Part shown: positions 1-64,000 of the stretch, one piece after another
How the letters are laid out: each line of letters begins with the position of its first letter
Position numbering within the stretch: position 1 is the first letter of the stretch
Assembly (NCBI GenBank): GCA_017302105.1
Contig: JAFLCS010000002.1
Span: 189,001-253,000, forward strand
Reading direction: 5' to 3'
Origin: Caulobacterales bacterium
GTDB taxonomy: Bacteria > Pseudomonadota > Alphaproteobacteria > Caulobacterales > Caulobacteraceae
Length of the DNA stretch: 64,000 nucleotides
Made by a program: the position numbers and the translations under genes
Notes under the pieces: generated by a model
Seen by the model: the letters and a program-made list of their open reading frames with translations, nothing else
Database searches by the model: none
Told to the model about the DNA's origin: nothing

Positions 1-136
1 CAAACGGTTCGCGACCTGTCAGTCGAGATTTGCAAACGGGATCAACTTTCGGGGCTTCCCGGCCATGCCCGGCGACGATTTCCTCTTGGCCCGGCCAGGG
101 GGAGGCGCTCGCCAGGACGGTGGGAGCCGCCGATGA
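1..136 (+). CDS. GTA DUF2163 family protein (3' end only)
   Basis: Only the last 44 codons are in the window, read from base 2, with the stop TGA at 134-136. The reading frame contains a Cys-x-x-Arg-Phe-Ala-Asn-Gly-x-Asn-Phe-Arg-Gly-Phe-Pro stretch followed by Met-Pro-Gly-Asp-Asp. This is the conserved C-terminus of DUF2163 / phage-BR0599-like proteins, the penultimate tail-tip components of RcGTA-type gene transfer agents. The stop overlaps the ATG of the next gene (ATGA), as expected in the GTA tail operon. Family assignment rests on this motif and on the two downstream genes, which occur in canonical GTA order. Confidence 0.8.
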   Translation, partial: KRFATCQSRFANGINFRGFPAMPGDDFLLARPGGGARQDGGSRR

Positions 137-579
137 CCGCAACCCGGACGCGTGCCCTGGCTGAGGCCATGAACTGGATCGGCACACCCTATCAGCATCA
201 GGCCAGCGTGAAGGGGGCAGGGTGTGACTGCCTTGGCCTGGTGCGGGGAGTCTGGCGCGCCCTCTACGGACAGGAGCCGCAGTCCTTGCCGCCCTATCGC
301 GCCGATTGGGCAGAAGTGTCGGGCGAGGAGCGATTGCTGGCGGCTGCGCGGCGGTGGCTGGTTGAGGTGCCCATTGAGGCGGCGCAGCCCGGCGATGTGG
401 TGCTGTTTCGCATGAGCCCCACGGCCGCGATCAAACATTGTGCGGTCATCAGTGACCCAGGACCGCCGGGTCGGATTGTCCATGCCTATTGGGGACGGGC
501 CGTAACCGAAAGCTGGATGGGTGGATGGTGGCGCTCACGCCAGGTGGCGGCCTTTGCCTTTCCAGCGAAGGAGGACTGA
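133..579 (+). CDS. GTA NlpC/P60-type cell-wall peptidase
   Basis: A 148-residue protein of the NlpC/P60 superfamily, phage-peptidase subgroup (RcGTA gp14-like). It probably cleaves peptidoglycan peptides at the tip of the GTA tail during DNA delivery. The Cys nucleophile sits in GCDCLGLVRG around residues 30-39. The catalytic His is likely in the IKHCAVI segment, with a further conserved His in GRIVHAY. The N-terminal W-x-G-T-P-Y motif is typical of the family. There is no signal peptide, which suits a virion component. The ATG overlaps the DUF2163 stop by 4 bp, and the gene ends directly before the ATG of the giant tail gene, so translation is probably coupled. Confidence 0.9.
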   Translation: MTATRTRALAEAMNWIGTPYQHQASVKGAGCDCLGLVRGVWRALYGQEPQSLPPYRADWAEVSGEERLLAAARRWLVEVPIEAAQPGDVVLFRMSPTAAIKHCAVISDPGPPGRIVHAYWGRAVTESWMGGWWRSRQVAAFAFPAKED

Positions 580-3500
580 ATGGCGCAGGTGATCCTGTCG
601 GGCATCGGCAGCCAGGTCGGTGGCCCGCTGGGCCAGACGATCGGCTCGGCCCTCGGGGCCCAGATCGACCGTGCGGCCGTCCAGTCGCTGATGCCGTCGC
701 GCCAGATCGGGCCGCGTCTTGAGCAAATCCGGATTCAAGGCGCATCGGAGGGGGCCCCCATTCCGGCCGCCTTCGGACGGGTCCGGGTGACCGGCCAGAT
801 CATCTGGGCCGCGCGCCTGCGGGAGCGCCGCCATGAAGGGCGAGCCGGCAAGGGCGGGCCTCGCACCGCCGACTATGCCTATTCTCTGAGTTTCGCGGTT
901 GGCCTGTGTGAGGGGCCGATCGACGGGATTGGGCGCATCTGGGCCGATGGCCGGCCGTTCGACGTGACGGGCGTGACCCTGCGGGTCCATCGGGGTGGCG
1001 AGGACCAGGTTCCCGACGCGCTGATCGAGGCCATCGAGGGTCAGGCCCCGGCCTATCGCGACCTGGCCTATGTGGTGTTCGAGGACCTGCCGCTGGACGC
1101 GTTCGGGGACCGGGTGCCGCAACTGGCGTTTGAGATTTTGCGAAGGCCTCGTTCGGATCAGGCGCGGCTGGAGGACCGGCTCGAAGGCATCTGCCTGATC
1201 CCGGGCTCAGGCGAGTTCGTCTATGCGAGTGAACCGATTTTGCGGCGCGAGGGCCTGTTCCGGACGGCGGCAGAAAATGTGAACAACCGCGAGGGGCGGG
1301 CGGACCTCCTGGTTTCGCTGGACCAATTGCAGACCCAGCTGCCGAACCTGAAGCGCGTGACGCTGGTCGTAAGCTGGTTCGGGCAAGACCTGAGATGCGG
1401 CCACTGTGAGGTTCGGCCGAGGGTCGACCGGCAGGCCAAGGACACGGCGGGACAGTTCTGGCGGGTGTGCGGGATCACGCGTGCAGCCGCTCAGGTGGTG
1501 TCGGAGGCCGACGGGGCACCGGCCTATGGAGGTACGCCTTCGGACGCCTCGGTGGTGGAGGCGGTTCAGGAGCTGAAACGTCGGGGGCTGGAGGTGACGC
1601 TGGCCCCCTTCCTGATGATGGATATTCCCCGGGGCAATGGCCAGGATGACCCCTACGGGGGGACGGAGCAGGCCGCATATGCGTGGCGCGGCCGGATCAC
1701 CTGCGATCCAGCGCCGGGCCAGGCCGGGACGGTGGAGCAGACCGCCTCGGCAGATTCCCAGGTGGCCGAGTTCTTCGGAACGGCGGTGGCGGGTGATTTC
1801 GCCTGGGATGGCCAGACGATGGTCTATTCCGGGCCGGACGAATGGTCGTGGCGGCGGATGGTTCTTCACTATGCGTGGCTGGCGGTTGCGGCGGGTGCAG
1901 ACGGACTGCTGGTGGGGTCGGAGTTTCGTGGTCTGACGCAGGTTCGCGGCCACAGCGACTACCCGGCGGTCGAGGCGTTGCGGGTCCTCGCCGGCGACTG
2001 TCGCGCTGTCCTGGGGCCGACGGCGATGATCACCTATGCGGCGGACTGGAGCGAATGGAACGCTGTGCAGCACGCGGACGATCCGGGTGGGGTGGTTTTC
2101 AACCTCGACCCGCTGTGGGCCGATCCGGCGATCAGTTGCGTGGGCATCGACTGGTATCCGCCGGTCTCGGACTGGCGCGACGGTGACGATCATCTGGACG
2201 CAGCGGCGCGGTGGCGCGGACCATCAGACGCCGGCTATCTCGCGGCCGGCGTCCAGGGTGGAGAGGCCTATGACTGGTTCTATGCCGGCGTTGTGGCCCG
2301 CGAAGCCCAGAATCGAACCCCAATCACCGACGCGGCGTTCGACGAGCCCTGGGTCTGGCGAGCCAAGGACATACGGGGCTGGTGGAGCCACGCTCACCAT
2401 AATCGGATCGGCGGCCACCGAAGCGGTGTGGCTACCGCCTGGACAGCCGGGATGAAGCCGGTGCGGCTGATAGAGTTTGGCTGCGGCGCGATCGACAAGG
2501 GGGCCAATTCTCCGAACCTGTTCGTGGACCTGAAGAGTGCGGAAAGCGCGCTCCCCCCTTTTTCCAGCGGACGGCGTGACGACACGGTCCAGCGCCGGTT
2601 GATCGAGGCGGTCCTGGCCCGGTTTGACGAAGCCGCGTTCAATCCTGAGGCGACGACCTATGATGGTCGGATGATCGAGGCGATGGACGCCTGGTGCTGG
2701 GATGCACGACCCTTTCCAGACTTTCCGGCCCGCACCGAGGTGTGGGCGGACGGCGACAACTGGCGGACCGGCCACTGGCTGAACGGACGGCTGCACGGCG
2801 AAGCCGCCGACCTCATAGCCGCCATCTTGGCCCGGTTCGGCGTGATGCAGGAGGATTTGGTGCTGGATCAGATCGACGGCTCGGTCGAGGGCTATCTGAT
2901 CGAGCGGCCGATGACAGCCGCCGCCGCCTTGTCGCCACTGCTTCTGGCACTGGGGCTGGATCTGGCGGAACGCAGCGGTCGCCTGGCGTTTGTGCGAAGG
3001 GGTGACCCAATCGCGCTGACCGAAGATGATCTGGCGCTTCCGGACGGTGTCGGCCTGGCCGAGACCGCGCGAGAGGTCGAGACGCCGCCCGGCGTCGCTC
3101 GTGCCCGATTCATGGATGCGGCGGCTGACTATGCCATCGGCGGGGTTGTTGCGCGCTCGGCTGGACCGGCAGGGGAGTCTGTCCTCACACTCGATCTACC
3201 GATGGCCACGACTGACCGGGTGGCGCTGACCGCCGCGCAAAGGGCGCTGGCGCGCGCGGCGGCTGACCGGATTGAACACAGGATCCACGTTTCCCCCTTG
3301 GCGGGGGTCCGCCTTGAAGCCGCCGACGAGGTGACTCTGGCTGGGCAGCCGGAGACCTGGCGCGTGGCGCGGATCGACTACGGCGAATCCTGTCGTGTGC
3401 TGCTGGTCCCCCGGATCGACGACCCGATCGTCGAGGGTGTCGAAACCTGGCGACCCGGGCAACCATCCCTCGTACGATCGCCTCCGTGGATCGAATGGAT

Positions 3501-4398
3501 GGATCTGCCGGGTTGCGGCGATGACGACGGCCCGATGGTCGTCGCCGCCGGTGAGCCGTGGGGGGCTGTCGATCTGTTTGCCGGACCTGACATCGACAGC
3601 CTGACAGCGCGCGCGCGGATCGCGACTCCGGCAACGATGGGAGAGCTAGTCGATCCGTTTCTTCCCGGCCCGACCGATCGCTGGGACCAAGGCAATCGCC
3701 TGGTGGTCCGACTGGAAGGGCGAAGTCCGCAAAGTGCTGGCGACCTTGCGGTCCTGGGCGGTGCCAACCGCATCGCCGTTCGCGCGGCGGACGGCGAATG
3801 GGAGATCGTTCAATATCGGTTTGCCGAGCTGGTCGGCGTTGATGTCTGGAAGCTGAGCGGCCTGCTGCGGGGGTTGGGAGGTTCGGAGGCGCAGGCTGTG
3901 GCGGGGGCCGTCGCTGGAGCCCGGGTGGTCTGGCTCGACGATTCCCTTACGCAGGTGGCGCTGAATGAGGCCGAGCGCGGCCTGCCCCTGCGGGTTCGCG
4001 CCGCGCCTGCCGGTGGCCCGGCCGTGATGCCGCAGGCCGGGGATCTGGAGGTTATCTGGCGGGGTGTTTCGCGCCGACCCTGGTCGCCCGCTCATCTCAG
4101 GCAGGAGATGCACGTCGACGGTACGCAGGTCTTCAACTGGATCCGGCGCGCGCGCATCGGCGGTGATAGTTGGGCTATTGATCCGCCGCTGGGTGAGGAC
4201 GATGAGCGCTATCAGGTTCGAATTCTCGGTGATGGTGCCGAGATTGCAGTCTATGAGACGCAGGAGACGTCATTCAGGTGGCTCGCGGCCGAGCGGGCGG
4301 CGCGCTTGTCCGGACCGGCCCCCGAAAGGGTCACTGTCGAGGTCAGGCAGGCCTCCGCGATTTGGGGCTGGGGGACGGCGGCACGCCTGGACATCTGA
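580..4398 (+). CDS. GTA host-specificity / tail-tip protein with TIM-barrel domain
   Basis: A 1272-residue protein matching the RcGTA gp15 (rcc01698) family, the megatron that forms the tail tip and probably contacts the recipient. The N-terminus is glycine-rich with G-x-Q-x-G-G repeats. The YVVFEDLPLDAFGDRVPQL segment near residue 170 is the usual hub signature. A GTA TIM-barrel-like domain occupies roughly residues 270-740, containing a WFGQDLRCG stretch and an acidic W-Y-P-P patch. A phage-tail (PF13550-like) domain follows at about 780-960. The length equals that of the family, and no frameshift is visible. This is the last gene of the GTA structural operon; the next gene is unrelated housekeeping, so the cluster ends here. 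Confidence 0.93.
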   Translation: MAQVILSGIGSQVGGPLGQTIGSALGAQIDRAAVQSLMPSRQIGPRLEQIRIQGASEGAPIPAAFGRVRVTGQIIWAARLRERRHEGRAGKGGPRTADYAYSLSFAVGLCEGPIDGIGRIWADGRPFDVTGVTLRVHRGGEDQVPDALIEAIEGQAPAYRDLAYVVFEDLPLDAFGDRVPQLAFEILRRPRSDQARLEDRLEGICLIPGSGEFVYASEPILRREGLFRTAAENVNNREGRADLLVSLDQLQTQLPNLKRVTLVVSWFGQDLRCGHCEVRPRVDRQAKDTAGQFWRVCGITRAAAQVVSEADGAPAYGGTPSDASVVEAVQELKRRGLEVTLAPFLMMDIPRGNGQDDPYGGTEQAAYAWRGRITCDPAPGQAGTVEQTASADSQVAEFFGTAVAGDFAWDGQTMVYSGPDEWSWRRMVLHYAWLAVAAGADGLLVGSEFRGLTQVRGHSDYPAVEALRVLAGDCRAVLGPTAMITYAADWSEWNAVQHADDPGGVVFNLDPLWADPAISCVGIDWYPPVSDWRDGDDHLDAAARWRGPSDAGYLAAGVQGGEAYDWFYAGVVAREAQNRTPITDAAFDEPWVWRAKDIRGWWSHAHHNRIGGHRSGVATAWTAGMKPVRLIEFGCGAIDKGANSPNLFVDLKSAESALPPFSSGRRDDTVQRRLIEAVLARFDEAAFNPEATTYDGRMIEAMDAWCWDARPFPDFPARTEVWADGDNWRTGHWLNGRLHGEAADLIAAILARFGVMQEDLVLDQIDGSVEGYLIERPMTAAAALSPLLLALGLDLAERSGRLAFVRRGDPIALTEDDLALPDGVGLAETAREVETPPGVARARFMDAAADYAIGGVVARSAGPAGESVLTLDLPMATTDRVALTAAQRALARAAADRIEHRIHVSPLAGVRLEAADEVTLAGQPETWRVARIDYGESCRVLLVPRIDDPIVEGVETWRPGQPSLVRSPPWIEWMDLPGCGDDDGPMVVAAGEPWGAVDLFAGPDIDSLTARARIATPATMGELVDPFLPGPTDRWDQGNRLVVRLEGRSPQSAGDLAVLGGANRIAVRAADGEWEIVQYRFAELVGVDVWKLSGLLRGLGGSEAQAVAGAVAGARVVWLDDSLTQVALNEAERGLPLRVRAAPAGGPAVMPQAGDLEVIWRGVSRRPWSPAHLRQEMHVDGTQVFNWIRRARIGGDSWAIDPPLGEDDERYQVRILGDGAEIAVYETQETSFRWLAAERAARLSGPAPERVTVEVRQASAIWGWGTAARLDI

Positions 4399-4473
4399 CA
4401 CAGCAGGGTTGCGTCGGGCTGGGAATGGCCTAACTCACCAGACTTCAACGCTTTGGAAAGAGGTCCCAGAGGT

Positions 4474-5358
4474 TTGGCCGGCGATCCGTACAAGGAACTG
4501 GGCGTGTCCCGCTCTGCCACAAAGGCGGAGATCAAGAAGGCGTTCCACAAGCTCGCCAAGGATCTGCATCCCGACCGCAATCCCGGGGACAAGGCGGCCG
4601 AGGAGCGATTCAAACGGGTGACGGCCGCGTTCGACCTGCTGGGCGATGAGGAGAAGCGCGCGAAATTCGACCGGGGCGAGATCGATGCCGATGGGCGCGA
4701 GCAATTCCGCGGCGGCTTCGGTGGGCGCGGGCCGGGACCGGCGGGGGGCGGCGGGCAATTCGAAGGTGCGGACCTGGACGACATCTTCGAGATGTTCGGC
4801 GGCATGGGCGGTCGTTCCCGAGGTCCGGCGCGCGGTCAGGACATTCGCGCTCGCATGGAGATCTCCCTGGAGGAATCCATCAGCGGCGGCACCCGTCGGA
4901 TCGCATTTTCGGATGGCCGCACCCTGGATGTCAGTATTCCCAAAGGGGCCGCCGAAGGCCAGGTGCTCAGGCTGAAGGAGCAAGGGGCTCCCGGTCGCCA
5001 GGGTGGCCCGTCGGGCGACGCCCTGATCGAAATCGTGGTGGCCGAACACCCCATCTACCGACGAGAGGGCGCGGACTTGCACATGGATGCCCCCGTCTCT
5101 GCACCCGACGCCATCCTCGGTGGCAAGGTCACGATCCAGACCCCGGATGGGGCGGTGAAGCTGAAAATCGAGAAGGGATCCAACTCGGGACAGGTCATGC
5201 GATTGAAGGGGCGCGGGGCCTTCGATGCGCGAACCGGCAAGCGCGGCGACCTGATGGCGCGGCTGATGGTAATGCTGCCACGGACGATCGACCCGGACCT
5301 GGAGCAATTCGCCGAGACCTGGCGCGAAAAGCGTCCCTATTCACCCACCGCGCGTTGA
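4474..5358 (+). CDS. J-domain co-chaperone (DnaJ class II / CbpA-like)
   Basis: A 294-residue DnaJ-family protein that stimulates DnaK ATPase in the cytoplasm. The N-terminal J domain (about residues 3-68) contains the HPD tripeptide. A Gly/Phe-rich linker follows (GGFGGRGPG region), then the C-terminal peptide-binding domains with a GAAEGQVLRLK segment. The CxxCxGxG zinc finger is absent, which makes it CbpA-like rather than DnaJ itself. The open frame extends upstream to another TTG at 4453. The TTG at 4474 is preferred because AAAGAGG lies about 10 bases before it and the product then starts at the usual GDPYKELGV. The gene stands alone, between the GTA operon and a two-component operon. 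Confidence 0.85.
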   Translation: MAGDPYKELGVSRSATKAEIKKAFHKLAKDLHPDRNPGDKAAEERFKRVTAAFDLLGDEEKRAKFDRGEIDADGREQFRGGFGGRGPGPAGGGGQFEGADLDDIFEMFGGMGGRSRGPARGQDIRARMEISLEESISGGTRRIAFSDGRTLDVSIPKGAAEGQVLRLKEQGAPGRQGGPSGDALIEIVVAEHPIYRREGADLHMDAPVSAPDAILGGKVTIQTPDGAVKLKIEKGSNSGQVMRLKGRGAFDARTGKRGDLMARLMVMLPRTIDPDLEQFAETWREKRPYSPTAR

Positions 5359-5394
5359 CCATGGCGGTGGCACTCTTCAAACCGTAAACTCGTC

Positions 5395-5411
5395 GTTCAG
5401 TCCCTGTTCAG
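5395..5411 (+). promoter_or_regulatory. PhoP-type direct-repeat box
   Basis: Two copies of GTTCAG are spaced by five bases (5395-5400 and 5406-5411), giving an exact 11-bp period, 27 bases before the start of the PepSY-like gene. OmpR/PhoP-family regulators bind tandem hexamers with an 11-bp period; the enterobacterial PhoP box is GTTTA-N5-GTTTA. The box probably mediates autoregulation by the response regulator encoded two genes downstream. The repeat is seen in the sequence; the binding protein is inferred. Confidence 0.55.
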
Positions 5412-5437
5412 CGCTGGCGTCTTAAGACGGGGAAGTT

Positions 5438-5758
5438 ATGAAGCGCTACCTGATCCTTCTCGCCGCTGCAGCGGCTCTGGCGGCACCGCCGGCGGCCTCG
5501 GCCAGCCCGGCGATGGAAGCGCTCGCGACGGCTGCGGGCTATCAGCAGTTTCGTGCGCGCCAGGATGATGGACCGCGTGTCAGTCTGAGCGACGTCGTAC
5601 GTCGCCTGCGCGCGACGCGCCAAGGTCAGATGCTGGACGCCCAGGCCACCACGCGTGACGGGCGCGCCATCTATGTGATTATCTGGGAGTATCCTGGTGG
5701 CCGAATCGGCAACATCTATGTCGACCAGCGTACCGGTGCCGTTCTCGGAGAAAACTGA
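5438..5758 (+). CDS. Small exported PepSY-like protein, putative kinase modulator
   Basis: A 106-residue protein with a clean Sec signal peptide (MKRYLILLAAAAALAAPPAASA, cleavage near residue 22). The mature part of about 80 residues has the pattern LSDVVRRLRATRQGQMLDAQ...IYVIIWEYPGGRIGNIYVDQRTGAVL, which resembles a PepSY fold. It is the first gene of an operon with a response regulator (3 bp downstream) and a sensor kinase. In Sinorhizobium meliloti a small periplasmic protein, FeuN, is encoded with the FeuP/FeuQ pair and restrains signalling. By position and size this gene could have that role, but no sequence identity to FeuN was tested. The GTTCAG repeat upstream suggests autoregulation. 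Confidence 0.7.
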   Translation: MKRYLILLAAAAALAAPPAASASPAMEALATAAGYQQFRARQDDGPRVSLSDVVRRLRATRQGQMLDAQATTRDGRAIYVIIWEYPGGRIGNIYVDQRTGAVLGEN

Positions 5759-5761
5759 CCC

Positions 5762-6439
5762 ATGCGGATTCTGCTGGTCGAGGACGACCCGGACCTCTCG
5801 CGGCAGCTGAAGGCTGCGCTTTCGGATGCCGGCTATGCTGTCGATCATGCCGGCGACGGCGAAGAGGCGCACTTCCTGGGGGACACAGAACCCTATGATG
5901 CCGTCATTCTGGATCTGGGCCTGCCCAAGATCGACGGCGTGTCGGTGCTGGAACGCTGGCGGCGCGAGGGGCGTGCGACGCCAGTGCTGATCCTGACGGC
6001 GCGCAGCGCCTGGTCTGACAAGGTGTCGGGCTTCGATGCCGGGGCTGACGACTATCTGACCAAGCCTTTCCATACCGAAGAGCTGTTGGCGCGGCTGCGC
6101 GCCCTGTTGCGGCGCTCTGCCGGTCATGCCACGGCGACCTTGAGCTGTGGGGCGCTTCGGCTCGATCCGCGGGCGGCGCGGGCCAGCGTCGACGGTGAGC
6201 CCATCCGTCTGACGTCGCTCGAATATCGGTTGCTGCATTATCTGATGATGCACCAGGGCCGTGTGATCAGCCGGACCGAGCTGGTCGAGCATCTGTATGA
6301 CCAGGATTTCGACCGGGATTCCAACACCATCGAAGTGTTTGTCGGGCGCGTCCGCAAGAAGGTCGGGCCGGATCGGATCGAGACGGTGCGCGGCCTGGGC
6401 TACCGTCTGACCGCGCTTGAGGGCGAGACAGACAAATGA
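5762..6439 (+). CDS. OmpR/PhoP-family response regulator (FeuP-like)
   Basis: A 225-residue two-domain regulator. The receiver begins MRILLVEDD, with acidic residues at 7-9, phospho-acceptor Asp51 in VILDLGLP and the conserved Lys in LTKPF. The C-terminal winged-helix domain has the LTSLEYRLLHYLM recognition region and ends with the typical VRGLGYRL segment. Its small size and close linkage to a PhoQ-like kinase put it in the PhoP/FeuP group. The ATG lies 3 bp after the PepSY-like gene, and the stop overlaps the kinase ATG by 4 bp. It probably binds the GTTCAG-N5-GTTCAG box at 5395. Confidence 0.9.
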   Translation: MRILLVEDDPDLSRQLKAALSDAGYAVDHAGDGEEAHFLGDTEPYDAVILDLGLPKIDGVSVLERWRREGRATPVLILTARSAWSDKVSGFDAGADDYLTKPFHTEELLARLRALLRRSAGHATATLSCGALRLDPRAARASVDGEPIRLTSLEYRLLHYLMMHQGRVISRTELVEHLYDQDFDRDSNTIEVFVGRVRKKVGPDRIETVRGLGYRLTALEGETDK

Positions 6440-7839
6440 CCGACGCGCCGGCCCTAGAGCCGGCCGTGGTGACACGGGGCTCCCTGGCCGGTCGATTGAT
6501 CTGGCTGGCAGCAGCCTGGAGCATCGTAGCCCTGGCGCTGACAGGGCTGGTGCTGACGACCGCATTTCGCGATGCGACGACCCGGCGGCTCGAAAGTTCG
6601 CTGGAGGCGATCGACATTGAAGTGGCGGCGGTGACGCGGGTGCAGGGCGATTTCGTCGTTACGCCTCCGGTTCAGGATGCCCGGACCCAGCGTGCCTATT
6701 CCGGCAAATACTGGTCTGTCGTGGAGGTGGACCCCCAAGGCGGCTTTGGACCTCTGACCTGGTCGGAATCGCTGTTTGATTTCGACCTGCCGGCACCGTC
6801 GGATGGACCGTCGATGATCCTGGCCGCACCCGGCGAACCCTATTTCTATGATGCCGTCGGACCCGACAGTCAGCCGCTGAGGATCATGGGCGTCGCCCGG
6901 ACCCTGCCGAATCGTGGTGCCCCGGTGATCTTCCTGTCGGCACTGGATCGCAGCGACATCGATCAGGACATCTCGAATTTCGCCTTCCTGACCTGGACCG
7001 CCCTTGCCATCCTCGGGGTCGGGCTGATCGCAGCGGTCCTGATCCAGGTTCGGGTCGGCCTGCGACCTCTGTATGACCTAGGCGCGGGCGTGGCGGATGT
7101 TCGCCTCGGGAAACGACAACGGCTCGTGGGGCGGTATCCGACGGAGATCGCGCCGCTGGCCGAGGAACTCAATGCTTTGCTTGACCACAATCAGGAGGTC
7201 GTGGAGCGGCAGAGAACCCACGTCGGCAATCTGGCGCACGCCTTGAAGACGCCGCTGGCGGTGATGCTGGCCGAGGCGGAAACCAGCAAGGGCAAGCTCG
7301 GCCAGACCGTCCGGCGTCAGGCGGCCCTGATGAAGGCCCAGGTTGAACACCACCTCCAGCGTGCCCGCGCGGCGGCGCGGGCCCAGCAAACCAACGAAAC
7401 AACCTCGGTGGCCGAGGTTCTGGACGAGATGGCGAGCCTTCTGGAGCGGGCTTTTCAAGGCAAGCAAATCGAGATCGACTGGAGATCGCCGGATCAGCTC
7501 GCCTTTCGGGGCGAACGCCAGGATCTCCAGGAAATTCTCGGCAACCTGCTGGAGAACGCCTGCAAATGGGGCAAGACGCGCGTCCGTGTCGATGCCCGGA
7601 TGTCGAGTCCCGGACGGATGGTCCTGACCGTGCAGGACGACGGTTCCGGATTGCCGCCCGATCAACACCAGGCCGTACTCAAACGGGGAACCCGTCTGGA
7701 CGAACAGGCTCCGGGGACGGGATTGGGGCTGTCAATTGTGGACGATCTTGTGAAGTCGTACGGGGGTCGGGTCGAACTCGGCAGTGCGGATATCGGCGGC
7801 CTCAAGGTTGAGGTCGAGCTTCCTGCAGCCGAGATCTGA
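6436..7839 (+). CDS. PhoQ/FeuQ-like sensor histidine kinase
   Basis: A 467-residue inner-membrane kinase. TM1 is near residues 20-40 and a periplasmic sensor of roughly 135 residues follows. TM2 is near residues 182-205 (FLTWTALAILGVGLIAAVL). A HAMP-like linker precedes an unusual H-box, LAHALKTPLAVML, with His268. The ATPase domain has NLLENACKWG (N box), DDGSG and GTGLGLSIV (G boxes). The HALKTPL variant of the H-box is typical of PhoQ-like kinases. It is coupled by ATGA overlap to the regulator before it. The signal is unknown; a periplasmic cation or membrane-stress signal is the family expectation. Confidence 0.88.
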   Translation: MTDAPALEPAVVTRGSLAGRLIWLAAAWSIVALALTGLVLTTAFRDATTRRLESSLEAIDIEVAAVTRVQGDFVVTPPVQDARTQRAYSGKYWSVVEVDPQGGFGPLTWSESLFDFDLPAPSDGPSMILAAPGEPYFYDAVGPDSQPLRIMGVARTLPNRGAPVIFLSALDRSDIDQDISNFAFLTWTALAILGVGLIAAVLIQVRVGLRPLYDLGAGVADVRLGKRQRLVGRYPTEIAPLAEELNALLDHNQEVVERQRTHVGNLAHALKTPLAVMLAEAETSKGKLGQTVRRQAALMKAQVEHHLQRARAAARAQQTNETTSVAEVLDEMASLLERAFQGKQIEIDWRSPDQLAFRGERQDLQEILGNLLENACKWGKTRVRVDARMSSPGRMVLTVQDDGSGLPPDQHQAVLKRGTRLDEQAPGTGLGLSIVDDLVKSYGGRVELGSADIGGLKVEVELPAAEI

Positions 7840-7928
7840 AAAACTCCGATTTTCTTGCAAGGCCTTCATTAACCCCACGCGTTGATGATCGCGAGGCGGG
7901 CGCGTCAGGCCCGGTCTGAGTGGTTGTC

Positions 7929-9281
7929 ATGGCGAGCCTTTCCGACGCGAAGCGTCATGCGATGGCGTTGCTGATGGATCGCGCACCTGAGGAGGTGCTT
8001 GAAGCTATCGAGACCCGCTTCGCGAGTGCCGGTGGCGGGCTTGCGGCCGATGTTGTGGCCCTGGCGCGCGATCAGAGGTGCCAGCGTGCTGCCCTGCGCC
8101 AGACGTTTGGTCCGCTGGTCGGCCTGACAGCCGCCCGTCAGGACGGCGTGGCCGCCCCCCTTTTTCCGCGGGCGCTGCTACAGACGCTCTGGCTCGCTGT
8201 CGAACGCGAGCGACCGGACCTGATCGAGCACATCACCACCCGGATCCGCATCGACCCGCAGACCCTCGTACAAGCCAGCGTCGTCGACGCCGTCTGCGAA
8301 TGGGCCGCCACCACGGCCCGCAACAGCGACCCGGACAGCCTCGGGCTCTCCAGCGAGGCGATGGCCGAAGACCTCGCCGCCTACCTCGACATCGTGCCGA
8401 TTGCACGCAAGGTCGGCCTCTCTACCATCGACTGGCTCGGGCGGCTGGACAACGAACAGCTGACGGTGCTGCGCCTGACCTTCAAGGATGCGGATGCTGT
8501 GAGAGAGGACGGTGGCGTCCGCTTGATGGAACTGATGATGGCCGACCTGCCGCGTGCGGCCGAGGTCTTGCGTCTCATCAGTGCGATCACCGATCAGGCC
8601 CCTGCCGATTTTATCGACGGCACCGAGATGGCGGGCTTTCCGAATCGTCTGCTCGGACACGTCGAGAGCCTGAGCGCGCAGATCAGAATCGACCCGGTGC
8701 GGGTGGAACTGGCAGAGGCTCGCGCCGTCATCACCGATCTGACCCAGATCTCTCTTATCCTGCGCGAATTCGATCTGGCGTTCCCCGCAGCTTCGGGTGG
8801 AGCCTGGACCAAGCGGCTACAGACCGTGCGTCGGCATCTGACCAGTCAGCTCGATGCGACGTTCCGCAGCATTCCCGGCATCGTGGAGAAGGCGCTGCCG
8901 CTGGGCGCGGCCCGGCTGGCCGGTAGGATGTCACGCATGGTTCCAGATCTCTCCGCCGATCCTGAGGCTCCGGTCGTTCATCGGGCGGTGGCCCTTCTGG
9001 AAATCCTGTCGAACACGCGAAGTCTGGCGGCAGAACTCGGCTGCGAAGGGACGCGCCGCGCCGCCGCTGAGGCCGTTGCAGATCGTTCGGACGCCTATGC
9101 CGAAGAGGGTTTGCGGATGTTGTACGACAGTGATTTCGAAGATCGTGAGCGTGCCGAAAAGCTGATTGATCTGGCCGCAGAGTGCCTCGCCCAGTCGCGC
9201 AATCTGGAGGCGGGGGCCCTGGTTCGCCGCCGCATGGCCGTCGCCTGCATGACGGATCTGGAAACGGGTAGCGCCGCCTGA
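7929..9281 (+). CDS. DUF2336 domain protein
   Basis: A 450-residue cytoplasmic, mostly helical protein without signal peptide or membrane segment. It matches the DUF2336 family, which is common and multicopy in Caulobacterales and other alphaproteobacteria and has no established biochemical function. The helical blocks (AETRF..., VLRLTFKDADAVREDGGVRLM, AALLEILSNTRSLAAELGCEG) suggest HEAT-like packing. The frame also allows GTG at 7920; ATG at 7929 is chosen as the first ATG. The 89-base gap after the kinase includes TTAACCC and could hold a promoter. Its position between the FeuPQ-like pair and ccmE is notable but not explained. Confidence 0.75.
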   Translation: MASLSDAKRHAMALLMDRAPEEVLEAIETRFASAGGGLAADVVALARDQRCQRAALRQTFGPLVGLTAARQDGVAAPLFPRALLQTLWLAVERERPDLIEHITTRIRIDPQTLVQASVVDAVCEWAATTARNSDPDSLGLSSEAMAEDLAAYLDIVPIARKVGLSTIDWLGRLDNEQLTVLRLTFKDADAVREDGGVRLMELMMADLPRAAEVLRLISAITDQAPADFIDGTEMAGFPNRLLGHVESLSAQIRIDPVRVELAEARAVITDLTQISLILREFDLAFPAASGGAWTKRLQTVRRHLTSQLDATFRSIPGIVEKALPLGAARLAGRMSRMVPDLSADPEAPVVHRAVALLEILSNTRSLAAELGCEGTRRAAAEAVADRSDAYAEEGLRMLYDSDFEDRERAEKLIDLAAECLAQSRNLEAGALVRRRMAVACMTDLETGSAA

Positions 9282-9320
9282 TCCTTGGCATCGGCGAAGC
9301 GGCGGGCTATCCGCCTGCCC

Positions 9321-9791
9321 ATGCAGTGGCTTCCGAAATCTCCGCGTGCCCGGCGCCGGTTCATCTTCATTGCCGTGGCGGCACCGGTCCTGGCCCTGTC
9401 CGTGGGCCTGACTCTCTGGGCCATGCGCGAACAGGTGACTTATTTCTATTCGCCGAGCGAAGCGGCCCGGTCCGAGATCGCGGCAGGGGCGACGGTGCGC
9501 CTGGGGGGGCTGGTCGAGACCGGTTCCGTATCCGACGCCGGCGAGGGGCACCACCAGTTCTCAATCACGGACGGCGGCGCGGCGGTCATCGTCCGCTACA
9601 ATGGCGACTTGCCGGACCTCTTCCGCGAAGGGCAGGGCGTGGTGGTGCAGGGGAGCTTTCAGCCAGACGGGTCGTTCGTCGCCAGCCAGGTGCTCGCCAA
9701 ACACGATGAAACCTATATGCCGCGCGAGGTCGCTGATGCCTTGAAGCGCGAGGGGCGCTGGCGCGAAGGTGAGCCCCTGCCCGAGAACTGA
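9321..9791 (+). CDS. ccmE: Cytochrome c maturation heme chaperone CcmE
   Basis: A 156-residue protein with one N-terminal membrane anchor (RRFIFIAVAAPVLALSVGLTLW cut at about residues 13-34) and a periplasmic OB-fold domain. The family motif LAKHDETYMP holds His128, which covalently binds heme, and Tyr132, a heme ligand. CcmE carries heme from CcmC/D to the CcmF/H lyase in System I. The frame can be extended to a TTG at 9285; ATG 9321 gives the standard MQWLPKSPRARRR start. ccmI, ccmF and ccmH, usually contiguous with ccmE in alphaproteobacteria, are absent: only 151 bases separate this gene from the Deg protease. A standalone copy implies that the other genes lie elsewhere or are lost. Confidence 0.92.
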   Translation: MQWLPKSPRARRRFIFIAVAAPVLALSVGLTLWAMREQVTYFYSPSEAARSEIAAGATVRLGGLVETGSVSDAGEGHHQFSITDGGAAVIVRYNGDLPDLFREGQGVVVQGSFQPDGSFVASQVLAKHDETYMPREVADALKREGRWREGEPLPEN

Positions 9792-9942
9792 TCAACGAAT
9801 ATGCCTGTCCGCCGCCAAGGTTTCGGCGCATTCCCCGGGCGTTATGGCTGGCCTTGGGATTGCAGGCTTCCTCGCTCTAATATCCCGATGCGAAACACCT
9901 CCAGGACATCCGGAGGGCTGCGAAAAGGACGACAAGGTCACC

Positions 9943-11511
9943 ATGATCAAGCGTAAGGAGTTCATTGTCGGGGCGGCTGTTGGGCTGGCGTTGGCGACGG
10001 CGGCGACGGCCGGTGGGCTGATCGACTGGCCAGCGGCGCACGCTCAGCCCTCGGGCCCGGCCGATGCCCTGCTGGTGAGAACTCAGGGCCAGCCGGTGTT
10101 CGCACCGCCGCCCGGCGCACCCATGTCGTTTGCGGACATCGTCGACGCCGTATCACCGGCGGTTGTTTCGATCGACGTACGTCAGAGCGTCGACACCAAT
10201 AGCCTGCGCGACATTCCCGGCTTCGGCGACCTGCCATTCGACTTTCCGATTCCGGAGGAGGAGGCTGAACCCGAACAACGCGAACAGTTGGGGTCGGGGT
10301 CGGGATTCTTCATTTCGTCGGATGGCTACATCGTCACCAACAACCATGTGGTGGCCAATGCCGAAGAGATTACGGTGCGTCTGACCGACGAGCGGGAACT
10401 GACGGCCACTCTGGTCGGCACCGACCCGGAGACGGATCTGGCGGTGCTGCGCGTCGAGGGACAGAATTTCCCGTTTGTGCGTTTCGAGACGGAGGCCCGT
10501 CCGCGCGTCGGGGACTGGGTGCTGGCGATCGGCAATCCGCTGGGATTGGGCGGAACGGTCACTGCCGGAGTCGTTTCGGCCTATGGTCGTCAGATCGACC
10601 AGTCGACCACGCCCTATGTCGACTATATGCAGATCGACGCCCCCATTAACCGCGGCAATTCGGGTGGTCCGACGTTCGACATCCACGGTCGGGTCATCGG
10701 TGTGAACTCGGCTATCTATTCGCCGAATGGCTTTTCGGTCGGGATCGGCTTTGCCATTCCGGCGGATGTGGCAGATCGCGTGACGCGCTCCCTGATCGCT
10801 GGGGGCGCAGTCCAGCGGGGCTATGTCGGGATTTCCATCGGGCCGGTCACGGAAGAGGTGCGTGAGGCGCTCGGTCTGCCGGCGGGAACCGACGGCGCGC
10901 GCGTGACCAGCGTCAATGTCGGGGGGCCAGCCGAGAGCGGAGGTCTTCAATTCGGGGATATCGTCACCGGCGTGAATGGCGAAGATATTGTCGACGCCAA
11001 TGATCTGACGCGGCGGGTCGGTGCCGTGGCTGTCGGAGAGACGATCCGCTTCGACGTCTTGCGGAACGGCCGGACCGACCACGTCTCGGTGCGGGCCGCT
11101 GCGCGCCCCTCCGCCGCCGACATTCGGGCGCTGAACGCCCCGAATGAGGAGATTGACCTGCCCGAGGCAGGATCGGTTTCGGGACAGCCCGCATTCGGCC
11201 TGTCGCTACGACCGCTGGACGGGGAAACTCGCACCCAGTTTGGCGTGGCGGATCGGGTATCGGGCCTGGTAGTGACTGACGTCACGCGCGGTACCATCTT
11301 TGCCCGGCGTGGCTTCGAGCCGGGCGTCGTCATTACGCGTGTCGACAACCGACCGGTTCGCACCGTCGAGGACTTCGAGCGCGTCATTGGGGATCTGCGC
11401 CGCAGCGGGCGCCCCAGTGTGCTGCTGGACCTCAGCTATCGGGGTCAACCGACGCTACAGATCATCGAACTGGACGACCTGCCGATGGCCGACTCGGTAT
11501 CGGGCGGCTAG
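9943..11511 (+). CDS. Periplasmic Deg/HtrA-type serine protease
   Basis: A 522-residue trypsin-like protease with two PDZ domains that degrades or refolds damaged envelope proteins. The signal sequence is at about residues 1-33 (IVGAAVGLALATAATAGG, ending AHA). The catalytic triad is His135 in NNHVVAN, Asp165 in ETDLAVLRVEG and Ser240 in NRGNSGGP. PDZ1 spans about 300-390 and PDZ2 about 420-515. The start is set at ATG 9943 because AAGG lies 5 bases upstream and the signal peptide follows directly; the open frame extends upstream to 9769 without support. An OmpR-type two-component system follows at once, as in other alphaproteobacteria where degP, a regulator pair and glnE are linked. Confidence 0.9.
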   Translation: MIKRKEFIVGAAVGLALATAATAGGLIDWPAAHAQPSGPADALLVRTQGQPVFAPPPGAPMSFADIVDAVSPAVVSIDVRQSVDTNSLRDIPGFGDLPFDFPIPEEEAEPEQREQLGSGSGFFISSDGYIVTNNHVVANAEEITVRLTDERELTATLVGTDPETDLAVLRVEGQNFPFVRFETEARPRVGDWVLAIGNPLGLGGTVTAGVVSAYGRQIDQSTTPYVDYMQIDAPINRGNSGGPTFDIHGRVIGVNSAIYSPNGFSVGIGFAIPADVADRVTRSLIAGGAVQRGYVGISIGPVTEEVREALGLPAGTDGARVTSVNVGGPAESGGLQFGDIVTGVNGEDIVDANDLTRRVGAVAVGETIRFDVLRNGRTDHVSVRAAARPSAADIRALNAPNEEIDLPEAGSVSGQPAFGLSLRPLDGETRTQFGVADRVSGLVVTDVTRGTIFARRGFEPGVVITRVDNRPVRTVEDFERVIGDLRRSGRPSVLLDLSYRGQPTLQIIELDDLPMADSVSGG

Positions 11512-11536
11512 GCTCGAAGCCACCAGGGGAGGGACG

Positions 11537-12208
11537 ATGCGTATTCTGATCGTCGAGGATGACCAGGAGGCCGCCGATGCGATGAGCCGCGGGCTGGCGG
11601 AGGCCGGGCACGACTGTGAGGCGGCCCCCGACGGGGCTTATGGCCTGGACGCTGCGCATAAGGGTGGCTTCGACGTCTATGTGGTCGATCGCATGATGCC
11701 GCGTCTCGACGGGGTCGGCATGGTCGAGACGCTGCGCCGTGAGGGCGATCAGACGCCGGTGCTGTTCCTGTCGGCGCTCGGCGAGGTCGAAGACCGGGTG
11801 GCCGGTCTGAAGGCCGGTGCCGACGACTATCTGGTCAAGCCCTATGCCTTTTCCGAGCTGATCGCGCGGATCGAGGCCCTGGCCCGGCGACGCGAGACGG
11901 GTTCGGTCCAGACTGTGCTCAAGGTCGGCGATCTGGAGATGAATCTCATCAGCCGCCAGGTCAGCCGTGCTGGCCGCGACATCGACCTGCAGCCGCGCGA
12001 GTTCCAGCTCTTGGAATTCCTGATGCGCAATGCCGGCAAGTCAGTGACGCGCACCATGCTGTTGGAGAAGGTCTGGGAGTATCACTTCGACCCCCAGACC
12101 AATGTGATCGACGTCCATATCAGCCGGCTAAGGTCTAAGCTCGACAAGGGTTTCGACCGGCAAATGTTGCAGACGGTTCGTGGGGCTGGATACCGTCTGG
12201 AGGCGTGA
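11537..12208 (+). CDS. OmpR-family response regulator
   Basis: A 223-residue regulator. The receiver starts MRILIVEDD with Asp51 (VVDRMMP) and Lys in LVKPYAF. The winged-helix domain ends TVRGAGYRLEA. The LQPREFQLLEFLMRNAGKSVTR stretch (about 155-176) places it in the CzcR/TctD-like OmpR class often paired with proteases and envelope stress. The start at ATG 11537 is supported by GGGGAGGGAC directly upstream. It sits 25 bp after the Deg protease and 4 bp before its partner kinase, so one operon is likely. The regulator may control the protease, but no operator was identified. Confidence 0.88.
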   Translation: MRILIVEDDQEAADAMSRGLAEAGHDCEAAPDGAYGLDAAHKGGFDVYVVDRMMPRLDGVGMVETLRREGDQTPVLFLSALGEVEDRVAGLKAGADDYLVKPYAFSELIARIEALARRRETGSVQTVLKVGDLEMNLISRQVSRAGRDIDLQPREFQLLEFLMRNAGKSVTRTMLLEKVWEYHFDPQTNVIDVHISRLRSKLDKGFDRQMLQTVRGAGYRLEA

Positions 12209-12212
12209 TCGC

Positions 12213-13613
12213 GTGCGACTGCCCTCGGTCTTTCGTCGCACCCCGTTCCGGCTGACGCTGTCGTTCCTGGCGCTGTTTGCGACAGCAGCAAGTGCGCTGT
12301 TGCTCTACATCTATTTTGCCTCCCAGGCCGAATCGGCCGCCCAGGCTAGGGCCGACATCGAACGCGAACTGTCGACCCTGGAGGCCATCTATCGCGCGCG
12401 CGGGGTCGAGGCGTTGAATGCGGATCTAATCGACCGCGCGTCCCGGGGGGGATCCTACCTCTTCCTGCTCATGGATTCCGAGGGCCGCCCCCAGACCGGC
12501 AACGTGAACGAAAGCCCGATCGTCGACTACGAAGGCGGCGAGCAGTGGGAGTCCTTTCGTCTGTCAGGGGCGGATGAACAAGGGCGGGTCGCCCGGCGAT
12601 GGGCCATGGGCGTCCAGCTCCGCCTGGCGGGCGGCGAACTGCTGTTCGTGGGCGAGGATATCGGTGACAGCGAGCAATATCTGAATCGCCTGTCGCTGTT
12701 TCTGTGGGGGGCGGCCGGTATCGTGTTCCTGCTGGGGCTGGGCGGTGGTCTTTTGGTCAGCCGCCAGGTCGAGGGAGCCATGGCGCGCCTGAACGCCGTC
12801 GTCGATGCCGCACGTTCCGGCGACCTGCAGCAGCGCGTCCCTGTTCAGAAGACGGGCGATGAACTGGACGAATTGGCCGTCAATCTCAATGCCATGCTGG
12901 ATCGCCTGGAACAGTCCATGTCTTCGATCCGTCACGCCGGCGACGCCATTGCCCACGACCTGCGTTCACCCCTGACCCGGATGCGGGCGCGTCTGGAGAT
13001 CGCCCTGATCGACGCTGAGGCCGGTCGGGTGGACGGCCAGGAGGCCCTGGCCCGCGCATTGGGGGAGACGGATGATCTTCTAAAGACCTTCAACACCGTG
13101 CTGTCGATCGCCCGACTTCAGGCGGCGGCCGAGATCCCCGATGCCGCCCCGTTCGATGTAGCCGACCTGGCGACCGATATCGCCGAACTCTATGCGCCGG
13201 CTGCTGAAGACAAGGGCCTGGATTTCGCCGCCGAGATCGGGCGTGGCCTTCAGGTCAGCGGCAACCGTGCCTTTCTGGCCCAGGCGCTGTCCAATATCGT
13301 CGACAACGCCATCAAATACACGCCGCAGGGAGGCGCGTTGATGCTGCGCGCGCGACGGCGCGCCTCCGGCGAGGTCGAGGTTTCGGTCACGGACACCGGC
13401 CCAGGGGTGCCGCTGGAGGATCGCGAACGGATTCTGGATCGTTTCGTACGACTGGATGACAGCCGTACCCAGGCCGGGGCTGGCCTGGGTCTCAGCCTGG
13501 TGACGGCTGTCGCCTCGGCCCATGCCGGTCGGATTGAACTCAGCGATGGCCCCGGCGCGATCGATGGTTTCGGGCCGGGGCTGCGGGCGGCCTTGGTCCT
13601 GCCGGCCCTGTGA
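12213..13613 (+). CDS. Sensor histidine kinase (EnvZ/TctE-like)
   Basis: A 466-residue membrane kinase. TM1 is at about residues 13-33 (LTLSFLALFATAASALLLYIY). The periplasmic region has about 130 residues. TM2 is at about 170-190 (LFLWGAAGIVFLLGLGGGLLV). A HAMP domain follows (VEGAMARLNAVVDAARSGDL), then the H-box IAHDLRSPLTRM with His248 and an ATPase domain with NIVDNAIKYTPQ, DTGPGVP and GAGLGLSLV. The GTG start at 12213 is preferred over GTG 12180 because GGAGG is spaced 9 bases before it. The stop overlaps the glnE GTG (GTGA), so both are co-translated. Confidence 0.88.
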   Translation: MRLPSVFRRTPFRLTLSFLALFATAASALLLYIYFASQAESAAQARADIERELSTLEAIYRARGVEALNADLIDRASRGGSYLFLLMDSEGRPQTGNVNESPIVDYEGGEQWESFRLSGADEQGRVARRWAMGVQLRLAGGELLFVGEDIGDSEQYLNRLSLFLWGAAGIVFLLGLGGGLLVSRQVEGAMARLNAVVDAARSGDLQQRVPVQKTGDELDELAVNLNAMLDRLEQSMSSIRHAGDAIAHDLRSPLTRMRARLEIALIDAEAGRVDGQEALARALGETDDLLKTFNTVLSIARLQAAAEIPDAAPFDVADLATDIAELYAPAAEDKGLDFAAEIGRGLQVSGNRAFLAQALSNIVDNAIKYTPQGGALMLRARRRASGEVEVSVTDTGPGVPLEDRERILDRFVRLDDSRTQAGAGLGLSLVTAVASAHAGRIELSDGPGAIDGFGPGLRAALVLPAL

Positions 13614-16537
13614 GTGAGAGCATGGTCCTGGCTGACCGTCTGATGCCCTGCGGACCCTTGCTCGATACGCGGGGAGGCCAGGCCACCTTCAATGTCCTGA
13701 CCGAGGCTGCAGCGGCGGATGGCTGGTCGCAGCTCCTGGCCCGGGCCGAGCCGGCGCTGCGACCGATCTTTGCCGCCTCACCCTATCTGGCCGGCTTGGT
13801 TCGACGTTGTCCAGGCAAGCTGCGCCTCCTCCTTGGAGGAGATCCCGACGGGTGCCTGAACGCCATCTTGAGCCAGACTCGGGCTCTCGGAGGAGGTGCA
13901 GAGGGCGTCCGCGAACCGCTTCGGCTTCTGAAGGCGGACCTGCATCTGTTGACGGCGCTGTGCGATCTCGGCGGGATCTGGGATCTGGACGCGGTGACCG
14001 GCGCGCTAAGTGCCTTCGCTGATGCCGCCCTCAGAAGCGCCTTTGTGGCCGTCGCCGAGGATCAGGCGGCGCGGGGCCACCTGATCGGCCCGATCGATCC
14101 GTCCAATCCGGTGCCGGGTCTGTTCGGTCTGGCCATGGGTAAGCACGGTGCGAATGAGCTGAACTATTCCAGCGATATCGACGTCACCTTCTTCTACGAG
14201 CCCGATACGGTCGGCGCAGCCTTGGCGGCCACGATCGAGGCCCAGGCGCTTGTGGATCGTGTCGCCGGGGCGCTGGCGCGCCTGCTGAGCGAACGCACGG
14301 GCGAAGGCTATGTGTTTCGGGTCGATCTGCGGCTGCGGCCGGATCCGGGATCGACCCCGCCGGTCGTCAGTGCGCCGGCAGCCTTGAACTACTATGGGAC
14401 GGTCGGCCAGAACTGGGAGAGGGCCGCCCTCATCAAGGCGAGGGCGGTCGTCGGCGACGACGGTGAGGCGAAGTCCTTCCTCAAGGCGCTGATGCCGTTC
14501 GTCTGGCGTCGCAGCCTCGACTTCGCCGCAGTGTCCGATGTCCATTCGATCAAGCGGCAGATCCACGTTCACAAGATCGAGGACCGCCCGACGGCGGCCG
14601 GAGCCGATCTCAAGCTCGGTCGGGGCGGAATCCGGGAGATCGAGTTCTTCGTCCAGACCCAGCAGCTGATCCTGGGCGGCCGCGACCCCTCGTTGCGGTC
14701 ACCGCGAACGCTGGAGGCCTTGAATGCCCTGGCCGAGGCCGGCTGTGTCGATCGTGGAACCGCAGCGGCCCTGAGTGCCGACTATGTCCGCCTGCGATCG
14801 CTCGAACACCGCATTCAGATGCTCGAAGATGAGCAGACCCACACCCTGCCGGTGCCGGATGATCAGCGCCGACGCGTCGCGGCCCTGTCGGGGGAGGCGG
14901 ACCTGGCCGCGTTTGATCAGTCGGTCGAGGACCTGACGTCGCGCGTCAATGCTCGTTACGGCGAGCTGTTTGCCGAGGACGAATCCCTGTCGTCTGAGCT
15001 CGGCAGCCTTGTCTTTACAGGCATCGAGAACGATCCCGAGACGCTCAAGACCCTGGCGCGGATGGGCTTCAGTGAGCCGGATCCGGTCGCCGATGCCATT
15101 CGCGGTTGGCATCACGGTCGCATCCTGGCGACCCGATCCGCCCAGGGGCGAGAGGTGTTTACGCGGTTTGCGCCGCGACTGTTGGAAGCTTGTGCGGCGA
15201 CCGGGGCACCCGACGCCGCCTTCCGGCGCTTTGCGCGCTTCTTCGAGGGGCTGCGGGCCGGGGTCCAGGTCCAGTCGCTGTTCTTGGCCAGGCCCCGCCT
15301 GTTCAGGATGATCGTGGAAACCCTCGCCTTCTCGCCCCGGCTGGCTGAGGTTCTGTCGCGTCGTCCAGCGGCGCTAGACGCCATTATGGATCCTGATTTC
15401 TTTCGGTCGGTCGAAGCTGACAGCGGTGCGATGGGCGATATCGAGGCAGAGGGCCGCAATGCCCCGGACTTTGAAAGTGCCATGAACGCGATCCGCCGGA
15501 CGCATCGCGAACAGGACTTTCGGATTCGCCTGCAGATCCTGACCGGTCTGGCGGACCCAGCCCGCGCGGGAGACGCCTTTTCCGATCTGGCCCAGGCCTG
15601 CACCCGGGCCCTGGCCTTCGCCGCCATGGCCGAGGTCGAGCGGATTGCCGGCCCGATCGACGGAGAGGTCGCCGTCGTTGCCTTGGGCAAGCTGGGTTCG
15701 CGCGAGATGTCAGGCGCGTCCGATCTCGATCTCATGACAGTCTATGAGGCCCGGCCAGACGCGGAATCCACGATCCGTGGCTGGAGCGCCGACCGCTGGT
15801 TTGGCCGCTTCACCCAGCGCCTGATCGCGGCCCTGTCGACCCCCACCGCCGAAGGTGGGCTCTATGACGTCGATATGAGACTTCGACCGTCCGGGGCCGC
15901 CGGTCCGGTCGCCGTGTCCCTACGGGCCTTCACAGACTATTACGCTGGAGAGGCGGACACCTGGGAGTTCCAGGCCCTGACCCGAGCCCGGGTCATTTGG
16001 GCCTCGCCAGAGGGCTTTGAGCAGCGCGTCGCCGACGCCGTGGAGGTCGCGCTGCGCCGGCCCCGCGACGGTCCGACGACCCTGCATGATGTCGCCGAGA
16101 TGAGGACCTTGATGGCGCAGGAGCATCCGCCGTGGAGCTTCTGGGACATGAAGCGGGCGCAGGGGGGGCTGATCGACTGCGAATTCGCCGCGCAGGTCTT
16201 GCAGTTGGTCGGTGCCCATGATGGCGGCCCGCTTCGACCTGGAACCGTCGCGGCCCTGACGTCCCTGTGTGCCGCAGGGCGCGTGACGGCGGATCAGGCC
16301 GCAGCCCTGTCCGAGGCCTGGACGCTGCAACAGGGCCTGGCCCAGCTCCTGCGCTCGTCGCTGGATCGCCGTTCGGACCCGACGCTGGAGCCGACCGGTT
16401 TCCAGCTTCGGCTGGCGCGGACCGGTGGGGTCGAGACGCTGGTGGACCTGGCCGAACGGGTCGTTCAGGTCCGACGGCGGGCCCGCGAGGCCTTTGAGCA
16501 AATCTTGAAACCGGATGGCGACGGATTCTCTCACTAG
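13610..16537 (+). CDS. glnE: Bifunctional glutamine synthetase adenylyltransferase/adenylyl-removing enzyme
   Basis: A 975-residue cytoplasmic enzyme that adenylylates and deadenylylates GlnA in response to PII state and glutamine. The N-terminal nucleotidyltransferase (adenylyl-removase) domain shows MGKHGANELNYSSDID, around residues 180-196. The second nucleotidyltransferase domain shows ALGKLGSREMSGASDLDL, around residues 692-710. The linker and C-terminal PII-responsive helical regions are present, and the length is typical. It starts with GTG overlapping the upstream kinase stop; an ATG four codons later is possible. The linkage of degP, regulator, kinase and glnE recalls the order in rhizobia. 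Confidence 0.95.
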   Translation: MSESMVLADRLMPCGPLLDTRGGQATFNVLTEAAAADGWSQLLARAEPALRPIFAASPYLAGLVRRCPGKLRLLLGGDPDGCLNAILSQTRALGGGAEGVREPLRLLKADLHLLTALCDLGGIWDLDAVTGALSAFADAALRSAFVAVAEDQAARGHLIGPIDPSNPVPGLFGLAMGKHGANELNYSSDIDVTFFYEPDTVGAALAATIEAQALVDRVAGALARLLSERTGEGYVFRVDLRLRPDPGSTPPVVSAPAALNYYGTVGQNWERAALIKARAVVGDDGEAKSFLKALMPFVWRRSLDFAAVSDVHSIKRQIHVHKIEDRPTAAGADLKLGRGGIREIEFFVQTQQLILGGRDPSLRSPRTLEALNALAEAGCVDRGTAAALSADYVRLRSLEHRIQMLEDEQTHTLPVPDDQRRRVAALSGEADLAAFDQSVEDLTSRVNARYGELFAEDESLSSELGSLVFTGIENDPETLKTLARMGFSEPDPVADAIRGWHHGRILATRSAQGREVFTRFAPRLLEACAATGAPDAAFRRFARFFEGLRAGVQVQSLFLARPRLFRMIVETLAFSPRLAEVLSRRPAALDAIMDPDFFRSVEADSGAMGDIEAEGRNAPDFESAMNAIRRTHREQDFRIRLQILTGLADPARAGDAFSDLAQACTRALAFAAMAEVERIAGPIDGEVAVVALGKLGSREMSGASDLDLMTVYEARPDAESTIRGWSADRWFGRFTQRLIAALSTPTAEGGLYDVDMRLRPSGAAGPVAVSLRAFTDYYAGEADTWEFQALTRARVIWASPEGFEQRVADAVEVALRRPRDGPTTLHDVAEMRTLMAQEHPPWSFWDMKRAQGGLIDCEFAAQVLQLVGAHDGGPLRPGTVAALTSLCAAGRVTADQAAALSEAWTLQQGLAQLLRSSLDRRSDPTLEPTGFQLRLARTGGVETLVDLAERVVQVRRRAREAFEQILKPDGDGFSH

Positions 16538-16585
16538 GCGCGTTCAACCCATATCGCCGGACTGACCGGCTCCAGGAGAGACAAG

Positions 16586-17128
16586 ATGAAGACCCTTCTG
16601 ATGGGTGGCTTGATCGCCCTGTCGCTCGGCGGCATCGCTGTGGCCCAGGAAGCCCAGCGGGGCCCGCGGGCGGCTGACGCCGACGGGGACAGCCGTATCA
16701 GCCAGGCTGAGTTCGTCGCCGCCGCCATGCAGCGCTTCGACAGCGGTGACGCGAACCGGGACGGTACCGTCACGGCCGAAGAAATGCGCGCCGGCATGGA
16801 AGCGCGTCGCACTGAACGCCGGGGCGAGATGTTTGCGCGGATGGATGCCAACGGTGACGGGGCGATATCGCGCGCCGAATTCGACGCCCGTCCGCAGCGC
16901 GGTGGTGACGCCGAGCGCGGTGGTCGTCGCGGCGGACATCATGGTTGGCGTCGTGGTGGGCGCGGTCATGGCGGCGGCGGTGAACTGGCGGCCGATGGCG
17001 TCACCCGTGCCGAGGCCCAGACCCGTGCCGAATCCCGCTTCGAGCGGATGGACCGAAACAATGACGGCTTCCTGACACAGGAAGATCGCCAGGGTCGCGG
17101 CGGCCGTGGGCACGGTGACCGCGACTGA
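16586..17128 (+). CDS. Exported EF-hand protein
   Basis: A 180-residue protein with a short signal peptide (MKTLLMGGLIALSLGGIAVAQ) and four EF-hand-like loops: DADGDSRISQAE, DANRDGTVTAEE, DANGDGAISRAE and DRNNDGFLTQED. A Gly/His/Arg-rich insert (RRGGHHGWRRGGRGHGGGG, around residues 113-132) separates loops three and four and might bind a transition metal. A calcium-binding periplasmic protein is the simplest reading. AGGAGAGAC lies just upstream of the ATG. It precedes an ECF sigma cluster by 60 bp on the same strand, so it may be a target or part of that system. Confidence 0.82.
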   Translation: MKTLLMGGLIALSLGGIAVAQEAQRGPRAADADGDSRISQAEFVAAAMQRFDSGDANRDGTVTAEEMRAGMEARRTERRGEMFARMDANGDGAISRAEFDARPQRGGDAERGGRRGGHHGWRRGGRGHGGGGELAADGVTRAEAQTRAESRFERMDRNNDGFLTQEDRQGRGGRGHGDRD

Positions 17129-17188
17129 TTGACAGGAGGCGAGGTCAGAGGCCTGGTGCCCTGGTCCTTCAAAGGGTCATGAGGCAGT

Positions 17189-17755
17189 TTGTCGTCAGTG
17201 ACGAAAGATCCGGACGAAGATCTGGTCCTGCGGGCAGGACGCGGCGACGCCGCTGCGTCTCGTGCGCTGGTCGAAAGCAAGCTGCCGCGCATGATGCGGC
17301 TGGCCTATCGTATGCTGGGTGATCGTCAGGCTGCTGAGGATGTGGCGCAGGAAGCCATGCTTCGTGCCTGGAAACAGGCCCCTCGTTGGCAGCCCGGCGC
17401 AGCCAGGTTCGATACCTGGCTGCATCGGGTGGCGATCAACCTCTGCTACGATCACCTTCGGCGTCGACGGGAGGTTCTGAGAGACGTCCTGCCGGATCGG
17501 CCGGACGACGGCCCTGGACCGGATCAGGCCTGGATTGATCGGGACCGGACCCGCCAGGTCGAGGCGGCCCTGCTGGCCCTGCCGGAGCGGCAGAGGGAGG
17601 CGATTGTCCTGTGTCACTATCAGGATCTGAGCCAGGCAGAGGCGGCCGGGCTCATGGAGATCAGCGTGGAGGCGCTGGAGAGTTTGTTGGCGCGAGGTCG
17701 TCGTGGGCTTAAGGCGGCCCTGGCGGACCTGGCACCGGAAAGGACAGTGCAATGA
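17189..17755 (+). CDS. ECF-type RNA polymerase sigma factor
   Basis: A 188-residue sigma-70 family protein with region 2 (MMRLAYRMLGDRQAAEDVAQEAMLRAW cut across residues 32-60) and region 4 (LLALPERQREAIVLCHYQDLSQAEAA, around 129-155), with no regions 1 or 3. The TTG at 17189 has GAGGCAG about 5 bases before it; a GTG at 17198 is an alternative. The stop overlaps the ATG of the next membrane protein, the usual arrangement of an ECF factor with its anti-sigma factor. The signal may relate to metals or envelope state, judged only from neighbours. Confidence 0.88.
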   Translation: MSSVTKDPDEDLVLRAGRGDAAASRALVESKLPRMMRLAYRMLGDRQAAEDVAQEAMLRAWKQAPRWQPGAARFDTWLHRVAINLCYDHLRRRREVLRDVLPDRPDDGPGPDQAWIDRDRTRQVEAALLALPERQREAIVLCHYQDLSQAEAAGLMEISVEALESLLARGRRGLKAALADLAPERTVQ

Positions 17756-18150
17756 CCGTGGGGCTGAAGCGGTTTAAGCAGATTATGGATGCCTATGGGG
17801 CGGACCCGACGCGCTGGCCTGAGGCCGAGCGGGCCGAGGCCGAGGCCCTTCTGGCGACAAGTTCCGATGCGCGCCAGATGCGTGATGAAGCGGAACTTCT
17901 GGATGCCTGGCTCGATGCAGCGACTACGCCGGATGTGTCCGAGCTGACATCTCGACGGATCCTCAAACAGGCACCTGGGTCCACGCGGATGTTGAGTTGG
18001 GGTTCGGGCGCGGGCTGGGCGGCGGCGGCGGCGGCCGGCGTCGTGCTGGGATTGTCGCTCGGCAATCAGTTTCAGCTGTCGAGCCAGGCCGACGATGGGC
18101 TGGAACAGGCGATGACCTGGAGCGTCGATGAGGCGGAGTATTTCGGATGA
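17752..18150 (+). CDS. Single-pass membrane protein, putative anti-sigma factor
   Basis: A 132-residue protein with a cytoplasmic N-terminal part of about 80 residues, one transmembrane segment near residues 84-102 (GWAAAAAAGVVLGLSLG) and a short periplasmic tail. It begins close to an RYGADPTRWPE-like motif (MDAYGADPTRWPEAERAEAE), which recurs in alphaproteobacterial proteins encoded after ECF sigma genes. No zinc-type HxxxCxxC motif is present, so it is not a classical ZAS anti-sigma factor. The ATGA overlap with the sigma gene and the ATGA overlap with the following gene make a three-gene operon. Anti-sigma function is inferred from position and topology. Confidence 0.7.
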   Translation: MTVGLKRFKQIMDAYGADPTRWPEAERAEAEALLATSSDARQMRDEAELLDAWLDAATTPDVSELTSRRILKQAPGSTRMLSWGSGAGWAAAAAAGVVLGLSLGNQFQLSSQADDGLEQAMTWSVDEAEYFG

Positions 18151-18629
18151 CCGATCGGGGTCTCAAAATCGCCCTGGGTGTTTCCGTAGCGCTGAACATC
18201 TTCGTGGTCGGGGCCGTCGCAGGGGTGCTGGTCGCAGGCCTCCGCGGTCTGGATCACCGCACGCACCGCGAGCGCCCGCCGGTCATCCAGATGATCCAGT
18301 CTCTGGATGAGACGGATCGGGCGGCAGCCGAGCAAACCCTGCAGGGGGCTGGCCTTGCTGCGCGCGAAGATTTCGATGCGGCGCGGACCCATCGCTCCGA
18401 AGCCATAAATTTGGCTGGTGCCCAGACTTTTGATCGAGCGGCGGTCGAGGCCGCTCTGGCCCAATCCCGCGCTGCCGAGTTGCGGGGCCGGGACCGTCTG
18501 GAAGGCTCCCTGCTCGATGTCATGCAAGACCTCGACCAGGCCGACCGCCAGCGTCTGGCTCCGGGCCTGGCCCGGCGCAGTCGAGATGGCCGTCGGGATC
18601 GTCGTGGCCCGCCGCGCCGCGAGCGCTAG
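18147..18629 (+). CDS. Periplasmic heavy-metal sensor-like membrane protein
   Basis: A 160-residue protein with one N-terminal membrane segment (ALGVSVALNIFVVGAVAGVL, about residues 9-28) and a helical periplasmic domain of the CnrR/CpxP/Spy type (heavy-metal resistance family). The stretch VIQMIQSLDETDRAAAEQTL resembles the start of that fold. The C-terminus is very Arg-rich (RRSRDGRRDRRGPPRRER). In Cupriavidus CnrR-like proteins sense metal and act with an anti-sigma factor on an ECF sigma factor; the same three-gene logic fits here. Histidines are few, so nickel or cobalt sensing is not established. It ends 4 bp into the convergent PleC-like gene. Confidence 0.65.
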   Translation: MTDRGLKIALGVSVALNIFVVGAVAGVLVAGLRGLDHRTHRERPPVIQMIQSLDETDRAAAEQTLQGAGLAAREDFDAARTHRSEAINLAGAQTFDRAAVEAALAQSRAAELRGRDRLEGSLLDVMQDLDQADRQRLAPGLARRSRDGRRDRRGPPRRER

Positions 18630-21100
18630 GCGGCTTCGGCGCGGGATTTGGCCTGACTCACCGGCAGGATGACTGTGACCGTCGTGCCCTCGCCGGGGGT
18701 GCTCTCCATCTCAAAGCGGCCCTGATGCATCTCGATCAGAGATTTGGTCAGAGCCAGTCCAAGTCCGGTGCCCTGGGTAGCGCGGGCGTGCTTGGTCTCG
18801 ACCTGTTCGAAGGGCTGGGCCAGGCGTGGCAGATCTTCGGCCGAAATGCCGATGCCGTTGTCCGAGACGCTCAGGAAGGCCCAGCCAGACTCGATTCCGG
18901 CCTTGACGATGACGCGCCCACCCCGCGGCGTGAACTTGATGGCATTGGACAGCAGATTGAGCAGGACCTGCTTCAAGGCGCGGAAGTCGGCCTGAATCTG
19001 GTTGTCGGGACCGGCCTCGGTCAAGAGCTTGATGTCCGCTTCCGCAGCCCGCCCGCGCATCAGACGCACGCCGTCTTCGCACAGCTCCGCCAGGTCGACC
19101 GGTTCAAAGTGCATCTGCATCTTGCCGGCCTCGATCTTGGCCATGTCGAGCACATCGTTGATCAGCGCCAGCAGGTGCTGGCCCGAATTGAGGATGTCCT
19201 GACAGTATTCCCTGTAGCGCGCGTCACCCAGCGGGCCGAACATCTCGCCGGCCATGATTTCGGAAAAACCGTTGATCGCGTTCAGGGGCGTACGAAGTTC
19301 GTGGCTCATATTGGCCAGAAACTCAGACTTGGCCTGGTTGGCCGCCTCGGCACGGATCTTGGCGACCTCGTACTTGCGGGCCAGTTCAGACAGTTCGACC
19401 TGATTGACTTCTAGCTGTTCGACCAACTGCTTCAGCTCCGCCTCGCTACGGGCGCGCATGGCCTCCTGGCGCTTGATTGCGGTGATGTCCGCCGCCGTCA
19501 TCACGGAGCCCCCGTCTGCGGTCCGTCGTTCGCTGATCTGAAGCCAGCGTCCATCATGCAGTTCAAACTCGCGCACACCGGCACGACCATCCTGGGCCGG
19601 CCCCTGTGTCTTGATCGCCAGTGATCCGATCTGCATCAAGTCGTCTTTGCGTGCACCGGTCTTGAGCGCCTGTTCCTTGATGCCGAAGGTGTCGGCAAAG
19701 GCGTAGTTGCACAGGATCAGTCGCTCTTGCCGGTCGAACAGGACGAAGGCATCCGAGACGCTGTCGATCGCGTCGCGCAGGCGGCCTTCGGCCGCCATGG
19801 CGCGGGCCTTGGAGCGACGCTCATCGGTGACGTCGATGCCGACGCCTACCAGCTTGTCATAGCCATGGGCCTGGCGCGGGCTCGAGGCCTGGCCGCGCAC
19901 CTCGATCCATCTTGAACGTCCGCCGCTGTGGGCAATCCGGAAGGTCGCTTCGAACTGGCCGTAGGCGGCCGCTTGCCGGAGGGCATGGAGCAGGTGCTGC
20001 TGATGCTCTTGGTTTAGGAGACCGAGAACGTCGTCGCCGGAGGCGCTCGATCCCTGGGTCCAGCCTAGCATCGCGGCCATCTGGTCCGAGAGCTCGACCC
20101 GATCCCGATCCAGATCCCATTGCCAGACGCCGCATCGTGCCGCCTCCACAGCCATCATGAAGCGATGTTCTGAATCGACCTGGATCCGACGCGCGCGATA
20201 GCTCTGGAACAGCAGCAGTCCCGTCAGGCCGATGCCCAAGGCCAGGGGGCCGAGCAGAATCCAGCCCTGGGCGATCAGTTGCCGGACGGAAAAGGTGCCG
20301 GCCATACCGGACCGGCCGGCAACCAGGAGCAGATTGGTGTCGTCGACCGGAGCGACGGCGACGCCGAGAGATTCCCCATCCTGCTGCGGGGCGACTGTTG
20401 CGCCGCTTGAGGCCGTTTCGCGCAGGGTGTCGATCGTCTCGCCGAAGGTCGCACTGACCTCGGTACCGGCCAGATCGTCCGTGCCCGACAGGATGGTGCC
20501 GTCGGTCGCGACCAGAGCTACCGTCGCACCGTTGCCGAAGACCAGAAGGTCATCGACCTCGATGAGGGCGGCCATCGCCCGGTTCTCATTCGTGCGCTGA
20601 ACCAGGACGACGCGGTTGTCGCTGGCACCTTGCCAGGTCGCGGCGGCGTCACTCGGAATCTGAATCTCGCCGAAGGGGATGGTGCCCTCCCTGTGCGTGA
20701 CCGCCAAGATGTCCCTGCCGGAATCCAGGATGGCGACAGCAACCGCGTCATCGCCGGCCAGGCGCTGCCCCAGTTCTGCGGCATCCAGGGGTGCGCGCGG
20801 ATTGGCCGCCAGCCGTTCGCCGCCTGCGGCGAGGGCGGATTCGGTCCGGCTGAACCGGGCCTCAAGTCGGGACGCCGCAACCTCGGCATCATGGCGAAGC
20901 TGCAAGGCCGCCTCGGCGGACGCATCGTGGGGCCGATCCCGGATTTCGCGGGCATAGATGGCCGAATAGGCGACCAGGACGATGGCCGCGACGAGCAAGC
21001 CCATCCGCAGCCAGCCGGGCATGACGACGGCCCCGTCGCGACGGTTGTCATCGCCGGTCCGGCGCCCAGGTTGATTTCCCCTGCGGTCGGGACGCTCCAC
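18626..21100 (-). CDS. pleC: PAS-domain sensor histidine kinase, PleC/DivJ family (probably PleC)
   Basis: An 824-residue membrane kinase. TM1 is near residues 29-48. A periplasmic domain of about 220 residues follows (ALVEVDDLLVF region), then TM2 near 275-297. Two PAS domains lie at about 320-430 and 440-555, followed by a coiled coil. The H-box LANMSHELRTPLNAINGFSE has His600. The following MAGEMFGPLG and LDMAKIEAGKM segments are those of Caulobacter PleC and DivJ. PleC is the polar kinase/phosphatase of DivK and PleD. The architecture fits PleC best; a paralogous kinase is possible. The GTG start at 21100 has GGGAG six bases upstream. Confidence 0.7.
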   Translation of the reverse strand: MERPDRRGNQPGRRTGDDNRRDGAVVMPGWLRMGLLVAAIVLVAYSAIYAREIRDRPHDASAEAALQLRHDAEVAASRLEARFSRTESALAAGGERLAANPRAPLDAAELGQRLAGDDAVAVAILDSGRDILAVTHREGTIPFGEIQIPSDAAATWQGASDNRVVLVQRTNENRAMAALIEVDDLLVFGNGATVALVATDGTILSGTDDLAGTEVSATFGETIDTLRETASSGATVAPQQDGESLGVAVAPVDDTNLLLVAGRSGMAGTFSVRQLIAQGWILLGPLALGIGLTGLLLFQSYRARRIQVDSEHRFMMAVEAARCGVWQWDLDRDRVELSDQMAAMLGWTQGSSASGDDVLGLLNQEHQQHLLHALRQAAAYGQFEATFRIAHSGGRSRWIEVRGQASSPRQAHGYDKLVGVGIDVTDERRSKARAMAAEGRLRDAIDSVSDAFVLFDRQERLILCNYAFADTFGIKEQALKTGARKDDLMQIGSLAIKTQGPAQDGRAGVREFELHDGRWLQISERRTADGGSVMTAADITAIKRQEAMRARSEAELKQLVEQLEVNQVELSELARKYEVAKIRAEAANQAKSEFLANMSHELRTPLNAINGFSEIMAGEMFGPLGDARYREYCQDILNSGQHLLALINDVLDMAKIEAGKMQMHFEPVDLAELCEDGVRLMRGRAAEADIKLLTEAGPDNQIQADFRALKQVLLNLLSNAIKFTPRGGRVIVKAGIESGWAFLSVSDNGIGISAEDLPRLAQPFEQVETKHARATQGTGLGLALTKSLIEMHQGRFEMESTPGEGTTVTVILPVSQAKSRAEAA

Positions 21101-21180
21101 GCGTCACTCCCATTGATTCGCCCACGAAGAGGAATCCTAACCACCATCAAGGATTCGCGCGAGGCCCTCTGCAGGCGTTG

Positions 21181-21214
21181 CCAAAAAGAGAGCCGGCCGG
21201 GCCCGTCAGGCTCC
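21181..21214 (-). terminator. Possible Rho-independent terminator
   Basis: On the minus strand, downstream of the 21233-21805 gene, GAGCC pairs with GGCTC (21209-21213 and 21190-21194) around a GC-rich loop that can fold further. A short T-run (TTTTT, from 21183-21187) follows. The five-base outer stem is modest, so strength is uncertain. It would separate the hypothetical gene from the PleC-like kinase transcript. Confidence 0.45.
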
Positions 21215-21232
21215 TTGCGGATCGCGTCCGCG

Positions 21233-21805
21233 CTAGGCCGCTTCGATGCGCTGTGCGGCGCGAGGAGCCGCCGCCGACGCTGGAATTTCGCTCACCGACT
21301 TCAGCGCGGTTCGGGCCAGATCCGCCAGCTGCAGCATCTCGGGGGGGGCGTCGTCAGCGGCTTCATCAACGGCCGCGACCAATTGAGCGGCGACGTTTAG
21401 CAGCTCAGGGGATGCGGCTATCAAGCGGGCTTGAAACTCGAGGCGCTGGGGGTCGCGGTCATATTCGGCTCCCGATACGCGCCAGCCACCCTGACCCGAA
21501 GGGTCGGTGACCACGACCGGATGGGTGCCCGGGTGCGGATGGTGCGCGACCTGTGCGGGGATCTGCCACTTGTTCTCGGCGCGCATCAACCGCCAGCCGC
21601 CCATGGCGGATTCGACGACAGGGTCCGCTTCCGGGGCCGCCAATTCGTGCGCCGTGAATTCGCGACCGAGCCCGACATCGTAGGTCACACGCACCGGTTC
21701 GGGGAACCCTTTGGCCCAGATCGGGATCAGCCGCTCAATGGTTGCCCAGGCTCCGAGGGCATCGACCCAGACCCTTTGCCCCTTCTGAAATTGCGCGCGC
21801 GCCAT
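21233..21805 (-). CDS. Conserved hypothetical protein
   Basis: A 190-residue protein that I do not recognise. It begins MARAQFQKGQRVWVDALGAWATIERLIPIW, which reads like a small beta-barrel (SH3/KOW-like) element. A WxL-rich middle follows (MGGWRLMRAENKWQIP), with HHPHPGTHPVVVTDP, a His-rich possible metal-binding loop near residues 89-98. The C-terminal half is helical and Ala-rich (LIAASPELLNVAAQLVAAVDEAADD). There is no signal peptide or membrane segment. A TATAAC hexamer upstream in the minus direction may be its -10 element. Probably restricted to Caulobacteraceae, judging from failure to match any known family. Confidence 0.7.
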   Translation of the reverse strand: MARAQFQKGQRVWVDALGAWATIERLIPIWAKGFPEPVRVTYDVGLGREFTAHELAAPEADPVVESAMGGWRLMRAENKWQIPAQVAHHPHPGTHPVVVTDPSGQGGWRVSGAEYDRDPQRLEFQARLIAASPELLNVAAQLVAAVDEAADDAPPEMLQLADLARTALKSVSEIPASAAAPRAAQRIEAA

Positions 21806-21929
21806 TGGCGTTTTCCCGTTATAGGAGAGTTGACGTTGGCATACAGGCGTTGACAGACCGTTTAGCCAGGGTTGCAGTCGCGCCTGCCGACCTCTGGCGT
21901 CTGCGTCGGCCGGAGGCTATGTCGCGCCC

Positions 21930-23432
21930 ATGATGCAGATGCCCTCGGAAAAAGCCGCCCGGATCCTTGCCGCGTTCGGACACTCGCCCGCCGACGGGAC
22001 GCTACGCGTTCAGTCACCGATCGACGGCTCCGAACTGGCTCGCCTGGTCGAGCACGCGCCGGGTGATGTCGAGGCCGTCATCGGCAGGGCCGTCGCGGCC
22101 TTCCACGCCTGGCGGCGGGTGCCGGCGCCGCGGCGGGGCGAACTGGTCCGTCTGTTCGGCGAGGAACTGCGCGCGGCCAAGGACGATCTGGCGATGCTGG
22201 TGACGCTTGAGGCCGGCAAGGTCACCTCGGAGGGCCTGGGCGAGGTCCAGGAGATGATCGACATCTGCGACTTCGCCACGGGCCTGAGCCGCCAGCTCTA
22301 TGGCCTGACCCTGCCCAGCGAGCGGCCGGGTCATCATATGCGCGAGACCTGGCAACCGCTGGGGCCGGTCGCAGTCATTTCCGCCTTCAACTTCCCGGTT
22401 GCTGTCTGGGCCTGGAATGCGGCCCTGGCTCTGGTCTGTGGCGATCCGGTCATCTGGAAGCCCTCGGAGAAGACGCCCTTGACGGCCCTGGCCACCCAGG
22501 CGGTGTTCGAGCGGGCCGTGGCGCGCTTCGGTGAAGACGCTCCGGCCCATCTGTCGCAGGTGATGATCGGCGGGCGCGAGCTGGGCGAGGCCCTGGCCGC
22601 AGATCCGCGCGTGCCGCTGGTTTCGGCCACCGGCTCGACACGCATGGGCAGGCAGGTCGCTCAGGTCGTGGCCGGGCGGCTGGGGCGCTCGCTGCTGGAG
22701 CTGGGCGGCAATAACGCCATGATCGTCACACCCACCGCCGATCTGGAGCTGGCGGTGCGGGCCATCGCCTTTTCGGCCGTCGGAACGGCGGGGCAGCGCT
22801 GCACCAGCCTGCGTCGCCTGATCGTGCATGAGGATGTGGCCGAGGGCCTGATCGCGCGGCTGGTCAAGGCCTATCCGAGTTTGCCGATCGGCGACCCGCG
22901 CGAGGCCGGAACCCTGGTCGGGCCGCTGATCGATGCCGACGCGGCCGAGGGCTTCACCCGTGCGCTGGACCAGGCCCGAACCGAGGGGGGTGAGGTTCTG
23001 ACCGGGGGCAAGGTGCTGGATCGTCCCGGCCATTATGTCACCCCGGCCATCGTGCGAATGCCAGGCCAGTCGGCGGTGGTCGAGCACGAGACCTTCGCCC
23101 CGATCCTGTATGTGATGACCTATCGCGATCTGGAGGAGGCGATTGCCCTTCAGAACGCGGTGCCGCAGGGACTGAGCTCCTGTATCTTCACCGGATCGGT
23201 ACGGGACTCCGAAGGCTTCCTGTCGGCCTGGGGGTCGGACTGCGGTATCGCCAACGTCAATATCGGGCCGTCAGGCGCCGAGATCGGCGGGGCCTTCGGC
23301 GGCGAAAAGGACACCGGCGGTGGGCGTGAAAGCGGCTCGGACGCCTGGAAGGCCTATATGCGGCGCCAGACCCAGACGGTGAATTTCTCCGACGCCCTGC
23401 CATTGGCGCAGGGCGTGCGCTTCGACGTCTAG
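21930..23432 (+). CDS. amaB: ALDH7-type L-piperidine-6-carboxylate / alpha-aminoadipic semialdehyde dehydrogenase
   Basis: A 500-residue NAD-dependent aldehyde dehydrogenase of the ALDH7 (antiquitin) group, which oxidises alpha-aminoadipic semialdehyde in lysine catabolism. The catalytic Cys291 lies in GTAGQRCTSLRRL. The general-base Glu lies in LLELGGNNAMIV, and the NAD-binding ATGSTRMGRQVA motif is present. The end PSGAEIGGAFGGEKDTGGGRESGSD is the ALDH7 signature. The first two codons are both ATG. The gene stands alone, and no lysine-pathway partner is adjacent. The substrate is inferred from the subfamily. Confidence 0.85.
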   Translation: MMQMPSEKAARILAAFGHSPADGTLRVQSPIDGSELARLVEHAPGDVEAVIGRAVAAFHAWRRVPAPRRGELVRLFGEELRAAKDDLAMLVTLEAGKVTSEGLGEVQEMIDICDFATGLSRQLYGLTLPSERPGHHMRETWQPLGPVAVISAFNFPVAVWAWNAALALVCGDPVIWKPSEKTPLTALATQAVFERAVARFGEDAPAHLSQVMIGGRELGEALAADPRVPLVSATGSTRMGRQVAQVVAGRLGRSLLELGGNNAMIVTPTADLELAVRAIAFSAVGTAGQRCTSLRRLIVHEDVAEGLIARLVKAYPSLPIGDPREAGTLVGPLIDADAAEGFTRALDQARTEGGEVLTGGKVLDRPGHYVTPAIVRMPGQSAVVEHETFAPILYVMTYRDLEEAIALQNAVPQGLSSCIFTGSVRDSEGFLSAWGSDCGIANVNIGPSGAEIGGAFGGEKDTGGGRESGSDAWKAYMRRQTQTVNFSDALPLAQGVRFDV

Positions 23433-24061
23433 GAGCCGGCCGGCGAGATCCGGTTGGAATTCTCACCCTGGCTCCGCTGCCAGCGGTGATAGAGCTTCCA
23501 CACGCCCCAGAATATGAAGAGCAGTGCCACCGGGATCAGCACCGGCATGATGAAGGCCAGCAGCACCGTCCCGACGCTGAGGATGTCCTCCACCAGGCTG
23601 AGGAACGGGTTGGCCATGCCTCCTGTCGTGGCCGTCGAGGCCGCGCGCGTACCGCCCTGGGCCGCACCGAAGGCCAGGGCCGTGGGCGCTCCCACGATGA
23701 TGCCGGCGACGGCGGCGGCGGTCGGGTCGAGCCCGGCAAACACCGAACCGGCGGCCACGGCTCCGGCGATAGGCCGTGCCACAATCCCGACGGCATGAAG
23801 TGCGTTGTCCAGGAACGGAATCTTGTCGGCCACGATCTCGAGCACCGTCGCCAGGCCCAGGGCCGCGATGGCGGTGTTGGAGGTCATCCAGGCCATGCTC
23901 TCGTTCAACTCGATGCCGAACAGATTGAACTTGGCCGCCAGCGCCGCCATCAGCAGCGGGATGAAGATCCGCAGGCCCGATGCCGCCGCCAGGCCCAGGC
24001 CCAGCATCGCCGGCAGAATCCAGGTCTGCATGACATCAAGGGTGGGGATGTAGTCCGGCAT
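23429..24061 (-). CDS. DUF4126 membrane protein
   Basis: A 210-residue protein with a hydrophobic, small-residue-rich core: ILPAMLGLGLAAASGLRIFIPLLM, AGAVAAGSVFAGLDPTAAAVAGIIVGAPTALAFGAAQGGTRAAS split over two segments, and a C-terminal TVLLAFIMPVLIPVALLFIFWG. The G-L-R-x-F-x-P motif near residue 28 and the GxxxxAxxxGxxRA pattern match DUF4126. The function is unknown; proposals include a small-solute or glycine-zipper channel. It is convergent with the ALDH7 gene, with stop codons overlapping by 4 bp. Confidence 0.8.
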   Translation of the reverse strand: MPDYIPTLDVMQTWILPAMLGLGLAAASGLRIFIPLLMAALAAKFNLFGIELNESMAWMTSNTAIAALGLATVLEIVADKIPFLDNALHAVGIVARPIAGAVAAGSVFAGLDPTAAAVAGIIVGAPTALAFGAAQGGTRAASTATTGGMANPFLSLVEDILSVGTVLLAFIMPVLIPVALLFIFWGVWKLYHRWQRSQGENSNRISPAGS

Positions 24062-24264
24062 CAGATCTCACTCCCAATGGTGCGCCTCGGGCCTGCCCCC
24101 GGGGTTGCGTCGGCCGGGTGACAGGTCGTCGGATTGTCCATCTTCAACCTGAACGTCGCCTGACATGACGTCGGACGCTGGCCGGTCGATGCACGCCCCT
24201 CGAGCCAGGCGTCTGAAATGGCCGGATCGGCGGTCGCAATCCTCACCGCCGGTGCGTCCATCGC

Positions 24265-24594
24265 TCAGAACTTCCTGCGACCGCTCACCGTCTCGAAGAA
24301 CATCCGCCAGTCGCCCATCAGACTCCACAGCGGATATTTGAAGGTGGCGGGGCGGTTCTTCTCGAAGACGAAATGGCCGAACCAGGCGAAGCCGTAGCCG
24401 ACCAACGGCATCGCCAGCAGCCACCAGGCGTTACGGGTGGCGACCGCCGCGGCCAGCAACACCAGCACCAGGGCCGAGCCGACGATATGGATGCGCCGGC
24501 ACGTCTGGTTGGAATGCTCGTGAATGTAGAAGGGATAGAACTCTGAAAAGCTCTGGAACCGATCCCCTGAAGCGGGTGTGGGCGCGTGGGTCAT
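24265..24594 (-). CDS. DUF962 / Mpo1-like membrane protein
   Basis: A 109-residue two- to three-pass membrane protein of the DUF962 family, whose yeast member Mpo1 is an Fe(II)-dependent dioxygenase acting on 2-hydroxy fatty acids. The conserved histidines are visible: FYIHEHSNQTCRRIHIVGS (about residues 22-40, His at HEH and RRIH) and FAWFGHFVFEKNRPATFKYP (about 68-87). All parts of the family signature are intact. The 203 bases between it and the DUF4126 gene hold no convincing ORF. It is divergent from the restriction-modification gene. Confidence 0.85.
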   Translation of the reverse strand: MTHAPTPASGDRFQSFSEFYPFYIHEHSNQTCRRIHIVGSALVLVLLAAAVATRNAWWLLAMPLVGYGFAWFGHFVFEKNRPATFKYPLWSLMGDWRMFFETVSGRRKF

Positions 24595-24776
24595 GCCATC
24601 AGGTTCGCGCGGTTAACGCCGGTTGTCGAGAGGCGGTGACCGTGGCCGCATTCCCGGAGCTGGGTGTCCATTTCAAAGGCAAGGGCGGACGTCGTTCCCG
24701 ACCCCACGCAACCGGACGGGGAAAAAGCGTTGCGCGGGGCGGGGGGAGTGGGCCAAGTGGGGCGGGGAGGCCGTGC

Positions 24777-27700
24777 GTGGACGTCGAACAGTTCATTAAT
24801 CGCTGGAAGGATGCGCGCGGCGGGGCCGAGCGCGCCAACTATCAGATCTTTCTGGGCGAGCTGTGCGAGGCGCTGGGTCTGCCGCGCCCGGATCCGGCCA
24901 GCCATCAGACGGCGGAAAACGACTATGTGTTCGAGCGCGGGGTCAAACGGCGCGACAGCGAGGAGCTGTCCTCGACGCTGCGGATCGACCTCTACAAGCG
25001 CGGCTGCTTTATCCTTGAGGCCAAACAGTCCCGTGCCGCCGACCGGCCCGACCAGCCGCGCCTGTTTACCGAGCAGGAGGCGACCTCGACCGCCGCCGCC
25101 GAGGGTAAGTGGGACGTCATGATGCGCCACGCCCGGCGTCAGGCCGAGGGCTATGTGTTTCGCCTGCCCGCCGACCATCCGGCCCCTCCGTTCATCCTGG
25201 TGTGCGACGTCGGCTATGTGTTCGAGGTCTATGCCGATTTCTCCGGCTCGGGGCGGGCCTATTCGCCGTTCCCGGACCGCAAGGGGTTTCGCATCCGGCT
25301 GGAGGACCTGCGTGATCCGGCCATCCAGGACCGCCTGCGGTCTATCTGGAGCGACCCGCAGAGCCTCGACCCGTCGAAGAAGGCCGCCGTTGTCACGCGC
25401 CAGATCGCCGAGCGGCTGGCGGCTGTGTCCAAACGTCTGGAGCGGACCCATCCACCCGAGGAGGTGGCGCATTTCCTGATGCGCTGCATCTTCACCATGT
25501 TCGCTGAGGACGTGGACCTGTTGCCGCGCGGCAAGTTCACGGGGTTGCTGACCGATTGCCTGGACGGGCCGGAGAGCTTCGCGCCGCTACTGGAAGACCT
25601 CTGGCGCAAGATGGACAAGAAGGATCACGCGGATCGCTTCTTCTCCTATTTCAAGACCCATCTGCGCTGGTTCAACGGCGGGCTGTTCCATGACCCCCGT
25701 GCCTTCCCGATGACCAAGGAGGAGATCGGGGAGCTGCTGGCGGCGTCCAAGCACGATTGGCGCTATGTCGAACCGGCCATTTTCGGCACCCTGGTTGAAC
25801 AGGCGCTGGACCCGGACGAGCGGCGCAAGCTGGGGGCGCACTATACGCCGCGCTCCTATGTCGAGCGGTTGGTCGAGGTGACGGTGATGGAGCCGCTGCG
25901 GTCCGACTGGGCCGATGTGCAGTTGCGCGTCACCGACGCCAAGGAACGCGGCGAACCCAAGGAGGCTGTGGCGGCGGTTCGCGCCTTTCACAAGCAGCTG
26001 TGCGCCACCCGTGTGCTGGACCCGGCCTGCGGCACCGGCAACTTCCTGTATGTGTCGCTGGAGCTGATGAAGAAGCTGGAAGGTGAGGTGCTGGAAGCCC
26101 TGGCGGAGCTGGGGGAGAGCGAAACCATCGGCCTGGAGGAGGTCGATCCGCATCAGTTCCTGGGCATCGAGCTGAATGTGCGTGCCGCCGCCATCGCCGA
26201 GCTGGTGCTGTGGATCGGCTATCTACAGCAGCATTACCGCAACCGCTCCGAACACCCGGCGGAGCCGATCCTGAAGGCGTTTGACAATATCCAGAACAAG
26301 GACGCGGTGCTGACCTGGGACGGTTCTCCCGAGCTGCAGTTCGAGATGACGGACGGGGTCGCGGTGCAGGTATTCCCGAACGCTCGCCGACCCGACTGGC
26401 CCGAGGCCGAGTTCATCGTGGGGAACCCGCCGTTCATTGGGGGCAAGGATATCCGCTCACGCATGATGCCGGGATACGCTGAGGCGCTGTGGCGGGCGCA
26501 TTCGCACATGAACGAAAGTGCCGATTTCGTCATGTACTGGTGGGACCGGGCCGCCGAGTTGCTGACGCGCAAGAAGACGCCACTGCGCCGCTTCGGCCTC
26601 GTCACCACCAATTCGATCAGCCAGGTGTTCCAGCGCCGGGTCATGGAGCGCCATCTGAACGCCAAGGCCCCGATCAGCCTGATCTTCGCCATCCCCGACC
26701 ATCCCTGGACCAAGGCCACAAAGGACAGCGCGGCGGTGCGCATCGCCATGACGGCGGCGCAGACCGGGGCGCGCGAGGGCGAGCTGTTGGAGGTGGTGTC
26801 CGAGGCCGGGCTGGAAACCGACGATCCCGCCATCGGATTTGTGCGGCGCCGGGGCAAGATCAACTCGGACCTGACGGTCGGGGTGGATGTGGCGCGAGCC
26901 GGAGCATTGGCGGCCAGCAAGGGGTTAGCCTCGCGAGGTGTGCAACTGATGGGTTCGGGCTTCATCGTCACCCCACAGGAAGCGGAGGCGCTGGGTTTGG
27001 GCCGTCGTCCCGGTCTGGAGCGCCATATCCGCGACTATCGCAACGGCCGCGACCTGACCGCCCATTCGCGCGGGGTGATGGTCATCGACCTGTTCGGCCT
27101 GACGGCGGAAACTGTGCGGCGGGATTATCCGGAGGTCTATCAGCACCTGCTGGCCACGGTGAAACCGGATCGCGACAGCAACAACCGTGCCTCATACCGT
27201 GAGAACTGGTGGATATTCGGGGAGCCGCGGCGAGAGCTTCGCCCCGCGCTCGAAGGCCTTAGCCGCTACATCGCGACGGTCGAGACGACCAAACACCGGG
27301 TGTTTCAGTTCCTCGACGACAGCATCCTGCCGGACAATATGCTGGTCGCGATCGCCAGCGACGACGGCTGGCATCTGTCGGTGGTCAGCAGTCGAACGCA
27401 TATTGTGTGGACGCTAAATGTCGGCGGTGTGCTTGAGGACAGGCCCCGCTACACAAAAAGTGGTTGCTTCGACCCCTTCCCCTTCCCGGATCCCGATGAG
27501 GCCACCCGCGATCGCCTGCGGGATCTCGGCGAGGAGTTGGACGCGACACGCAAACAGGTTCAGGCCGAGCATCCCGACCTGACCCTGACGGGCCTGTACA
27601 ATGTGCTGGAAAAGCTGAGGGCCGGCGAGGCGCTGTCGGACAAGGACGAGGACGTGAAGGATCGCGGGCGGGTGCTGATCCTCAAGGATCTGCACGAGCA

Positions 27701-28148
27701 GATCGACCGCGCCGCCGCCGACGCCTATGGCTGGCCGCACGACCTCAGCGACGAGCAGGTCCTGGAGCGGCTGGTCGCCCTGAACGCCGAGCGGGCGGCC
27801 GAGGAAGCCGCCGGCCATGTGCGCTGGCTGCGGCCCGACTATCAGATTCCCCGCTTCGCCAAGGGCGCGGCGGCCCAGACCGACAAGCTGGACCTGGACG
27901 AGACCGAGGTGGCCCAAGACACGGCCCTGCCGACCTTTCCCAAGGACAAGGGCGAACAGGTCATGGCGATCCGCGCGGTGCTGTTGGCCTCGGCGCGGCC
28001 CCTGGACGCCGCCGCCATCGCGCGCGCCTTCAAGGGCGGAGGCAAGCGGATCGAACAGCGCGTGCATCAGGCCCTGACCACCCTGGTCCGCTATGGCGAG
28101 ATCACGCCGCTGCCCAACGGCCAGTTCGTGACGCGGCAGGCGGCGTGA
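24777..28148 (+). CDS. Single-chain MmeI-type (type IIL) restriction-modification enzyme
   Basis: A 1123-residue protein with the MmeI layout. The N-terminal nuclease region has Asp71-X9-Glu81-x-Lys83 (RIDLYKRGCFILEAKQS), the same spacing as the D-X9-ExK motif of MmeI. A helical linker follows. The adenine-methyltransferase domain has DPACGTGNFL (around residues 415-424) and NPPF (550-553). The target-recognition domain spans about 690-930. A C-terminal tail of about 150 residues ends in a winged-helix-like segment (AIRAVLLASARPLDAAAIAR). One protein would both methylate and cut. GTG 24777 is chosen for GGGGAGG 5-6 bases upstream, although the frame is open from 24576. The Nramp gene follows at 4 bp. 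Nuclease activity is inferred. Confidence 0.85.
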   Translation: MDVEQFINRWKDARGGAERANYQIFLGELCEALGLPRPDPASHQTAENDYVFERGVKRRDSEELSSTLRIDLYKRGCFILEAKQSRAADRPDQPRLFTEQEATSTAAAEGKWDVMMRHARRQAEGYVFRLPADHPAPPFILVCDVGYVFEVYADFSGSGRAYSPFPDRKGFRIRLEDLRDPAIQDRLRSIWSDPQSLDPSKKAAVVTRQIAERLAAVSKRLERTHPPEEVAHFLMRCIFTMFAEDVDLLPRGKFTGLLTDCLDGPESFAPLLEDLWRKMDKKDHADRFFSYFKTHLRWFNGGLFHDPRAFPMTKEEIGELLAASKHDWRYVEPAIFGTLVEQALDPDERRKLGAHYTPRSYVERLVEVTVMEPLRSDWADVQLRVTDAKERGEPKEAVAAVRAFHKQLCATRVLDPACGTGNFLYVSLELMKKLEGEVLEALAELGESETIGLEEVDPHQFLGIELNVRAAAIAELVLWIGYLQQHYRNRSEHPAEPILKAFDNIQNKDAVLTWDGSPELQFEMTDGVAVQVFPNARRPDWPEAEFIVGNPPFIGGKDIRSRMMPGYAEALWRAHSHMNESADFVMYWWDRAAELLTRKKTPLRRFGLVTTNSISQVFQRRVMERHLNAKAPISLIFAIPDHPWTKATKDSAAVRIAMTAAQTGAREGELLEVVSEAGLETDDPAIGFVRRRGKINSDLTVGVDVARAGALAASKGLASRGVQLMGSGFIVTPQEAEALGLGRRPGLERHIRDYRNGRDLTAHSRGVMVIDLFGLTAETVRRDYPEVYQHLLATVKPDRDSNNRASYRENWWIFGEPRRELRPALEGLSRYIATVETTKHRVFQFLDDSILPDNMLVAIASDDGWHLSVVSSRTHIVWTLNVGGVLEDRPRYTKSGCFDPFPFPDPDEATRDRLRDLGEELDATRKQVQAEHPDLTLTGLYNVLEKLRAGEALSDKDEDVKDRGRVLILKDLHEQIDRAAADAYGWPHDLSDEQVLERLVALNAERAAEEAAGHVRWLRPDYQIPRFAKGAAAQTDKLDLDETEVAQDTALPTFPKDKGEQVMAIRAVLLASARPLDAAAIARAFKGGGKRIEQRVHQALTTLVRYGEITPLPNGQFVTRQAA

Positions 28149-28152
28149 CCCC

Positions 28153-29418
28153 ATGACCGACCCATCCGCCGAGCCGTCCGCGCCCGCCCCCCGCTGGTCG
28201 ATCATCGGCCCCGGCTTGGTGGCGGCCGCCACAGGGGTGGGGGCGGGGGATCTGGTGGCGACCTTGGCGGCGGGGGGGCGGTATGGCTATGCGCTGCTCT
28301 GGGCCGCGGTGCTCGGGGCGGTGATCAAGGTGGCCCTGGCCGAGGGGGTGGGGCGCTGGTCCCTGGCCTCGGGGCGCACGATGTTTGATGGCTGGTCCAG
28401 CCTCGGGGGGACGGGTCGGCTGAACTGGGCCACGGCCTATTTTGCGGTCTATGTTGTGGTCTGGGGCTTCGTCTATGGGGCGGCGGCGATGTCGGCCTCG
28501 GCCCTGCCGCTGGCGGCGCTGTTCCCGGCGGTCGAGCTGAAGGTGTTCGCCATCGCCTCGGGGCTGATCGGGCTGGGGCTGACCTGGCTCGGCGGCTACC
28601 GGATATTCGAGACGGTGATGGCGGCCCTGGTCGGGCTGATGTTCGTGACCGTGGTCGGGCTGGCGGTGGTGGTCGCGCCGGACTTGCCGCGGCTTCTGAC
28701 CGGGCTGTGGCCGACCCTGCCGGAAGGGTCGCTGTTCTATACGCTGGGGCTGATCGGCGGGGTCGGCGGGACCATCACCATGGCCGCCTACGGCTATTGG
28801 CTCAGGGCCAAGGGCTGGCGCGGGGCGGGGTGGATCCGGGTGATGCGGATCGACAATTGGGTGGCTTACGGCATGACCGGCCTGTTCGTGGTGGCGATGC
28901 TGATCGTGGGGGCCGAGCTGCTGCACGCCGGCGGCGTGGCCCTGGCGCAGGGGGATCGGGGCCTGCTGGATCTGGGCGAGGTGCTGGCCGCGCGCTTCGG
29001 GCCGGGGGTGGCGACGGCGTTTCTGGTCGGGTTCTGGGCGGCCAGCTTCTCGTCGCTGATCGGGGTGTGGAACGGGGTCAGCCTGATGTTCGGGGACTTC
29101 TGGGCCCATATGGCCGGGCGGCCGGCGGACGACGGCATCGGGGCCGACGGCGGGCCGGCGTTCAAAGCCTATGCGCTGTGGCTGACCTTTCCGCCGATGG
29201 CGCTGTTGTTCATGGACCGGCCGGTGGCCCTGATCATCGCCTATGGGGCGCTGGGCAGTTTGTTCATGCCGTTCCTGGCCGGGACGCTGATCTGGCTGTT
29301 GAACTCGACCCGCGTGGCGCCGGAGTGGCGCAACGGCTGGGTGTCCAATACGCTCCTGGCGGCGGCGGCGCTGTTGTTCTGCGTCCTGGCCGGGCGCGAG
29401 CTGATCGGCCTGATCTAG
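28153..29418 (+). CDS. Nramp-family transporter with non-canonical metal site
   Basis: A 421-residue protein with about 11 membrane segments. It begins the fold with IIGPGLVAAATGVGAGD, aligning with the TM1 segment of Nramp. Canonical Nramp proteins carry Asp-Pro-Gly-Asn here; this protein has Gly30-Ala31-Gly32-Asp33. In TM6 the usual Met-Pro-His is Met-Ala-Ala (GGTITMAAYGYWL). Two of the residues that coordinate Mn2+ and Fe2+ are therefore replaced. The fold is confidently Nramp/APC type, but the substrate need not be a transition metal. It starts 4 bp after the MmeI-type gene and may share its transcript. Confidence 0.8.
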   Translation: MTDPSAEPSAPAPRWSIIGPGLVAAATGVGAGDLVATLAAGGRYGYALLWAAVLGAVIKVALAEGVGRWSLASGRTMFDGWSSLGGTGRLNWATAYFAVYVVVWGFVYGAAAMSASALPLAALFPAVELKVFAIASGLIGLGLTWLGGYRIFETVMAALVGLMFVTVVGLAVVVAPDLPRLLTGLWPTLPEGSLFYTLGLIGGVGGTITMAAYGYWLRAKGWRGAGWIRVMRIDNWVAYGMTGLFVVAMLIVGAELLHAGGVALAQGDRGLLDLGEVLAARFGPGVATAFLVGFWAASFSSLIGVWNGVSLMFGDFWAHMAGRPADDGIGADGGPAFKAYALWLTFPPMALLFMDRPVALIIAYGALGSLFMPFLAGTLIWLLNSTRVAPEWRNGWVSNTLLAAAALLFCVLAGRELIGLI

Positions 29419-29481
29419 GATGAGGCCTGGTTTACGCCGTCTTGAGACCTGAGGTAGTCATCTGAACCCGGAGTCCTTCTG

Positions 29482-29874
29482 ATGGCTGCGCGTGACGCCC
29501 CCTATGTTCTGGTCGCCGAGGAGAACCTGCTGCTGCAGGAGATCTTCGAGCGCGTGCTGGGTGATGCCGGCTTTGAGGTGGCCAGCGTCGGTGACGGTGA
29601 GGCCCTGATCGCGGCGATGAAGGCGCGACCGCCGGTGCTGGTGCTGTTGGAATTGATCCTGCCGCGCATGGACGGGTTCGAATGCCTGCGTCGGATCCGC
29701 GCCGAACCGGCTCTGAAGATGACGCCCGTGGTGGTCATCACGGCCCTGACCCGCGACGACCATTTCGAGGCGCTTCAACCGCTGGGCGTCCTGGCCTATG
29801 TGACCAAGCCGTTCAGTCCGTCGGCGCTGGTGCGCCAACTGGGTGAACTGGGAATTCGTGGAGCCCCGACATGA
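29482..29874 (+). CDS. Atypical stand-alone receiver protein (phospho-acceptor Asp replaced by Glu)
   Basis: A 130-residue CheY-like receiver without an output domain. The acidic pair is Glu13-Glu14 (VLVAEENLLL) instead of Asp-Asp. The residue aligned with CheY Asp57 is Glu57 (LLELILPRMDG). Thr/Ser (VVITALT) and Lys (YVTKPFSP) positions are conserved. Glu at the phospho-site often mimics phosphorylation, so it may be locked on, or act as a structural partner. The stop overlaps the ATG of the barrel gene, tying it to the polysaccharide operon, where it could regulate the synthase or the HEAT protein. It starts the operon 63 bp after the Nramp gene. Confidence 0.85.
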   Translation: MAARDAPYVLVAEENLLLQEIFERVLGDAGFEVASVGDGEALIAAMKARPPVLVLLELILPRMDGFECLRRIRAEPALKMTPVVVITALTRDDHFEALQPLGVLAYVTKPFSPSALVRQLGELGIRGAPT

Positions 29875-30938
29875 TGGGACTGGAAGTCGTCGCCGTGGCC
29901 CAGGCTGTGGCCGGTCCGACGGAACTGCTGGAACAGGGACGCCAGGCGCGCCGCGCCGGCAACGCCGAGGGCGCGATCCCGCCGCTGGAAGCGGCTGCAC
30001 GACTGTCGCCGACCGACGCTGATATCCTGCTGGAACTGGGTCTGGCCTATTATGCGACCGAGCGACTCGCCGACGCCGAGCGGGTGCTGGCCCGGGCGCA
30101 GGGCCTGGCCCCTGACTATCGCGACGTGACCCTGGCGCGGGCTCGGGTCGCCCTGGCGCAGGGGCGCACGACGGAGGCCCGCCGCCTGGCCGGGTCACTG
30201 GCGGCCCAGGGCGATGACGAGGCCCGCCTCCTGATCGCCCAGGCCGAGGCGAACCCACAGGCACAGATCGAGCGACTGGATTTGTGGACGACCCGTAGCA
30301 CCGTTGAAAACCAGGACGACTGGACCGGGTTCGGCGTCGGTATTGGCGGTCGATTTGCGCCCGCGTGGTCGGGCTGGGCCAATGTGGAGCACACCCGGCG
30401 CTTCGGCCGGACCGATGTCTATGGCGAGGTGGGGATCGAGCACGGCATGGGCGACCTGTCCGTGTTTGCCTCGGTCGGGGGAGCTCCGGACGCCGACTAC
30501 CGGGCCGAGCTGTCAATGGCCACCGGCGCGCGTTACGAGCTGAACACGGCGGGCCTGGCGGCGGTAGGGGACGTGCGTTTTTCGCGCTATCCGGTGGGCG
30601 AGATCTGGACGGTGCGACCGGGCCTGCTGTGGGAGGCGGCACGCTGGGGCGGCGAGGCTCGCTGGATCCGTCTGCGCGACGAGACCGGTACCGACCGCAA
30701 CGGCTGGATGGTGAGCGGCCAGGTCGCGCTCGTAGGAGTGACGACCTGGATGGATGTGTCTGCCAGCGATGCGCCCGAAACTTCGGACGGCTTCACCGTT
30801 GATGTCCGGGCCTGGGGTGTCGGCGTGCGCCAGCACCTGAGCCAGACCCTGAATCTGCGTCTCGCCTATGTCCACGAAGACCGGGGGCCGTTTGGCAATC
30901 GTGACGAGGTGGCCCTGTCTCTGACACGACGGTTCTAG
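29871..30938 (+). CDS. TPR plus YaiO-type outer-membrane beta-barrel protein
   Basis: A 355-residue protein. Residues 15-125 hold about three TPR-like helical pairs (EQGRQARRAGNAEGAIPPLEA...LLELGLAYYATERLADAERVL). Residues 140-355 show alternating aromatic beta-strands ending in Phe (EVALSLTRRF), the C-terminal outer-membrane signature, as in YaiO. The TPR plus barrel layout is that of exopolysaccharide exporters such as PgaA and BcsC, though the barrel is small. The N-terminus MMGLEVVAVAQAVAGP is only weakly hydrophobic and has no basic n-region, so the Sec signal is unclear; the true start may lie elsewhere. The ATG overlaps the receiver stop, and the HEAT gene starts 1 bp after. Confidence 0.78.
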   Translation: MMGLEVVAVAQAVAGPTELLEQGRQARRAGNAEGAIPPLEAAARLSPTDADILLELGLAYYATERLADAERVLARAQGLAPDYRDVTLARARVALAQGRTTEARRLAGSLAAQGDDEARLLIAQAEANPQAQIERLDLWTTRSTVENQDDWTGFGVGIGGRFAPAWSGWANVEHTRRFGRTDVYGEVGIEHGMGDLSVFASVGGAPDADYRAELSMATGARYELNTAGLAAVGDVRFSRYPVGEIWTVRPGLLWEAARWGGEARWIRLRDETGTDRNGWMVSGQVALVGVTTWMDVSASDAPETSDGFTVDVRAWGVGVRQHLSQTLNLRLAYVHEDRGPFGNRDEVALSLTRRF

Positions 30939-30939
30939 G

Positions 30940-31989
30940 ATGACGGTCCTGTGGCTGATCTGGTGGCTGGCGGCGCTCCTGGCGACGCTGGCGGTCGGCT
31001 GGATGCTGACCCTGATCGGCCTGCGTGAAGTCCATGAGACGCGCCGGGCCGAACGTCTGACCTTGCAACGCAAGACCCGCCGACAGTTGCTGGACGTGGC
31101 GCTGGGTCCAAGCGAGACGTTGATCTGGGACCGCCGCGATGTGAACTCCCTGGCCGTGCTGGCCGCCTATCTGGCGGAGCTGGCCGAACTGATAAAGGGC
31201 CCGGAGATGGAGCGCCTGAGTGGCGTTCTGCGGGCCAGTGGACTGTATCGTCGGCTCCTGCGTCTGGCGCGCCGCGGCGACCCTGACGGGCGTCTGGTCT
31301 TCATCGAGGCGATGGCGGCGATGCCGGGGCGTGAGACGGTGCGCATCCTCAACACGATTGCCAATGAACCGCTGCCCCAGGTCAGCCTGGCGGCCTATCG
31401 CACCCTCTGGCTAATGGGCCATGAGGTCACCATCGAGGATGTTCAGCGCGACGCTGAGACGCGCGACGGGGCGACGCTGGATCGGCTGGAACTGACCGGC
31501 CAGATCGGTGAGGCCCACCCGCAGCGCGCCTTGCCCTGGATCTTGAACGAAGCGGCCAATGAAGCGGTTCGGGTCCGGTTGATTGACTCGGTTGCCGATG
31601 CGGACTGGCCGCCAGGTGACGAAGCTCTCCACCAGTTGGCGGCCGACAGCGCCTCACCCAATGTGCGTGCGGCTGCCCTGCGCGCCCTGGCCCAGGTGCG
31701 ACGACCGGGTCTGGGGCGTGTGCTGTCCGAAGGCGTCGCGAGCGAGGACTGGCAGGTTCGCGCCGAGGCGGCACGGGCAATCGGTGCGTGCGAACGTCGG
31801 GATCTGGCCGAGCCTCTCGGCCTTCTGCTGGGGGATGAAAACTGGGCCGTGCGCTTCAATGCCGGCTCGGCCCTCAGCAAGCTGGGCCCGGCCGGACAGG
31901 CGATCATCGCTGAGGTTGCGGCGCGGGGTCATCCGCGCGCCCGGCGCACCGCTGAACTGTTGATCCAGACCCAGGGCCTAGCGGCATGA
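30940..31989 (+). CDS. Membrane-anchored HEAT-repeat protein
   Basis: A 349-residue protein with an N-terminal membrane segment (LWLIWWLAALLATLAVGWML, about residues 4-23) and a long cytoplasmic region. HEAT/PBS-lyase-type repeats of about 30 residues are evident (SPNVRAAALRALAQVRRPGLG, SEDWQVRAEAARAIGACERRDL, DENWAVRFNAGSALSKLGP). These repeats usually mediate protein contacts. Its position between the barrel and the glycosyltransferase suggests a scaffold that holds the synthase or receives the atypical receiver. The GT2 ATG overlaps its stop by 4 bp. Confidence 0.82.
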   Translation: MTVLWLIWWLAALLATLAVGWMLTLIGLREVHETRRAERLTLQRKTRRQLLDVALGPSETLIWDRRDVNSLAVLAAYLAELAELIKGPEMERLSGVLRASGLYRRLLRLARRGDPDGRLVFIEAMAAMPGRETVRILNTIANEPLPQVSLAAYRTLWLMGHEVTIEDVQRDAETRDGATLDRLELTGQIGEAHPQRALPWILNEAANEAVRVRLIDSVADADWPPGDEALHQLAADSASPNVRAAALRALAQVRRPGLGRVLSEGVASEDWQVRAEAARAIGACERRDLAEPLGLLLGDENWAVRFNAGSALSKLGPAGQAIIAEVAARGHPRARRTAELLIQTQGLAA

Positions 31990-33395
31990 CCTGGAGCCTG
32001 GGTGCCATCTTCTTCGCGCAGGTTGCGGCGGGCGTCATCATCTTCCTGGGGGTGCTGCAGCAGCTGGTTCACATGGTGCAGCTGGCCATCGCCGGTGTCA
32101 CCCTGATGCGCGAGCGCGCCACGCCGTCCGAGCAGATGTGGCGTCGCTATGCCGAGGCCGCGCCGCCGATCGCCATCCTGGCCCCGGCCCACAATGAGGC
32201 CGCCGGCATTGAGCAGAGCGTGCGATCATTGCTGGCCCTTCAGTATCCCGTCTTCGAGGTCATCGTCATCAATGACGGGTCCAAGGACGCGACGCTCCAG
32301 ACCCTGATCGACGCGTTCGAACTGAAGCGGACCGACCGGATCTATGACGAGATCTGTCCGCACCAGCCGATCATCGCCATCTATGAATCGCCGCATCAGG
32401 CGCGGCTGACGGTGATCGACAAGATCAACGGCGGCAAGGCTGATGCTCTGAACGCCGGCATCAACCTGAGTCGGGCGCCCATCCTGTGCTCGATCGACGC
32501 CGACAGCATTCTGGAGTCCGACGCCCTGATGCGTGTCAGCCAGCCCTTCGTGGAGAATCCCGAAGGCACCCTGGCGGCTGGGGGCACGATCCGCATCGTC
32601 AATGGATGTCGGGTTCAGCATGGTCGAGTCGTCGAGGTCGGCGCTCCACGCAACATCCTGGCCCTGCTGCAGACGGTCGAATATCTGCGTGCCTTCCTGA
32701 TGGCCCGCCTGGCCTGGAGCCGGCTGAGAGCCCTGCTTATCATCTCGGGAGCCTTTGGGCTGTTCCAGCGCAAGGCCGTGGTGGAGGTCGGCGGCTATTC
32801 GCTCGGCACCGTCGGCGAGGATATGGAGCTGGTCGTCAAGCTGCATCGCCGGGCCCTTGAAGAGGGTCGGGACTACACCGTCGCCTTTGTGCCCGAACCG
32901 GTCTGCTGGACCGAGGCCCCGGAAAGGCTGGACGTGCTGGGCCGTCAGAGGTCGCGCTGGCATCGCGGAGCGCTGGAGGTCTATGCCAAGCATCGCGATA
33001 TGCTGGGTGATCCGCGCTACGGTCGGGTCGGCTGGATGGGAATGGGAAATGTCCTGGTCAGCGATGTGCTCGGGCCGGTCGCGGACCTGCTGGGTTGGAT
33101 CCTGGTGCCGCTGTTATGGATGCTGGGTCTGTTGTCCTTCGACTATTTCATGGCGTTCTTCGCGGTGACGGTCACTCTGGGTGTTGTGGTGTCGGTCGGG
33201 GCGCTGGCGCTTGAAGAGATGGAGCTGAGGCGCTTTCCGCGTACGCGAGACCTTCTGAAGCTGGCCGGTGCGGCCGTTCTGGAGAACCTCGGCTATCGCC
33301 AGCTGGTCAGCGTGTGGCGACTGCGCGGGATGTGGCAGTGGCACCGCAAGTCTCACGTGTGGGGTGAGATGACCCGCACGGGCTTCCGGAACTAG
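31986..33395 (+). CDS. Processive family-2 glycosyltransferase (polysaccharide synthase)
   Basis: A 469-residue membrane enzyme resembling PgaC, BcsA and HasA synthases. TM1 lies near residues 8-35. The GT-A domain shows VINDGSKDAT, the metal-binding Asp171-x-Asp173 (SIDADS), the catalytic Asp279 (GEDMEL) and the processivity motif Gln321-x-x-Arg-Trp325 (QRSRW). Three to four C-terminal membrane helices follow (LLGWILVPLLWMLGLLSFDYF and later). It polymerises nucleotide sugars and extrudes the chain across the inner membrane. No PilZ or c-di-GMP domain is present. The sugar cannot be read from sequence; the neighbouring deacetylase suggests an N-acetylated hexosamine. Confidence 0.87.
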   Translation: MTWSLGAIFFAQVAAGVIIFLGVLQQLVHMVQLAIAGVTLMRERATPSEQMWRRYAEAAPPIAILAPAHNEAAGIEQSVRSLLALQYPVFEVIVINDGSKDATLQTLIDAFELKRTDRIYDEICPHQPIIAIYESPHQARLTVIDKINGGKADALNAGINLSRAPILCSIDADSILESDALMRVSQPFVENPEGTLAAGGTIRIVNGCRVQHGRVVEVGAPRNILALLQTVEYLRAFLMARLAWSRLRALLIISGAFGLFQRKAVVEVGGYSLGTVGEDMELVVKLHRRALEEGRDYTVAFVPEPVCWTEAPERLDVLGRQRSRWHRGALEVYAKHRDMLGDPRYGRVGWMGMGNVLVSDVLGPVADLLGWILVPLLWMLGLLSFDYFMAFFAVTVTLGVVVSVGALALEEMELRRFPRTRDLLKLAGAAVLENLGYRQLVSVWRLRGMWQWHRKSHVWGEMTRTGFRN

Positions 33396-33433
33396 GCCGC
33401 TCGGGTCGCCTCGCCGCCGTTTCGAGATCTCGA

Positions 33434-33448
33434 TTAACAGCCTCTTAG
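33434..33448 (+). promoter_or_regulatory. CtrA-like binding site upstream of the deacetylase
   Basis: TTAA at 33434-33437 and TTAG at 33445-33448 are spaced by seven bases, one mismatch from the CtrA consensus TTAA-N7-TTAA. It lies 70 bases before the deacetylase ATG, inside the 122-base gap after the glycosyltransferase. This would place deacetylation under cell-cycle control separate from the synthase operon. The match is short and could be chance. Confidence 0.35.
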
Positions 33449-33517
33449 GTTGCGTCGGTCATCGCTGGATCGAAGGTGCGATCGTGCGCCTTCGCACCTG
33501 CGGACTGGGCAGAACCG

Positions 33518-35338
33518 ATGTCGCCACGCCTTTCGAGATACCGGCTGCCGGCATTGGGTATCTTGGTCGTTATACTGGCTGTTGTTGGTGGCTGGTGGAT
33601 CTGGAACCGCATCTCTGACGGTCGCACCCTGCCGGCCAGCGAGATGGTCCGCTACGAAGGCCTGCGCGGCCCTCCGGACGTCACCCGTGTCGCCGCGCCC
33701 CAAGCGACCCCCCTATCGCAATTCGACGTCGGAGCGGCCAACCGGCTGGCGATCCTGGTAACCGATCCCGAGTCCGGGTGGTTGGGTCTGGTTCGAGGGT
33801 TCCGGGCGCTGGGCGTTCCCATCACCGTCACCGAGGACGTGAGCCGGGCGATGCAGCATAGGGTGGTGCTGGTCTATCCGATCATCTCAGGTTCGGTTCT
33901 GGACGGGCCGGAGCTGCGGGGCCTGGCGCAGCACGCGCGCAACGGCGGTACCGTCGTGGCCTTCCAGCTGGCCGGCGGGGGACTGGATGAGCTGTTCGGG
34001 GTCGCTCCCGGCGCAACGACGACGGCGCGAACCCGACTGAACTGGGTCGCGCAGACCGGTCGACCGGCCGCCGATCAGGTGGTGGTGTCGGGGCATGGGG
34101 AGACCCAGGTGGCTTCAACCGGCTATTCGGCCCGGAACGCCCGGATCGAGGCGACCTTTGAGGACGGATCAGTCGCGGCTGCGTGCCGGGCGGTCGGGCC
34201 GGGACGGACCTGTGTGCTAGGGGTCGATCTGGGGGCGCTGGCCCAGCGGTCCAAGAACGGACGGGCCGAGTCGATGTCGCGCGGCTACACAAACGCCTAT
34301 GATCCGTCGGTCGACACCTATTTCCGCTGGCTGAGAGACATCTACGTCCAGGGCGAACCGATGCCGTGGTTGATCGACACGGTGCCAGGCAACCGGGATG
34401 TCTCGATCATCTTCACACACGACGTCGACTTCGGGCCATCGATCACCAACAGCCGGGCCTATGCCGACACCTTGGCACAGGCAGGGGTCCAGGGCACCTT
34501 CTTCATCCAGACGAAGTATATGCGCGACTGGAATGATGAACCCTTCTTCGACCAGGCAGCCGCCGGTACCATCTCGGAGCTGGTCGACATGGGCATGGAC
34601 GTCGGCAGCCACACCGTGGCCCATACGCGCGAGCTGGAGCATCTCCAGATGGGGACCGGTCGCGAGCGGTATCCGCGTTACCGTCCGATCGTGACGGACG
34701 ACTTTCACGTTGAAGGCGCGACCATCCTGGGCGAGCTTCGCGTCTCGAAGTGGCTGCTGGAGGAGTTGACAGGGGCCGAGGTGGTGAGCTTCCGACCCGG
34801 TCGATTGTCCTACCCGTTTTCGTTGCCGGAGGCCTTGCAGGCGACCGGCTATCGGCATTCGTCCTCGATCAGTGCCAACCTGACCATGAGCCATCTGCCG
34901 TTCCAGCTCACCAGCGGTCGCGCAGACGGGACGCTGGTGCCGGTCTTCGAATATCCGGTGACGATCGAAGATGAGCTGGACCCTCCGATGGGCGCACGCC
35001 TGGACGACGGATTGGCGCTGATCGACCGGATCGCTCAGGACCGCGGCGTTGTGGTGATCCTGACCCACCCCGACATCACCGATCACAAGCTGTCCTACAC
35101 GCGCGGCGTGCTGGAGCGTTGGCGGGAGCGTGCCTGGATGGGGTCGCTCGCAGAATTTGGGGCGTGGTGGAGCGCCCGCGATGCCCTTGAAGCCGACCTG
35201 GTCCAACGGGACGGGCGCTGGGAATTGACGGCCCGGTCGGCCCAAGGTGTTCAGGGCCTGACCATCATCCTGCCGCGACAGAACCGCCGGTTCACGCTGG
35301 CTTTGGCGCCGGGGCAGGATCGTCAGGTCGCCCTCTAG
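33518..35338 (+). CDS. Membrane-anchored polysaccharide deacetylase (NodB-fold)
   Basis: A 606-residue protein with an N-terminal anchor (LGILVVILAVVGGWWIW, about residues 13-29). A region of roughly 50-250 has Rossmann-like strands (RLAILVTDPESGWLGLV, GGTVVAFQLAGGG) and may be a GATase-like lid. The C-terminal NodB domain has FTHDVDFG (His301, Asp302, Asp304), SHTVAH (His365, His369), FRPGRLSYP and LTHPDITDH. These are the metal-binding and catalytic motifs of carbohydrate esterase family 4. The enzyme would remove acetyl groups from the nascent polymer in the periplasm, as PgaB does. ATG 33518 is chosen over an upstream in-frame start at 33476 because the anchor follows. Substrate is inferred. 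Confidence 0.8.
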   Translation: MSPRLSRYRLPALGILVVILAVVGGWWIWNRISDGRTLPASEMVRYEGLRGPPDVTRVAAPQATPLSQFDVGAANRLAILVTDPESGWLGLVRGFRALGVPITVTEDVSRAMQHRVVLVYPIISGSVLDGPELRGLAQHARNGGTVVAFQLAGGGLDELFGVAPGATTTARTRLNWVAQTGRPAADQVVVSGHGETQVASTGYSARNARIEATFEDGSVAAACRAVGPGRTCVLGVDLGALAQRSKNGRAESMSRGYTNAYDPSVDTYFRWLRDIYVQGEPMPWLIDTVPGNRDVSIIFTHDVDFGPSITNSRAYADTLAQAGVQGTFFIQTKYMRDWNDEPFFDQAAAGTISELVDMGMDVGSHTVAHTRELEHLQMGTGRERYPRYRPIVTDDFHVEGATILGELRVSKWLLEELTGAEVVSFRPGRLSYPFSLPEALQATGYRHSSSISANLTMSHLPFQLTSGRADGTLVPVFEYPVTIEDELDPPMGARLDDGLALIDRIAQDRGVVVILTHPDITDHKLSYTRGVLERWRERAWMGSLAEFGAWWSARDALEADLVQRDGRWELTARSAQGVQGLTIILPRQNRRFTLALAPGQDRQVAL

Positions 35339-38004
35339 GGCGTCAGCGACGCTCTGAGGTCCGTAGCCTCCCGGCGGGGGGTGTGCTCGGGAGGGGTCCC
35401 GAGGGCGTCCAGAACCTGATCGACCTCAGCAAGGCGGGAGAGGGCGGCCGCGATGTCACCCTGCCGCGCCGCGAGTTTCGCCTCGACCAGCCATATCAAC
35501 GACCAATGGGGATGATCCGCGGCCCACTTTGTCTCGAGAATCTCGCGAGCTGTCTGAAGGTGCATCCCGGCCGGGCCGTCCTGGCCCAGGGCGATCAGGG
35601 CTTCAGCCAGGCCCCTGTGGATCTGGGCGGCTTCGATGGACCTACCGCTTCCCTGAAGATCGATCTCGGTGAGAAGCTCTTCACCCATCCGGCGAGCTTC
35701 CTCGAACCGTCCGTGCCCGCGCAACGCCGTCGCGAAACCGCGTCTGGCCGAGATCGTCCAGGGATGGCTCGCGCCGAGGCGGGCTTCCAGCCCCTGCAGG
35801 ACGGATGGCCAGATCGCGATCGCAGCCTCGTATTCCTCCCGCTCGGTGAGGAGCGATACCTGGAACGTCCTGGCGTTCCACACACGCGGGTGATCGGGAT
35901 CGAAGGCCGCCTCCAGTGTCGCTGAGGCGGTGTCGATCAGGTCCGAAGCCTCATCGTATCGGCCGAGGTCAATCATCATACTGGCGACCCCGAGCTGGGT
36001 TGTGGCTGTGCGATAATCTGTGAGGCCGAGCGCCCGGACATAGATGCCCAAGGCCTGGTCGAGGAGCTCGCCGGCTTGCGCGAAACGGCCCTGGTAGAGG
36101 CAGGTCATTGCCAGATTGCTGAGAACCACGGCGACGGCAGGGTGGTCGTCACCGTGGACACGGCGCTCGCCCTCGAGCGATTGCCGGTAAAGGGCCTCCG
36201 CCTCGCCGAACTGGTCCTGGTCGATCAGGGTGCCCGCCAGATTGCCGAGCGTGGCCAAGGTCTGAGGTGAATCGGGCGGCAGATGCTCCTGGAACACCGC
36301 CAACCCCTGTCGGTACAGGGCCTCAGCCTCGGGAAGCCGGCCCAGATCGGCGGCTGCGACGGCCTGCCAGGTCAAGATGGAGGCAAACGACAGATCCATG
36401 CCCGGCTGCCCCTCTGCCAGGACGCGCAGGCGGTCGGCGACTGCTTCGACCGTGCGGGATCGGGCTGCGTCCTGGAACCGTTGCAGACGATCCAGGGTCC
36501 ACTGGATCACTCGCGGCGACCCCAAGGCGATATAATGGGCCAGTGCCGTCTTGAGATGCTGTTCGTCGTCGGAGCTTACCGGGGCCGTGTCCGGCGACAG
36601 GCGATGCCGGGCATCCTCATGAAAGCTCCAGTGGATCAGTTTAAACCGGTCCCAATGGTCCTCACGCTCGGAGGCCTGCAAGGTGGCCCGCGTCAACCGG
36701 TGCAGGCTCGGCGGACCGTCTGCGGAATGCTCGACGAAGGCCCGTGCCAGAAACCGCTTCCAGCCCTCCGTGTCCGGTTCCTTGAGGAAATCTCGCGACA
36801 ACACCGCCAGGCTCTCGGGATCCAGCGTCTCGGGATAGCTCGCCAGTCGCAGTCTGCGTTCCGTCTCGGGGTCAAGGTGGGCCAGGAAGCGGGCCAGGAT
36901 TTCGGCGCGCCCACCGCCGAATTGGTTGGGTGAGGGTGTGACTCCGCGGGCAACGATGGCGTCGTGCGTCTCGCGCTCAAGGTCCAGATAATAGGGCAGG
37001 GCACCTTCACCGGGTTCGCCGGCGGCGGCGGCGATCATGCGATCACGGATGGCCGCGTCGGAAATACCGGCGCGGGTCAGGAATTCAGTGGCGTCCGCGT
37101 GGGACAGCCCGCCCAGCAGATGCTGTTCCAGTACCTCATCCCACGCTGCGTCAATTTCGCCCCACCGCAGCTTGTCCCGGCCAGTGATTATGACCACCGC
37201 GCCGGGTGTGTCCTGGACCAGACGACGCAACCAGTCGTCGGCCAGCAGCGCTCCGGGTCCGTCCTTCAGGCCGCGATCACGCCAAAGCGCCTCGTGGGTA
37301 TCGAAACGGATGACGACTCGCGGGCCGCGATCCGCCGCCATGGCCTCGCACAGATCATAGCCGAGGTATTTGGGTAGGGCACCGGCCAATTGGTCGATTG
37401 ACAACTCGTCGATACCCACGAGCAGCGCGCGTCCGCGCCGGTCCCACCAGGTTTGCATGGCCTCAGCGCCGCGCGCCGCCAGCTTGGCTCCATATTTGGT
37501 CAGGAAGGCGTAACCGGGGATGACGTTCGCGACATCCTCTGCCAGGCCGAGAACGTCGCTCAGCACCTCCGAGCCCGCGCGGAACAGCTCCGGGTGCGTT
37601 GCTCGGATGTCCTTGCCCGGCTGGTCCAGGCTGAAATAGCGGGCGAAGGCCAGATCAAAGGCCGGAAAGGTCAGGCCACCATGTTCAGCCAGTTGCAGCC
37701 GCAACGACAGCAGGGCCTGGGCCGGATTGCGGTTGGCTGGATTCTCCAGATCGACGAGCCCGGAGGCGAGGCGCCGGCCCCGCGCATTGACCCATTGGCC
37801 GCGGGCGCGCTCGAGCATCCGCCCGAACTCGGCCTGAAGCGCTGACTTGCCCTGGCCACCGACACCGTACCAGGTGACGACGCGGTACACGTCCAGGGCT
37901 TGCACGTCATCAAGGGCGCGGCCGAAGCGTGCGCGATGGTCCTCGCGGTCCGTGAAGAGCTCCGAGGCCGACCTTTGCGGCAATGCGTGCGATGGCTTGA
38001 GCAT
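35335..38004 (-). CDS. STAND/NLR-like ATPase with C-terminal TPR array
   Basis: An 889-residue protein. A P-loop at residues 47-56 (GVGGQGKSAL, Lys53) has the GxxGxGKS form. FDTHEALW (Asp235) reads as Walker B, and VIITGRDKLRW reads as the sensor segment typical of large bacterial STAND ATPases. FPAFDLAFARYF near residue 113 is a further family motif. After about residue 480, nine or so TPR-like repeats of 42 residues follow (LPEAEALYRQGLAVFQEHLP, FGEAEALYRQSLEGERRVHG). This NB-ARC/NACHT plus TPR layout recalls MalT and antiphage NLR proteins, but only 46 residues precede the P-loop, so no effector domain is visible. ATG 38004 has GGGGAAGG upstream; GTG 38034 is the alternative. Confidence 0.75.
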   Translation of the reverse strand: MLKPSHALPQRSASELFTDREDHRARFGRALDDVQALDVYRVVTWYGVGGQGKSALQAEFGRMLERARGQWVNARGRRLASGLVDLENPANRNPAQALLSLRLQLAEHGGLTFPAFDLAFARYFSLDQPGKDIRATHPELFRAGSEVLSDVLGLAEDVANVIPGYAFLTKYGAKLAARGAEAMQTWWDRRGRALLVGIDELSIDQLAGALPKYLGYDLCEAMAADRGPRVVIRFDTHEALWRDRGLKDGPGALLADDWLRRLVQDTPGAVVIITGRDKLRWGEIDAAWDEVLEQHLLGGLSHADATEFLTRAGISDAAIRDRMIAAAAGEPGEGALPYYLDLERETHDAIVARGVTPSPNQFGGGRAEILARFLAHLDPETERRLRLASYPETLDPESLAVLSRDFLKEPDTEGWKRFLARAFVEHSADGPPSLHRLTRATLQASEREDHWDRFKLIHWSFHEDARHRLSPDTAPVSSDDEQHLKTALAHYIALGSPRVIQWTLDRLQRFQDAARSRTVEAVADRLRVLAEGQPGMDLSFASILTWQAVAAADLGRLPEAEALYRQGLAVFQEHLPPDSPQTLATLGNLAGTLIDQDQFGEAEALYRQSLEGERRVHGDDHPAVAVVLSNLAMTCLYQGRFAQAGELLDQALGIYVRALGLTDYRTATTQLGVASMMIDLGRYDEASDLIDTASATLEAAFDPDHPRVWNARTFQVSLLTEREEYEAAIAIWPSVLQGLEARLGASHPWTISARRGFATALRGHGRFEEARRMGEELLTEIDLQGSGRSIEAAQIHRGLAEALIALGQDGPAGMHLQTAREILETKWAADHPHWSLIWLVEAKLAARQGDIAAALSRLAEVDQVLDALGTPPEHTPRREATDLRASLTP

Positions 38005-38129
38005 CCGCGCCTTCCCCTGTCCAATGCGATCCACACGATAGCTGGGATCATGACAGGCGAAAGGAAGGGCGGCGTCAGATTTCGTAAGAAAATCCGACTA
38101 CACAACGGGCGGTGGGCCCACCGGGCAAG

Positions 38130-40070
<1,941 letters not shown>

Positions 40071-40478
40071 TCAAGTCTCCGGCCGGAACGGGTCCGGTCA
40101 TGCAAGAACCATGCAGGTCATCAGACGGTCAGCCCCGGTCTCGATGGTCCACACGGACGGAATGTCGACGCGGCCGATCCCGCCCGAATCCCAAAGGGGG
40201 AAGGCTTCTGGACGGTTGCCGATCCGAGCTGGACGCCGATACATCCACCACCAACGGCAAAACCGCCCCGCGCCGCCACCAGCACCGGGACCTTGAGGGT
40301 CATCGACCATCCGGACGGTCACATCGGCGAGGGGGGCGTCCTTGCCCTGACGGGTCGGTCGGTCATCTGCCGCCGCCGTCGCACCGCTCACATAGACGTT
40401 TCAAGGTCCGAAGGCCTCGAAATGGCGAGCGAAGGCCAGTCTGTCAAGGGATTGGGTCCGCTTCTCGCGACCCGGCGT
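40071..40478. other. Long intergenic region between dnaG and rpoD
   Basis: A 408-base region holding the rpoD leader and promoters. No supported gene: minus-strand and plus-strand frames across it are low in normal codon bias and lack ribosome binding sites. A promoter-like motif lies at 40420-40448. The GGAGA of the rpoD ribosome binding site lies 6-10 bases before its ATG at 40070. I see no RNA gene. Confidence 0.5.
40420..40448 (-). promoter_or_regulatory. Candidate promoter for rpoD (sigma-32 or sigma-70 type)
   Basis: On the minus strand CTTGACAG (40448-40441) is followed 14 bases after CTTGACA by CGCCATTT (40427-40420). This fits the alphaproteobacterial heat-shock pattern CTTG-N-CCCAT approximately, and TTGACA also equals a sigma-70 -35 element. 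It lies about 350 bases upstream of the rpoD start. Other primary sigma genes carry heat-shock promoters at comparable places. Motif match only. Confidence 0.3.
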
Positions 40479-42362
40479 CTAATGCACCGTCGCGTCCGGC
40501 CAGAGCTGACCCGCGATCAAGGCGCGTGATGCGGCGTCGCGTTCGGCCTTGAGCTGCGAGAAGGCCCGGGAATCCAGGGCCGCGCCGCCGGACAGGTCGC
40601 CCTTCAGTTCCTCCAGGGCGCGGCTCAGGCTGACTGACTGCTGAACCAGCTCCAGCGCCCGTATCAGGTCGCGCCCGGCTTCGCGCTCGGGCAGGGTGCG
40701 GTCGAGAAAGCCGGCATGGGCCAGGGGCGCTGTGCGCTCGATCCGGCGCAACGTCTCTTCGTGGCCCATCGAGGCCAGTCTGGCCCGGATCAGACTCTCG
40801 GCGGCGTCACCCAGGTCCTCGACCAGTGGGATGAGGTCCCCAATCAGGCGGTCCAGACCGTCGTCGCCGACACCCTGGACGCCGAGCAGCTCGGATTTCT
40901 CGCGTACCACCTCGGGATGGGCGATCAGGCCCTCCACCACGGCCGCGACCAGCGGGCGGGGGGCCTGGGACAAGGTGGCGGCGGCGCTGCGGGCCTCGGG
41001 CGTGACCCGCGTCAGGTCGGCGGCGGTGCGGGCGCGCCGGTCACGATAGAGCGTTCGATTCGCCTGTTTGCGCTCGGCCTCGGAGGGTCGGACGTGCTGG
41101 TAGAAGGCGTTGACCAGGAACTCCTTGTAGGTCCGGGACAGCTCCGGGTCGGCGATGGTCGCAGCGGCTTTGCGCAGGTTCGCGACCAGGTGCGCTTCCT
41201 TCTCGGGCGTATCGAGCGGGCCGACCTCTTCGCGCTCACGCTCGAACAGCAGCGCCGAGAAGGGCGTGGTCTGAGCCAGGGCTTTCTTCAGGCCCGGCGC
41301 GCCCAGCTCGCGCAGCACGTCGTCCGGGTCCATGCCGCCGGACAGCAGGCAGAAATCAAACGTCCGGTCCGGCTTCAGCAGCGGCAGGGCCCGGTCCAGC
41401 GAGCGCATGGCGGCGCGGCGTCCGGCGTTGTCACCGTCGAAACACAGAACCGGCGTTGGTGTGACCCGCCACAGAACGGCCATCTGCTCTTCAGTCAGGG
41501 CGGTGCCCATCGGGGCGACGGCGGCGATCCCGGCCCGCTGGCAGGCGATCACGTCCATGTAGCCTTCAACCACGAACAGCCGGGCATCGTCGCCGCTCTG
41601 GGCCATCAGGCGGCGCGCCTCGCTCAGGCCGTATAGGTTGGAGCCCTTGTGAAAGACGCGCGTCTCCGGGCCATTCAGGTATTTGGCACGGGCCTCGGGA
41701 TCGAGCGCGCGACCTCCAAAGGAAATCAGACGACCGCGGGCGTCGGCGATCGGAAAGATCAGACGATCACGGAACCGATCATAGGGCGCACCTCCGTCCT
41801 CGGGTCGGATCAGCAGGCCGGCGTCGATCAACTCCTGGGGTTTGGCGCCCTTCTGGACCAGGGCATCGCGCAGGGCCGTGCGGCTGGACGGCGCATAGCC
41901 CAGACGGAATCGGCCCCACTGATCTTCGGGCAGGGCACGTCGCGCCAGATAGTCGCGAGCCATTTGACCTGTGGGTCGGCGAAGCTGGGCCTCGAACCAG
42001 CGGGCGGCCTCCTCCAGCCAGTGCTCCAGACCCTTTCGCTCCTCCTCACGGCGGGCGGCCTGGGGATCGGGCGCGGGCAAGGCCATGCCGGCCTCGGCGG
42101 CTAGGCGCTCGACCGCCTCCATGAAGCTGAGTCGTTGAGTTTCCTGCAGGAAGGTGATGACGTCGCCGTGCTTGCCTGACGAGAAGTCGTGAAAGAACTG
42201 CTTGTCGTCATTGACGAAGAAGCTGGGCGATTTCTCCTTGGTGAAGGGAGAAAGGCCGACCCATTCGCGGCCCTGGCGCTTGAGCTTGACGGTGCGCCCG
42301 ATCACCTCCGAAGGGCGCAGGCGGCTTTTCAGCTCGTCCAGGAATCGTTCGTCGAGGCGCAT
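40479..42362 (-). CDS. dnaG: DNA primase DnaG with degenerate zinc ribbon
   Basis: A 627-residue primase that makes RNA primers for replication. The N-terminal domain (1-100) has the zinc-ribbon fold but its four ligands are gone: Ser38 and Thr41 (LSPFTKEKSPSF) and Asp59 and Ser62 (HDFSSGKHGD) replace the usual Cys, His, Cys, Cys. The TOPRIM catalytic domain shows VVEGYMDVIAC and CFDGDNAGRRAAMR. The C-terminal helical, DnaB-binding part (about 440-627) is present. The length and core motifs are normal, so it should be active. It precedes rpoD in direction of transcription. Confidence 0.95.
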   Translation of the reverse strand: MRLDERFLDELKSRLRPSEVIGRTVKLKRQGREWVGLSPFTKEKSPSFFVNDDKQFFHDFSSGKHGDVITFLQETQRLSFMEAVERLAAEAGMALPAPDPQAARREEERKGLEHWLEEAARWFEAQLRRPTGQMARDYLARRALPEDQWGRFRLGYAPSSRTALRDALVQKGAKPQELIDAGLLIRPEDGGAPYDRFRDRLIFPIADARGRLISFGGRALDPEARAKYLNGPETRVFHKGSNLYGLSEARRLMAQSGDDARLFVVEGYMDVIACQRAGIAAVAPMGTALTEEQMAVLWRVTPTPVLCFDGDNAGRRAAMRSLDRALPLLKPDRTFDFCLLSGGMDPDDVLRELGAPGLKKALAQTTPFSALLFEREREEVGPLDTPEKEAHLVANLRKAAATIADPELSRTYKEFLVNAFYQHVRPSEAERKQANRTLYRDRRARTAADLTRVTPEARSAAATLSQAPRPLVAAVVEGLIAHPEVVREKSELLGVQGVGDDGLDRLIGDLIPLVEDLGDAAESLIRARLASMGHEETLRRIERTAPLAHAGFLDRTLPEREAGRDLIRALELVQQSVSLSRALEELKGDLSGGAALDSRAFSQLKAERDAASRALIAGQLWPDATVH

Positions 42363-42556
42363 GGGCTTGGTATGGCGGGGCCAGGGCAGCGCAGAAAGGG
42401 TTCGACTGAACCACTCCCCGACGAATCGAGCTGTGCATCAGTCCGTGCACAGAATGGGGACTGTTCTGTGGAGAGAAAGAGGGAGGCGATTGAGGCTGCG
42501 CGCCTTTTAAATCAATGGATTGGGCGTTTCCATCGTGTGAGAACGAAGCGAGAAGG

Positions 42557-42571
42557 TTAATGAATCGTTAA
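42557..42571 (+). promoter_or_regulatory. CtrA-type binding box
   Basis: A perfect TTAA-N7-TTAA motif (TTAA at 42557-42560 and 42568-42571), the CtrA consensus of Caulobacterales. A second half-site TTAACCAT occurs at 42637-42644, and CTATCCACA (42617-42625), one base from the DnaA box TTATCCACA, lies between. The cluster is in the 362-base region between dnaG (minus) and the small ORF at 42725 (plus). It could set cell-cycle timing for either gene. Motifs are seen; regulation is inferred. Confidence 0.6.
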
Positions 42572-42645
42572 TATAAGGTATTGGAATCTCTGCCTAAATT
42601 TGAACAACTCGCGGAACTATCCACAGGCCTGAGGGGTTAACCATG

Positions 42646-42697
42646 TGCGGATGCAGGATGCGTCCGCAACTGACGTTCTGGTCTGGCAAAGCCAGAC
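42646..42697 (+). repeat. Two short hairpins in the leader of the small ORF
   Basis: TGCGGA (42646-42651) pairs with TCCGCA (42663-42668). GTCTGGC (42681-42687) pairs with GCCAGAC (42691-42697) across a three-base loop, a perfect seven-base stem. Both lie in the 5' leader of the 42725 ORF, downstream of the CtrA-type box. They may be an RNA structure that controls translation, or belong to a small RNA. No U-run follows, so they are not a simple terminator. Confidence 0.45.
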
Positions 42698-42724
42698 TCG
42701 AGAGCCCAGCAGAAGACTTAGATC

Positions 42725-42991
42725 ATGTTTATCTCGATCAATCATGCCACCGTCCGACCCCTGACGGCTGATGCCGTGGCGACACCGGGTGCCCCGCGCG
42801 TCGAGGAGCCGAGTGCCCGGGCCCTGCACGCCCGCCTGCTCGCCAATGCTGCGGCGCGTCGCCTGCGGGCGGTTGAGCGCACGGCGGCTCAGCGTGTCGA
42901 AGACGCCGACTACTGGAAGTCCGCCTGCCCGATGGTCGTGGCCAAGGCTGCTGCCCTGCGTGAAGCACACGCCTTTTCGCCGCTGCCGTAG
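42725..42991 (+). CDS. Small hypothetical protein behind a CtrA-type promoter
   Basis: An 88-residue ORF, Ala- and Arg-rich (ARALHARLLANAAARRLRAV, around residues 32-51), with a hydrophilic helical character and no signal peptide. I do not recognise it. Support for coding is the ATG start, the strong third-position GC bias and the cell-cycle-type promoter region upstream; the ribosome binding site is weak. It is flanked by dnaG (divergent) and an antiporter gene (convergent). It could instead be noise on an RNA gene. Confidence 0.45.
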   Translation: MFISINHATVRPLTADAVATPGAPRVEEPSARALHARLLANAAARRLRAVERTAAQRVEDADYWKSACPMVVAKAAALREAHAFSPLP

Positions 42992-43006
42992 GACATAGCT
43001 TCGGTC

Positions 43007-43025
43007 CTTCTCCCGCAAGGGGAGA
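43007..43025. repeat. Solo copy of the CTTCTCCC palindrome
   Basis: A 19-base sequence beginning CTTCTCCCGCAAGGGGAGA, identical to the inner part of the right arm of the repeat at 45796-45822. Its stem TCTCCC/GGGAGA can form a hairpin. It sits between the 3' ends of the convergent small ORF and antiporter gene, where it may act as a bidirectional terminator. Confidence 0.6.
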
Positions 43026-43037
43026 TAGCCCTGACCG

Positions 43038-44234
43038 TCAGGCGGTCTCCGCCTTTGGTGTACGCCCCAGCCGATCGGTAATGGCAAAGACCAAAGGGTT
43101 CAGAGCGATCGAAAGGAGTGCCGCCGCCAGGATCAGGTCGTGAGTACCGGCGGACATCGCGCCGAGGCTGACGCCCAGGGCGGCCAGGATGAATGAGAAT
43201 TCGCCGATCTGGGCCAGGGAGGCGGCGACCGTCAGGCTGGTCCGCCGCTCGACCCTGAAGACGGTGGTGATGGCCAGCGCCGCCAGGGTCTTGCCGATGA
43301 CGATAATGGCCAGGACCGCCGCCACGGCCCAGGGCTCGCGCACCAAGACCATCGGATCGAACAGCATCCCGACCGAAACGAAGAACAGCACCGCGAAGGC
43401 ATCGCGCAGCGGCAGCGAACGCTCGGCCGCGCTGTGGCCCAGCGGCGTGCCGTTCAGGACCAGGCCGGCGACGAAGGCCCCCAGGGCGAACGAGGCCCCA
43501 AAGACCTCATAGGCGATCCAGGCGATGCCCAGCGCGATGGCCAGCACGCCCAGGGTGAACAGCTCGCGCGAGCGGGTGTGGGCGATCATCGTCAGCACCC
43601 AGGGCAGGACGCGCCCGCCGACCACCAGCATCAGGGCCACGAAGGCGACCACCTTGATCAGGGTCCAGCCGACGCTGCCGGCCAGGGAGGCGGCGTCAAA
43701 GGTCTCGCTCGAGGCCGAGACGATCAGGGGCAGCAGCACCAGGGCGAAGACGATGACCAGGTCCTCGACGATCAGCCAGCCAGTGGCGACGCCGCCGATC
43801 TCGGACTTCATCTGGCCGCGCTGTTCCAGGGCCTTGATCAGCACGACGGTGGAGGCCACGGACAGCGAAAAGCCCAGGAGCAGGGCCTCGGCGTCGCCCA
43901 GGCCCATCAAACGGCCCACGCCCCAGCCCAGGCCGGTGGCGACCGCGATCTGGGCCAGGGCCCCCGGCACCGCGATCTTGCGCACCTTCATCAGGTCCTG
44001 CGGCGAGAAGTGCAGTCCGACCCCGAACATCAACAGGATGACGCCGATCTCGGCCAGCTGAGGCGCCAGTTTGGCGTCGGCCACGAAGCCCGGCGTGAAC
44101 GGCCCGACCGCGACCCCGGCCAACAGATAGCCGAACAGGGGCGACAGCTTCAGCTTCACCGCCGCCATGCCGAAGACGAAGGCCAGGACGAATCCGGCCA
44201 CGAGCATCAGGATCAGGCTGTCGTGGTGCGGCAT
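43038..44234 (-). CDS. CPA2-type cation/proton antiporter (short, no RCK domain)
   Basis: A 398-residue membrane protein of the CPA2/KefB-YbaL family with about 12-13 segments. Family signatures include LLMFGVGLHFSPQDL and the transmembrane ED pair in GWLIVEDLVIVFALVLL. FASLAQIGEFSF-like (SLAQIGEFSFILAALG) occurs near residue 345. YbaL and KefB of E. coli have about 560-600 residues with a C-terminal TrkA-N regulatory domain; here the protein stops after the membrane domain (DRLGRTPKAETA), so nucleotide gating is absent. It would exchange K+ or Na+ for protons. It starts 73 bp after trxB, on the same strand. Confidence 0.82.
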   Translation of the reverse strand: MPHHDSLILMLVAGFVLAFVFGMAAVKLKLSPLFGYLLAGVAVGPFTPGFVADAKLAPQLAEIGVILLMFGVGLHFSPQDLMKVRKIAVPGALAQIAVATGLGWGVGRLMGLGDAEALLLGFSLSVASTVVLIKALEQRGQMKSEIGGVATGWLIVEDLVIVFALVLLPLIVSASSETFDAASLAGSVGWTLIKVVAFVALMLVVGGRVLPWVLTMIAHTRSRELFTLGVLAIALGIAWIAYEVFGASFALGAFVAGLVLNGTPLGHSAAERSLPLRDAFAVLFFVSVGMLFDPMVLVREPWAVAAVLAIIVIGKTLAALAITTVFRVERRTSLTVAASLAQIGEFSFILAALGVSLGAMSAGTHDLILAAALLSIALNPLVFAITDRLGRTPKAETA

Positions 44235-44243
44235 CCGGGCTCC

Positions 44244-44286
44244 GGCGTCAGGTCAGGGAACGATCCTGCACCTGGGGCCTGACGCC
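44244..44286 (-). repeat. Inverted repeat between trxB and the antiporter
   Basis: GGCGTCAGG (44244-44252) and CCTGACGCC (44278-44286) form a perfect nine-base inverted repeat with a 25-base spacer. It lies immediately upstream of the antiporter ATG (44234) and after the trxB stop. No T-run is present on the minus strand, so it is more likely an operator or a leader hairpin than a terminator. Confidence 0.5.
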
Positions 44287-44307
44287 TTGTGGATCAACCC
44301 CGGCGGA

Positions 44308-45324
44308 TCACCACACGCCGATCTCGTCGGCTTCCTTGTGGGTGATCGGCTTGCCTTGGGCGGCGTGCTCCTGTTCGGCCAGGAAGCGGGCAGCTTCCAG
44401 GGCGGCCATACAGCCCATGCCGGCGGCGGTGACGGCCTGGCGATAGACGTCATCGGTGACGTCGCCGGCGGCATAGACGCCGGCAATGGCGGTCTCGGTC
44501 TTGCCGGGCGTGACCTTCAGATAGCCCGAGCCGTCCATCTCCAGCTGGCCCTTGAACAGCTCGGACGCCGGGGCGTGGCCGATGGCCACGAAGACGCCGT
44601 GGACGTCGCGGGTGGTGATCTCGCCGGTCTGGGTGTCCTTCAGGCGCACGCCGGTGACGCCCAGCGGGGTGGAGTCGCCGACGATCTCTTCGACGGCCTG
44701 GTTCCACAGGATCTCGACCTTGGGATGGTTGAACAGCCGCTCCTGCAGGATCTTTTCGGCCCGCAGTTCATCGCGGCGGTGCACCAGGATGACCTTTTCG
44801 GCGAAGTTGGTCAGGAACAGCGCCTCTTCGACCGCAGTATTGCCGCCGCCGACCACCGCCACCGTCTTGCCGCGATAGAAGAAGCCGTCGCAGGTGGCGC
44901 AGGCCGAAACTCCGAAGCCCTGAAACGTCTGCTCGCTTGGGAGACCCAGCCATTTGGCCTGGGCACCGGTCGAGATGATCACCGTCTCGGCCAGCATTTC
45001 GGTGCCGGAATCCAGGGTCAGGCGGAAGGGGCGCTGCGATAGATCGGCCTTTGTGACGATGTCGTGGATGATTTCTGTGCCGACGTGTTCGGCCTGGGCC
45101 TTCATCTGCTCCATCAGCCAGGGGCCCTGGATGACCTCGGCGAAGCCGGGATAGTTCTCGACATCGGTGGTGATGGTCAGCTGGCCGCCGGGCTGCAGGC
45201 CGGCGATGACCACCGGCTCGAGCATGGCGCGCGCGGCGTAGATGGCGGCGGTCCAGCCGGCGGGGCCGGAGCCGATGACGGCGACCTTGACCAGGCGGGG
45301 TTGGGCGGTGCTGGGATTCGACAT
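44308..45324 (-). CDS. trxB: Thioredoxin-disulfide reductase
   Basis: A 338-residue flavoprotein that reduces thioredoxin with NADPH. The FAD motif is [16 protein letters not shown] (residues about 13-28). The redox-active CATC is in [11 protein letters not shown], and the NADPH motif is [13 protein letters not shown]. The ending [21 protein letters not shown] is the second FAD contact. Length and order are typical. The gene is followed 73 bp downstream on the same strand by an antiporter gene. The frame starts at ATG 45324. Confidence 0.96.
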
Positions 45325-45374
45325 GGCGCTAATCTAGGGTCGATTCCACGATTGTGCGACGGGAGAGGCGAAAG

Positions 45375-45626
45375 ATGGGCCAGCGCGGGAACAACGCGGC
45401 CATAGGCATGGGCGCGGGGATCGCCCTTGGCCTGGCCCTGGGGGTGGCGATCGACAATATTCCGATGGGCCTGGCGCTGGGCGCGGCCTTCGGCGCGGCG
45501 GCGGGACTGATCGGCGGCGCTGCCGGTGGAGGCCGCAAATCAGGCGGGTCCGACGGCGGCGACTCGGCCCATTCCGATGACCCGTCCGACGGCGGCGGTG
45601 ACGGCGGCGGCGGCGGTGGAGATTGA
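45375..45626 (+). CDS. Small glycine-zipper membrane protein
   Basis: An 83-residue protein, one or two membrane segments rich in Gly and Ala (GMGAGIALGLALGVAI and MGLALGAAFGAAAGLIGGAAG), followed by a hydrophilic tail of Gly/Ser/Asp repeats (GGDSAHSDDPSDGGGDGGGGG). The zipper pattern suggests a stress-linked or outer-membrane-associated small protein. The ATG 45375 has GAGAGGCG upstream; an in-frame start at 45354 is less likely. It is divergent from trxB. No function is known. Confidence 0.65.
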   Translation: MGQRGNNAAIGMGAGIALGLALGVAIDNIPMGLALGAAFGAAAGLIGGAAGGGRKSGGSDGGDSAHSDDPSDGGGDGGGGGGD

Positions 45627-45647
45627 GGGTGAGTCATCCGCCGACAC

Positions 45648-45822
45648 CCCTTCTCCCCTTGCGGGAGAAGGTGGCGCTTCGGCGAAGCCGAAGTGACGGT
45701 TGAGGGGTCGCACGAACCTGTCCGATAACAGCGCGAGCGGTCGGCAAGATGTGGCAGAGAGGACCTTCCACCCCTCATCCGACCCGCTTCGCGGCCCACC
45801 TTCTCCCGCAAGGGGAGAAGGG
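45648..45822. repeat. Palindromic intergenic repeat element
   Basis: Two perfect 27-base inverted arms (45648-45674 and 45796-45822) flank a 121-base core. Each arm itself folds (CTTCTCCC...GGGAGAAG). The pattern extends inwards imperfectly (TGAGGGGT near 45702 and ACCCCTCA near 45773). No ORF lies in the core. Similar composite palindromes (RIME/REP-like, non-autonomous) are frequent in alphaproteobacteria. It sits just before the thioesterase gene, and a partial copy occurs at 43007. Confidence 0.75.
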
Positions 45823-45874
45823 CGATAAGAACAGACTTGGGCGTAATCTCGCGAACCTGGACAGAAAGCGATCC

Positions 45875-46261
45875 ATGACCACCACTGAGATCCGGGTCCG
45901 CTGGGGCGAAGTGGACGGCCAGGAGGTCGTCTTCAACGCCAACTATCTGATGTACGCCGACGTTGCCGTGACCGAGTTCATGCGGGCCAACGGCATCATG
46001 GAGCATTGTCGGGATGAATTTGGCCAGACCTTCGTGGTTGACGCCCACCTGACCTTCAGGGCCTCGGCCCGGTTCGATGATCTGCTGTCGCTGGCGGTCC
46101 GGTGCGAACGGATCGGGCGTTCGAGCTATGCCCTGGGGGTCCAGATGAGCCGTGATGGCGAAGGGCTGTGTACCGCCGTCATGACCTATGTGCGGGCCGT
46201 CGATGGGAAATCGGAGCCGTTGTCCGAGGCCTTTCGTCAGCGATTGTCGACCCCAGCGTGA
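45875..46261 (+). CDS. Hotdog-fold acyl-CoA thioesterase (4HBT family)
   Basis: A 128-residue cytoplasmic protein with the 4-hydroxybenzoyl-CoA thioesterase pattern. WGEVDGQEVVFNANYLMYAD (residues about 10-29) contains the catalytic Asp in a D-x-x-x-V-x-x-N-x-x-Y layout. FRASARFDDLLSLAVRCERIG lies later. It hydrolyses acyl-CoA thioesters; the substrate is unknown. The frame runs upstream to 45749, but ATG 45875 is chosen because the upstream part lies inside the palindromic repeat. It is a monocistron between the repeat and a crystallin-like gene. Confidence 0.85.
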   Translation: MTTTEIRVRWGEVDGQEVVFNANYLMYADVAVTEFMRANGIMEHCRDEFGQTFVVDAHLTFRASARFDDLLSLAVRCERIGRSSYALGVQMSRDGEGLCTAVMTYVRAVDGKSEPLSEAFRQRLSTPA

Positions 46262-46363
46262 CGCCGGGCGGTGCGGATTGATCACCCCGCAATGACCGAG
46301 TGTCCGGTTTCCCGGTGATCTCGCGTTCCTGTCTGTAGGGGCTCCCTGGACAGGATGGATCAG

Positions 46364-47674
46364 ATGAAAAAAACAGCAGCAAGCATCGGCGTGATCTCGA
46401 TTGCGATCTTGGCGCCAAGCGTGGCGGCGGCTCAGAGTGGACAGTCGCTTCGGCTGTTTTCCGAGCCGGGTTACAGCGGCGATTCCTATAGGGCCGACCG
46501 TAGCATCGAGAACCTGGATCGGGTGCGCTTCAACGATGCGGCCCGCAGCCTGATCGCCGAGGGGCGCTGGGAGGTCTGTCTGGACGCCGGCTACAGCGGC
46601 GGGTGCCGCGTGGTGCAGGGCCGGATCAGCGACATGGGCGACTGGAACGGCAGCCTGTCCTCAGCTCGCTATCTTGGGCCGGGCGACTGGGGCGACGCCG
46701 GTGGTGGATCGGGCGGCGGCTCAGGTTCGTGGGCGGGCGGCGGCTCGGGCGGACAGGCGCAAGGCCAGGGTCAAGGTCAGGGCGCCTACCGGGTCGACTT
46801 CGAGCCCCAGGTGATCGGCGGCGTCTATGATTCGTCCTTCGGTCGGATGACGATTGAACGGTGGGATCGAGACGGCGCTGCCGCCCGCTACGATGGATTG
46901 TCAGACGATGGTTCGGACGCCGGGCGCGTCGACGGAATTCTCGAAGTCTATGACGGCGACGGCAGCGCGACCCTCAGGGGCCACTGGTATCAGGGCACAG
47001 CGGACCAGCGCTGCAGCGCCGAGCGCAACGGCACCTACTACTGGGGCGCTGTGACCCTGGTGTTCGATCGCGCGCGCGATACGTTTCAGGGCTACTGGGA
47101 CTATTGCGATCCGGGCGAGGCGCCGGAATCGGCCTGGCACGGCCAGAGAACCGGGCGCGACCCGGCGATCGCGGCGGCCGTGGACGCCCAGGTGGCCGCC
47201 GGCGGCGGCGGGTCCGGAGGCGCGCGCCAAGGCGGCCAGACCGCGCGTCTGGTGCTGTTTGACGACAACAATTTCGGCGGACGGTCCATCAGCCTGGATC
47301 GCGATACGTCCAGCCTGCATACCCAGGCGCTCGACTTCGGCGACTCCACCTACAGCCTGGCCGCTGAAGGACGCTGGTCGATATGCGAACACGTCGACTA
47401 CGGCGGCGAGTGCCGGACCGTCGAGGGCGATCGGGCAGACTTGCGGGACTTTGGTGGGACGATTTCGTCGGTCCGCTACCTTGGACCGGGCGCGTCGAGC
47501 CAGGTGCTGGCCGGCGGCGGGCGCCCTGGCGAGGGTCGGGCGCGCGGTGGGGATCGAGGCGGTCAGTCCGGCGCTGTGGAATCCGCAGCCGAGCGGGCGG
47601 CTCGTGTCGCGGCCGAAGAGGCCGAGCGCCGGGTCCATGATCGCATCCGCGAAGGCATCGGGCGTATCTTCTAG
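46364..47674 (+). CDS. Exported beta/gamma-crystallin-like protein
   Basis: A 436-residue protein with a signal peptide (MKKTAASIGVISIAILAPSVAAA). Two beta/gamma-crystallin-like modules are separated by about 240 residues: SLRLFSEPGYSGDSY...SARYLGPGD (about 27-105) and ARLVLFDDNNFGGRSI...VRYLGPGA (about 290-375). The linker is Gly/Ser/Gln-rich (GQAQGQGQGQG, near residue 125) and leads to a middle beta domain (VIGGVYDSSFGRMTIERW). The C-terminus is a charged helix (ERAARVAAEEAERRVHDRIR). Crystallin modules often bind Ca2+. Start ATG 46364 has AGGATG upstream; 46355 is possible. Function unknown; an envelope or matrix role is inferred. Confidence 0.72.
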   Translation: MKKTAASIGVISIAILAPSVAAAQSGQSLRLFSEPGYSGDSYRADRSIENLDRVRFNDAARSLIAEGRWEVCLDAGYSGGCRVVQGRISDMGDWNGSLSSARYLGPGDWGDAGGGSGGGSGSWAGGGSGGQAQGQGQGQGAYRVDFEPQVIGGVYDSSFGRMTIERWDRDGAAARYDGLSDDGSDAGRVDGILEVYDGDGSATLRGHWYQGTADQRCSAERNGTYYWGAVTLVFDRARDTFQGYWDYCDPGEAPESAWHGQRTGRDPAIAAAVDAQVAAGGGGSGGARQGGQTARLVLFDDNNFGGRSISLDRDTSSLHTQALDFGDSTYSLAAEGRWSICEHVDYGGECRTVEGDRADLRDFGGTISSVRYLGPGASSQVLAGGGRPGEGRARGGDRGGQSGAVESAAERAARVAAEEAERRVHDRIREGIGRIF

Positions 47675-47678
47675 GCGC

Positions 47679-49379
47679 TCAGGCCAGCCCTAGCGACATG
47701 GTTCCGCCGATCCATTCGACCCGTCCGGCGGCGCGCGCCTGCGCCGCCGGGTCGGGCTCGCCCAGGGCGTCATAGGCCTCGGCCAGGACAAAATAGCTGT
47801 AGGGATCGCTGGGCCAGTCCTCCAGCAGCTCCAGCACCCTGTCGCGGGCGCCGGCGGCATCGCCGGAGGCCAGAAGCGCCGCCGCCAGGCTGCGCCGGGT
47901 CGGGAACCAGATCACCGGCGGATCGCCGCCTTCCTCGCCCTCGCCCTGGAGGGCGGCGGCGCGGCCATAGGCCTGAATCGCGGCGGGCCAATCCCGGCGG
48001 ATCATGGCGGCGCGGCCCTCCAGAACCCTTTGGAAGACCTCGCTGAAGGCGTCGGTGAAGGCGTGGTCGGCGCCCTGCGGCAGGTCGGCGCGCAGGCGGG
48101 CGATCTCGGCGGCCTGCTGGGCCACGGCGTCGGCGTCGCCGCGCCGGGCGGCCGCTTCGCCGCGGGCATAGCGCAGGCCGATCCGTTGCAAGGGCTTGGA
48201 GTCCGGCGGCTCAACCAGGGCTGCGATCTGCGCCTCCGACCCGAAGCGGCCGAACAGGGCATAGGCGTTGTTGGCCGTGGCCTGGCCCCAGGCCGTGTCC
48301 ATGCGAGGGTGCGGGGGCGCGTAGAGCGCCAGGAACCGTTCCGCCAGCCGCAGCCCCTCGTCGGCCCCGCCGGACATCAAGGCGCCGCCCATGCCGAAAT
48401 GGATATTGTGGCCGTGTAGCCGCATCCCGCGCACACCGCCCGGCGGCGAGGCCTGTTCGTCATAGCGGACGTCCAGGGCCACGGCGTTGACGTTGGACAT
48501 CATGGCGTCCCGATAGCGTCCAACCCGGAAGAAGGTGTGCGACGGCATATGGACCAGATGGCTGGCCCCCGGTGCCAGCAGCGCCAAGCGCTCGCCGTAG
48601 GGAATGGCCCGGTGCGGGTCGTCGGACCATTCGGTCAGGTGGATGTACAGGTGGATGGCACCCGGATCGTCGGGCGAGTGTTCCAGGGCGGCCTCTAGGA
48701 TCTCGACGGCCCGCGTGACGCTGGGATCGGTGGCCCGGCCTTCGTCGTCCCACCATTCGTCGACCATCAACATCCAGGCGTCGGCGGTGATGGCGGCGAT
48801 CGCCACATCGGCGGGATGGTCGCGGGCGATCTGGTCCATGCGCTGGGCGAAGCGGCTGGCTCGGCTGCGCTCGAATCCTGAGTAGCGCTGGATCAGGGCG
48901 TCGATCATCTGGCGGTGGACGGGATCGGCGCCGCGGGCCAGGCGGCGGGCCTCGCGGGCGATGGTCAGGGCATTGCGCCGGACGTCCTCGCCGGCCCCGC
49001 CGCCGTTCAGGTTCGGCCCCATGGCCCAGGCCTCGCCCCAGGCGCACATGGCGCAGGATGGGTCCAGCAGACGGGCTTTCTGAAAGGCGCGAACCGATTC
49101 CGTGTGTTCGAAGGCCCAGCGCAGCCGTACCGCGTGATCGAACCAGGCCTGGGCCTGCGGATTGGCGGTATCGATGCGAAAGCCGCCCGTGCCGAAGCCC
49201 TCGACCATGACCATCTCGGCCACCGGCGCGCCCGCCTCATCCGCCGCATCGTCGGGCGGGGCGCACAGGATGGGGTTGTCGATCAGATCGGCGAGGGACC
49301 CCTCCACCGTCGCATCGGCCACCGCAGGCGCGGCGGCGGCCAGCGCCAGCGCGGCGATGGCGGTCATGGTCAGTCGCAT
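47679..49379 (-). CDS. Exported TPR protein with conserved His motifs
   Basis: A 566-residue protein with a signal peptide (MRLTMTAIAALALAAAAPAVA). It has TPR-like helices at the N- and C-ends (WFDHAVRLRWAFEHTESVRAFQKA, ALLASGDAAGARDRVLELLE). The middle contains GAIHLYIHLTE, HLVHMPSHTFFRVGRY and LHGHNIHFGMGG, about residues 240-350. The His clusters look like a metal site rather than solenoid surface. A CAMCAWGEAWAMG segment with two Cys lies near residue 111. I know uncharacterised proteins of this layout, but no function. It is convergent with the crystallin-like gene, 4 bp from stop to stop. Confidence 0.72.
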   Translation of the reverse strand: MRLTMTAIAALALAAAAPAVADATVEGSLADLIDNPILCAPPDDAADEAGAPVAEMVMVEGFGTGGFRIDTANPQAQAWFDHAVRLRWAFEHTESVRAFQKARLLDPSCAMCAWGEAWAMGPNLNGGGAGEDVRRNALTIAREARRLARGADPVHRQMIDALIQRYSGFERSRASRFAQRMDQIARDHPADVAIAAITADAWMLMVDEWWDDEGRATDPSVTRAVEILEAALEHSPDDPGAIHLYIHLTEWSDDPHRAIPYGERLALLAPGASHLVHMPSHTFFRVGRYRDAMMSNVNAVALDVRYDEQASPPGGVRGMRLHGHNIHFGMGGALMSGGADEGLRLAERFLALYAPPHPRMDTAWGQATANNAYALFGRFGSEAQIAALVEPPDSKPLQRIGLRYARGEAAARRGDADAVAQQAAEIARLRADLPQGADHAFTDAFSEVFQRVLEGRAAMIRRDWPAAIQAYGRAAALQGEGEEGGDPPVIWFPTRRSLAAALLASGDAAGARDRVLELLEDWPSDPYSYFVLAEAYDALGEPDPAAQARAAGRVEWIGGTMSLGLA

Positions 49380-49453
49380 GGCGTTCCCCCCGGTGCCCGT
49401 GGGGGGACTGTGCCCGCAGAAGGAGCGGGCGCCAAGGTGTAGGTGCGGGCAAA

Positions 49454-49484
49454 GAAAAAGGCGCGCCCCACGAGGAGCGCGCCC
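49454..49484 (-). terminator. Rho-independent terminator downstream of gap
   Basis: On the minus strand GGCGCGC (49483-49477) pairs with GCGCGCC (49466-49460) around a short loop. A run of five T bases follows (TTTTTC). It is 26 bases past the gap stop codon at 49510. A strong stem with a U-run gives good support. Confidence 0.8.
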
Positions 49485-49509
49485 AATTCACTTCAGCTTG
49501 AGCCGATGA

Positions 49510-50517
49510 CTAGATCAGCTTGGCCATCGCCAGGGCGGTGTCGCTCATGCGGGTCGCGAAGCCCCATTCATTGTCGTACCAGCTGAGCACGCGGACCAGC
49601 GAGCCGTCGATGACCTGGGTTTGCGGCAGGGCGACGGTGGAGGAGTTGGCGATGTGGTTCATGTCGCTGGAGACGACCGGATCCGAGGTGGTTGCCAGCA
49701 CGCCCTTCATCGGGCCGTCGGCGGCGGCCTGAATCGCGGCGTTGACCTCTTCGACGGTGGTGTCGCGACCGGCGACGATCTTCAGATCGACGACCGAGAC
49801 GTTCGGGGTCGGAACGCGAATGGATGAGCCGTCCAGCTTGCCGGCCAGTTCTGGCAGGACCAGACCCACGGCCTTGGCCGCGCCGGTCGAGGTCGGGATC
49901 ATGCTGAGGCCAGCGCCGCGGGCGCGGTAGAGGTCGCCGTGCATCGTATCCAGCGTCGGCTGGTCGCCGGTGTAGGCGTGGATGGTCGTCATATAGCCGC
50001 GCTCGATACCGACCAGGTCGTGCAGGACCTTGGCGACCGGGGCCAGACAGTTGGTGGTGCACGAGGCGTTGGAGACGATGGTGTCGTCGGCGGTCAGGAC
50101 GTCATGGTTGACGCCGTAAACGATGGTCTTGTCGGCATTGGCGCCGGGAGCCGAAATCAGCACGCGCTTGGCGCCGGCCTTGAGGTGGGCCTCGGCCTTG
50201 TCGCGCGCGGTGAAGATGCCGGTGCACTCAAAGGCGATGTCGACGCCCAGTTCCTTGTGCGGCAGGTTGGCCGGATCGCGCTCGGCTGTGACGCGGATCT
50301 TGCCGGTGCCGACATCGATCCAGTCGTCGCCGGCCTCGACCGTGCCGGGGAACCGGCCGTGCACGGAATCGTAGCGCAGCAGGTGGGCGTTGGTCGCCAC
50401 CGGGCCCAGATCGTTGATCGCCACCACCTCGATATCGTTGCGGCCATGCTCGGCGATCGAGCGAAGAACAAGACGGCCGATGCGGCCAAAGCCGTTGATG
50501 GCGACGCGAGTGGTCAT
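49510..50517 (-). CDS. gap: Glyceraldehyde-3-phosphate dehydrogenase, type I
   Basis: A 335-residue NAD-dependent enzyme of glycolysis and gluconeogenesis. The Rossmann motif is [14 protein letters not shown], the catalytic Cys153 is in [12 protein letters not shown], and the partner His lies in the usual position about 27 residues on. The ending [13 protein letters not shown] is typical. ATG 50517 is chosen over a frame start at 50562 because AGGAG lies directly upstream and the usual MTTRVAING follows. In Caulobacter gap usually follows tkt and precedes pgk; here neither is adjacent. A terminator follows it at 49454. Confidence 0.97.
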
Positions 50518-50884
50518 GGGCGGGCTCCTGATACGGTCAAACGGGGCGTCGGCGCGCAGCACCGAGCAGACCCGTGAAATGGGGATGGCGCGGTATCAGG
50601 TCCAGACCCGATTTGGTCAACCCCGGGTCCGGTCACAGGGAGTGAGATGTTGTTGCGTCGAGGGCCGGTCGGCGGAACACGTCCAGCGTGTGTGTAGGCC
50701 AACGCCTTGCCGGTTCGACCGCACGGCGTCACCACTATCCACCGCCGCAATGATCGCCATGCCGGGTTCGGCGGAGATCGCGGCGCCGACAGACTCAAGT
50801 GGGTATTCTGGTCGGCCGGTGCGGTGAAAAGACATCAACGCTGAAACCGGAGCGGAAATGGCACGAGAAAAATCTGGCTGTCGG
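50518..50884. other. Intergenic region upstream of gap
   Basis: A 367-base stretch between gap and the terminator of the barrel gene. Short frames exist on both strands, but none has a ribosome binding site or codon bias like its neighbours. The gap promoter must lie here, yet no clear -35/-10 pair is visible. I see no RNA gene. Confidence 0.4.
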
Positions 50885-50921
50885 CAAAAGAAAAGGCCGG
50901 CGGCACAGGCCGCCGGCCTTT
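50885..50921 (-). terminator. Rho-independent terminator of the barrel gene
   Basis: On the minus strand AAAGGCCGGCGG pairs with CCGCCGGCCTTT (50921-50910 and 50903-50892). A TTTTCTTTT tail follows. It lies 20 bases after the stop of the outer-membrane barrel gene. The stem is 12 bp and perfect, so this is a strong terminator. Confidence 0.85.
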
Positions 50922-50940
50922 GGCTATCGTGAGAGGACGA

Positions 50941-51501
50941 TTAGAAATTGTATCGAGCGCCCACGCTGAAGATGTGGCTTTGATAGTCCCATGCGGTTGG
51001 ACCGTCCTCGGCACCTGTCGCCGACTGGAATCGGTATTCGCCAAACAGGCTGATGCTCGGATTCACGGCAACCTCGCCACCGCCGATCACTTGCCAGCCC
51101 AGAATCTGATCTTCGCGCTCATAAGGAGCGACGTTCTCATAGCCGACAGTGACTAGTCCTAGGCCGCCACCAACGTAGGGACGGAAGGTAGAGCCGGGCA
51201 TGAAGCGGTAGTAGCCATTGGCCATGAAGGCGTTGGAGGTGACGCTGTTATCGTAGCCGGTGTATTCACCGCTGGTGTGGGTGAACTCAAGTTCGGCCGA
51301 CAGGGTCGGGGTGAAGTGGTGGCCTATGGCCAGCCCCCAGGCGCTGCCTTGATCAACTTCATAATCAACGGAGTTCCACTCCAGTTTCGGATATGTCGTG
51401 AGTCCAACCGTCCCTTCGACGTAGGTCTGGGCCTGGGCGGTGCCGGCAATAGATACGCTCGCGAGCACGCCGACGACGGCTGAGAGAGTTTCGATCTTCA
51501 T
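50941..51501 (-). CDS. Outer-membrane beta-barrel protein (opacity/OmpW-like)
   Basis: A 186-residue protein with a signal peptide (MKIETLSAVVGVLASVSIAGTAQA). About eight beta-strands of alternating residues follow (YVEGTVGLTTYPKLEWN, RPYVGGGLGLVTVGYEN, ISLFGEYRFQ) and end in the outer-membrane signal Phe (SVGARYNF). This matches the small-barrel porin/opacity superfamily. Codon use is slightly more AT-rich than its neighbours. It stands alone with its own terminator and is divergent from the EF-hand gene. Function is not predictable. Confidence 0.82.
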   Translation of the reverse strand: MKIETLSAVVGVLASVSIAGTAQAQTYVEGTVGLTTYPKLEWNSVDYEVDQGSAWGLAIGHHFTPTLSAELEFTHTSGEYTGYDNSVTSNAFMANGYYRFMPGSTFRPYVGGGLGLVTVGYENVAPYEREDQILGWQVIGGGEVAVNPSISLFGEYRFQSATGAEDGPTAWDYQSHIFSVGARYNF

Positions 51502-51731
51502 GGCTATTCCTGTTCCCCAAAATCAATCCGGCGCGGCCACTTGTGACGCGAACGCCCCGCATCGTGCGGACGGTCAATCTATCAAGATATCGGCGGTTTG
51601 TCAGTATCTTCGACCGACCCCTCCCCGTGTGGCCAGAAGTGGTCCTGAGGCTGAAAATATGTGTACAAATAAGGACTTGCTAGAACAGCCCTGACGGGCG
51701 AGAACCGCTCGATGAATTGTGGACAGACCCC

Positions 51732-52466
51732 ATGAAGACGATTCTTGCCGTCGCCGCCCTGACGGCCTTGATTCCGGCAGCTGCGGCCCAGGCTCAGGAG
51801 GTCCGCCGCGAGGAACGGGTGGTGGTTTTGGCCGGACCCGGCAGTCCCATGGAGATCGGCGACGAGGGCCTGACCCGCGAAGCCTTTGCGGCGCGGCACA
51901 TGGCCATGTTCGAGCGGCTGGATGCGGATCACGACGGCGTGGTGACCCGCGACGAAATGGAAGCGATGGCCCAGGCGCACGGCGCCGGCGGCCACGGTCT
52001 GCGCTTTCACGGCGTCGACGGCGAGGAGATCCAGCTGGACGGAGACGGCGAATGGACCAGCGAGGACGGCCTGCGCCGCATCGTCATCCGCCGCCATGGC
52101 CCGGGCGCCGAAGGCGCGCCGATGATCATCGACGGGGAAACCATCGACATCGAAGGCGGCGAGGGCGGCGAGCGCCGCATTGTTATCCGCAGGCGCGGCC
52201 CGGACGGCGAGACGGTCGATGTGCACGAAGGTCCGGGCGAATGGAGCGGTGCGGACGGCGAACGCCGGATCATCATCGGCGGTCTCGGTCCGGAAGGCGG
52301 CGAGCGTCACGTCATGGTGTTCCGCCATGAGGGTGAAGGCGGACTGGACGCCGACGGCGACGGTCGCTGGACCTTCGAAGAAATGGCCGCGCCGATCCGC
52401 GAGCATTTCAATCAGCTGGACGCCAACCACGACGGCTTCGTCGATGCGGCGGAGCGCGAGCACTGA
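51732..52466 (+). CDS. Exported EF-hand protein with Arg-rich internal repeats
   Basis: A 244-residue protein with a signal peptide (MKTILAVAALTALIPAAAAQA). One EF-hand (DADHDGVVTRDE, about 65-76) precedes and two (DADGDGRWTFEE, DANHDGFVDAAE) follow a middle region. Here a motif of the form E-R-R-I-V-I-R-R-x-G-P recurs (LRRIVIRRHGPG, ERRIVIRRRGPD, ERRIIIGGLGPE, ERHVMVFRHEGE) about every 30-35 residues. The start is ATG 51732; the frame is open from 51717. Calcium binding is likely; the repeat domain is unfamiliar to me. Confidence 0.78.
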   Translation: MKTILAVAALTALIPAAAAQAQEVRREERVVVLAGPGSPMEIGDEGLTREAFAARHMAMFERLDADHDGVVTRDEMEAMAQAHGAGGHGLRFHGVDGEEIQLDGDGEWTSEDGLRRIVIRRHGPGAEGAPMIIDGETIDIEGGEGGERRIVIRRRGPDGETVDVHEGPGEWSGADGERRIIIGGLGPEGGERHVMVFRHEGEGGLDADGDGRWTFEEMAAPIREHFNQLDANHDGFVDAAEREH

Positions 52467-52474
52467 ACCCTCAG

Positions 52475-52584
52475 CGTCATCCCGGCCGAGCTCCGGCGAA
52501 GGCCGGAGGGAGCGCCGGGACCTGAACGCACCACTCCATTGAGGTTAGGCCCCGGATCAGCGCGATGCGCTGTCCGGGGTGACG
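52475..52584. repeat. Palindromic intergenic repeat, second family
   Basis: The ends CGTCATCCCGG (52475-52485) and CCGGGGTGACG (52574-52584) are inverted with one mismatch. The interior carries nested palindromes (CTCCGGCGAAGGCCGGAG at 52491-52508 and CGCGATGCGC). This type of GTCATCCCGG element is widespread between genes of alphaproteobacteria. It lies between the convergent EF-hand and purT genes. It differs from the CTTCTCCC element at 45648. Confidence 0.65.
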
Positions 52585-52585
52585 G

Positions 52586-53788
52586 CTAGGGGACGACCAC
52601 CCGGATCCGTCCGGCCGCCTCGCGCGCGCGTTCGCGAGCCTCGTCCGTATCTGCGCCCAACGCCGTGGCCACGCCCATGCGGCGGCGTTCGAAGGCTTCG
52701 GGCTTGCCGAACAGGCGCAGGTCCGCGGTCGGAACCGACAGGGCCTCGGCCACGCCCTCATAGGCGACGCCTTGGGCCTCAACGCCGCCGTAGATGACCG
52801 CGCTGGCCCCGACGGCGCGGCGGCTGACATCGACCGGCAGACCCAGAATGGCGCGGGCGTGCAGGGCGAACTCGGACTGCACCTGGGTGGCCAGGGTGAC
52901 CAGGCCGGTGTCGTGCGGGCGCGGCGAAACCTCTGAGAACCAGACCTGATTGCCTTTGACGAACAGTTCGACGCCGAAGACGCCCAGACCGCCCAGCGCT
53001 TCCGTTACCTTGGCGGCGATGTCCTGTGAGGCTTTGAGGGCGGCGGCGGCCATCGGCTGGGGCTGCCAGCTTTCGACGTAGTCGCCCTTGTCCTGGCGGT
53101 GGCCGATTGGGTCGCAGAAGTCGGTGACGATCCGGCCGTCCCGCATCGAGCGGACGGTCAGCAGGGTGATCTCATAGTCGAAGTCGATCCGGCCCTCGAC
53201 GATGACGTGGGCCGTCTCGACCCGGCCGCCGGACTGGGCATAGGCCCAGGCCCTGGCGATCTGATCGGCGCTTTCGACGAAGGACTGCCCCTTGCCGGAC
53301 GAGGACATTACCGGCTTGACGAAGCAGGGATAGCCGACGGCGGCGGCCCCTTCAGCCAACTCTTGCTCGGAGCCGGCGAAGGCGAAGGGGCTGGTCGGCA
53401 GGCCCAGGTCCTCGGCGGCGAGCCGGCGGATACCCTCGCGGTTCATGGTCAGCTGGACGGCGCGGGCGGTCGGGATGACGGTGGCCAGGTCCGCCGCCTC
53501 GATCTCGGCCAGCACCTCGGTAGCGATGGCTTCGATTTCCGGCACGATGAGGTGCGGCGCCTCGGCCAGGATGACGCCGTTCAGCACCTGGGGGTCGGTC
53601 ATGGGAATGACGTGGCTGCGGTGCGCCACCTGCATGGCCGGGGCGTTGGGATAGCGGTCCACGGCGATGACCTCGGCGCCGAGACGCTGAAGCTCGATGG
53701 CGACTTCCTTGCCCAGCTCGCCCGCGCCCAGAAGCATGACGCGGACGGCGCTGTCGGACAGGGGCGTGCCGAGGCGGGGTGGGGTCAT
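52586..53788 (-). CDS. purT: Formate-dependent phosphoribosylglycinamide formyltransferase
   Basis: A 400-residue ATP-grasp enzyme that makes formyl-GAR from GAR, formate and ATP in purine synthesis. The N-terminal [24 protein letters not shown] motif is the PurK/PurT-type Rossmann start. The ATP-grasp core shows [15 protein letters not shown], and [17 protein letters not shown] is the metal-binding signature. Length equals E. coli PurT. The ATG overlaps the esterase stop by 4 bp, so it is third in the tkt-esterase-purT unit. It allows one-carbon use of formate in place of 10-formyl-THF. Confidence 0.94.
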
Positions 53789-54633
53789 GGGGCAGCCTCG
53801 GGTGCCGGATAGGCCTGGCGCAGGAAGGCCGGACCCATCTGGGCGAAGATGGTTGCGTGGGTCAGGTCGTGGCGCGGCTCGTAGAACCAGGTGAGGCCTG
53901 CAGGCGCTGCACCGGTCAGGGCTTCGAGCAGGGCGTCCAGACCGGCCTGCATCTCGCCGCCCTCGTCGGCGATGGACAGCAGCAACTGACGTTCACCAGG
54001 CGCATGGTTAGCCAATAGGGCCGCAGCGTCGCCCCCCAGAGAGCCTCGGTCCCACCACATCGACGGGCTGACGGCGAGATACCGATCGAACAGGCCGGGC
54101 GTGTTGAGAAACGTCTCGACGATGAACAGGGCGGCGGCGGATTCCCCCATCACCGCATCGTCCCCGCTGGTGCGATAGCGGGCCTCGACCCAGGGCTTCA
54201 CCTCCTGCTCGAGAAGGCGGCGAAACCGATCGGACTGACCGTGGTTGGGCCACTGACGGACGATCCGCCGGTCGGTCGAACGCCAGGTCAGTTCGTTCTG
54301 GCGGTCCATCGAGGCGACACCGACGAAGATGACAGGTGCCAGCTGGCCTTCATCCATCAGCCGAGCGGCGATTGTGGCATAGGCCGGAAAGTCCTGGGCC
54401 TGGCCGCCATCCAGCAAATAGACGACAGGCCAGTTGCGATCCGGCTGATCGGCATAGCCGGGCGGCAGCAGGACGTTGATCTCACGGTCCATGCGCATGA
54501 CCTCGCTGGTCAGGGTGAAGGTGTCTCCGACCTGGGCGGGCCGCGCCGCCGGCTCTTGCTGGGCATGGGTGGGCACGGTGCCGACGAGGGCCGTCGCCAG
54601 GGCGAGCGTCATCAAGGCCGTCAGAATTCGCAT
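53785..54633 (-). CDS. Exported alpha/beta-hydrolase esterase (IroE/Fes-like)
   Basis: A 282-residue protein with a signal peptide ([24 protein letters not shown]). It has the putative-esterase fold, with [21 protein letters not shown] near the N-terminus. The nucleophile elbow is [12 protein letters not shown] (Gly-x-Ser-x-Ala), near residue 146. The terminal His is probably in [10 protein letters not shown]. Similar enzymes hydrolyse siderophores or glucuronoyl-type esters; the substrate here is unknown. The start ATG 54633 has AAAGGAAG upstream. It lies 16 bases after tkt and overlaps purT, an unexpected location for an exported esterase. Confidence 0.75.
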
Positions 54634-54649
54634 GGACTTCCTTTGCTGG

Positions 54650-56644
54650 TCAGAGCCGTGCCCTTGCCTGCTCCACCACCGCTGCGGCGGTGATGCCGAA
54701 CTTGTCATAGAGGACTTCAGCCGGAGCCGAAGCTCCAAAACCGGTCATGCCGACGAAGCCGCCGTCCTCGCCGATGAAGCGGTCCCAGCCCTGACGAGTG
54801 GCGGCCTCGACGGCGATCCGCACGCTGCCGCGACCTAGGATCGAAGCCTGATAGGCCGCGTTCTGCTGCTCGAACAGCTCGAAGCAGGGCACGGACACGA
54901 CGCGGGTCGGGAATCCGTCTGCCTCTAGGGTTTCGGCGGCCTGGAGTGCCAGGGCCAGTTCCGTGCCTGTACCGAACAGGGTGACCCGGGCCTCGCCGGA
55001 TGCCGCCTTGATCTCATAGGCCCCTTTCGCGGACAGGTTCTCAGGCGCAGTCGTCGTGCGAACCGCCGGGGTTTTCTGGCGCGACAGGGCCATGGCTGAG
55101 GGCGACGCCTTCGACTGAAGCGCAATCTGCCAGCATTCCATCGCCTCAATCGTGTCGGCCGGGCGGAAGACGTTGAGGTTTGGAATAGCCCGCAGCGCCG
55201 CCAGATGCTCGATCGGCTGGTGGGTCGGGCCGTCTTCACCCAGGCCGATGGAGTCATGGGTCAGGACGTGGATCGCCCGTACGCCCATCAGGGCTGCCAG
55301 GCGAATGGCGGGCCGGCTGTAGTCTGAAAACACCATGAAGGTGCCGCCGTAGGGGATGACCCCGCCATGCAGCGCCAGGCCATTCATGGCCGCCGCCATG
55401 CCGAACTCGCGGATGCCATAGTTGACATAACGCCCGTCGTAGGTCGGTGCGTCGAGGATCTCTGTGCCCTTGACGAAGGTATTGTTCGAGCCGGTCAGGT
55501 CGGCCGAGCCGCCGATCAGCTCCGGAATGGCGGCGAAGACCTGGTCCAGCGCCGCGCCTGACGCCTGGCGCGTAGCCTGGGCCGGCTGGGTGACGATGAG
55601 CTCGGCCATGGCGGCTTCCAGCTTGTCGAAAGCCCCAGCGGGCAGGTCGCCCCTCATGGCGCGGGTGAAGTCGTCAGCCTGCGAAGAGGCGGCCAGGCGG
55701 GCCTCCCAGGCCTTGCGGGCGCGGGCTCCGCGACGGCCGACGGATTTCCAGGCCCTGGCGATGTCTTCGGGCACGTCGAAAGGCGGCAGATCCCAGTTCA
55801 GCGCCTGACGAGTGGCGGCGATCTCGGCGGCCCCCAGGGCGGCACCATGGGTCTTGTGGCTGCCTTCCATCGTCGCGGCACCCTTGCCGATCCGGGTCTT
55901 GCAGGCGATCAGGGTCGGCCTGTCCTGCCGCGTAGCCCATTGCAGGGCCGAACGGATGGCCTTGGGGTCATGGCCATCGACAGCCTTGACGGCCCAGCCA
56001 GACGCCTTGAAGCGGGCCTTCTGGTCGGTCACGTCCGACAAGGCGACCTTGCCGTCGATGGTGATTTCATTGTCGTCCCAGAGCACCGTCAGCTTGGACA
56101 GCTGGAGGCGACCAGCCAGGGCTATGGCCTCCTGAGAGACCCCTTCCATGAGACAGCCGTCGCCGGCCACCACCCAGGTTCGGTGATCGACCAGATCCTC
56201 GCCGAAACGCGCCGCCAGGTGACGCTCGGCCATGGCGAAGCCGACCGAGGTGGCCAGGCCTTGCCCCAGCGGACCCGTGGTCACCTCGACGCCCGGCATA
56301 TGGCCGAACTCGGGGTGGCCGGCGGTGCGTGATCCCCACTGGCGGAAGTTGGCCAGCTCCTGGCGCGTTGCAGCCTTGTATCCGGTGAGATGCAGGAGAG
56401 CATAGATCAGCATCGAGCCGTGGCCGGCCGACAGGATGAACCGGTCTCGATCCGCCCAATCCGGCCGGGCGGCATCGAACTTCAGAAACTTCGAGAACAG
56501 CACGGTCGCCACATCGGCCATGCCCATGGGCATACCCGGGTGTCCGGACCTGGCCTGTTCGACCGCGTCCATGGCGAGAACCCGGATGGCGTCGGCCATA
56601 CGGGTCGGCGAAGGCTTGGATACAGCTGTGCTGGCGTCGGCCAT
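54650..56644 (-). CDS. tkt: Transketolase
   Basis: A 664-residue thiamine-diphosphate enzyme of the pentose phosphate pathway. The start is [25 protein letters not shown], the ThDP-binding motif is [18 protein letters not shown] and the family end carries [20 protein letters not shown]. All catalytic His and Glu positions are visible. ATG 56644 is chosen since MADAST precedes the conserved part; the frame extends upstream to 56749. The next downstream genes are an exported esterase and purT, so pentose supply and purine synthesis may be co-transcribed. Confidence 0.96.
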
Positions 56645-56751
56645 GGTGGCGGTCGCTCCGGGGTCAGGTGGATTTGAAGGGCGGGGGCGCTTTACCCCGA
56701 CAGGCGCGTAGGTTCTATATGGATTCGGAAATGAGCGGACGGAGCGCACCC

Positions 56752-56979
56752 ATGTCCGACAAGCTGACCGCGGCAGCGGAGCGATTGAGCCGAGCCTTGG
56801 CCGCGCTTGAAAGTAAGGCGCGCGACGTCAAGGCGCGGGCCTCAGTCGGAGACGACGACCTTTTCGCGGGCGCGCCGAGAGGAAACGACGACGAACTGCG
56901 GGCGGCGGCTCAAGAAGCGTCTGAGGCGTTGGGTCGCGCCGCCGAGGCGCTGCGTGACGCCATGGCTGAAAGGGCCTGA
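56752..56979 (+). CDS. Small coiled-coil protein (DUF4164-like)
   Basis: A 75-residue helical protein ([20 protein letters not shown]...[14 protein letters not shown]) with heptad-like spacing and a short acidic centre (VGDDDLFAG). It has no signal peptide. It is placed 4 bp before zapA, on the same strand, and 107 bp from the divergent tkt gene. It may act with ZapA in FtsZ-ring assembly, by position only. ATG 56752 has GGAG upstream; ATG 56719 is an in-frame alternative. Resembles DUF4164 proteins that sit beside zapA in Caulobacterales. Confidence 0.65.
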
Positions 56980-56983
56980 ACCG

Positions 56984-57283
56984 ATGGCCACAGTCACCGT
57001 CGAGATCAATGGAAGGCCCCATCAGGTGGGCTGTGCGGAAGGTCAGCAGGACCGGGTGAAGGATCTGGCAGCCCAGTTTGACCGACACGTCCGCCAGGTC
57101 GCCGGTGATGTCGGGCAGGTGGGGGACTTGCGACTGTTTCTGATGGCCGGGCTGCTGCTGGCCGATGAGAATCAGGATCTGAAATCCGGTGCACAGGTCG
57201 AGCTCCCGGCCGACGATGCGGCGATCGTCGAGGCGTTGAATGAGGCGGCGGCGCGGATCGAGGCGCTGACGGCGGGGCTGTAG
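56984..57283 (+). CDS. zapA: Cell division protein ZapA
   Basis: A 99-residue cytoplasmic protein that bundles FtsZ filaments. The family pattern VTVEINGRPHQVGCAEGQQDRVKDLAAQFD is visible at the N-terminus. A helical region with the pattern LRLFLMAGLLLADENQDLK follows, which in the dimer forms the coiled coil. Length matches alphaproteobacterial ZapA. In many alphaproteobacteria a 6S RNA gene follows zapA; here only 7 bases separate it from the convergent flgL, so ssrS is absent at this site. Confidence 0.88.
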   Translation: MATVTVEINGRPHQVGCAEGQQDRVKDLAAQFDRHVRQVAGDVGQVGDLRLFLMAGLLLADENQDLKSGAQVELPADDAAIVEALNEAAARIEALTAGL

Positions 57284-57290
57284 GCGCGTC

Positions 57291-58217
57291 TTAACGCAGA
57301 AGGTTCAGCAGGCTCACGTCGCGGAGTTGATTGATCACCTGGGCTGAAGCCTGGATGGCGATCTGAGACAGGTTCAGATCCGTCACGGCCTGGCTCACGT
57401 CGGCATCGGTACGGTTGCCAATGAGTTCAGTGAGGTGAAGTTGCTGTGTTTCCTGGCTGGCCAGCAAGGATTCGACCTGGTTCTGGCGGGCTCCGTTTCG
57501 GGCGGAAGCCAGGACGGCGTGCTCGCGCGCGCCGTCGAGAGCGACCAACTGCTGTTGCAGGAAAGCCTTGCCCGCATCGTCGAGGGTGCCCGCAATCGGT
57601 CCACCCGCTCCCGCATGATAGGCCTGTAAGGCTCGCAAGACCTCCATCAACGGACCACCGATCTCGTCGGCCAGAAAGCCGGACGAGGTGATCGTTGTTT
57701 CGTCGAGGCGCGCAGAGGCAACCAGCTGATCGTTCGAAAACACGTCGGCCAGCGTCGGCTCGGCCGCCAGTGTGGCCAGGTTCGTCGCCTCGACCGGGGC
57801 GTCAGTGACGCGGCCTCCGGCAAACAGGAAGGCTCCTTCATGCTTCAGATTGAGCGCGCCCTGAGCGGCCTGAAATGCACTTTCAAGCTCCATCATCAGA
57901 TTGTCGAAACGGCCCGCCGCCAAGGCGTTCGCCACAGCGTCGCGAGCGATGTCCGTCGACTCGATCAAGCGATCGAAGGCCAGGGCCTGGGTATCGAGCC
58001 GGGCTTTCACGGCCTCGCCTGTGGCGATAAAGCCGGCCAGCCGTGCATCGGCGGCTTTCAGCGCGTTCAGGGTCTCCGCATTGCGGCCAAACCCGCTGAG
58101 ATCAGTGGCAACCTTGCCGGTGGCGATGCGGTTCTGGGCATCCTGCTGGCGAGACTGCGCGCGCTGGAGATCCAGGAGGGCAGACTGGAAGTTGGCGTTG
58201 GTGGCTACACGGGTCAT
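57291..58217 (-). CDS. flgL: Flagellar hook-associated protein FlgL
   Basis: A 308-residue protein of the hook-filament junction, secreted by the flagellar type III system. The flagellin-like N-terminus has NANFQSALLDLQRAQSRQQDAQNRIATGK (about 7-35) and the C-terminal helix has QAVTDLNLSQIAIQASAQVINQLRDVSLLNLL. Length and both terminal coiled regions fit FlgL. The ATG shares its A with the flgK stop (TGATG), so the two are translationally coupled. It is convergent with zapA. Confidence 0.9.
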   Translation of the reverse strand: MTRVATNANFQSALLDLQRAQSRQQDAQNRIATGKVATDLSGFGRNAETLNALKAADARLAGFIATGEAVKARLDTQALAFDRLIESTDIARDAVANALAAGRFDNLMMELESAFQAAQGALNLKHEGAFLFAGGRVTDAPVEATNLATLAAEPTLADVFSNDQLVASARLDETTITSSGFLADEIGGPLMEVLRALQAYHAGAGGPIAGTLDDAGKAFLQQQLVALDGAREHAVLASARNGARQNQVESLLASQETQQLHLTELIGNRTDADVSQAVTDLNLSQIAIQASAQVINQLRDVSLLNLLR

Positions 58218-60334
58218 CAGATCATATTCAGCAGGGTGTCATAGAGGTCCTTGGCCGCCTGGATCATGCGGGCCGAGGCGTTGAAGGCCTGTTGGTAGGT
58301 GGTCAGACTGACCAGTTCCTCATCCAGATTGACGCCTTCCTGGGAGGCCTGGCGCTGGCGGGCTTCGGTTCGCACGGCCGCCGCCGCCTCAGCACGTGAC
58401 TGGGCTGCGGCAGCGCGCCCGCCAACGTCGCCGGCCAGTTCAGAGACATAGCGGGTGATCGACATGGAAGAGGCACCGACCGCGCCGGCAGCCTCGAAGG
58501 TCGCAGAAACTTCACCGGCCTTGCCCAGATTCAGGGCTCCGCGCCCATCCCCGACCGATAGTGCGGGTGTGCCGGGAGCAGCATTGAGGTCGAGGCGGGC
58601 CAGGGCCAGTCGATTGGGCTGGGCCAGGATGTCTGAACGGACCGAGAAGCCATCCAGGCGCGAGGCCCGAACGCCACCGCCAAGGCCGAACAGCTCGGTC
58701 ATGGACACGCCTGACGGCACCTGGGTCGTGGTGTCGCCGATGACGGAATAGGTGGTTCCCTGGCCAGAGATCGAAGTGAAACCCAGCCTGCCCTGGGGGT
58801 CCAGGGCGAAGGAACCCAAACGCCCGACGCCGGTCATGGGGTCATTCAGGGCCGTGATCAGATCCGCCATGGTCGCACCAGCCGGGACCTGGACCGTGAT
58901 ATCGCGCAGGCGTGCGCCCGACGCGCCGGCAAACCGGAAGGTCAGCGTTTCTCCGGCAGTGAACCCATGTGCGGAGCCGGCCGTCAGACCGGTGTCATAG
59001 GTAGCCGGCCGATCCGACCGCACCAGGTCGTTCAGGCCGAAATAATGCGAGAAGCCGCGTCCGTTCTTGGAAGCGGGGCTGGTGGCATCATCGGCGATGA
59101 CGACACCGTTTGCCGACGACGTCGCCTGGATAGACAGGACGCCGTTGTTGAATGACGCGGTGGCTGCACCGCCGAGCTGGGCGTTCAGGACGCTGAGGAA
59201 ATTGGCCGGCGTGGCCGCCGCGCCGTTGATGGTCATCGATCCGCCCGAGAACACGACCTCGGCGCGCGCCGTGATGGCTCCGGCGGCATTGGTGACGGCC
59301 ACGTTGGTCGTGCCTGAAAAGCCGGTCAGGGCCGCTTCGAGGCTGGTCCCGACATTGCGTCCAGTCAGGACGCTCGGAGCCGGGACGGAGGTGGAGGCAT
59401 TGTGCGCGCGATTCAGCTCATCAGAGATACGGGTCACCAACTCAGCCAGGCGCTGGGATGCCGCCGGGGCTTCCTTGTCGCGCAGGTCGATCAGGCCGCG
59501 CAGCTCTCCCGAGCCGAGGTGATCCAGCAGCGGGCGCTTTACCCCGTAGGGCTCGGTCAGCCAGATCTCGTCGAAGGCGGATTCGGCATTGACCGCGCCG
59601 GCTCGATTGTAGTCCAGGGTGGCGTGGCCGTCGCCGGCCAGCAGCATTCCGGTTCCCGTCCGGACCTGGACGCCGCCGACCGGACGTACCGAGACGCGAA
59701 CGTCCATGATCGCCGACAATTGATCGATCAGTGCGGCCTGGGCCGACTCGGCTCCGGTCGTATCGCCGCCGGCGACGGCGGCCCGCGAGATCTCGACATT
59801 CAAAGCCTCGATCTGGCCGAGCAGGTCATTGGCGCGTGCGACACCGGTGGAGATACGCGCATCGGCATCTTCGCGTACGGCCTGAATTTGCGTCGAAATC
59901 CGTGTGGCTTCGTCAAACAGGGCCTGGGTCTGACTCAAGGCCTGCTGGCGGTAAGGGCCGGAGATGGCGTTGTCCGACAGCGTCGAGAAGGCTGAGAAAA
60001 GGCCGTTGACCTTGTTGAGCAGCCCGCCGGAACCACCGGGGTCACCCAGCAGCGCCTGGATACGGTCGTAGAGTTCGGACTGGACGCCATAGCGACCGGC
60101 GTCGGCTTCGGCCTTGAGGCTGGCGGCCTGGAGAAATCGATCCGTCGCCAGGCGCACACGCGCCACATCGACGCCGGCGCCGATGCCGTTGGACGAATAG
60201 GCAACCTGGTCGGCGATCTTGCGCACATAGCCGGGCGTATTGACGTTGGAGACGTTGTCCGAGACCACGCGCAACTGCGTCTGGGCCGCCATGAGGCCCG
60301 AAGACGCCGTGTTCATGATCAGGTTCAGGCTCAT
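58217..60334 (-). CDS. flgK: Flagellar hook-associated protein FlgK
   Basis: A 705-residue protein forming the first hook-filament junction ring. The N-terminus is SLNLIMNTASSGLMAAQTQLRVVSDNVSNVNTPGYVRK, quoted here in part as MAAQTQLRVVSDNVSNVNT, the FlgE/FlgK-type motif. The C-terminal helix GVNLDEELVSLTTYQQAFNASARMIQ is diagnostic (residues about 660-690). The middle is variable, Ser/Thr/Gly-rich and surface exposed. Start ATG 60334; the frame reaches 60376. It is followed directly by flgL. A possible sigma-54 promoter lies 26-41 bases upstream. Confidence 0.93.
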   Translation of the reverse strand: MSLNLIMNTASSGLMAAQTQLRVVSDNVSNVNTPGYVRKIADQVAYSSNGIGAGVDVARVRLATDRFLQAASLKAEADAGRYGVQSELYDRIQALLGDPGGSGGLLNKVNGLFSAFSTLSDNAISGPYRQQALSQTQALFDEATRISTQIQAVREDADARISTGVARANDLLGQIEALNVEISRAAVAGGDTTGAESAQAALIDQLSAIMDVRVSVRPVGGVQVRTGTGMLLAGDGHATLDYNRAGAVNAESAFDEIWLTEPYGVKRPLLDHLGSGELRGLIDLRDKEAPAASQRLAELVTRISDELNRAHNASTSVPAPSVLTGRNVGTSLEAALTGFSGTTNVAVTNAAGAITARAEVVFSGGSMTINGAAATPANFLSVLNAQLGGAATASFNNGVLSIQATSSANGVVIADDATSPASKNGRGFSHYFGLNDLVRSDRPATYDTGLTAGSAHGFTAGETLTFRFAGASGARLRDITVQVPAGATMADLITALNDPMTGVGRLGSFALDPQGRLGFTSISGQGTTYSVIGDTTTQVPSGVSMTELFGLGGGVRASRLDGFSVRSDILAQPNRLALARLDLNAAPGTPALSVGDGRGALNLGKAGEVSATFEAAGAVGASSMSITRYVSELAGDVGGRAAAAQSRAEAAAAVRTEARQRQASQEGVNLDEELVSLTTYQQAFNASARMIQAAKDLYDTLLNMI

Positions 60335-60359
60335 ACGCAGCACGCCGATCGGCAGGACT

Positions 60360-60375
60360 TGCGCGGGCCCGGCCA
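60360..60375 (-). promoter_or_regulatory. Candidate sigma-54 promoter of flgKL
   Basis: On the minus strand TGGC at 60375-60372 is followed by GCA at 60362-60360. This gives TGGC(C)G...GC spacing equal to the sigma-54 -24/-12 pattern, although the -12 half has GC rather than TT before GCA. Flagellar class III genes of Caulobacterales often use sigma-54. The match is partial. Confidence 0.35.
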
Positions 60376-60490
60376 ATTCTGCCGGGCGTCGGGCGATCGT
60401 TTAAGCGCGAACTCTTTGATTTGCGCCGAAAATCTCTGAGCCGATGGTCTGGCCCGCCTCGGACGGCGCAAGAGACGGGCCAGTTGAGCG

Positions 60491-61105
60491 CTAGCGGGCG
60501 CGGCTGACGGCGAACAGGCCGCTGCTCTGCATCGGTGGACCTATCTCCCAATGCAACAGGCCTTCATCGGGCGTGTACATCATCAGCCGGAAAATCGTCA
60601 TGGCCGAGCCGCCGCCTTCAGCTTGGACGCGGGCCGATCCCGTGAAGCGGGCGAACCCATCCTGGTCAGCACAGCCGGCGGTGATGACTGCGTCCTCGGG
60701 CGTCACCGATACATCGGCGCTAGTTGACCACGTCCAGGCCGCCGCGCCACGGGCCAGGCGCTGGAGACGAACCGTAGGAAAGCCGTCGATCGTCATGGTC
60801 AGGCCGCCATTGGAGTTGCGCAAGGTCAGGTCCGTCGCGCCGGCTGAGGTGGTGTGGGCACCGAACCGCGCCGCGCCGCTTTGCGTGCGCCAAAAGCCGG
60901 CAAAGACTTCGGTCGAGGCACCTGCGCCCGTGCAGGTGTCGGTTTGAAGGCTCGCTACATCCGTTTCCGGCTGGACGGGCGTGGTGGTCTCACTTGCTGC
61001 GGGAGGCGCAGACCCTCCGGCTCTATCGGCGGACCCGGCCTGGTCGCAACCGGCAAGCAGGGCCAGAGCGAGCGGCGCGGCGAAATATAGGGGTGTGCAG
61101 GACAT
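60491..61105 (-). CDS. Lipoprotein with a heme-free beta-rich domain (unknown)
   Basis: A 204-residue protein with a lipoprotein signal (LALALLAGC, lipobox Leu-Ala-Gly-Cys near residue 20). A Ser/Thr/Ala/Pro-rich linker of 35 residues follows, then a beta-rich region (DLTLRNSNGGLTMTIDGFPTVRL, ADVSVTPEDAVITAGCADQ). I do not recognise the family; the end VQAEGGGSAMTIFRLMMYTPDEGLLHWEI is close to small periplasmic lipoproteins annotated as hypothetical. It stands alone, divergent from the thiolase gene. Confidence 0.6.
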   Translation of the reverse strand: MSCTPLYFAAPLALALLAGCDQAGSADRAGGSAPPAASETTTPVQPETDVASLQTDTCTGAGASTEVFAGFWRTQSGAARFGAHTTSAGATDLTLRNSNGGLTMTIDGFPTVRLQRLARGAAAWTWSTSADVSVTPEDAVITAGCADQDGFARFTGSARVQAEGGGSAMTIFRLMMYTPDEGLLHWEIGPPMQSSGLFAVSRAR

Positions 61106-61177
61106 CGGCAGCCGCTCCTTTCCCCATGAAACGGCAAGGAAGGGCCGAGGCGGACATCGCGTTCACATCTTTTAATC

Positions 61178-61196
61178 TTGACGTTGACGTAAACGT
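61178..61196 (+). promoter_or_regulatory. MerR/LiuR-type operator
   Basis: The segment starting TTGACGTTGACGTAAACGT holds three ACGT units (61181-61184, 61187-61190 and 61193-61196), 84 bases before the thiolase ATG. LiuR-like MerR-family regulators bind TTGACGTTTACGTAAACG-type sites before fatty-acid and branched-chain catabolic genes in proteobacteria. The site probably controls the thiolase-fadB-like operon. Motif recognition only. Confidence 0.55.
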
Positions 61197-61279
61197 AGGC
61201 TTTTTTGCGTGCGCGTTTCGATTCCAGACGTTATAAGCCCTCCGCGCCCCCAAGAGCCGACCGGGAAGGAACAGAGCCC

Positions 61280-62485
61280 ATGACCGACGCCTATATCTTT
61301 GACGCCGTGCGCACGCCGCGCGGAAAGGGCAAGAGCGACGGCTCGCTGCACGAGATCACCGCCCTGAGCCTGGCCACCCAGGTGCTGGAAGCCCTGCGCG
61401 ACCGCAACGACCTGGACACCTCCAAGGTCGATGACGTGATCCTGGGCTGCGTCTCACCGGTGGGCGAACAGGGCGCCGACATCGCCCGCACCGCCGTGCT
61501 GAACGCCGGCTGGTCGCAGGACACCGCCGGGGTCCAGATCAACCGCTTCTGCGCCTCGGGCTTGGAGGCGGTGAACATGGCCGCGGCCAAGGTGAAGTCC
61601 GGCGAGGCCGACTTTGCCGTCGGCGGCGGCGTCGAGGCCATGAGCCGCGTGCCGATGGGCTCGGACGGCGGGGCCTGGCCAGTCGATCCGACCAGCGCCT
61701 TCAAGACCTACTTCGTGCCGCAAGGCGTCTCGGCCGACATGATCGCGACCAAGTGGGGCTTCAGCCGCGATGACGTGGACGCCTATTCGGTTGAGAGCCA
61801 CAAGCGGTCGGCCAAGAGCTGGGAAGAGGGCCGGTTCAAGAATTCGGTGGTGCCGGTCAAGAACCAGCTGGGCCTGGTCCAGCTGGACCGCGACGAAACC
61901 ATCCGCCCCAATACCGATATGCAGACCCTGGGCGGGCTGAACCCCTCGTTCCAGATGATGGGCGACATGGCCTTCGACGCGGTGATCAACCAGCGCTACC
62001 CCGAGGTGGCCAAGGTCAATCACGTTCACACCCCCGGCAACTCGTCGGGCATCGTCGACGGCTCGGCTGGCGTGCTGATCGGCTCGCTCGAAGCCGGCAA
62101 GGCGCTGGGCCTGAAACCGCGCGCCAAGATCCGCGGCGCCGCCTCGATCGGTTCGGAGCCGTCGATCATGCTGACCGGCCCGGAGTTCGTGGCCAACAAG
62201 CTGCTCGGCAAGCTGGGCATGTCCAAGGCCGACATCGACCTGTGGGAGCTGAACGAGGCGTTCGCCGCCGTGGTTCTGCGCTTTATGCAGGCGCTGGATA
62301 TTCCGCACGACAAAATCAACGTCTGCGGCGGCTCGATCGCCATGGGCCACCCGCTGGGCGCCACCGGGGCCATGATCACCGGCATCGTGCTGGACGAGCT
62401 GGAGCGGTCGAATAAGGAAACCGCCCTGATCACCCTGTGCATCGGCGGCGGCATGGGCACCGCCACCGTCATCGAACGCGTCTGA
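61280..62485 (+). CDS. Acetyl-CoA C-acyltransferase (thiolase)
   Basis: A 401-residue thiolase that cleaves 3-ketoacyl-CoA with CoA in beta-oxidation. The nucleophile Cys91 is in NRFCASGLEAVNMA. NEAFAAV and GHPLGATGAMI hold the catalytic Asn and His, and the second Cys is in CIGGGMG. Its length and pairing with a multifunctional enoyl-CoA hydratase/3-hydroxyacyl-CoA dehydrogenase indicate a FadA/FadI-type enzyme. ATG 61280 has AAGGAACAGAG upstream. The stop is 18 bp before the partner gene, so they form an operon. Confidence 0.92.
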   Translation: MTDAYIFDAVRTPRGKGKSDGSLHEITALSLATQVLEALRDRNDLDTSKVDDVILGCVSPVGEQGADIARTAVLNAGWSQDTAGVQINRFCASGLEAVNMAAAKVKSGEADFAVGGGVEAMSRVPMGSDGGAWPVDPTSAFKTYFVPQGVSADMIATKWGFSRDDVDAYSVESHKRSAKSWEEGRFKNSVVPVKNQLGLVQLDRDETIRPNTDMQTLGGLNPSFQMMGDMAFDAVINQRYPEVAKVNHVHTPGNSSGIVDGSAGVLIGSLEAGKALGLKPRAKIRGAASIGSEPSIMLTGPEFVANKLLGKLGMSKADIDLWELNEAFAAVVLRFMQALDIPHDKINVCGGSIAMGHPLGATGAMITGIVLDELERSNKETALITLCIGGGMGTATVIERV

Positions 62486-62503
62486 TCCAAGGAGCTGACT
62501 GAG

Positions 62504-64000
62504 ATGGAAAACTTCAAGATCGACGTCGACGCCGACGGCATCGCCACCATCACCTTCGACGTCCCCGGACGCTCGATGAACACCCTGACCTCGGGCGTCA
62601 TGGCCGAGATCCCCCAGTGGGTCGAAACCGTGAAGTCCGACGACGCCATCAAGGGCGTGGTCCTGACCTCGGGCAAGGCTTCGGGCTTCTGCGCCGGGGC
62701 CGACCTGGGCGACATGGCCGCCGGGATGCTGGGCGGCTCGGACCTGCAGGCGGCGTTTGACGCCGGCTGGCGTCTGAACGGAGCCCTGCGCGCCCTGGAG
62801 ACCTGCGGCAAGCCGGTGGCGGCCGCGATCAACGGCCTGGCGCTCGGCGGCGGCCTGGAACTGACCCTGGCCTGTCACTACCGCGTGGTCGGCGACAGCT
62901 CCAAGATCCAGCTCGGCCTGCCGGAGATCAAGGTCGGCCTGTTCCCTGGCGGCGGCGGCACCCAGCGGCTGACCCGCCTGATCGGCGTGCAGGCGGCCAT
63001 GACCGCCATGACCGCCGGTTCGTCCTGGCGTCCGAACGACGCCAAGTCGGCGGGCGTGGTTCACGAGGTCGTTCCGGTCGGTACTGAAGTCGAGGCCGCC
63101 AAGGCCTGGATCAAGGGCGGCGGCAAGGCCGGCCAGCCCTGGGACGTCAAGGGCTTCAAGATCCCCGGCGGCGGCCCCTATCACCCGGCGGGCATCCAGA
63201 ATTTCCTGGTCGGCAATGCGATGATCCGCAAGCAGACCTATGGCAACTATCCGGCCGCGACCAATCTGATGAAGGCCGTCTATGAGGGCCTGCAGGTGCC
63301 GATGGATGCGGCCCTGCGCATCGAGACCCGCTATTTCATCAAGACCCTGATGACGCCGCAGGCCCAGGCCATGATCCGCAGCCTGTTCCTGTCCAAGCAG
63401 GAGCTGGACAAGGGCGCGGCGCGACCCGCCGACGTTCCGGCCTCGGACCCCAAGAAGGTCGCGGTTCTGGGCGCCGGCATGATGGGCGCGGGCGTCGCCT
63501 ATGTGCAGGCCATGGCCGGCATCGAGACCATCCTGATCGACCGCGACCAGGAAAGCGCCGAGCGCGGCAAGGGCTATGCCGAGGACATCATCAAAAAGCG
63601 CGTCTCGCGCGGCCAGATGACCCAGGACAAGGCCGACGCCGTGCTGGCCCGGATCATCCCGACCGCCGACTACAGCCTGATCAAGGGCTCGGACCTGGTC
63701 ATCGAGGCCGTGTTCGAGAACCGCGAGCTGAAGGCCGAGGTCACGGCCAAGGCCGAGGCTCAGCTGGAGCCCGGCGCGGTGTTCGGCTCCAACACCTCGA
63801 CCCTGCCGATCTCCGGCCTGGCTGAGGCTTCGTCGCGGCCCGAGGACTTCATCGGCATCCACTTCTTCTCGCCCGTCGACAAGATGATGCTGGTCGAGAT
63901 CATCATGGGCGAAAAGACCGGCCCGGCGGCGCTGGCCAAGGCGCTGGACTATGTGATGAAGATCAAGAAGACGCCGATCGTCGTCAACGACGGGCGCGGC
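62504..64000 (+). CDS. Multifunctional 3-hydroxyacyl-CoA dehydrogenase/enoyl-CoA hydratase (5' part)
   Basis: The first 499 codons of a FadB/FadJ-type enzyme, open to the last base. The crotonase domain (about 1-220) shows GKASGFCAGADLGDM, INGLALGGGLELTLACHYRV and the oxyanion-hole LGLPEIKVGLFPGGGGTQRL. The NAD-binding domain begins at about residue 320 with KVAVLGAGMMGAGVAYV and continues with NTSTLPISGL and IHFFSPVDKMML. The remaining C-terminal dehydrogenase part lies outside the window. ATG 62504 has AAGGAGCTGACTGAG upstream. Cotranscribed with the thiolase. Confidence 0.94.
   Translation, partial: MENFKIDVDADGIATITFDVPGRSMNTLTSGVMAEIPQWVETVKSDDAIKGVVLTSGKASGFCAGADLGDMAAGMLGGSDLQAAFDAGWRLNGALRALETCGKPVAAAINGLALGGGLELTLACHYRVVGDSSKIQLGLPEIKVGLFPGGGGTQRLTRLIGVQAAMTAMTAGSSWRPNDAKSAGVVHEVVPVGTEVEAAKAWIKGGGKAGQPWDVKGFKIPGGGPYHPAGIQNFLVGNAMIRKQTYGNYPAATNLMKAVYEGLQVPMDAALRIETRYFIKTLMTPQAQAMIRSLFLSKQELDKGAARPADVPASDPKKVAVLGAGMMGAGVAYVQAMAGIETILIDRDQESAERGKGYAEDIIKKRVSRGQMTQDKADAVLARIIPTADYSLIKGSDLVIEAVFENRELKAEVTAKAEAQLEPGAVFGSNTSTLPISGLAEASSRPEDFIGIHFFSPVDKMMLVEIIMGEKTGPAALAKALDYVMKIKKTPIVVNDGRG

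Follow-up and report, generated by a model that had tools for sequence, protein, structure and literature searches.

In most descriptions of synthase-dependent exopolysaccharide systems, c-di-GMP is the switch. PgaABCD resembles the five-gene Brevundimonas operon analyzed here in having a TPR and outer membrane barrel protein, a GT2 synthase with a QxxRW motif, and a NodB-type deacetylase, but the operon has a HEAT-repeat protein and a receiver instead. The Pel system follows the same logic of a periplasmic deacetylase plus a TPR/barrel protein as the operon, with a PelF-type synthase and the receptor PelD. In the yaiS-yaiP-yaiX-yaiO stretch of E. coli, a YaiO-family barrel is likewise annotated near a GT2 and a deacetylase (YaiS, a putative deacetylase by annotation and a member of the PIG-L family), but no HEAT protein or receiver is annotated there. 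The YdaJKLMN system of Bacillus subtilis pairs a monoderm GT2 with a c-di-GMP-linked partner, like the family described below; we know of no HEAT protein in it. Extracts of two papers describe the TPR part of Pel (PMC9384988) and c-di-GMP-regulated Gram-positive versions of Pel (PMC7112194). At title and abstract level, we found neither a HEAT-GT2 nor an RR-YaiO-HEAT-GT2 polysaccharide operon described in the open-licence PubMed Central literature, and to that extent the original prediction that no system of this composition had been described is borne out.

The operon consists of five intact, tightly packed ORFs on the + strand at positions 29482-35338 of the window, the whole 64,000-nucleotide stretch of DNA that was analyzed. 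It begins with a single-domain receiver (RR) of 130 amino acids (29482..29874; Pfam Response_reg, 1.5e-20), whose ORF overlaps by 4 bases that of a YaiO-family protein with TPRs and an outer membrane beta-barrel, ending in RRF (29871..30938). The HEAT-repeat protein (30940..31989; HEAT_2, 1.8e-18) begins 1 base past YaiO and overlaps by 4 bases a processive, PgaC/IcaA-like GT2 synthase (31986..33395). After a spacing of 80 bases follows a membrane-anchored NodB/CE4-type deacetylase (33476..35338; Polysacc_deac_1, 1.7e-10); its ORF opens at a GTG at 33476, but the ATG at 33518 is the likelier start because the alignment of its relatives begins near there. ORFs and domain searches thus agree on the predicted composition of receiver, TPR/barrel, HEAT, GT2, and NodB proteins.

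The barrel scored 72.5 bits against TIGR04390 (OMP_YaiO_dom, cut-off 32) and also matched TPR_19 (4.6e-10), placing it among YaiO-family outer membrane barrels with a TPR scaffold. It differs in this from PgaA, whose model scored only 15 bits. The GT2 was assigned from its family matches, a motif alignment, and its identity to PgaC. It carries NDGS, DxD, ED, and QRxRW motifs, and the catalytic motifs (D, DxD, ED, and Q(Q/R)xRW) are invariant across 46 aligned sequences; together with hydropathy peaks at 5-23 and 391-409, these are the features of the processive membrane GT2s of synthase-dependent exopolysaccharide systems. Its identity to E. coli PgaC is 29% across 278 aligned columns that take in Q-R-x-R-W. 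Membership in the Pga (PNAG) group was nevertheless rejected, as the GT2 scored 137.4 bits against the PgaC/IcaA model TIGR03937 (cut-off 422.3), none of the five proteins matched the PgaD family at E <= 0.01, and blastp of the deacetylase against E. coli PgaB gave nothing significant; the deacetylase also lacked a match to any glycoside-hydrolase family in Pfam. We likewise rejected membership in the yaiO-yaiP cluster: besides the missing HEAT and receiver annotations there, identity to YaiP (25% over 239 columns) is confined to the GT core, and blastp did not relate the barrel significantly to E. coli YaiO. Pfam searches of the five proteins gave no match to a PelF-type synthase or to PelD.

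The deacetylase has one predicted N-terminal transmembrane segment (residues 24-42) and DVD and HTVAH metal-site motifs, in which D316, D318, H379, and H383 are invariant in five sequences. These supply the Asp and two His residues of the CE4/NodB site, and replacement of DD by DxD is known from HpPgdA; the anchored protein is a predicted deacetylase. The AlphaFold model was poor (pLDDT 49.5), and searches against solved structures, both as a family and as a single sequence, found no match. An hhalign comparison of this family with the large Firmicutes partner encoded at locus L112 showed no link.

The HEAT protein has one N-terminal transmembrane segment by hydropathy (residues 10-28), with no K/R before it and four within 15 residues after it, and its HEAT part is predicted to be cytoplasmic on that basis. 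The AlphaFold2 model (pLDDT 94.3), an alpha-solenoid, matched protein-binding solenoids in the PDB, alphaRep and PP2A scaffolds, with TM-scores, normalized by query, of 0.3-0.55. Counting loci with 0.9 kb of upstream sequence, we found HEAT adjoining GT2 on its upstream side in 47/49 alpha-type, 10/10 Neomarinimicrobiota, and 22/22 Firmicutes loci, and in 3/5 others. Nine of 101 relatives have this GT2 (>=439 bits), and eight of these nine also have HEAT (>=249 bits); at that score HEAT is absent from the remaining 92.

The conserved core is thus smaller and more widespread than the five-gene set: it is the HEAT-GT2 pair, found in Alphaproteobacteria, Neomarinimicrobiota, Clostridia, Bacilli, and others. 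The original prediction expected a conserved five-gene order, which we saw in only 2 of 91 loci, the window and L124. The four-gene core is not confined to this genome, however, as RR, YaiO, and HEAT all stand beside GT2 in 36 of the 44 adequately flanked alpha-type loci; for this core, the outcome named beforehand as refuting the prediction, an order unique to this genome, did not arise. In the same 44, a receiver lies within reach in 38 and a histidine kinase in 23; six lack RR, two lack YaiO, and only nine have NodB, which is accessory. NodB homologues occur near the operon, in several arrangements, in 10/54 alpha-type loci; a search of the other 100 relatives with a limit of E <= 1e-40 gave no NodB match. 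These neighborhood counts come from single-pass searches, made after earlier GGDEF and histidine kinase models that matched plain receivers had been discarded. On sequence comparison the neighborhood is more than chance, since it is shared around GT2 relatives 39-66% identical though their HEAT proteins are only 11-32% identical, and its members recur in other orders and phyla.

The receiver had been called atypical, which holds for the window copy and fails for the family. In the window copy, Glu occupies the phosphoacceptor and both acidic-pocket positions (EEE), while T and K are kept; this pattern, reported here for the first time, is unique among 58 aligned operonic receivers, 56 of which have the phosphoacceptor Asp. 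The window receiver probably cannot be phosphorylated in the normal way. Its Glu may imitate phosphorylation, and the switch of this copy is probably locked (constitutive). A search of the whole window found no kinase near the operon, the nearest one lying 8 kb away (18629-21103). Elsewhere in the same genome is a second RR-HEAT-GT2 copy with a canonical receiver.

On balance we lean toward a synthase-dependent system for a PNAG-like polysaccharide, with the state of the receiver relayed to the synthase by a HEAT adaptor. GT2 would polymerize a PNAG-like chain, probably of N-acetylhexosamine, and extrude it across the inner membrane. In the periplasm the chain would be de-N-acetylated by the anchored NodB, and YaiO with its TPR arm would export it across the outer membrane. 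This last step is weakened by hydropathy and sequence ends, which gave no clear Sec signal in YaiO of the window or of many Caulobacterales. On the cytoplasmic face, HEAT would be the near-constant partner of the synthase and the route by which the receiver signals. In ordinary members, we infer, phosphorylation of the receiver would change HEAT binding and thereby synthase activity; in the window copy the receiver would be locked, leaving the second copy in the genome with the canonical one.

HEAT could instead be a structural, non-signaling subunit of the synthase, as PgaD and BcsB are of theirs, with the receiver merely co-transcribed and acting elsewhere, through a diffusible partner or a kinase pathway on transcription. 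Eleven of 17 adequately flanked Firmicutes loci have HEAT-GT2 and no receiver within search distance, which means that HEAT must have a role beyond reading a receiver. The near-perfect co-occurrence of HEAT and GT2 in the relatives also favors a structural role, and unscaled tree distances across 34 loci (Spearman) link HEAT closest to GT2 (0.82) and do not single out HEAT-RR (0.78, equal to GT2-YaiO). We nevertheless consider this explanation rather unlikely, as RR and HEAT diverge jointly in the window. A further new observation is that these two are the most diverged of the 34 copies by median distance, with GT2 and YaiO less exceptional; relative to GT2, divergence stands at z 3.7 for RR, 3.4 for HEAT, and 0.9 for YaiO. 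GT2-scaled divergence across the 34 loci covaries more for HEAT-RR (rho 0.50; 0.43 without the window) than for HEAT-YaiO (0.28) or YaiO-RR (0.19). Because the lineages are related, p-values for the tree distances are optimistic. Such fast divergence could also reflect decay instead of a locked switch, with a non-functional receiver, HEAT under relaxed constraint, and an inactive system. All three acidic Asp residues are lost from the receiver, and the terminal branches of GT2 and YaiO are long as well (fourth and fifth longest of 34). Decay is improbable, however, given five intact and closely spaced ORFs, retained GT2 motifs and NodB metal residues, an ordinary median divergence of GT2 (12th of 34), and the conservative nature of Asp-to-Glu substitutions.

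The remaining alternative is a basically c-di-GMP-regulated synthase: GT2 or HEAT would respond to c-di-GMP directly, and the receiver would either adjust a diguanylate cyclase or be what is left of an Hpt/REC/GGDEF protein. GGDEF domains adjoin HEAT-GT2 in 10/10 Neomarinimicrobiota loci, and L078 and the Bacillus locus L103 encode a protein with REC twice, GGDEF, and Hpt by Pfam (Hpt below cut-off in L103). Such a protein is an addition in Neomarinimicrobiota and in at least one locus from Bacillus, so the family is not without c-di-GMP components, and this genome itself has five GGDEF domains. The prediction that a receiver replaces the c-di-GMP input stands for this operon, as no GGDEF match occurs in the whole window, and does not extend to the family or genome. 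We still judge c-di-GMP control of the synthase unlikely: GGDEF is nearby in just 5/44 alpha-type and 2/17 Firmicutes loci, and PilZ, which marks Bcs/Alg-type synthases, had no match in the five proteins or genome-wide at E <= 0.001, in addition to the missing PgaD.

More tentatively than signaling through HEAT in this operon, we consider it possible that the family is a cross-phylum synthase class gated by a two-component receiver via a membrane HEAT adaptor, the phospho-signal passing directly to the synthase without need of c-di-GMP, and that the Brevundimonas copy is a natural phosphomimetic, always on, with a co-adapted HEAT. Such a class would aid the naming of many genes labeled only "HEAT repeat protein" or "glycosyltransferase." Because whole ORFs went into the CLO300 and CLO700 models over successive rounds, weak members of these models are uncertain; sequences were compared by eye for CLO300 only, at loci L049, L055, L097, and L124. 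The count of 7/385 is a lower bound, with at most four candidates scored per genome. In G086 the HEAT match runs across a stop codon. Very long ORFs gave the impression of a HEAT-GT2 fusion, which was rejected as a reading-frame artifact in the case examined, L123, where a six-frame search gave separate RR, YaiO, HEAT, and GT2.

We found five plus-strand open reading frames at 29482-35338, joined by two 4-base overlaps and separated by gaps of 1 and 80 bases. Family scans assigned their products to a receiver (RR), a TPR protein with a YaiO-type barrel, a HEAT protein, a GT2 synthase, and a polysaccharide deacetylase (NodB), so that all five types named in the original prediction were recovered. 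The genome is 2.57 Mb in size, with the window at G000:C4:189001-253000. Two genes upstream of the operon lies a Type IIG restriction enzyme-methyltransferase (24576-28148, + strand; PADLOC PDLC03627, 1577 bits). Tail to tail with NodB is the gene for an 899 aa TPR protein (35335-38034, - strand), which scored 124 bits against the FxSxx-COOH system TPR family, short of the cut-off of 300, and had no PADLOC match.

The NDGS, DxD (D171, D173), ED (E278, D279), and QRxRW (Q321-W325) motifs of the synthase are invariant in an alignment of 46 GT2 sequences, in which the relatives are 39 to 66% identical to the window protein. The closest curated model is PgaC/IcaA, at 137 bits and thus below its cut-off of 422, and E. 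coli PgaC is 29% identical over 278 columns. From these features we infer a processive synthase, whose product is probably an N-acetylhexosamine polymer. A synthase-dependent exopolysaccharide system is an already known kind. The proposal that no described system has this composition held for the HEAT partner and the receiver-based input, for which the literature searched gave no description; the main text of one survey of synthase-dependent operons (PMC7112194), searched for whole words, contains none of HEAT, YaiO, receiver, or response regulator.

Degenerate peptide patterns, run against an 84,980-species genome collection, matched 369 stretches, 346 of which encode a relative (E <= 1e-3). 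Of these 346 the 80 best were retained, further loci were added individually, and the mapped set, after removal of 4 duplicate assemblies, comprises 91 loci including the window: 54 of alphaproteobacterial type (alpha-type), 10 from Neomarinimicrobiota, 22 from Firmicutes, and 5 others. HEAT adjoins GT2 in 47 of the 49 alpha-type loci whose upstream flank covers 0.9 kb, in 10/10 Neomarinimicrobiota, 22/22 Firmicutes, and 3/5 other loci, frequencies that are conditional on GT2 because the loci were picked by GT2 similarity. One alpha-type exception, L057, has a HEAT match of 277 bits but fails the gap rule, and the other, L069, is a genuine absence of HEAT beside GT2; among the others, L092 and L104 do encode HEAT (248 and 260 bits, respectively), separated from GT2 by a wider gap. 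L057 is labelled Halieaceae, yet groups with Hyphomonas. The GT2 of L069 is N-terminally short, with no HEAT, receiver, or YaiO in the vicinity, and that of L055 (5824-7392) is seemingly split in two ORFs; both are possible losses of the system.

Among 101 relatives, strong HEAT and strong GT2 matches occur together in 8 genomes, in one of which (G086) the HEAT match runs across a stop codon, while G069 has GT2 adjoined by a diverged HEAT (85 bits). None of the 101 has a strong HEAT match without GT2, G068 having a weak match only (54 bits). Of 385 genomes sampled evenly across the class, at least 7 carry the synthase.

The surroundings of the pair are more varied. In the 44 alpha-type loci whose flanks extend at least 3 kb upstream and 2.5 kb downstream, we counted HEAT in 42, YaiO in 42, a receiver in 38, a histidine kinase in 23, NodB in 9, the TIM-barrel-like family CLO300 in 7, and GGDEF in 5; receiver, YaiO, and HEAT are all present in 36, and neither NodB nor CLO300 in 33. 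NodB lies near the operon in 10/54 alpha-type versus 0/37 other loci, in varying arrangements, and among the 101 relatives the window genome alone has a NodB of this kind (E <= 1e-40). The five-gene order expected to be conserved does recur outside the window, but was seen in just one other of the 91 loci, L124, which belongs to another family and whose NodB is 48% identical. In Neomarinimicrobiota, each of the 10 loci has both a kinase and a GGDEF domain in its neighbourhood; L078 combines Hpt, two REC, and GGDEF within one protein by Pfam, as does L103 (Bacillus), with Hpt below its cut-off. YaiO was found in 0/17 adequately flanked Firmicutes loci, as expected without an outer membrane. A large extracytoplasmic protein stands beside HEAT-GT2 in 16 of these 17 (among L079-L113) and looks like a glycosidase; of three tested against Pfam, one gave a below-cut-off GH113 match and two none. 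Several lineages therefore add a processing enzyme, with none found in most alpha-type loci. CLO300 occurs beside HEAT-GT2 in alphaproteobacteria and clostridia (L049-L052, L055, L056, L064, L074, L124; L091, L094, L095, L097, L102); the sole member scanned, L055, had no Pfam match, and the motif [LY]D[IV]EPY is present in L049, L055, L097, and L124.

Hydropathy places a single transmembrane segment at the N terminus of the HEAT protein, flanked by positive residues on its inner side, and the model of the protein is a confident alpha-solenoid (pLDDT 94.3) resembling alphaRep and PP2A scaffold structures at modest TM-scores. This orientation and likeness suggest that HEAT probably offers a protein-binding surface at the cytoplasmic face.

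The receiver alignment comprised 58 operonic rows (53 once 5 duplicate-assembly rows were removed), and the phosphoacceptor Asp is retained in 56 of the 58. The window receiver has Glu at the phosphoacceptor and both acidic-pocket positions, a combination seen in no other row, and L113 has Asn at the phosphoacceptor. The genome carries another RR-HEAT-GT2 copy (L033; G000:C1, about 88.5-91.4 kb), with a GT2 54% identical and no YaiO or NodB nearby; its receiver is canonical. For divergence, 36 alpha-type loci were listed and the 34 with all four genes used (L030 and L125 dropped). The window's receiver and HEAT rank 1st both by median tree distance and by terminal branch; on these two measures, respectively, its YaiO ranks 6th and 5th and its GT2 12th and 4th. 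Scaled to GT2, divergence correlates best between receiver and HEAT (rho 0.50; 0.43 without the window), then HEAT-YaiO (0.28) and YaiO-receiver (0.19); unscaled, the closest pair is GT2-HEAT (0.82), followed by HEAT-receiver and GT2-YaiO (0.78 each). Since the lineages are related, such covariation is a pointer rather than a test. The pattern fits a receiver that would act through HEAT, and a HEAT that may have been re-adapting or relaxing after the receiver ceased cycling.

In PNAG export, the PgaA TPR domain binds both the polymer and the deacetylase PgaB (PMC9384988). By analogy, GT2 would synthesize and extrude the chain, NodB would remove acetyls from it, the YaiO TPR arm would take it up for export through the barrel, and HEAT would keep GT2 in a state set by the receiver. 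What was observed of this scheme is limited to its parts list, its motifs, the predicted topology, and the conservation; the remaining mechanism is proposed.

Receiver matches in the window are at 5759, 11276, and 29458 only, and the kinase-like matches (6421-7836, 12132-13610, and 18629-21103) are all at least 8 kb away from the operon. The histidine-kinase-like ORF at 18629-21103 (- strand) has no adjoining receiver match and is a candidate partner for orphan receivers. The whole genome encodes 5 GGDEF domains and gave no PilZ match; any c-di-GMP effectors would therefore be of other kinds, and c-di-GMP may control the system.

By hydropathy and eye, the start of the window YaiO (29871-29930) is borderline, with no clear Sec signal, as in many Caulobacterales and Hyphomonas YaiO proteins; no recognizable signal was seen in L034, L036, L038, L039, L041-L046, L048, L054, L063, L067, L073, and L075. 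An in-frame upstream signal was seen in none of 19 loci examined. Other lineages have clear signals, and most signal-poor YaiO proteins keep the C-terminal Phe and barrel C terminus.
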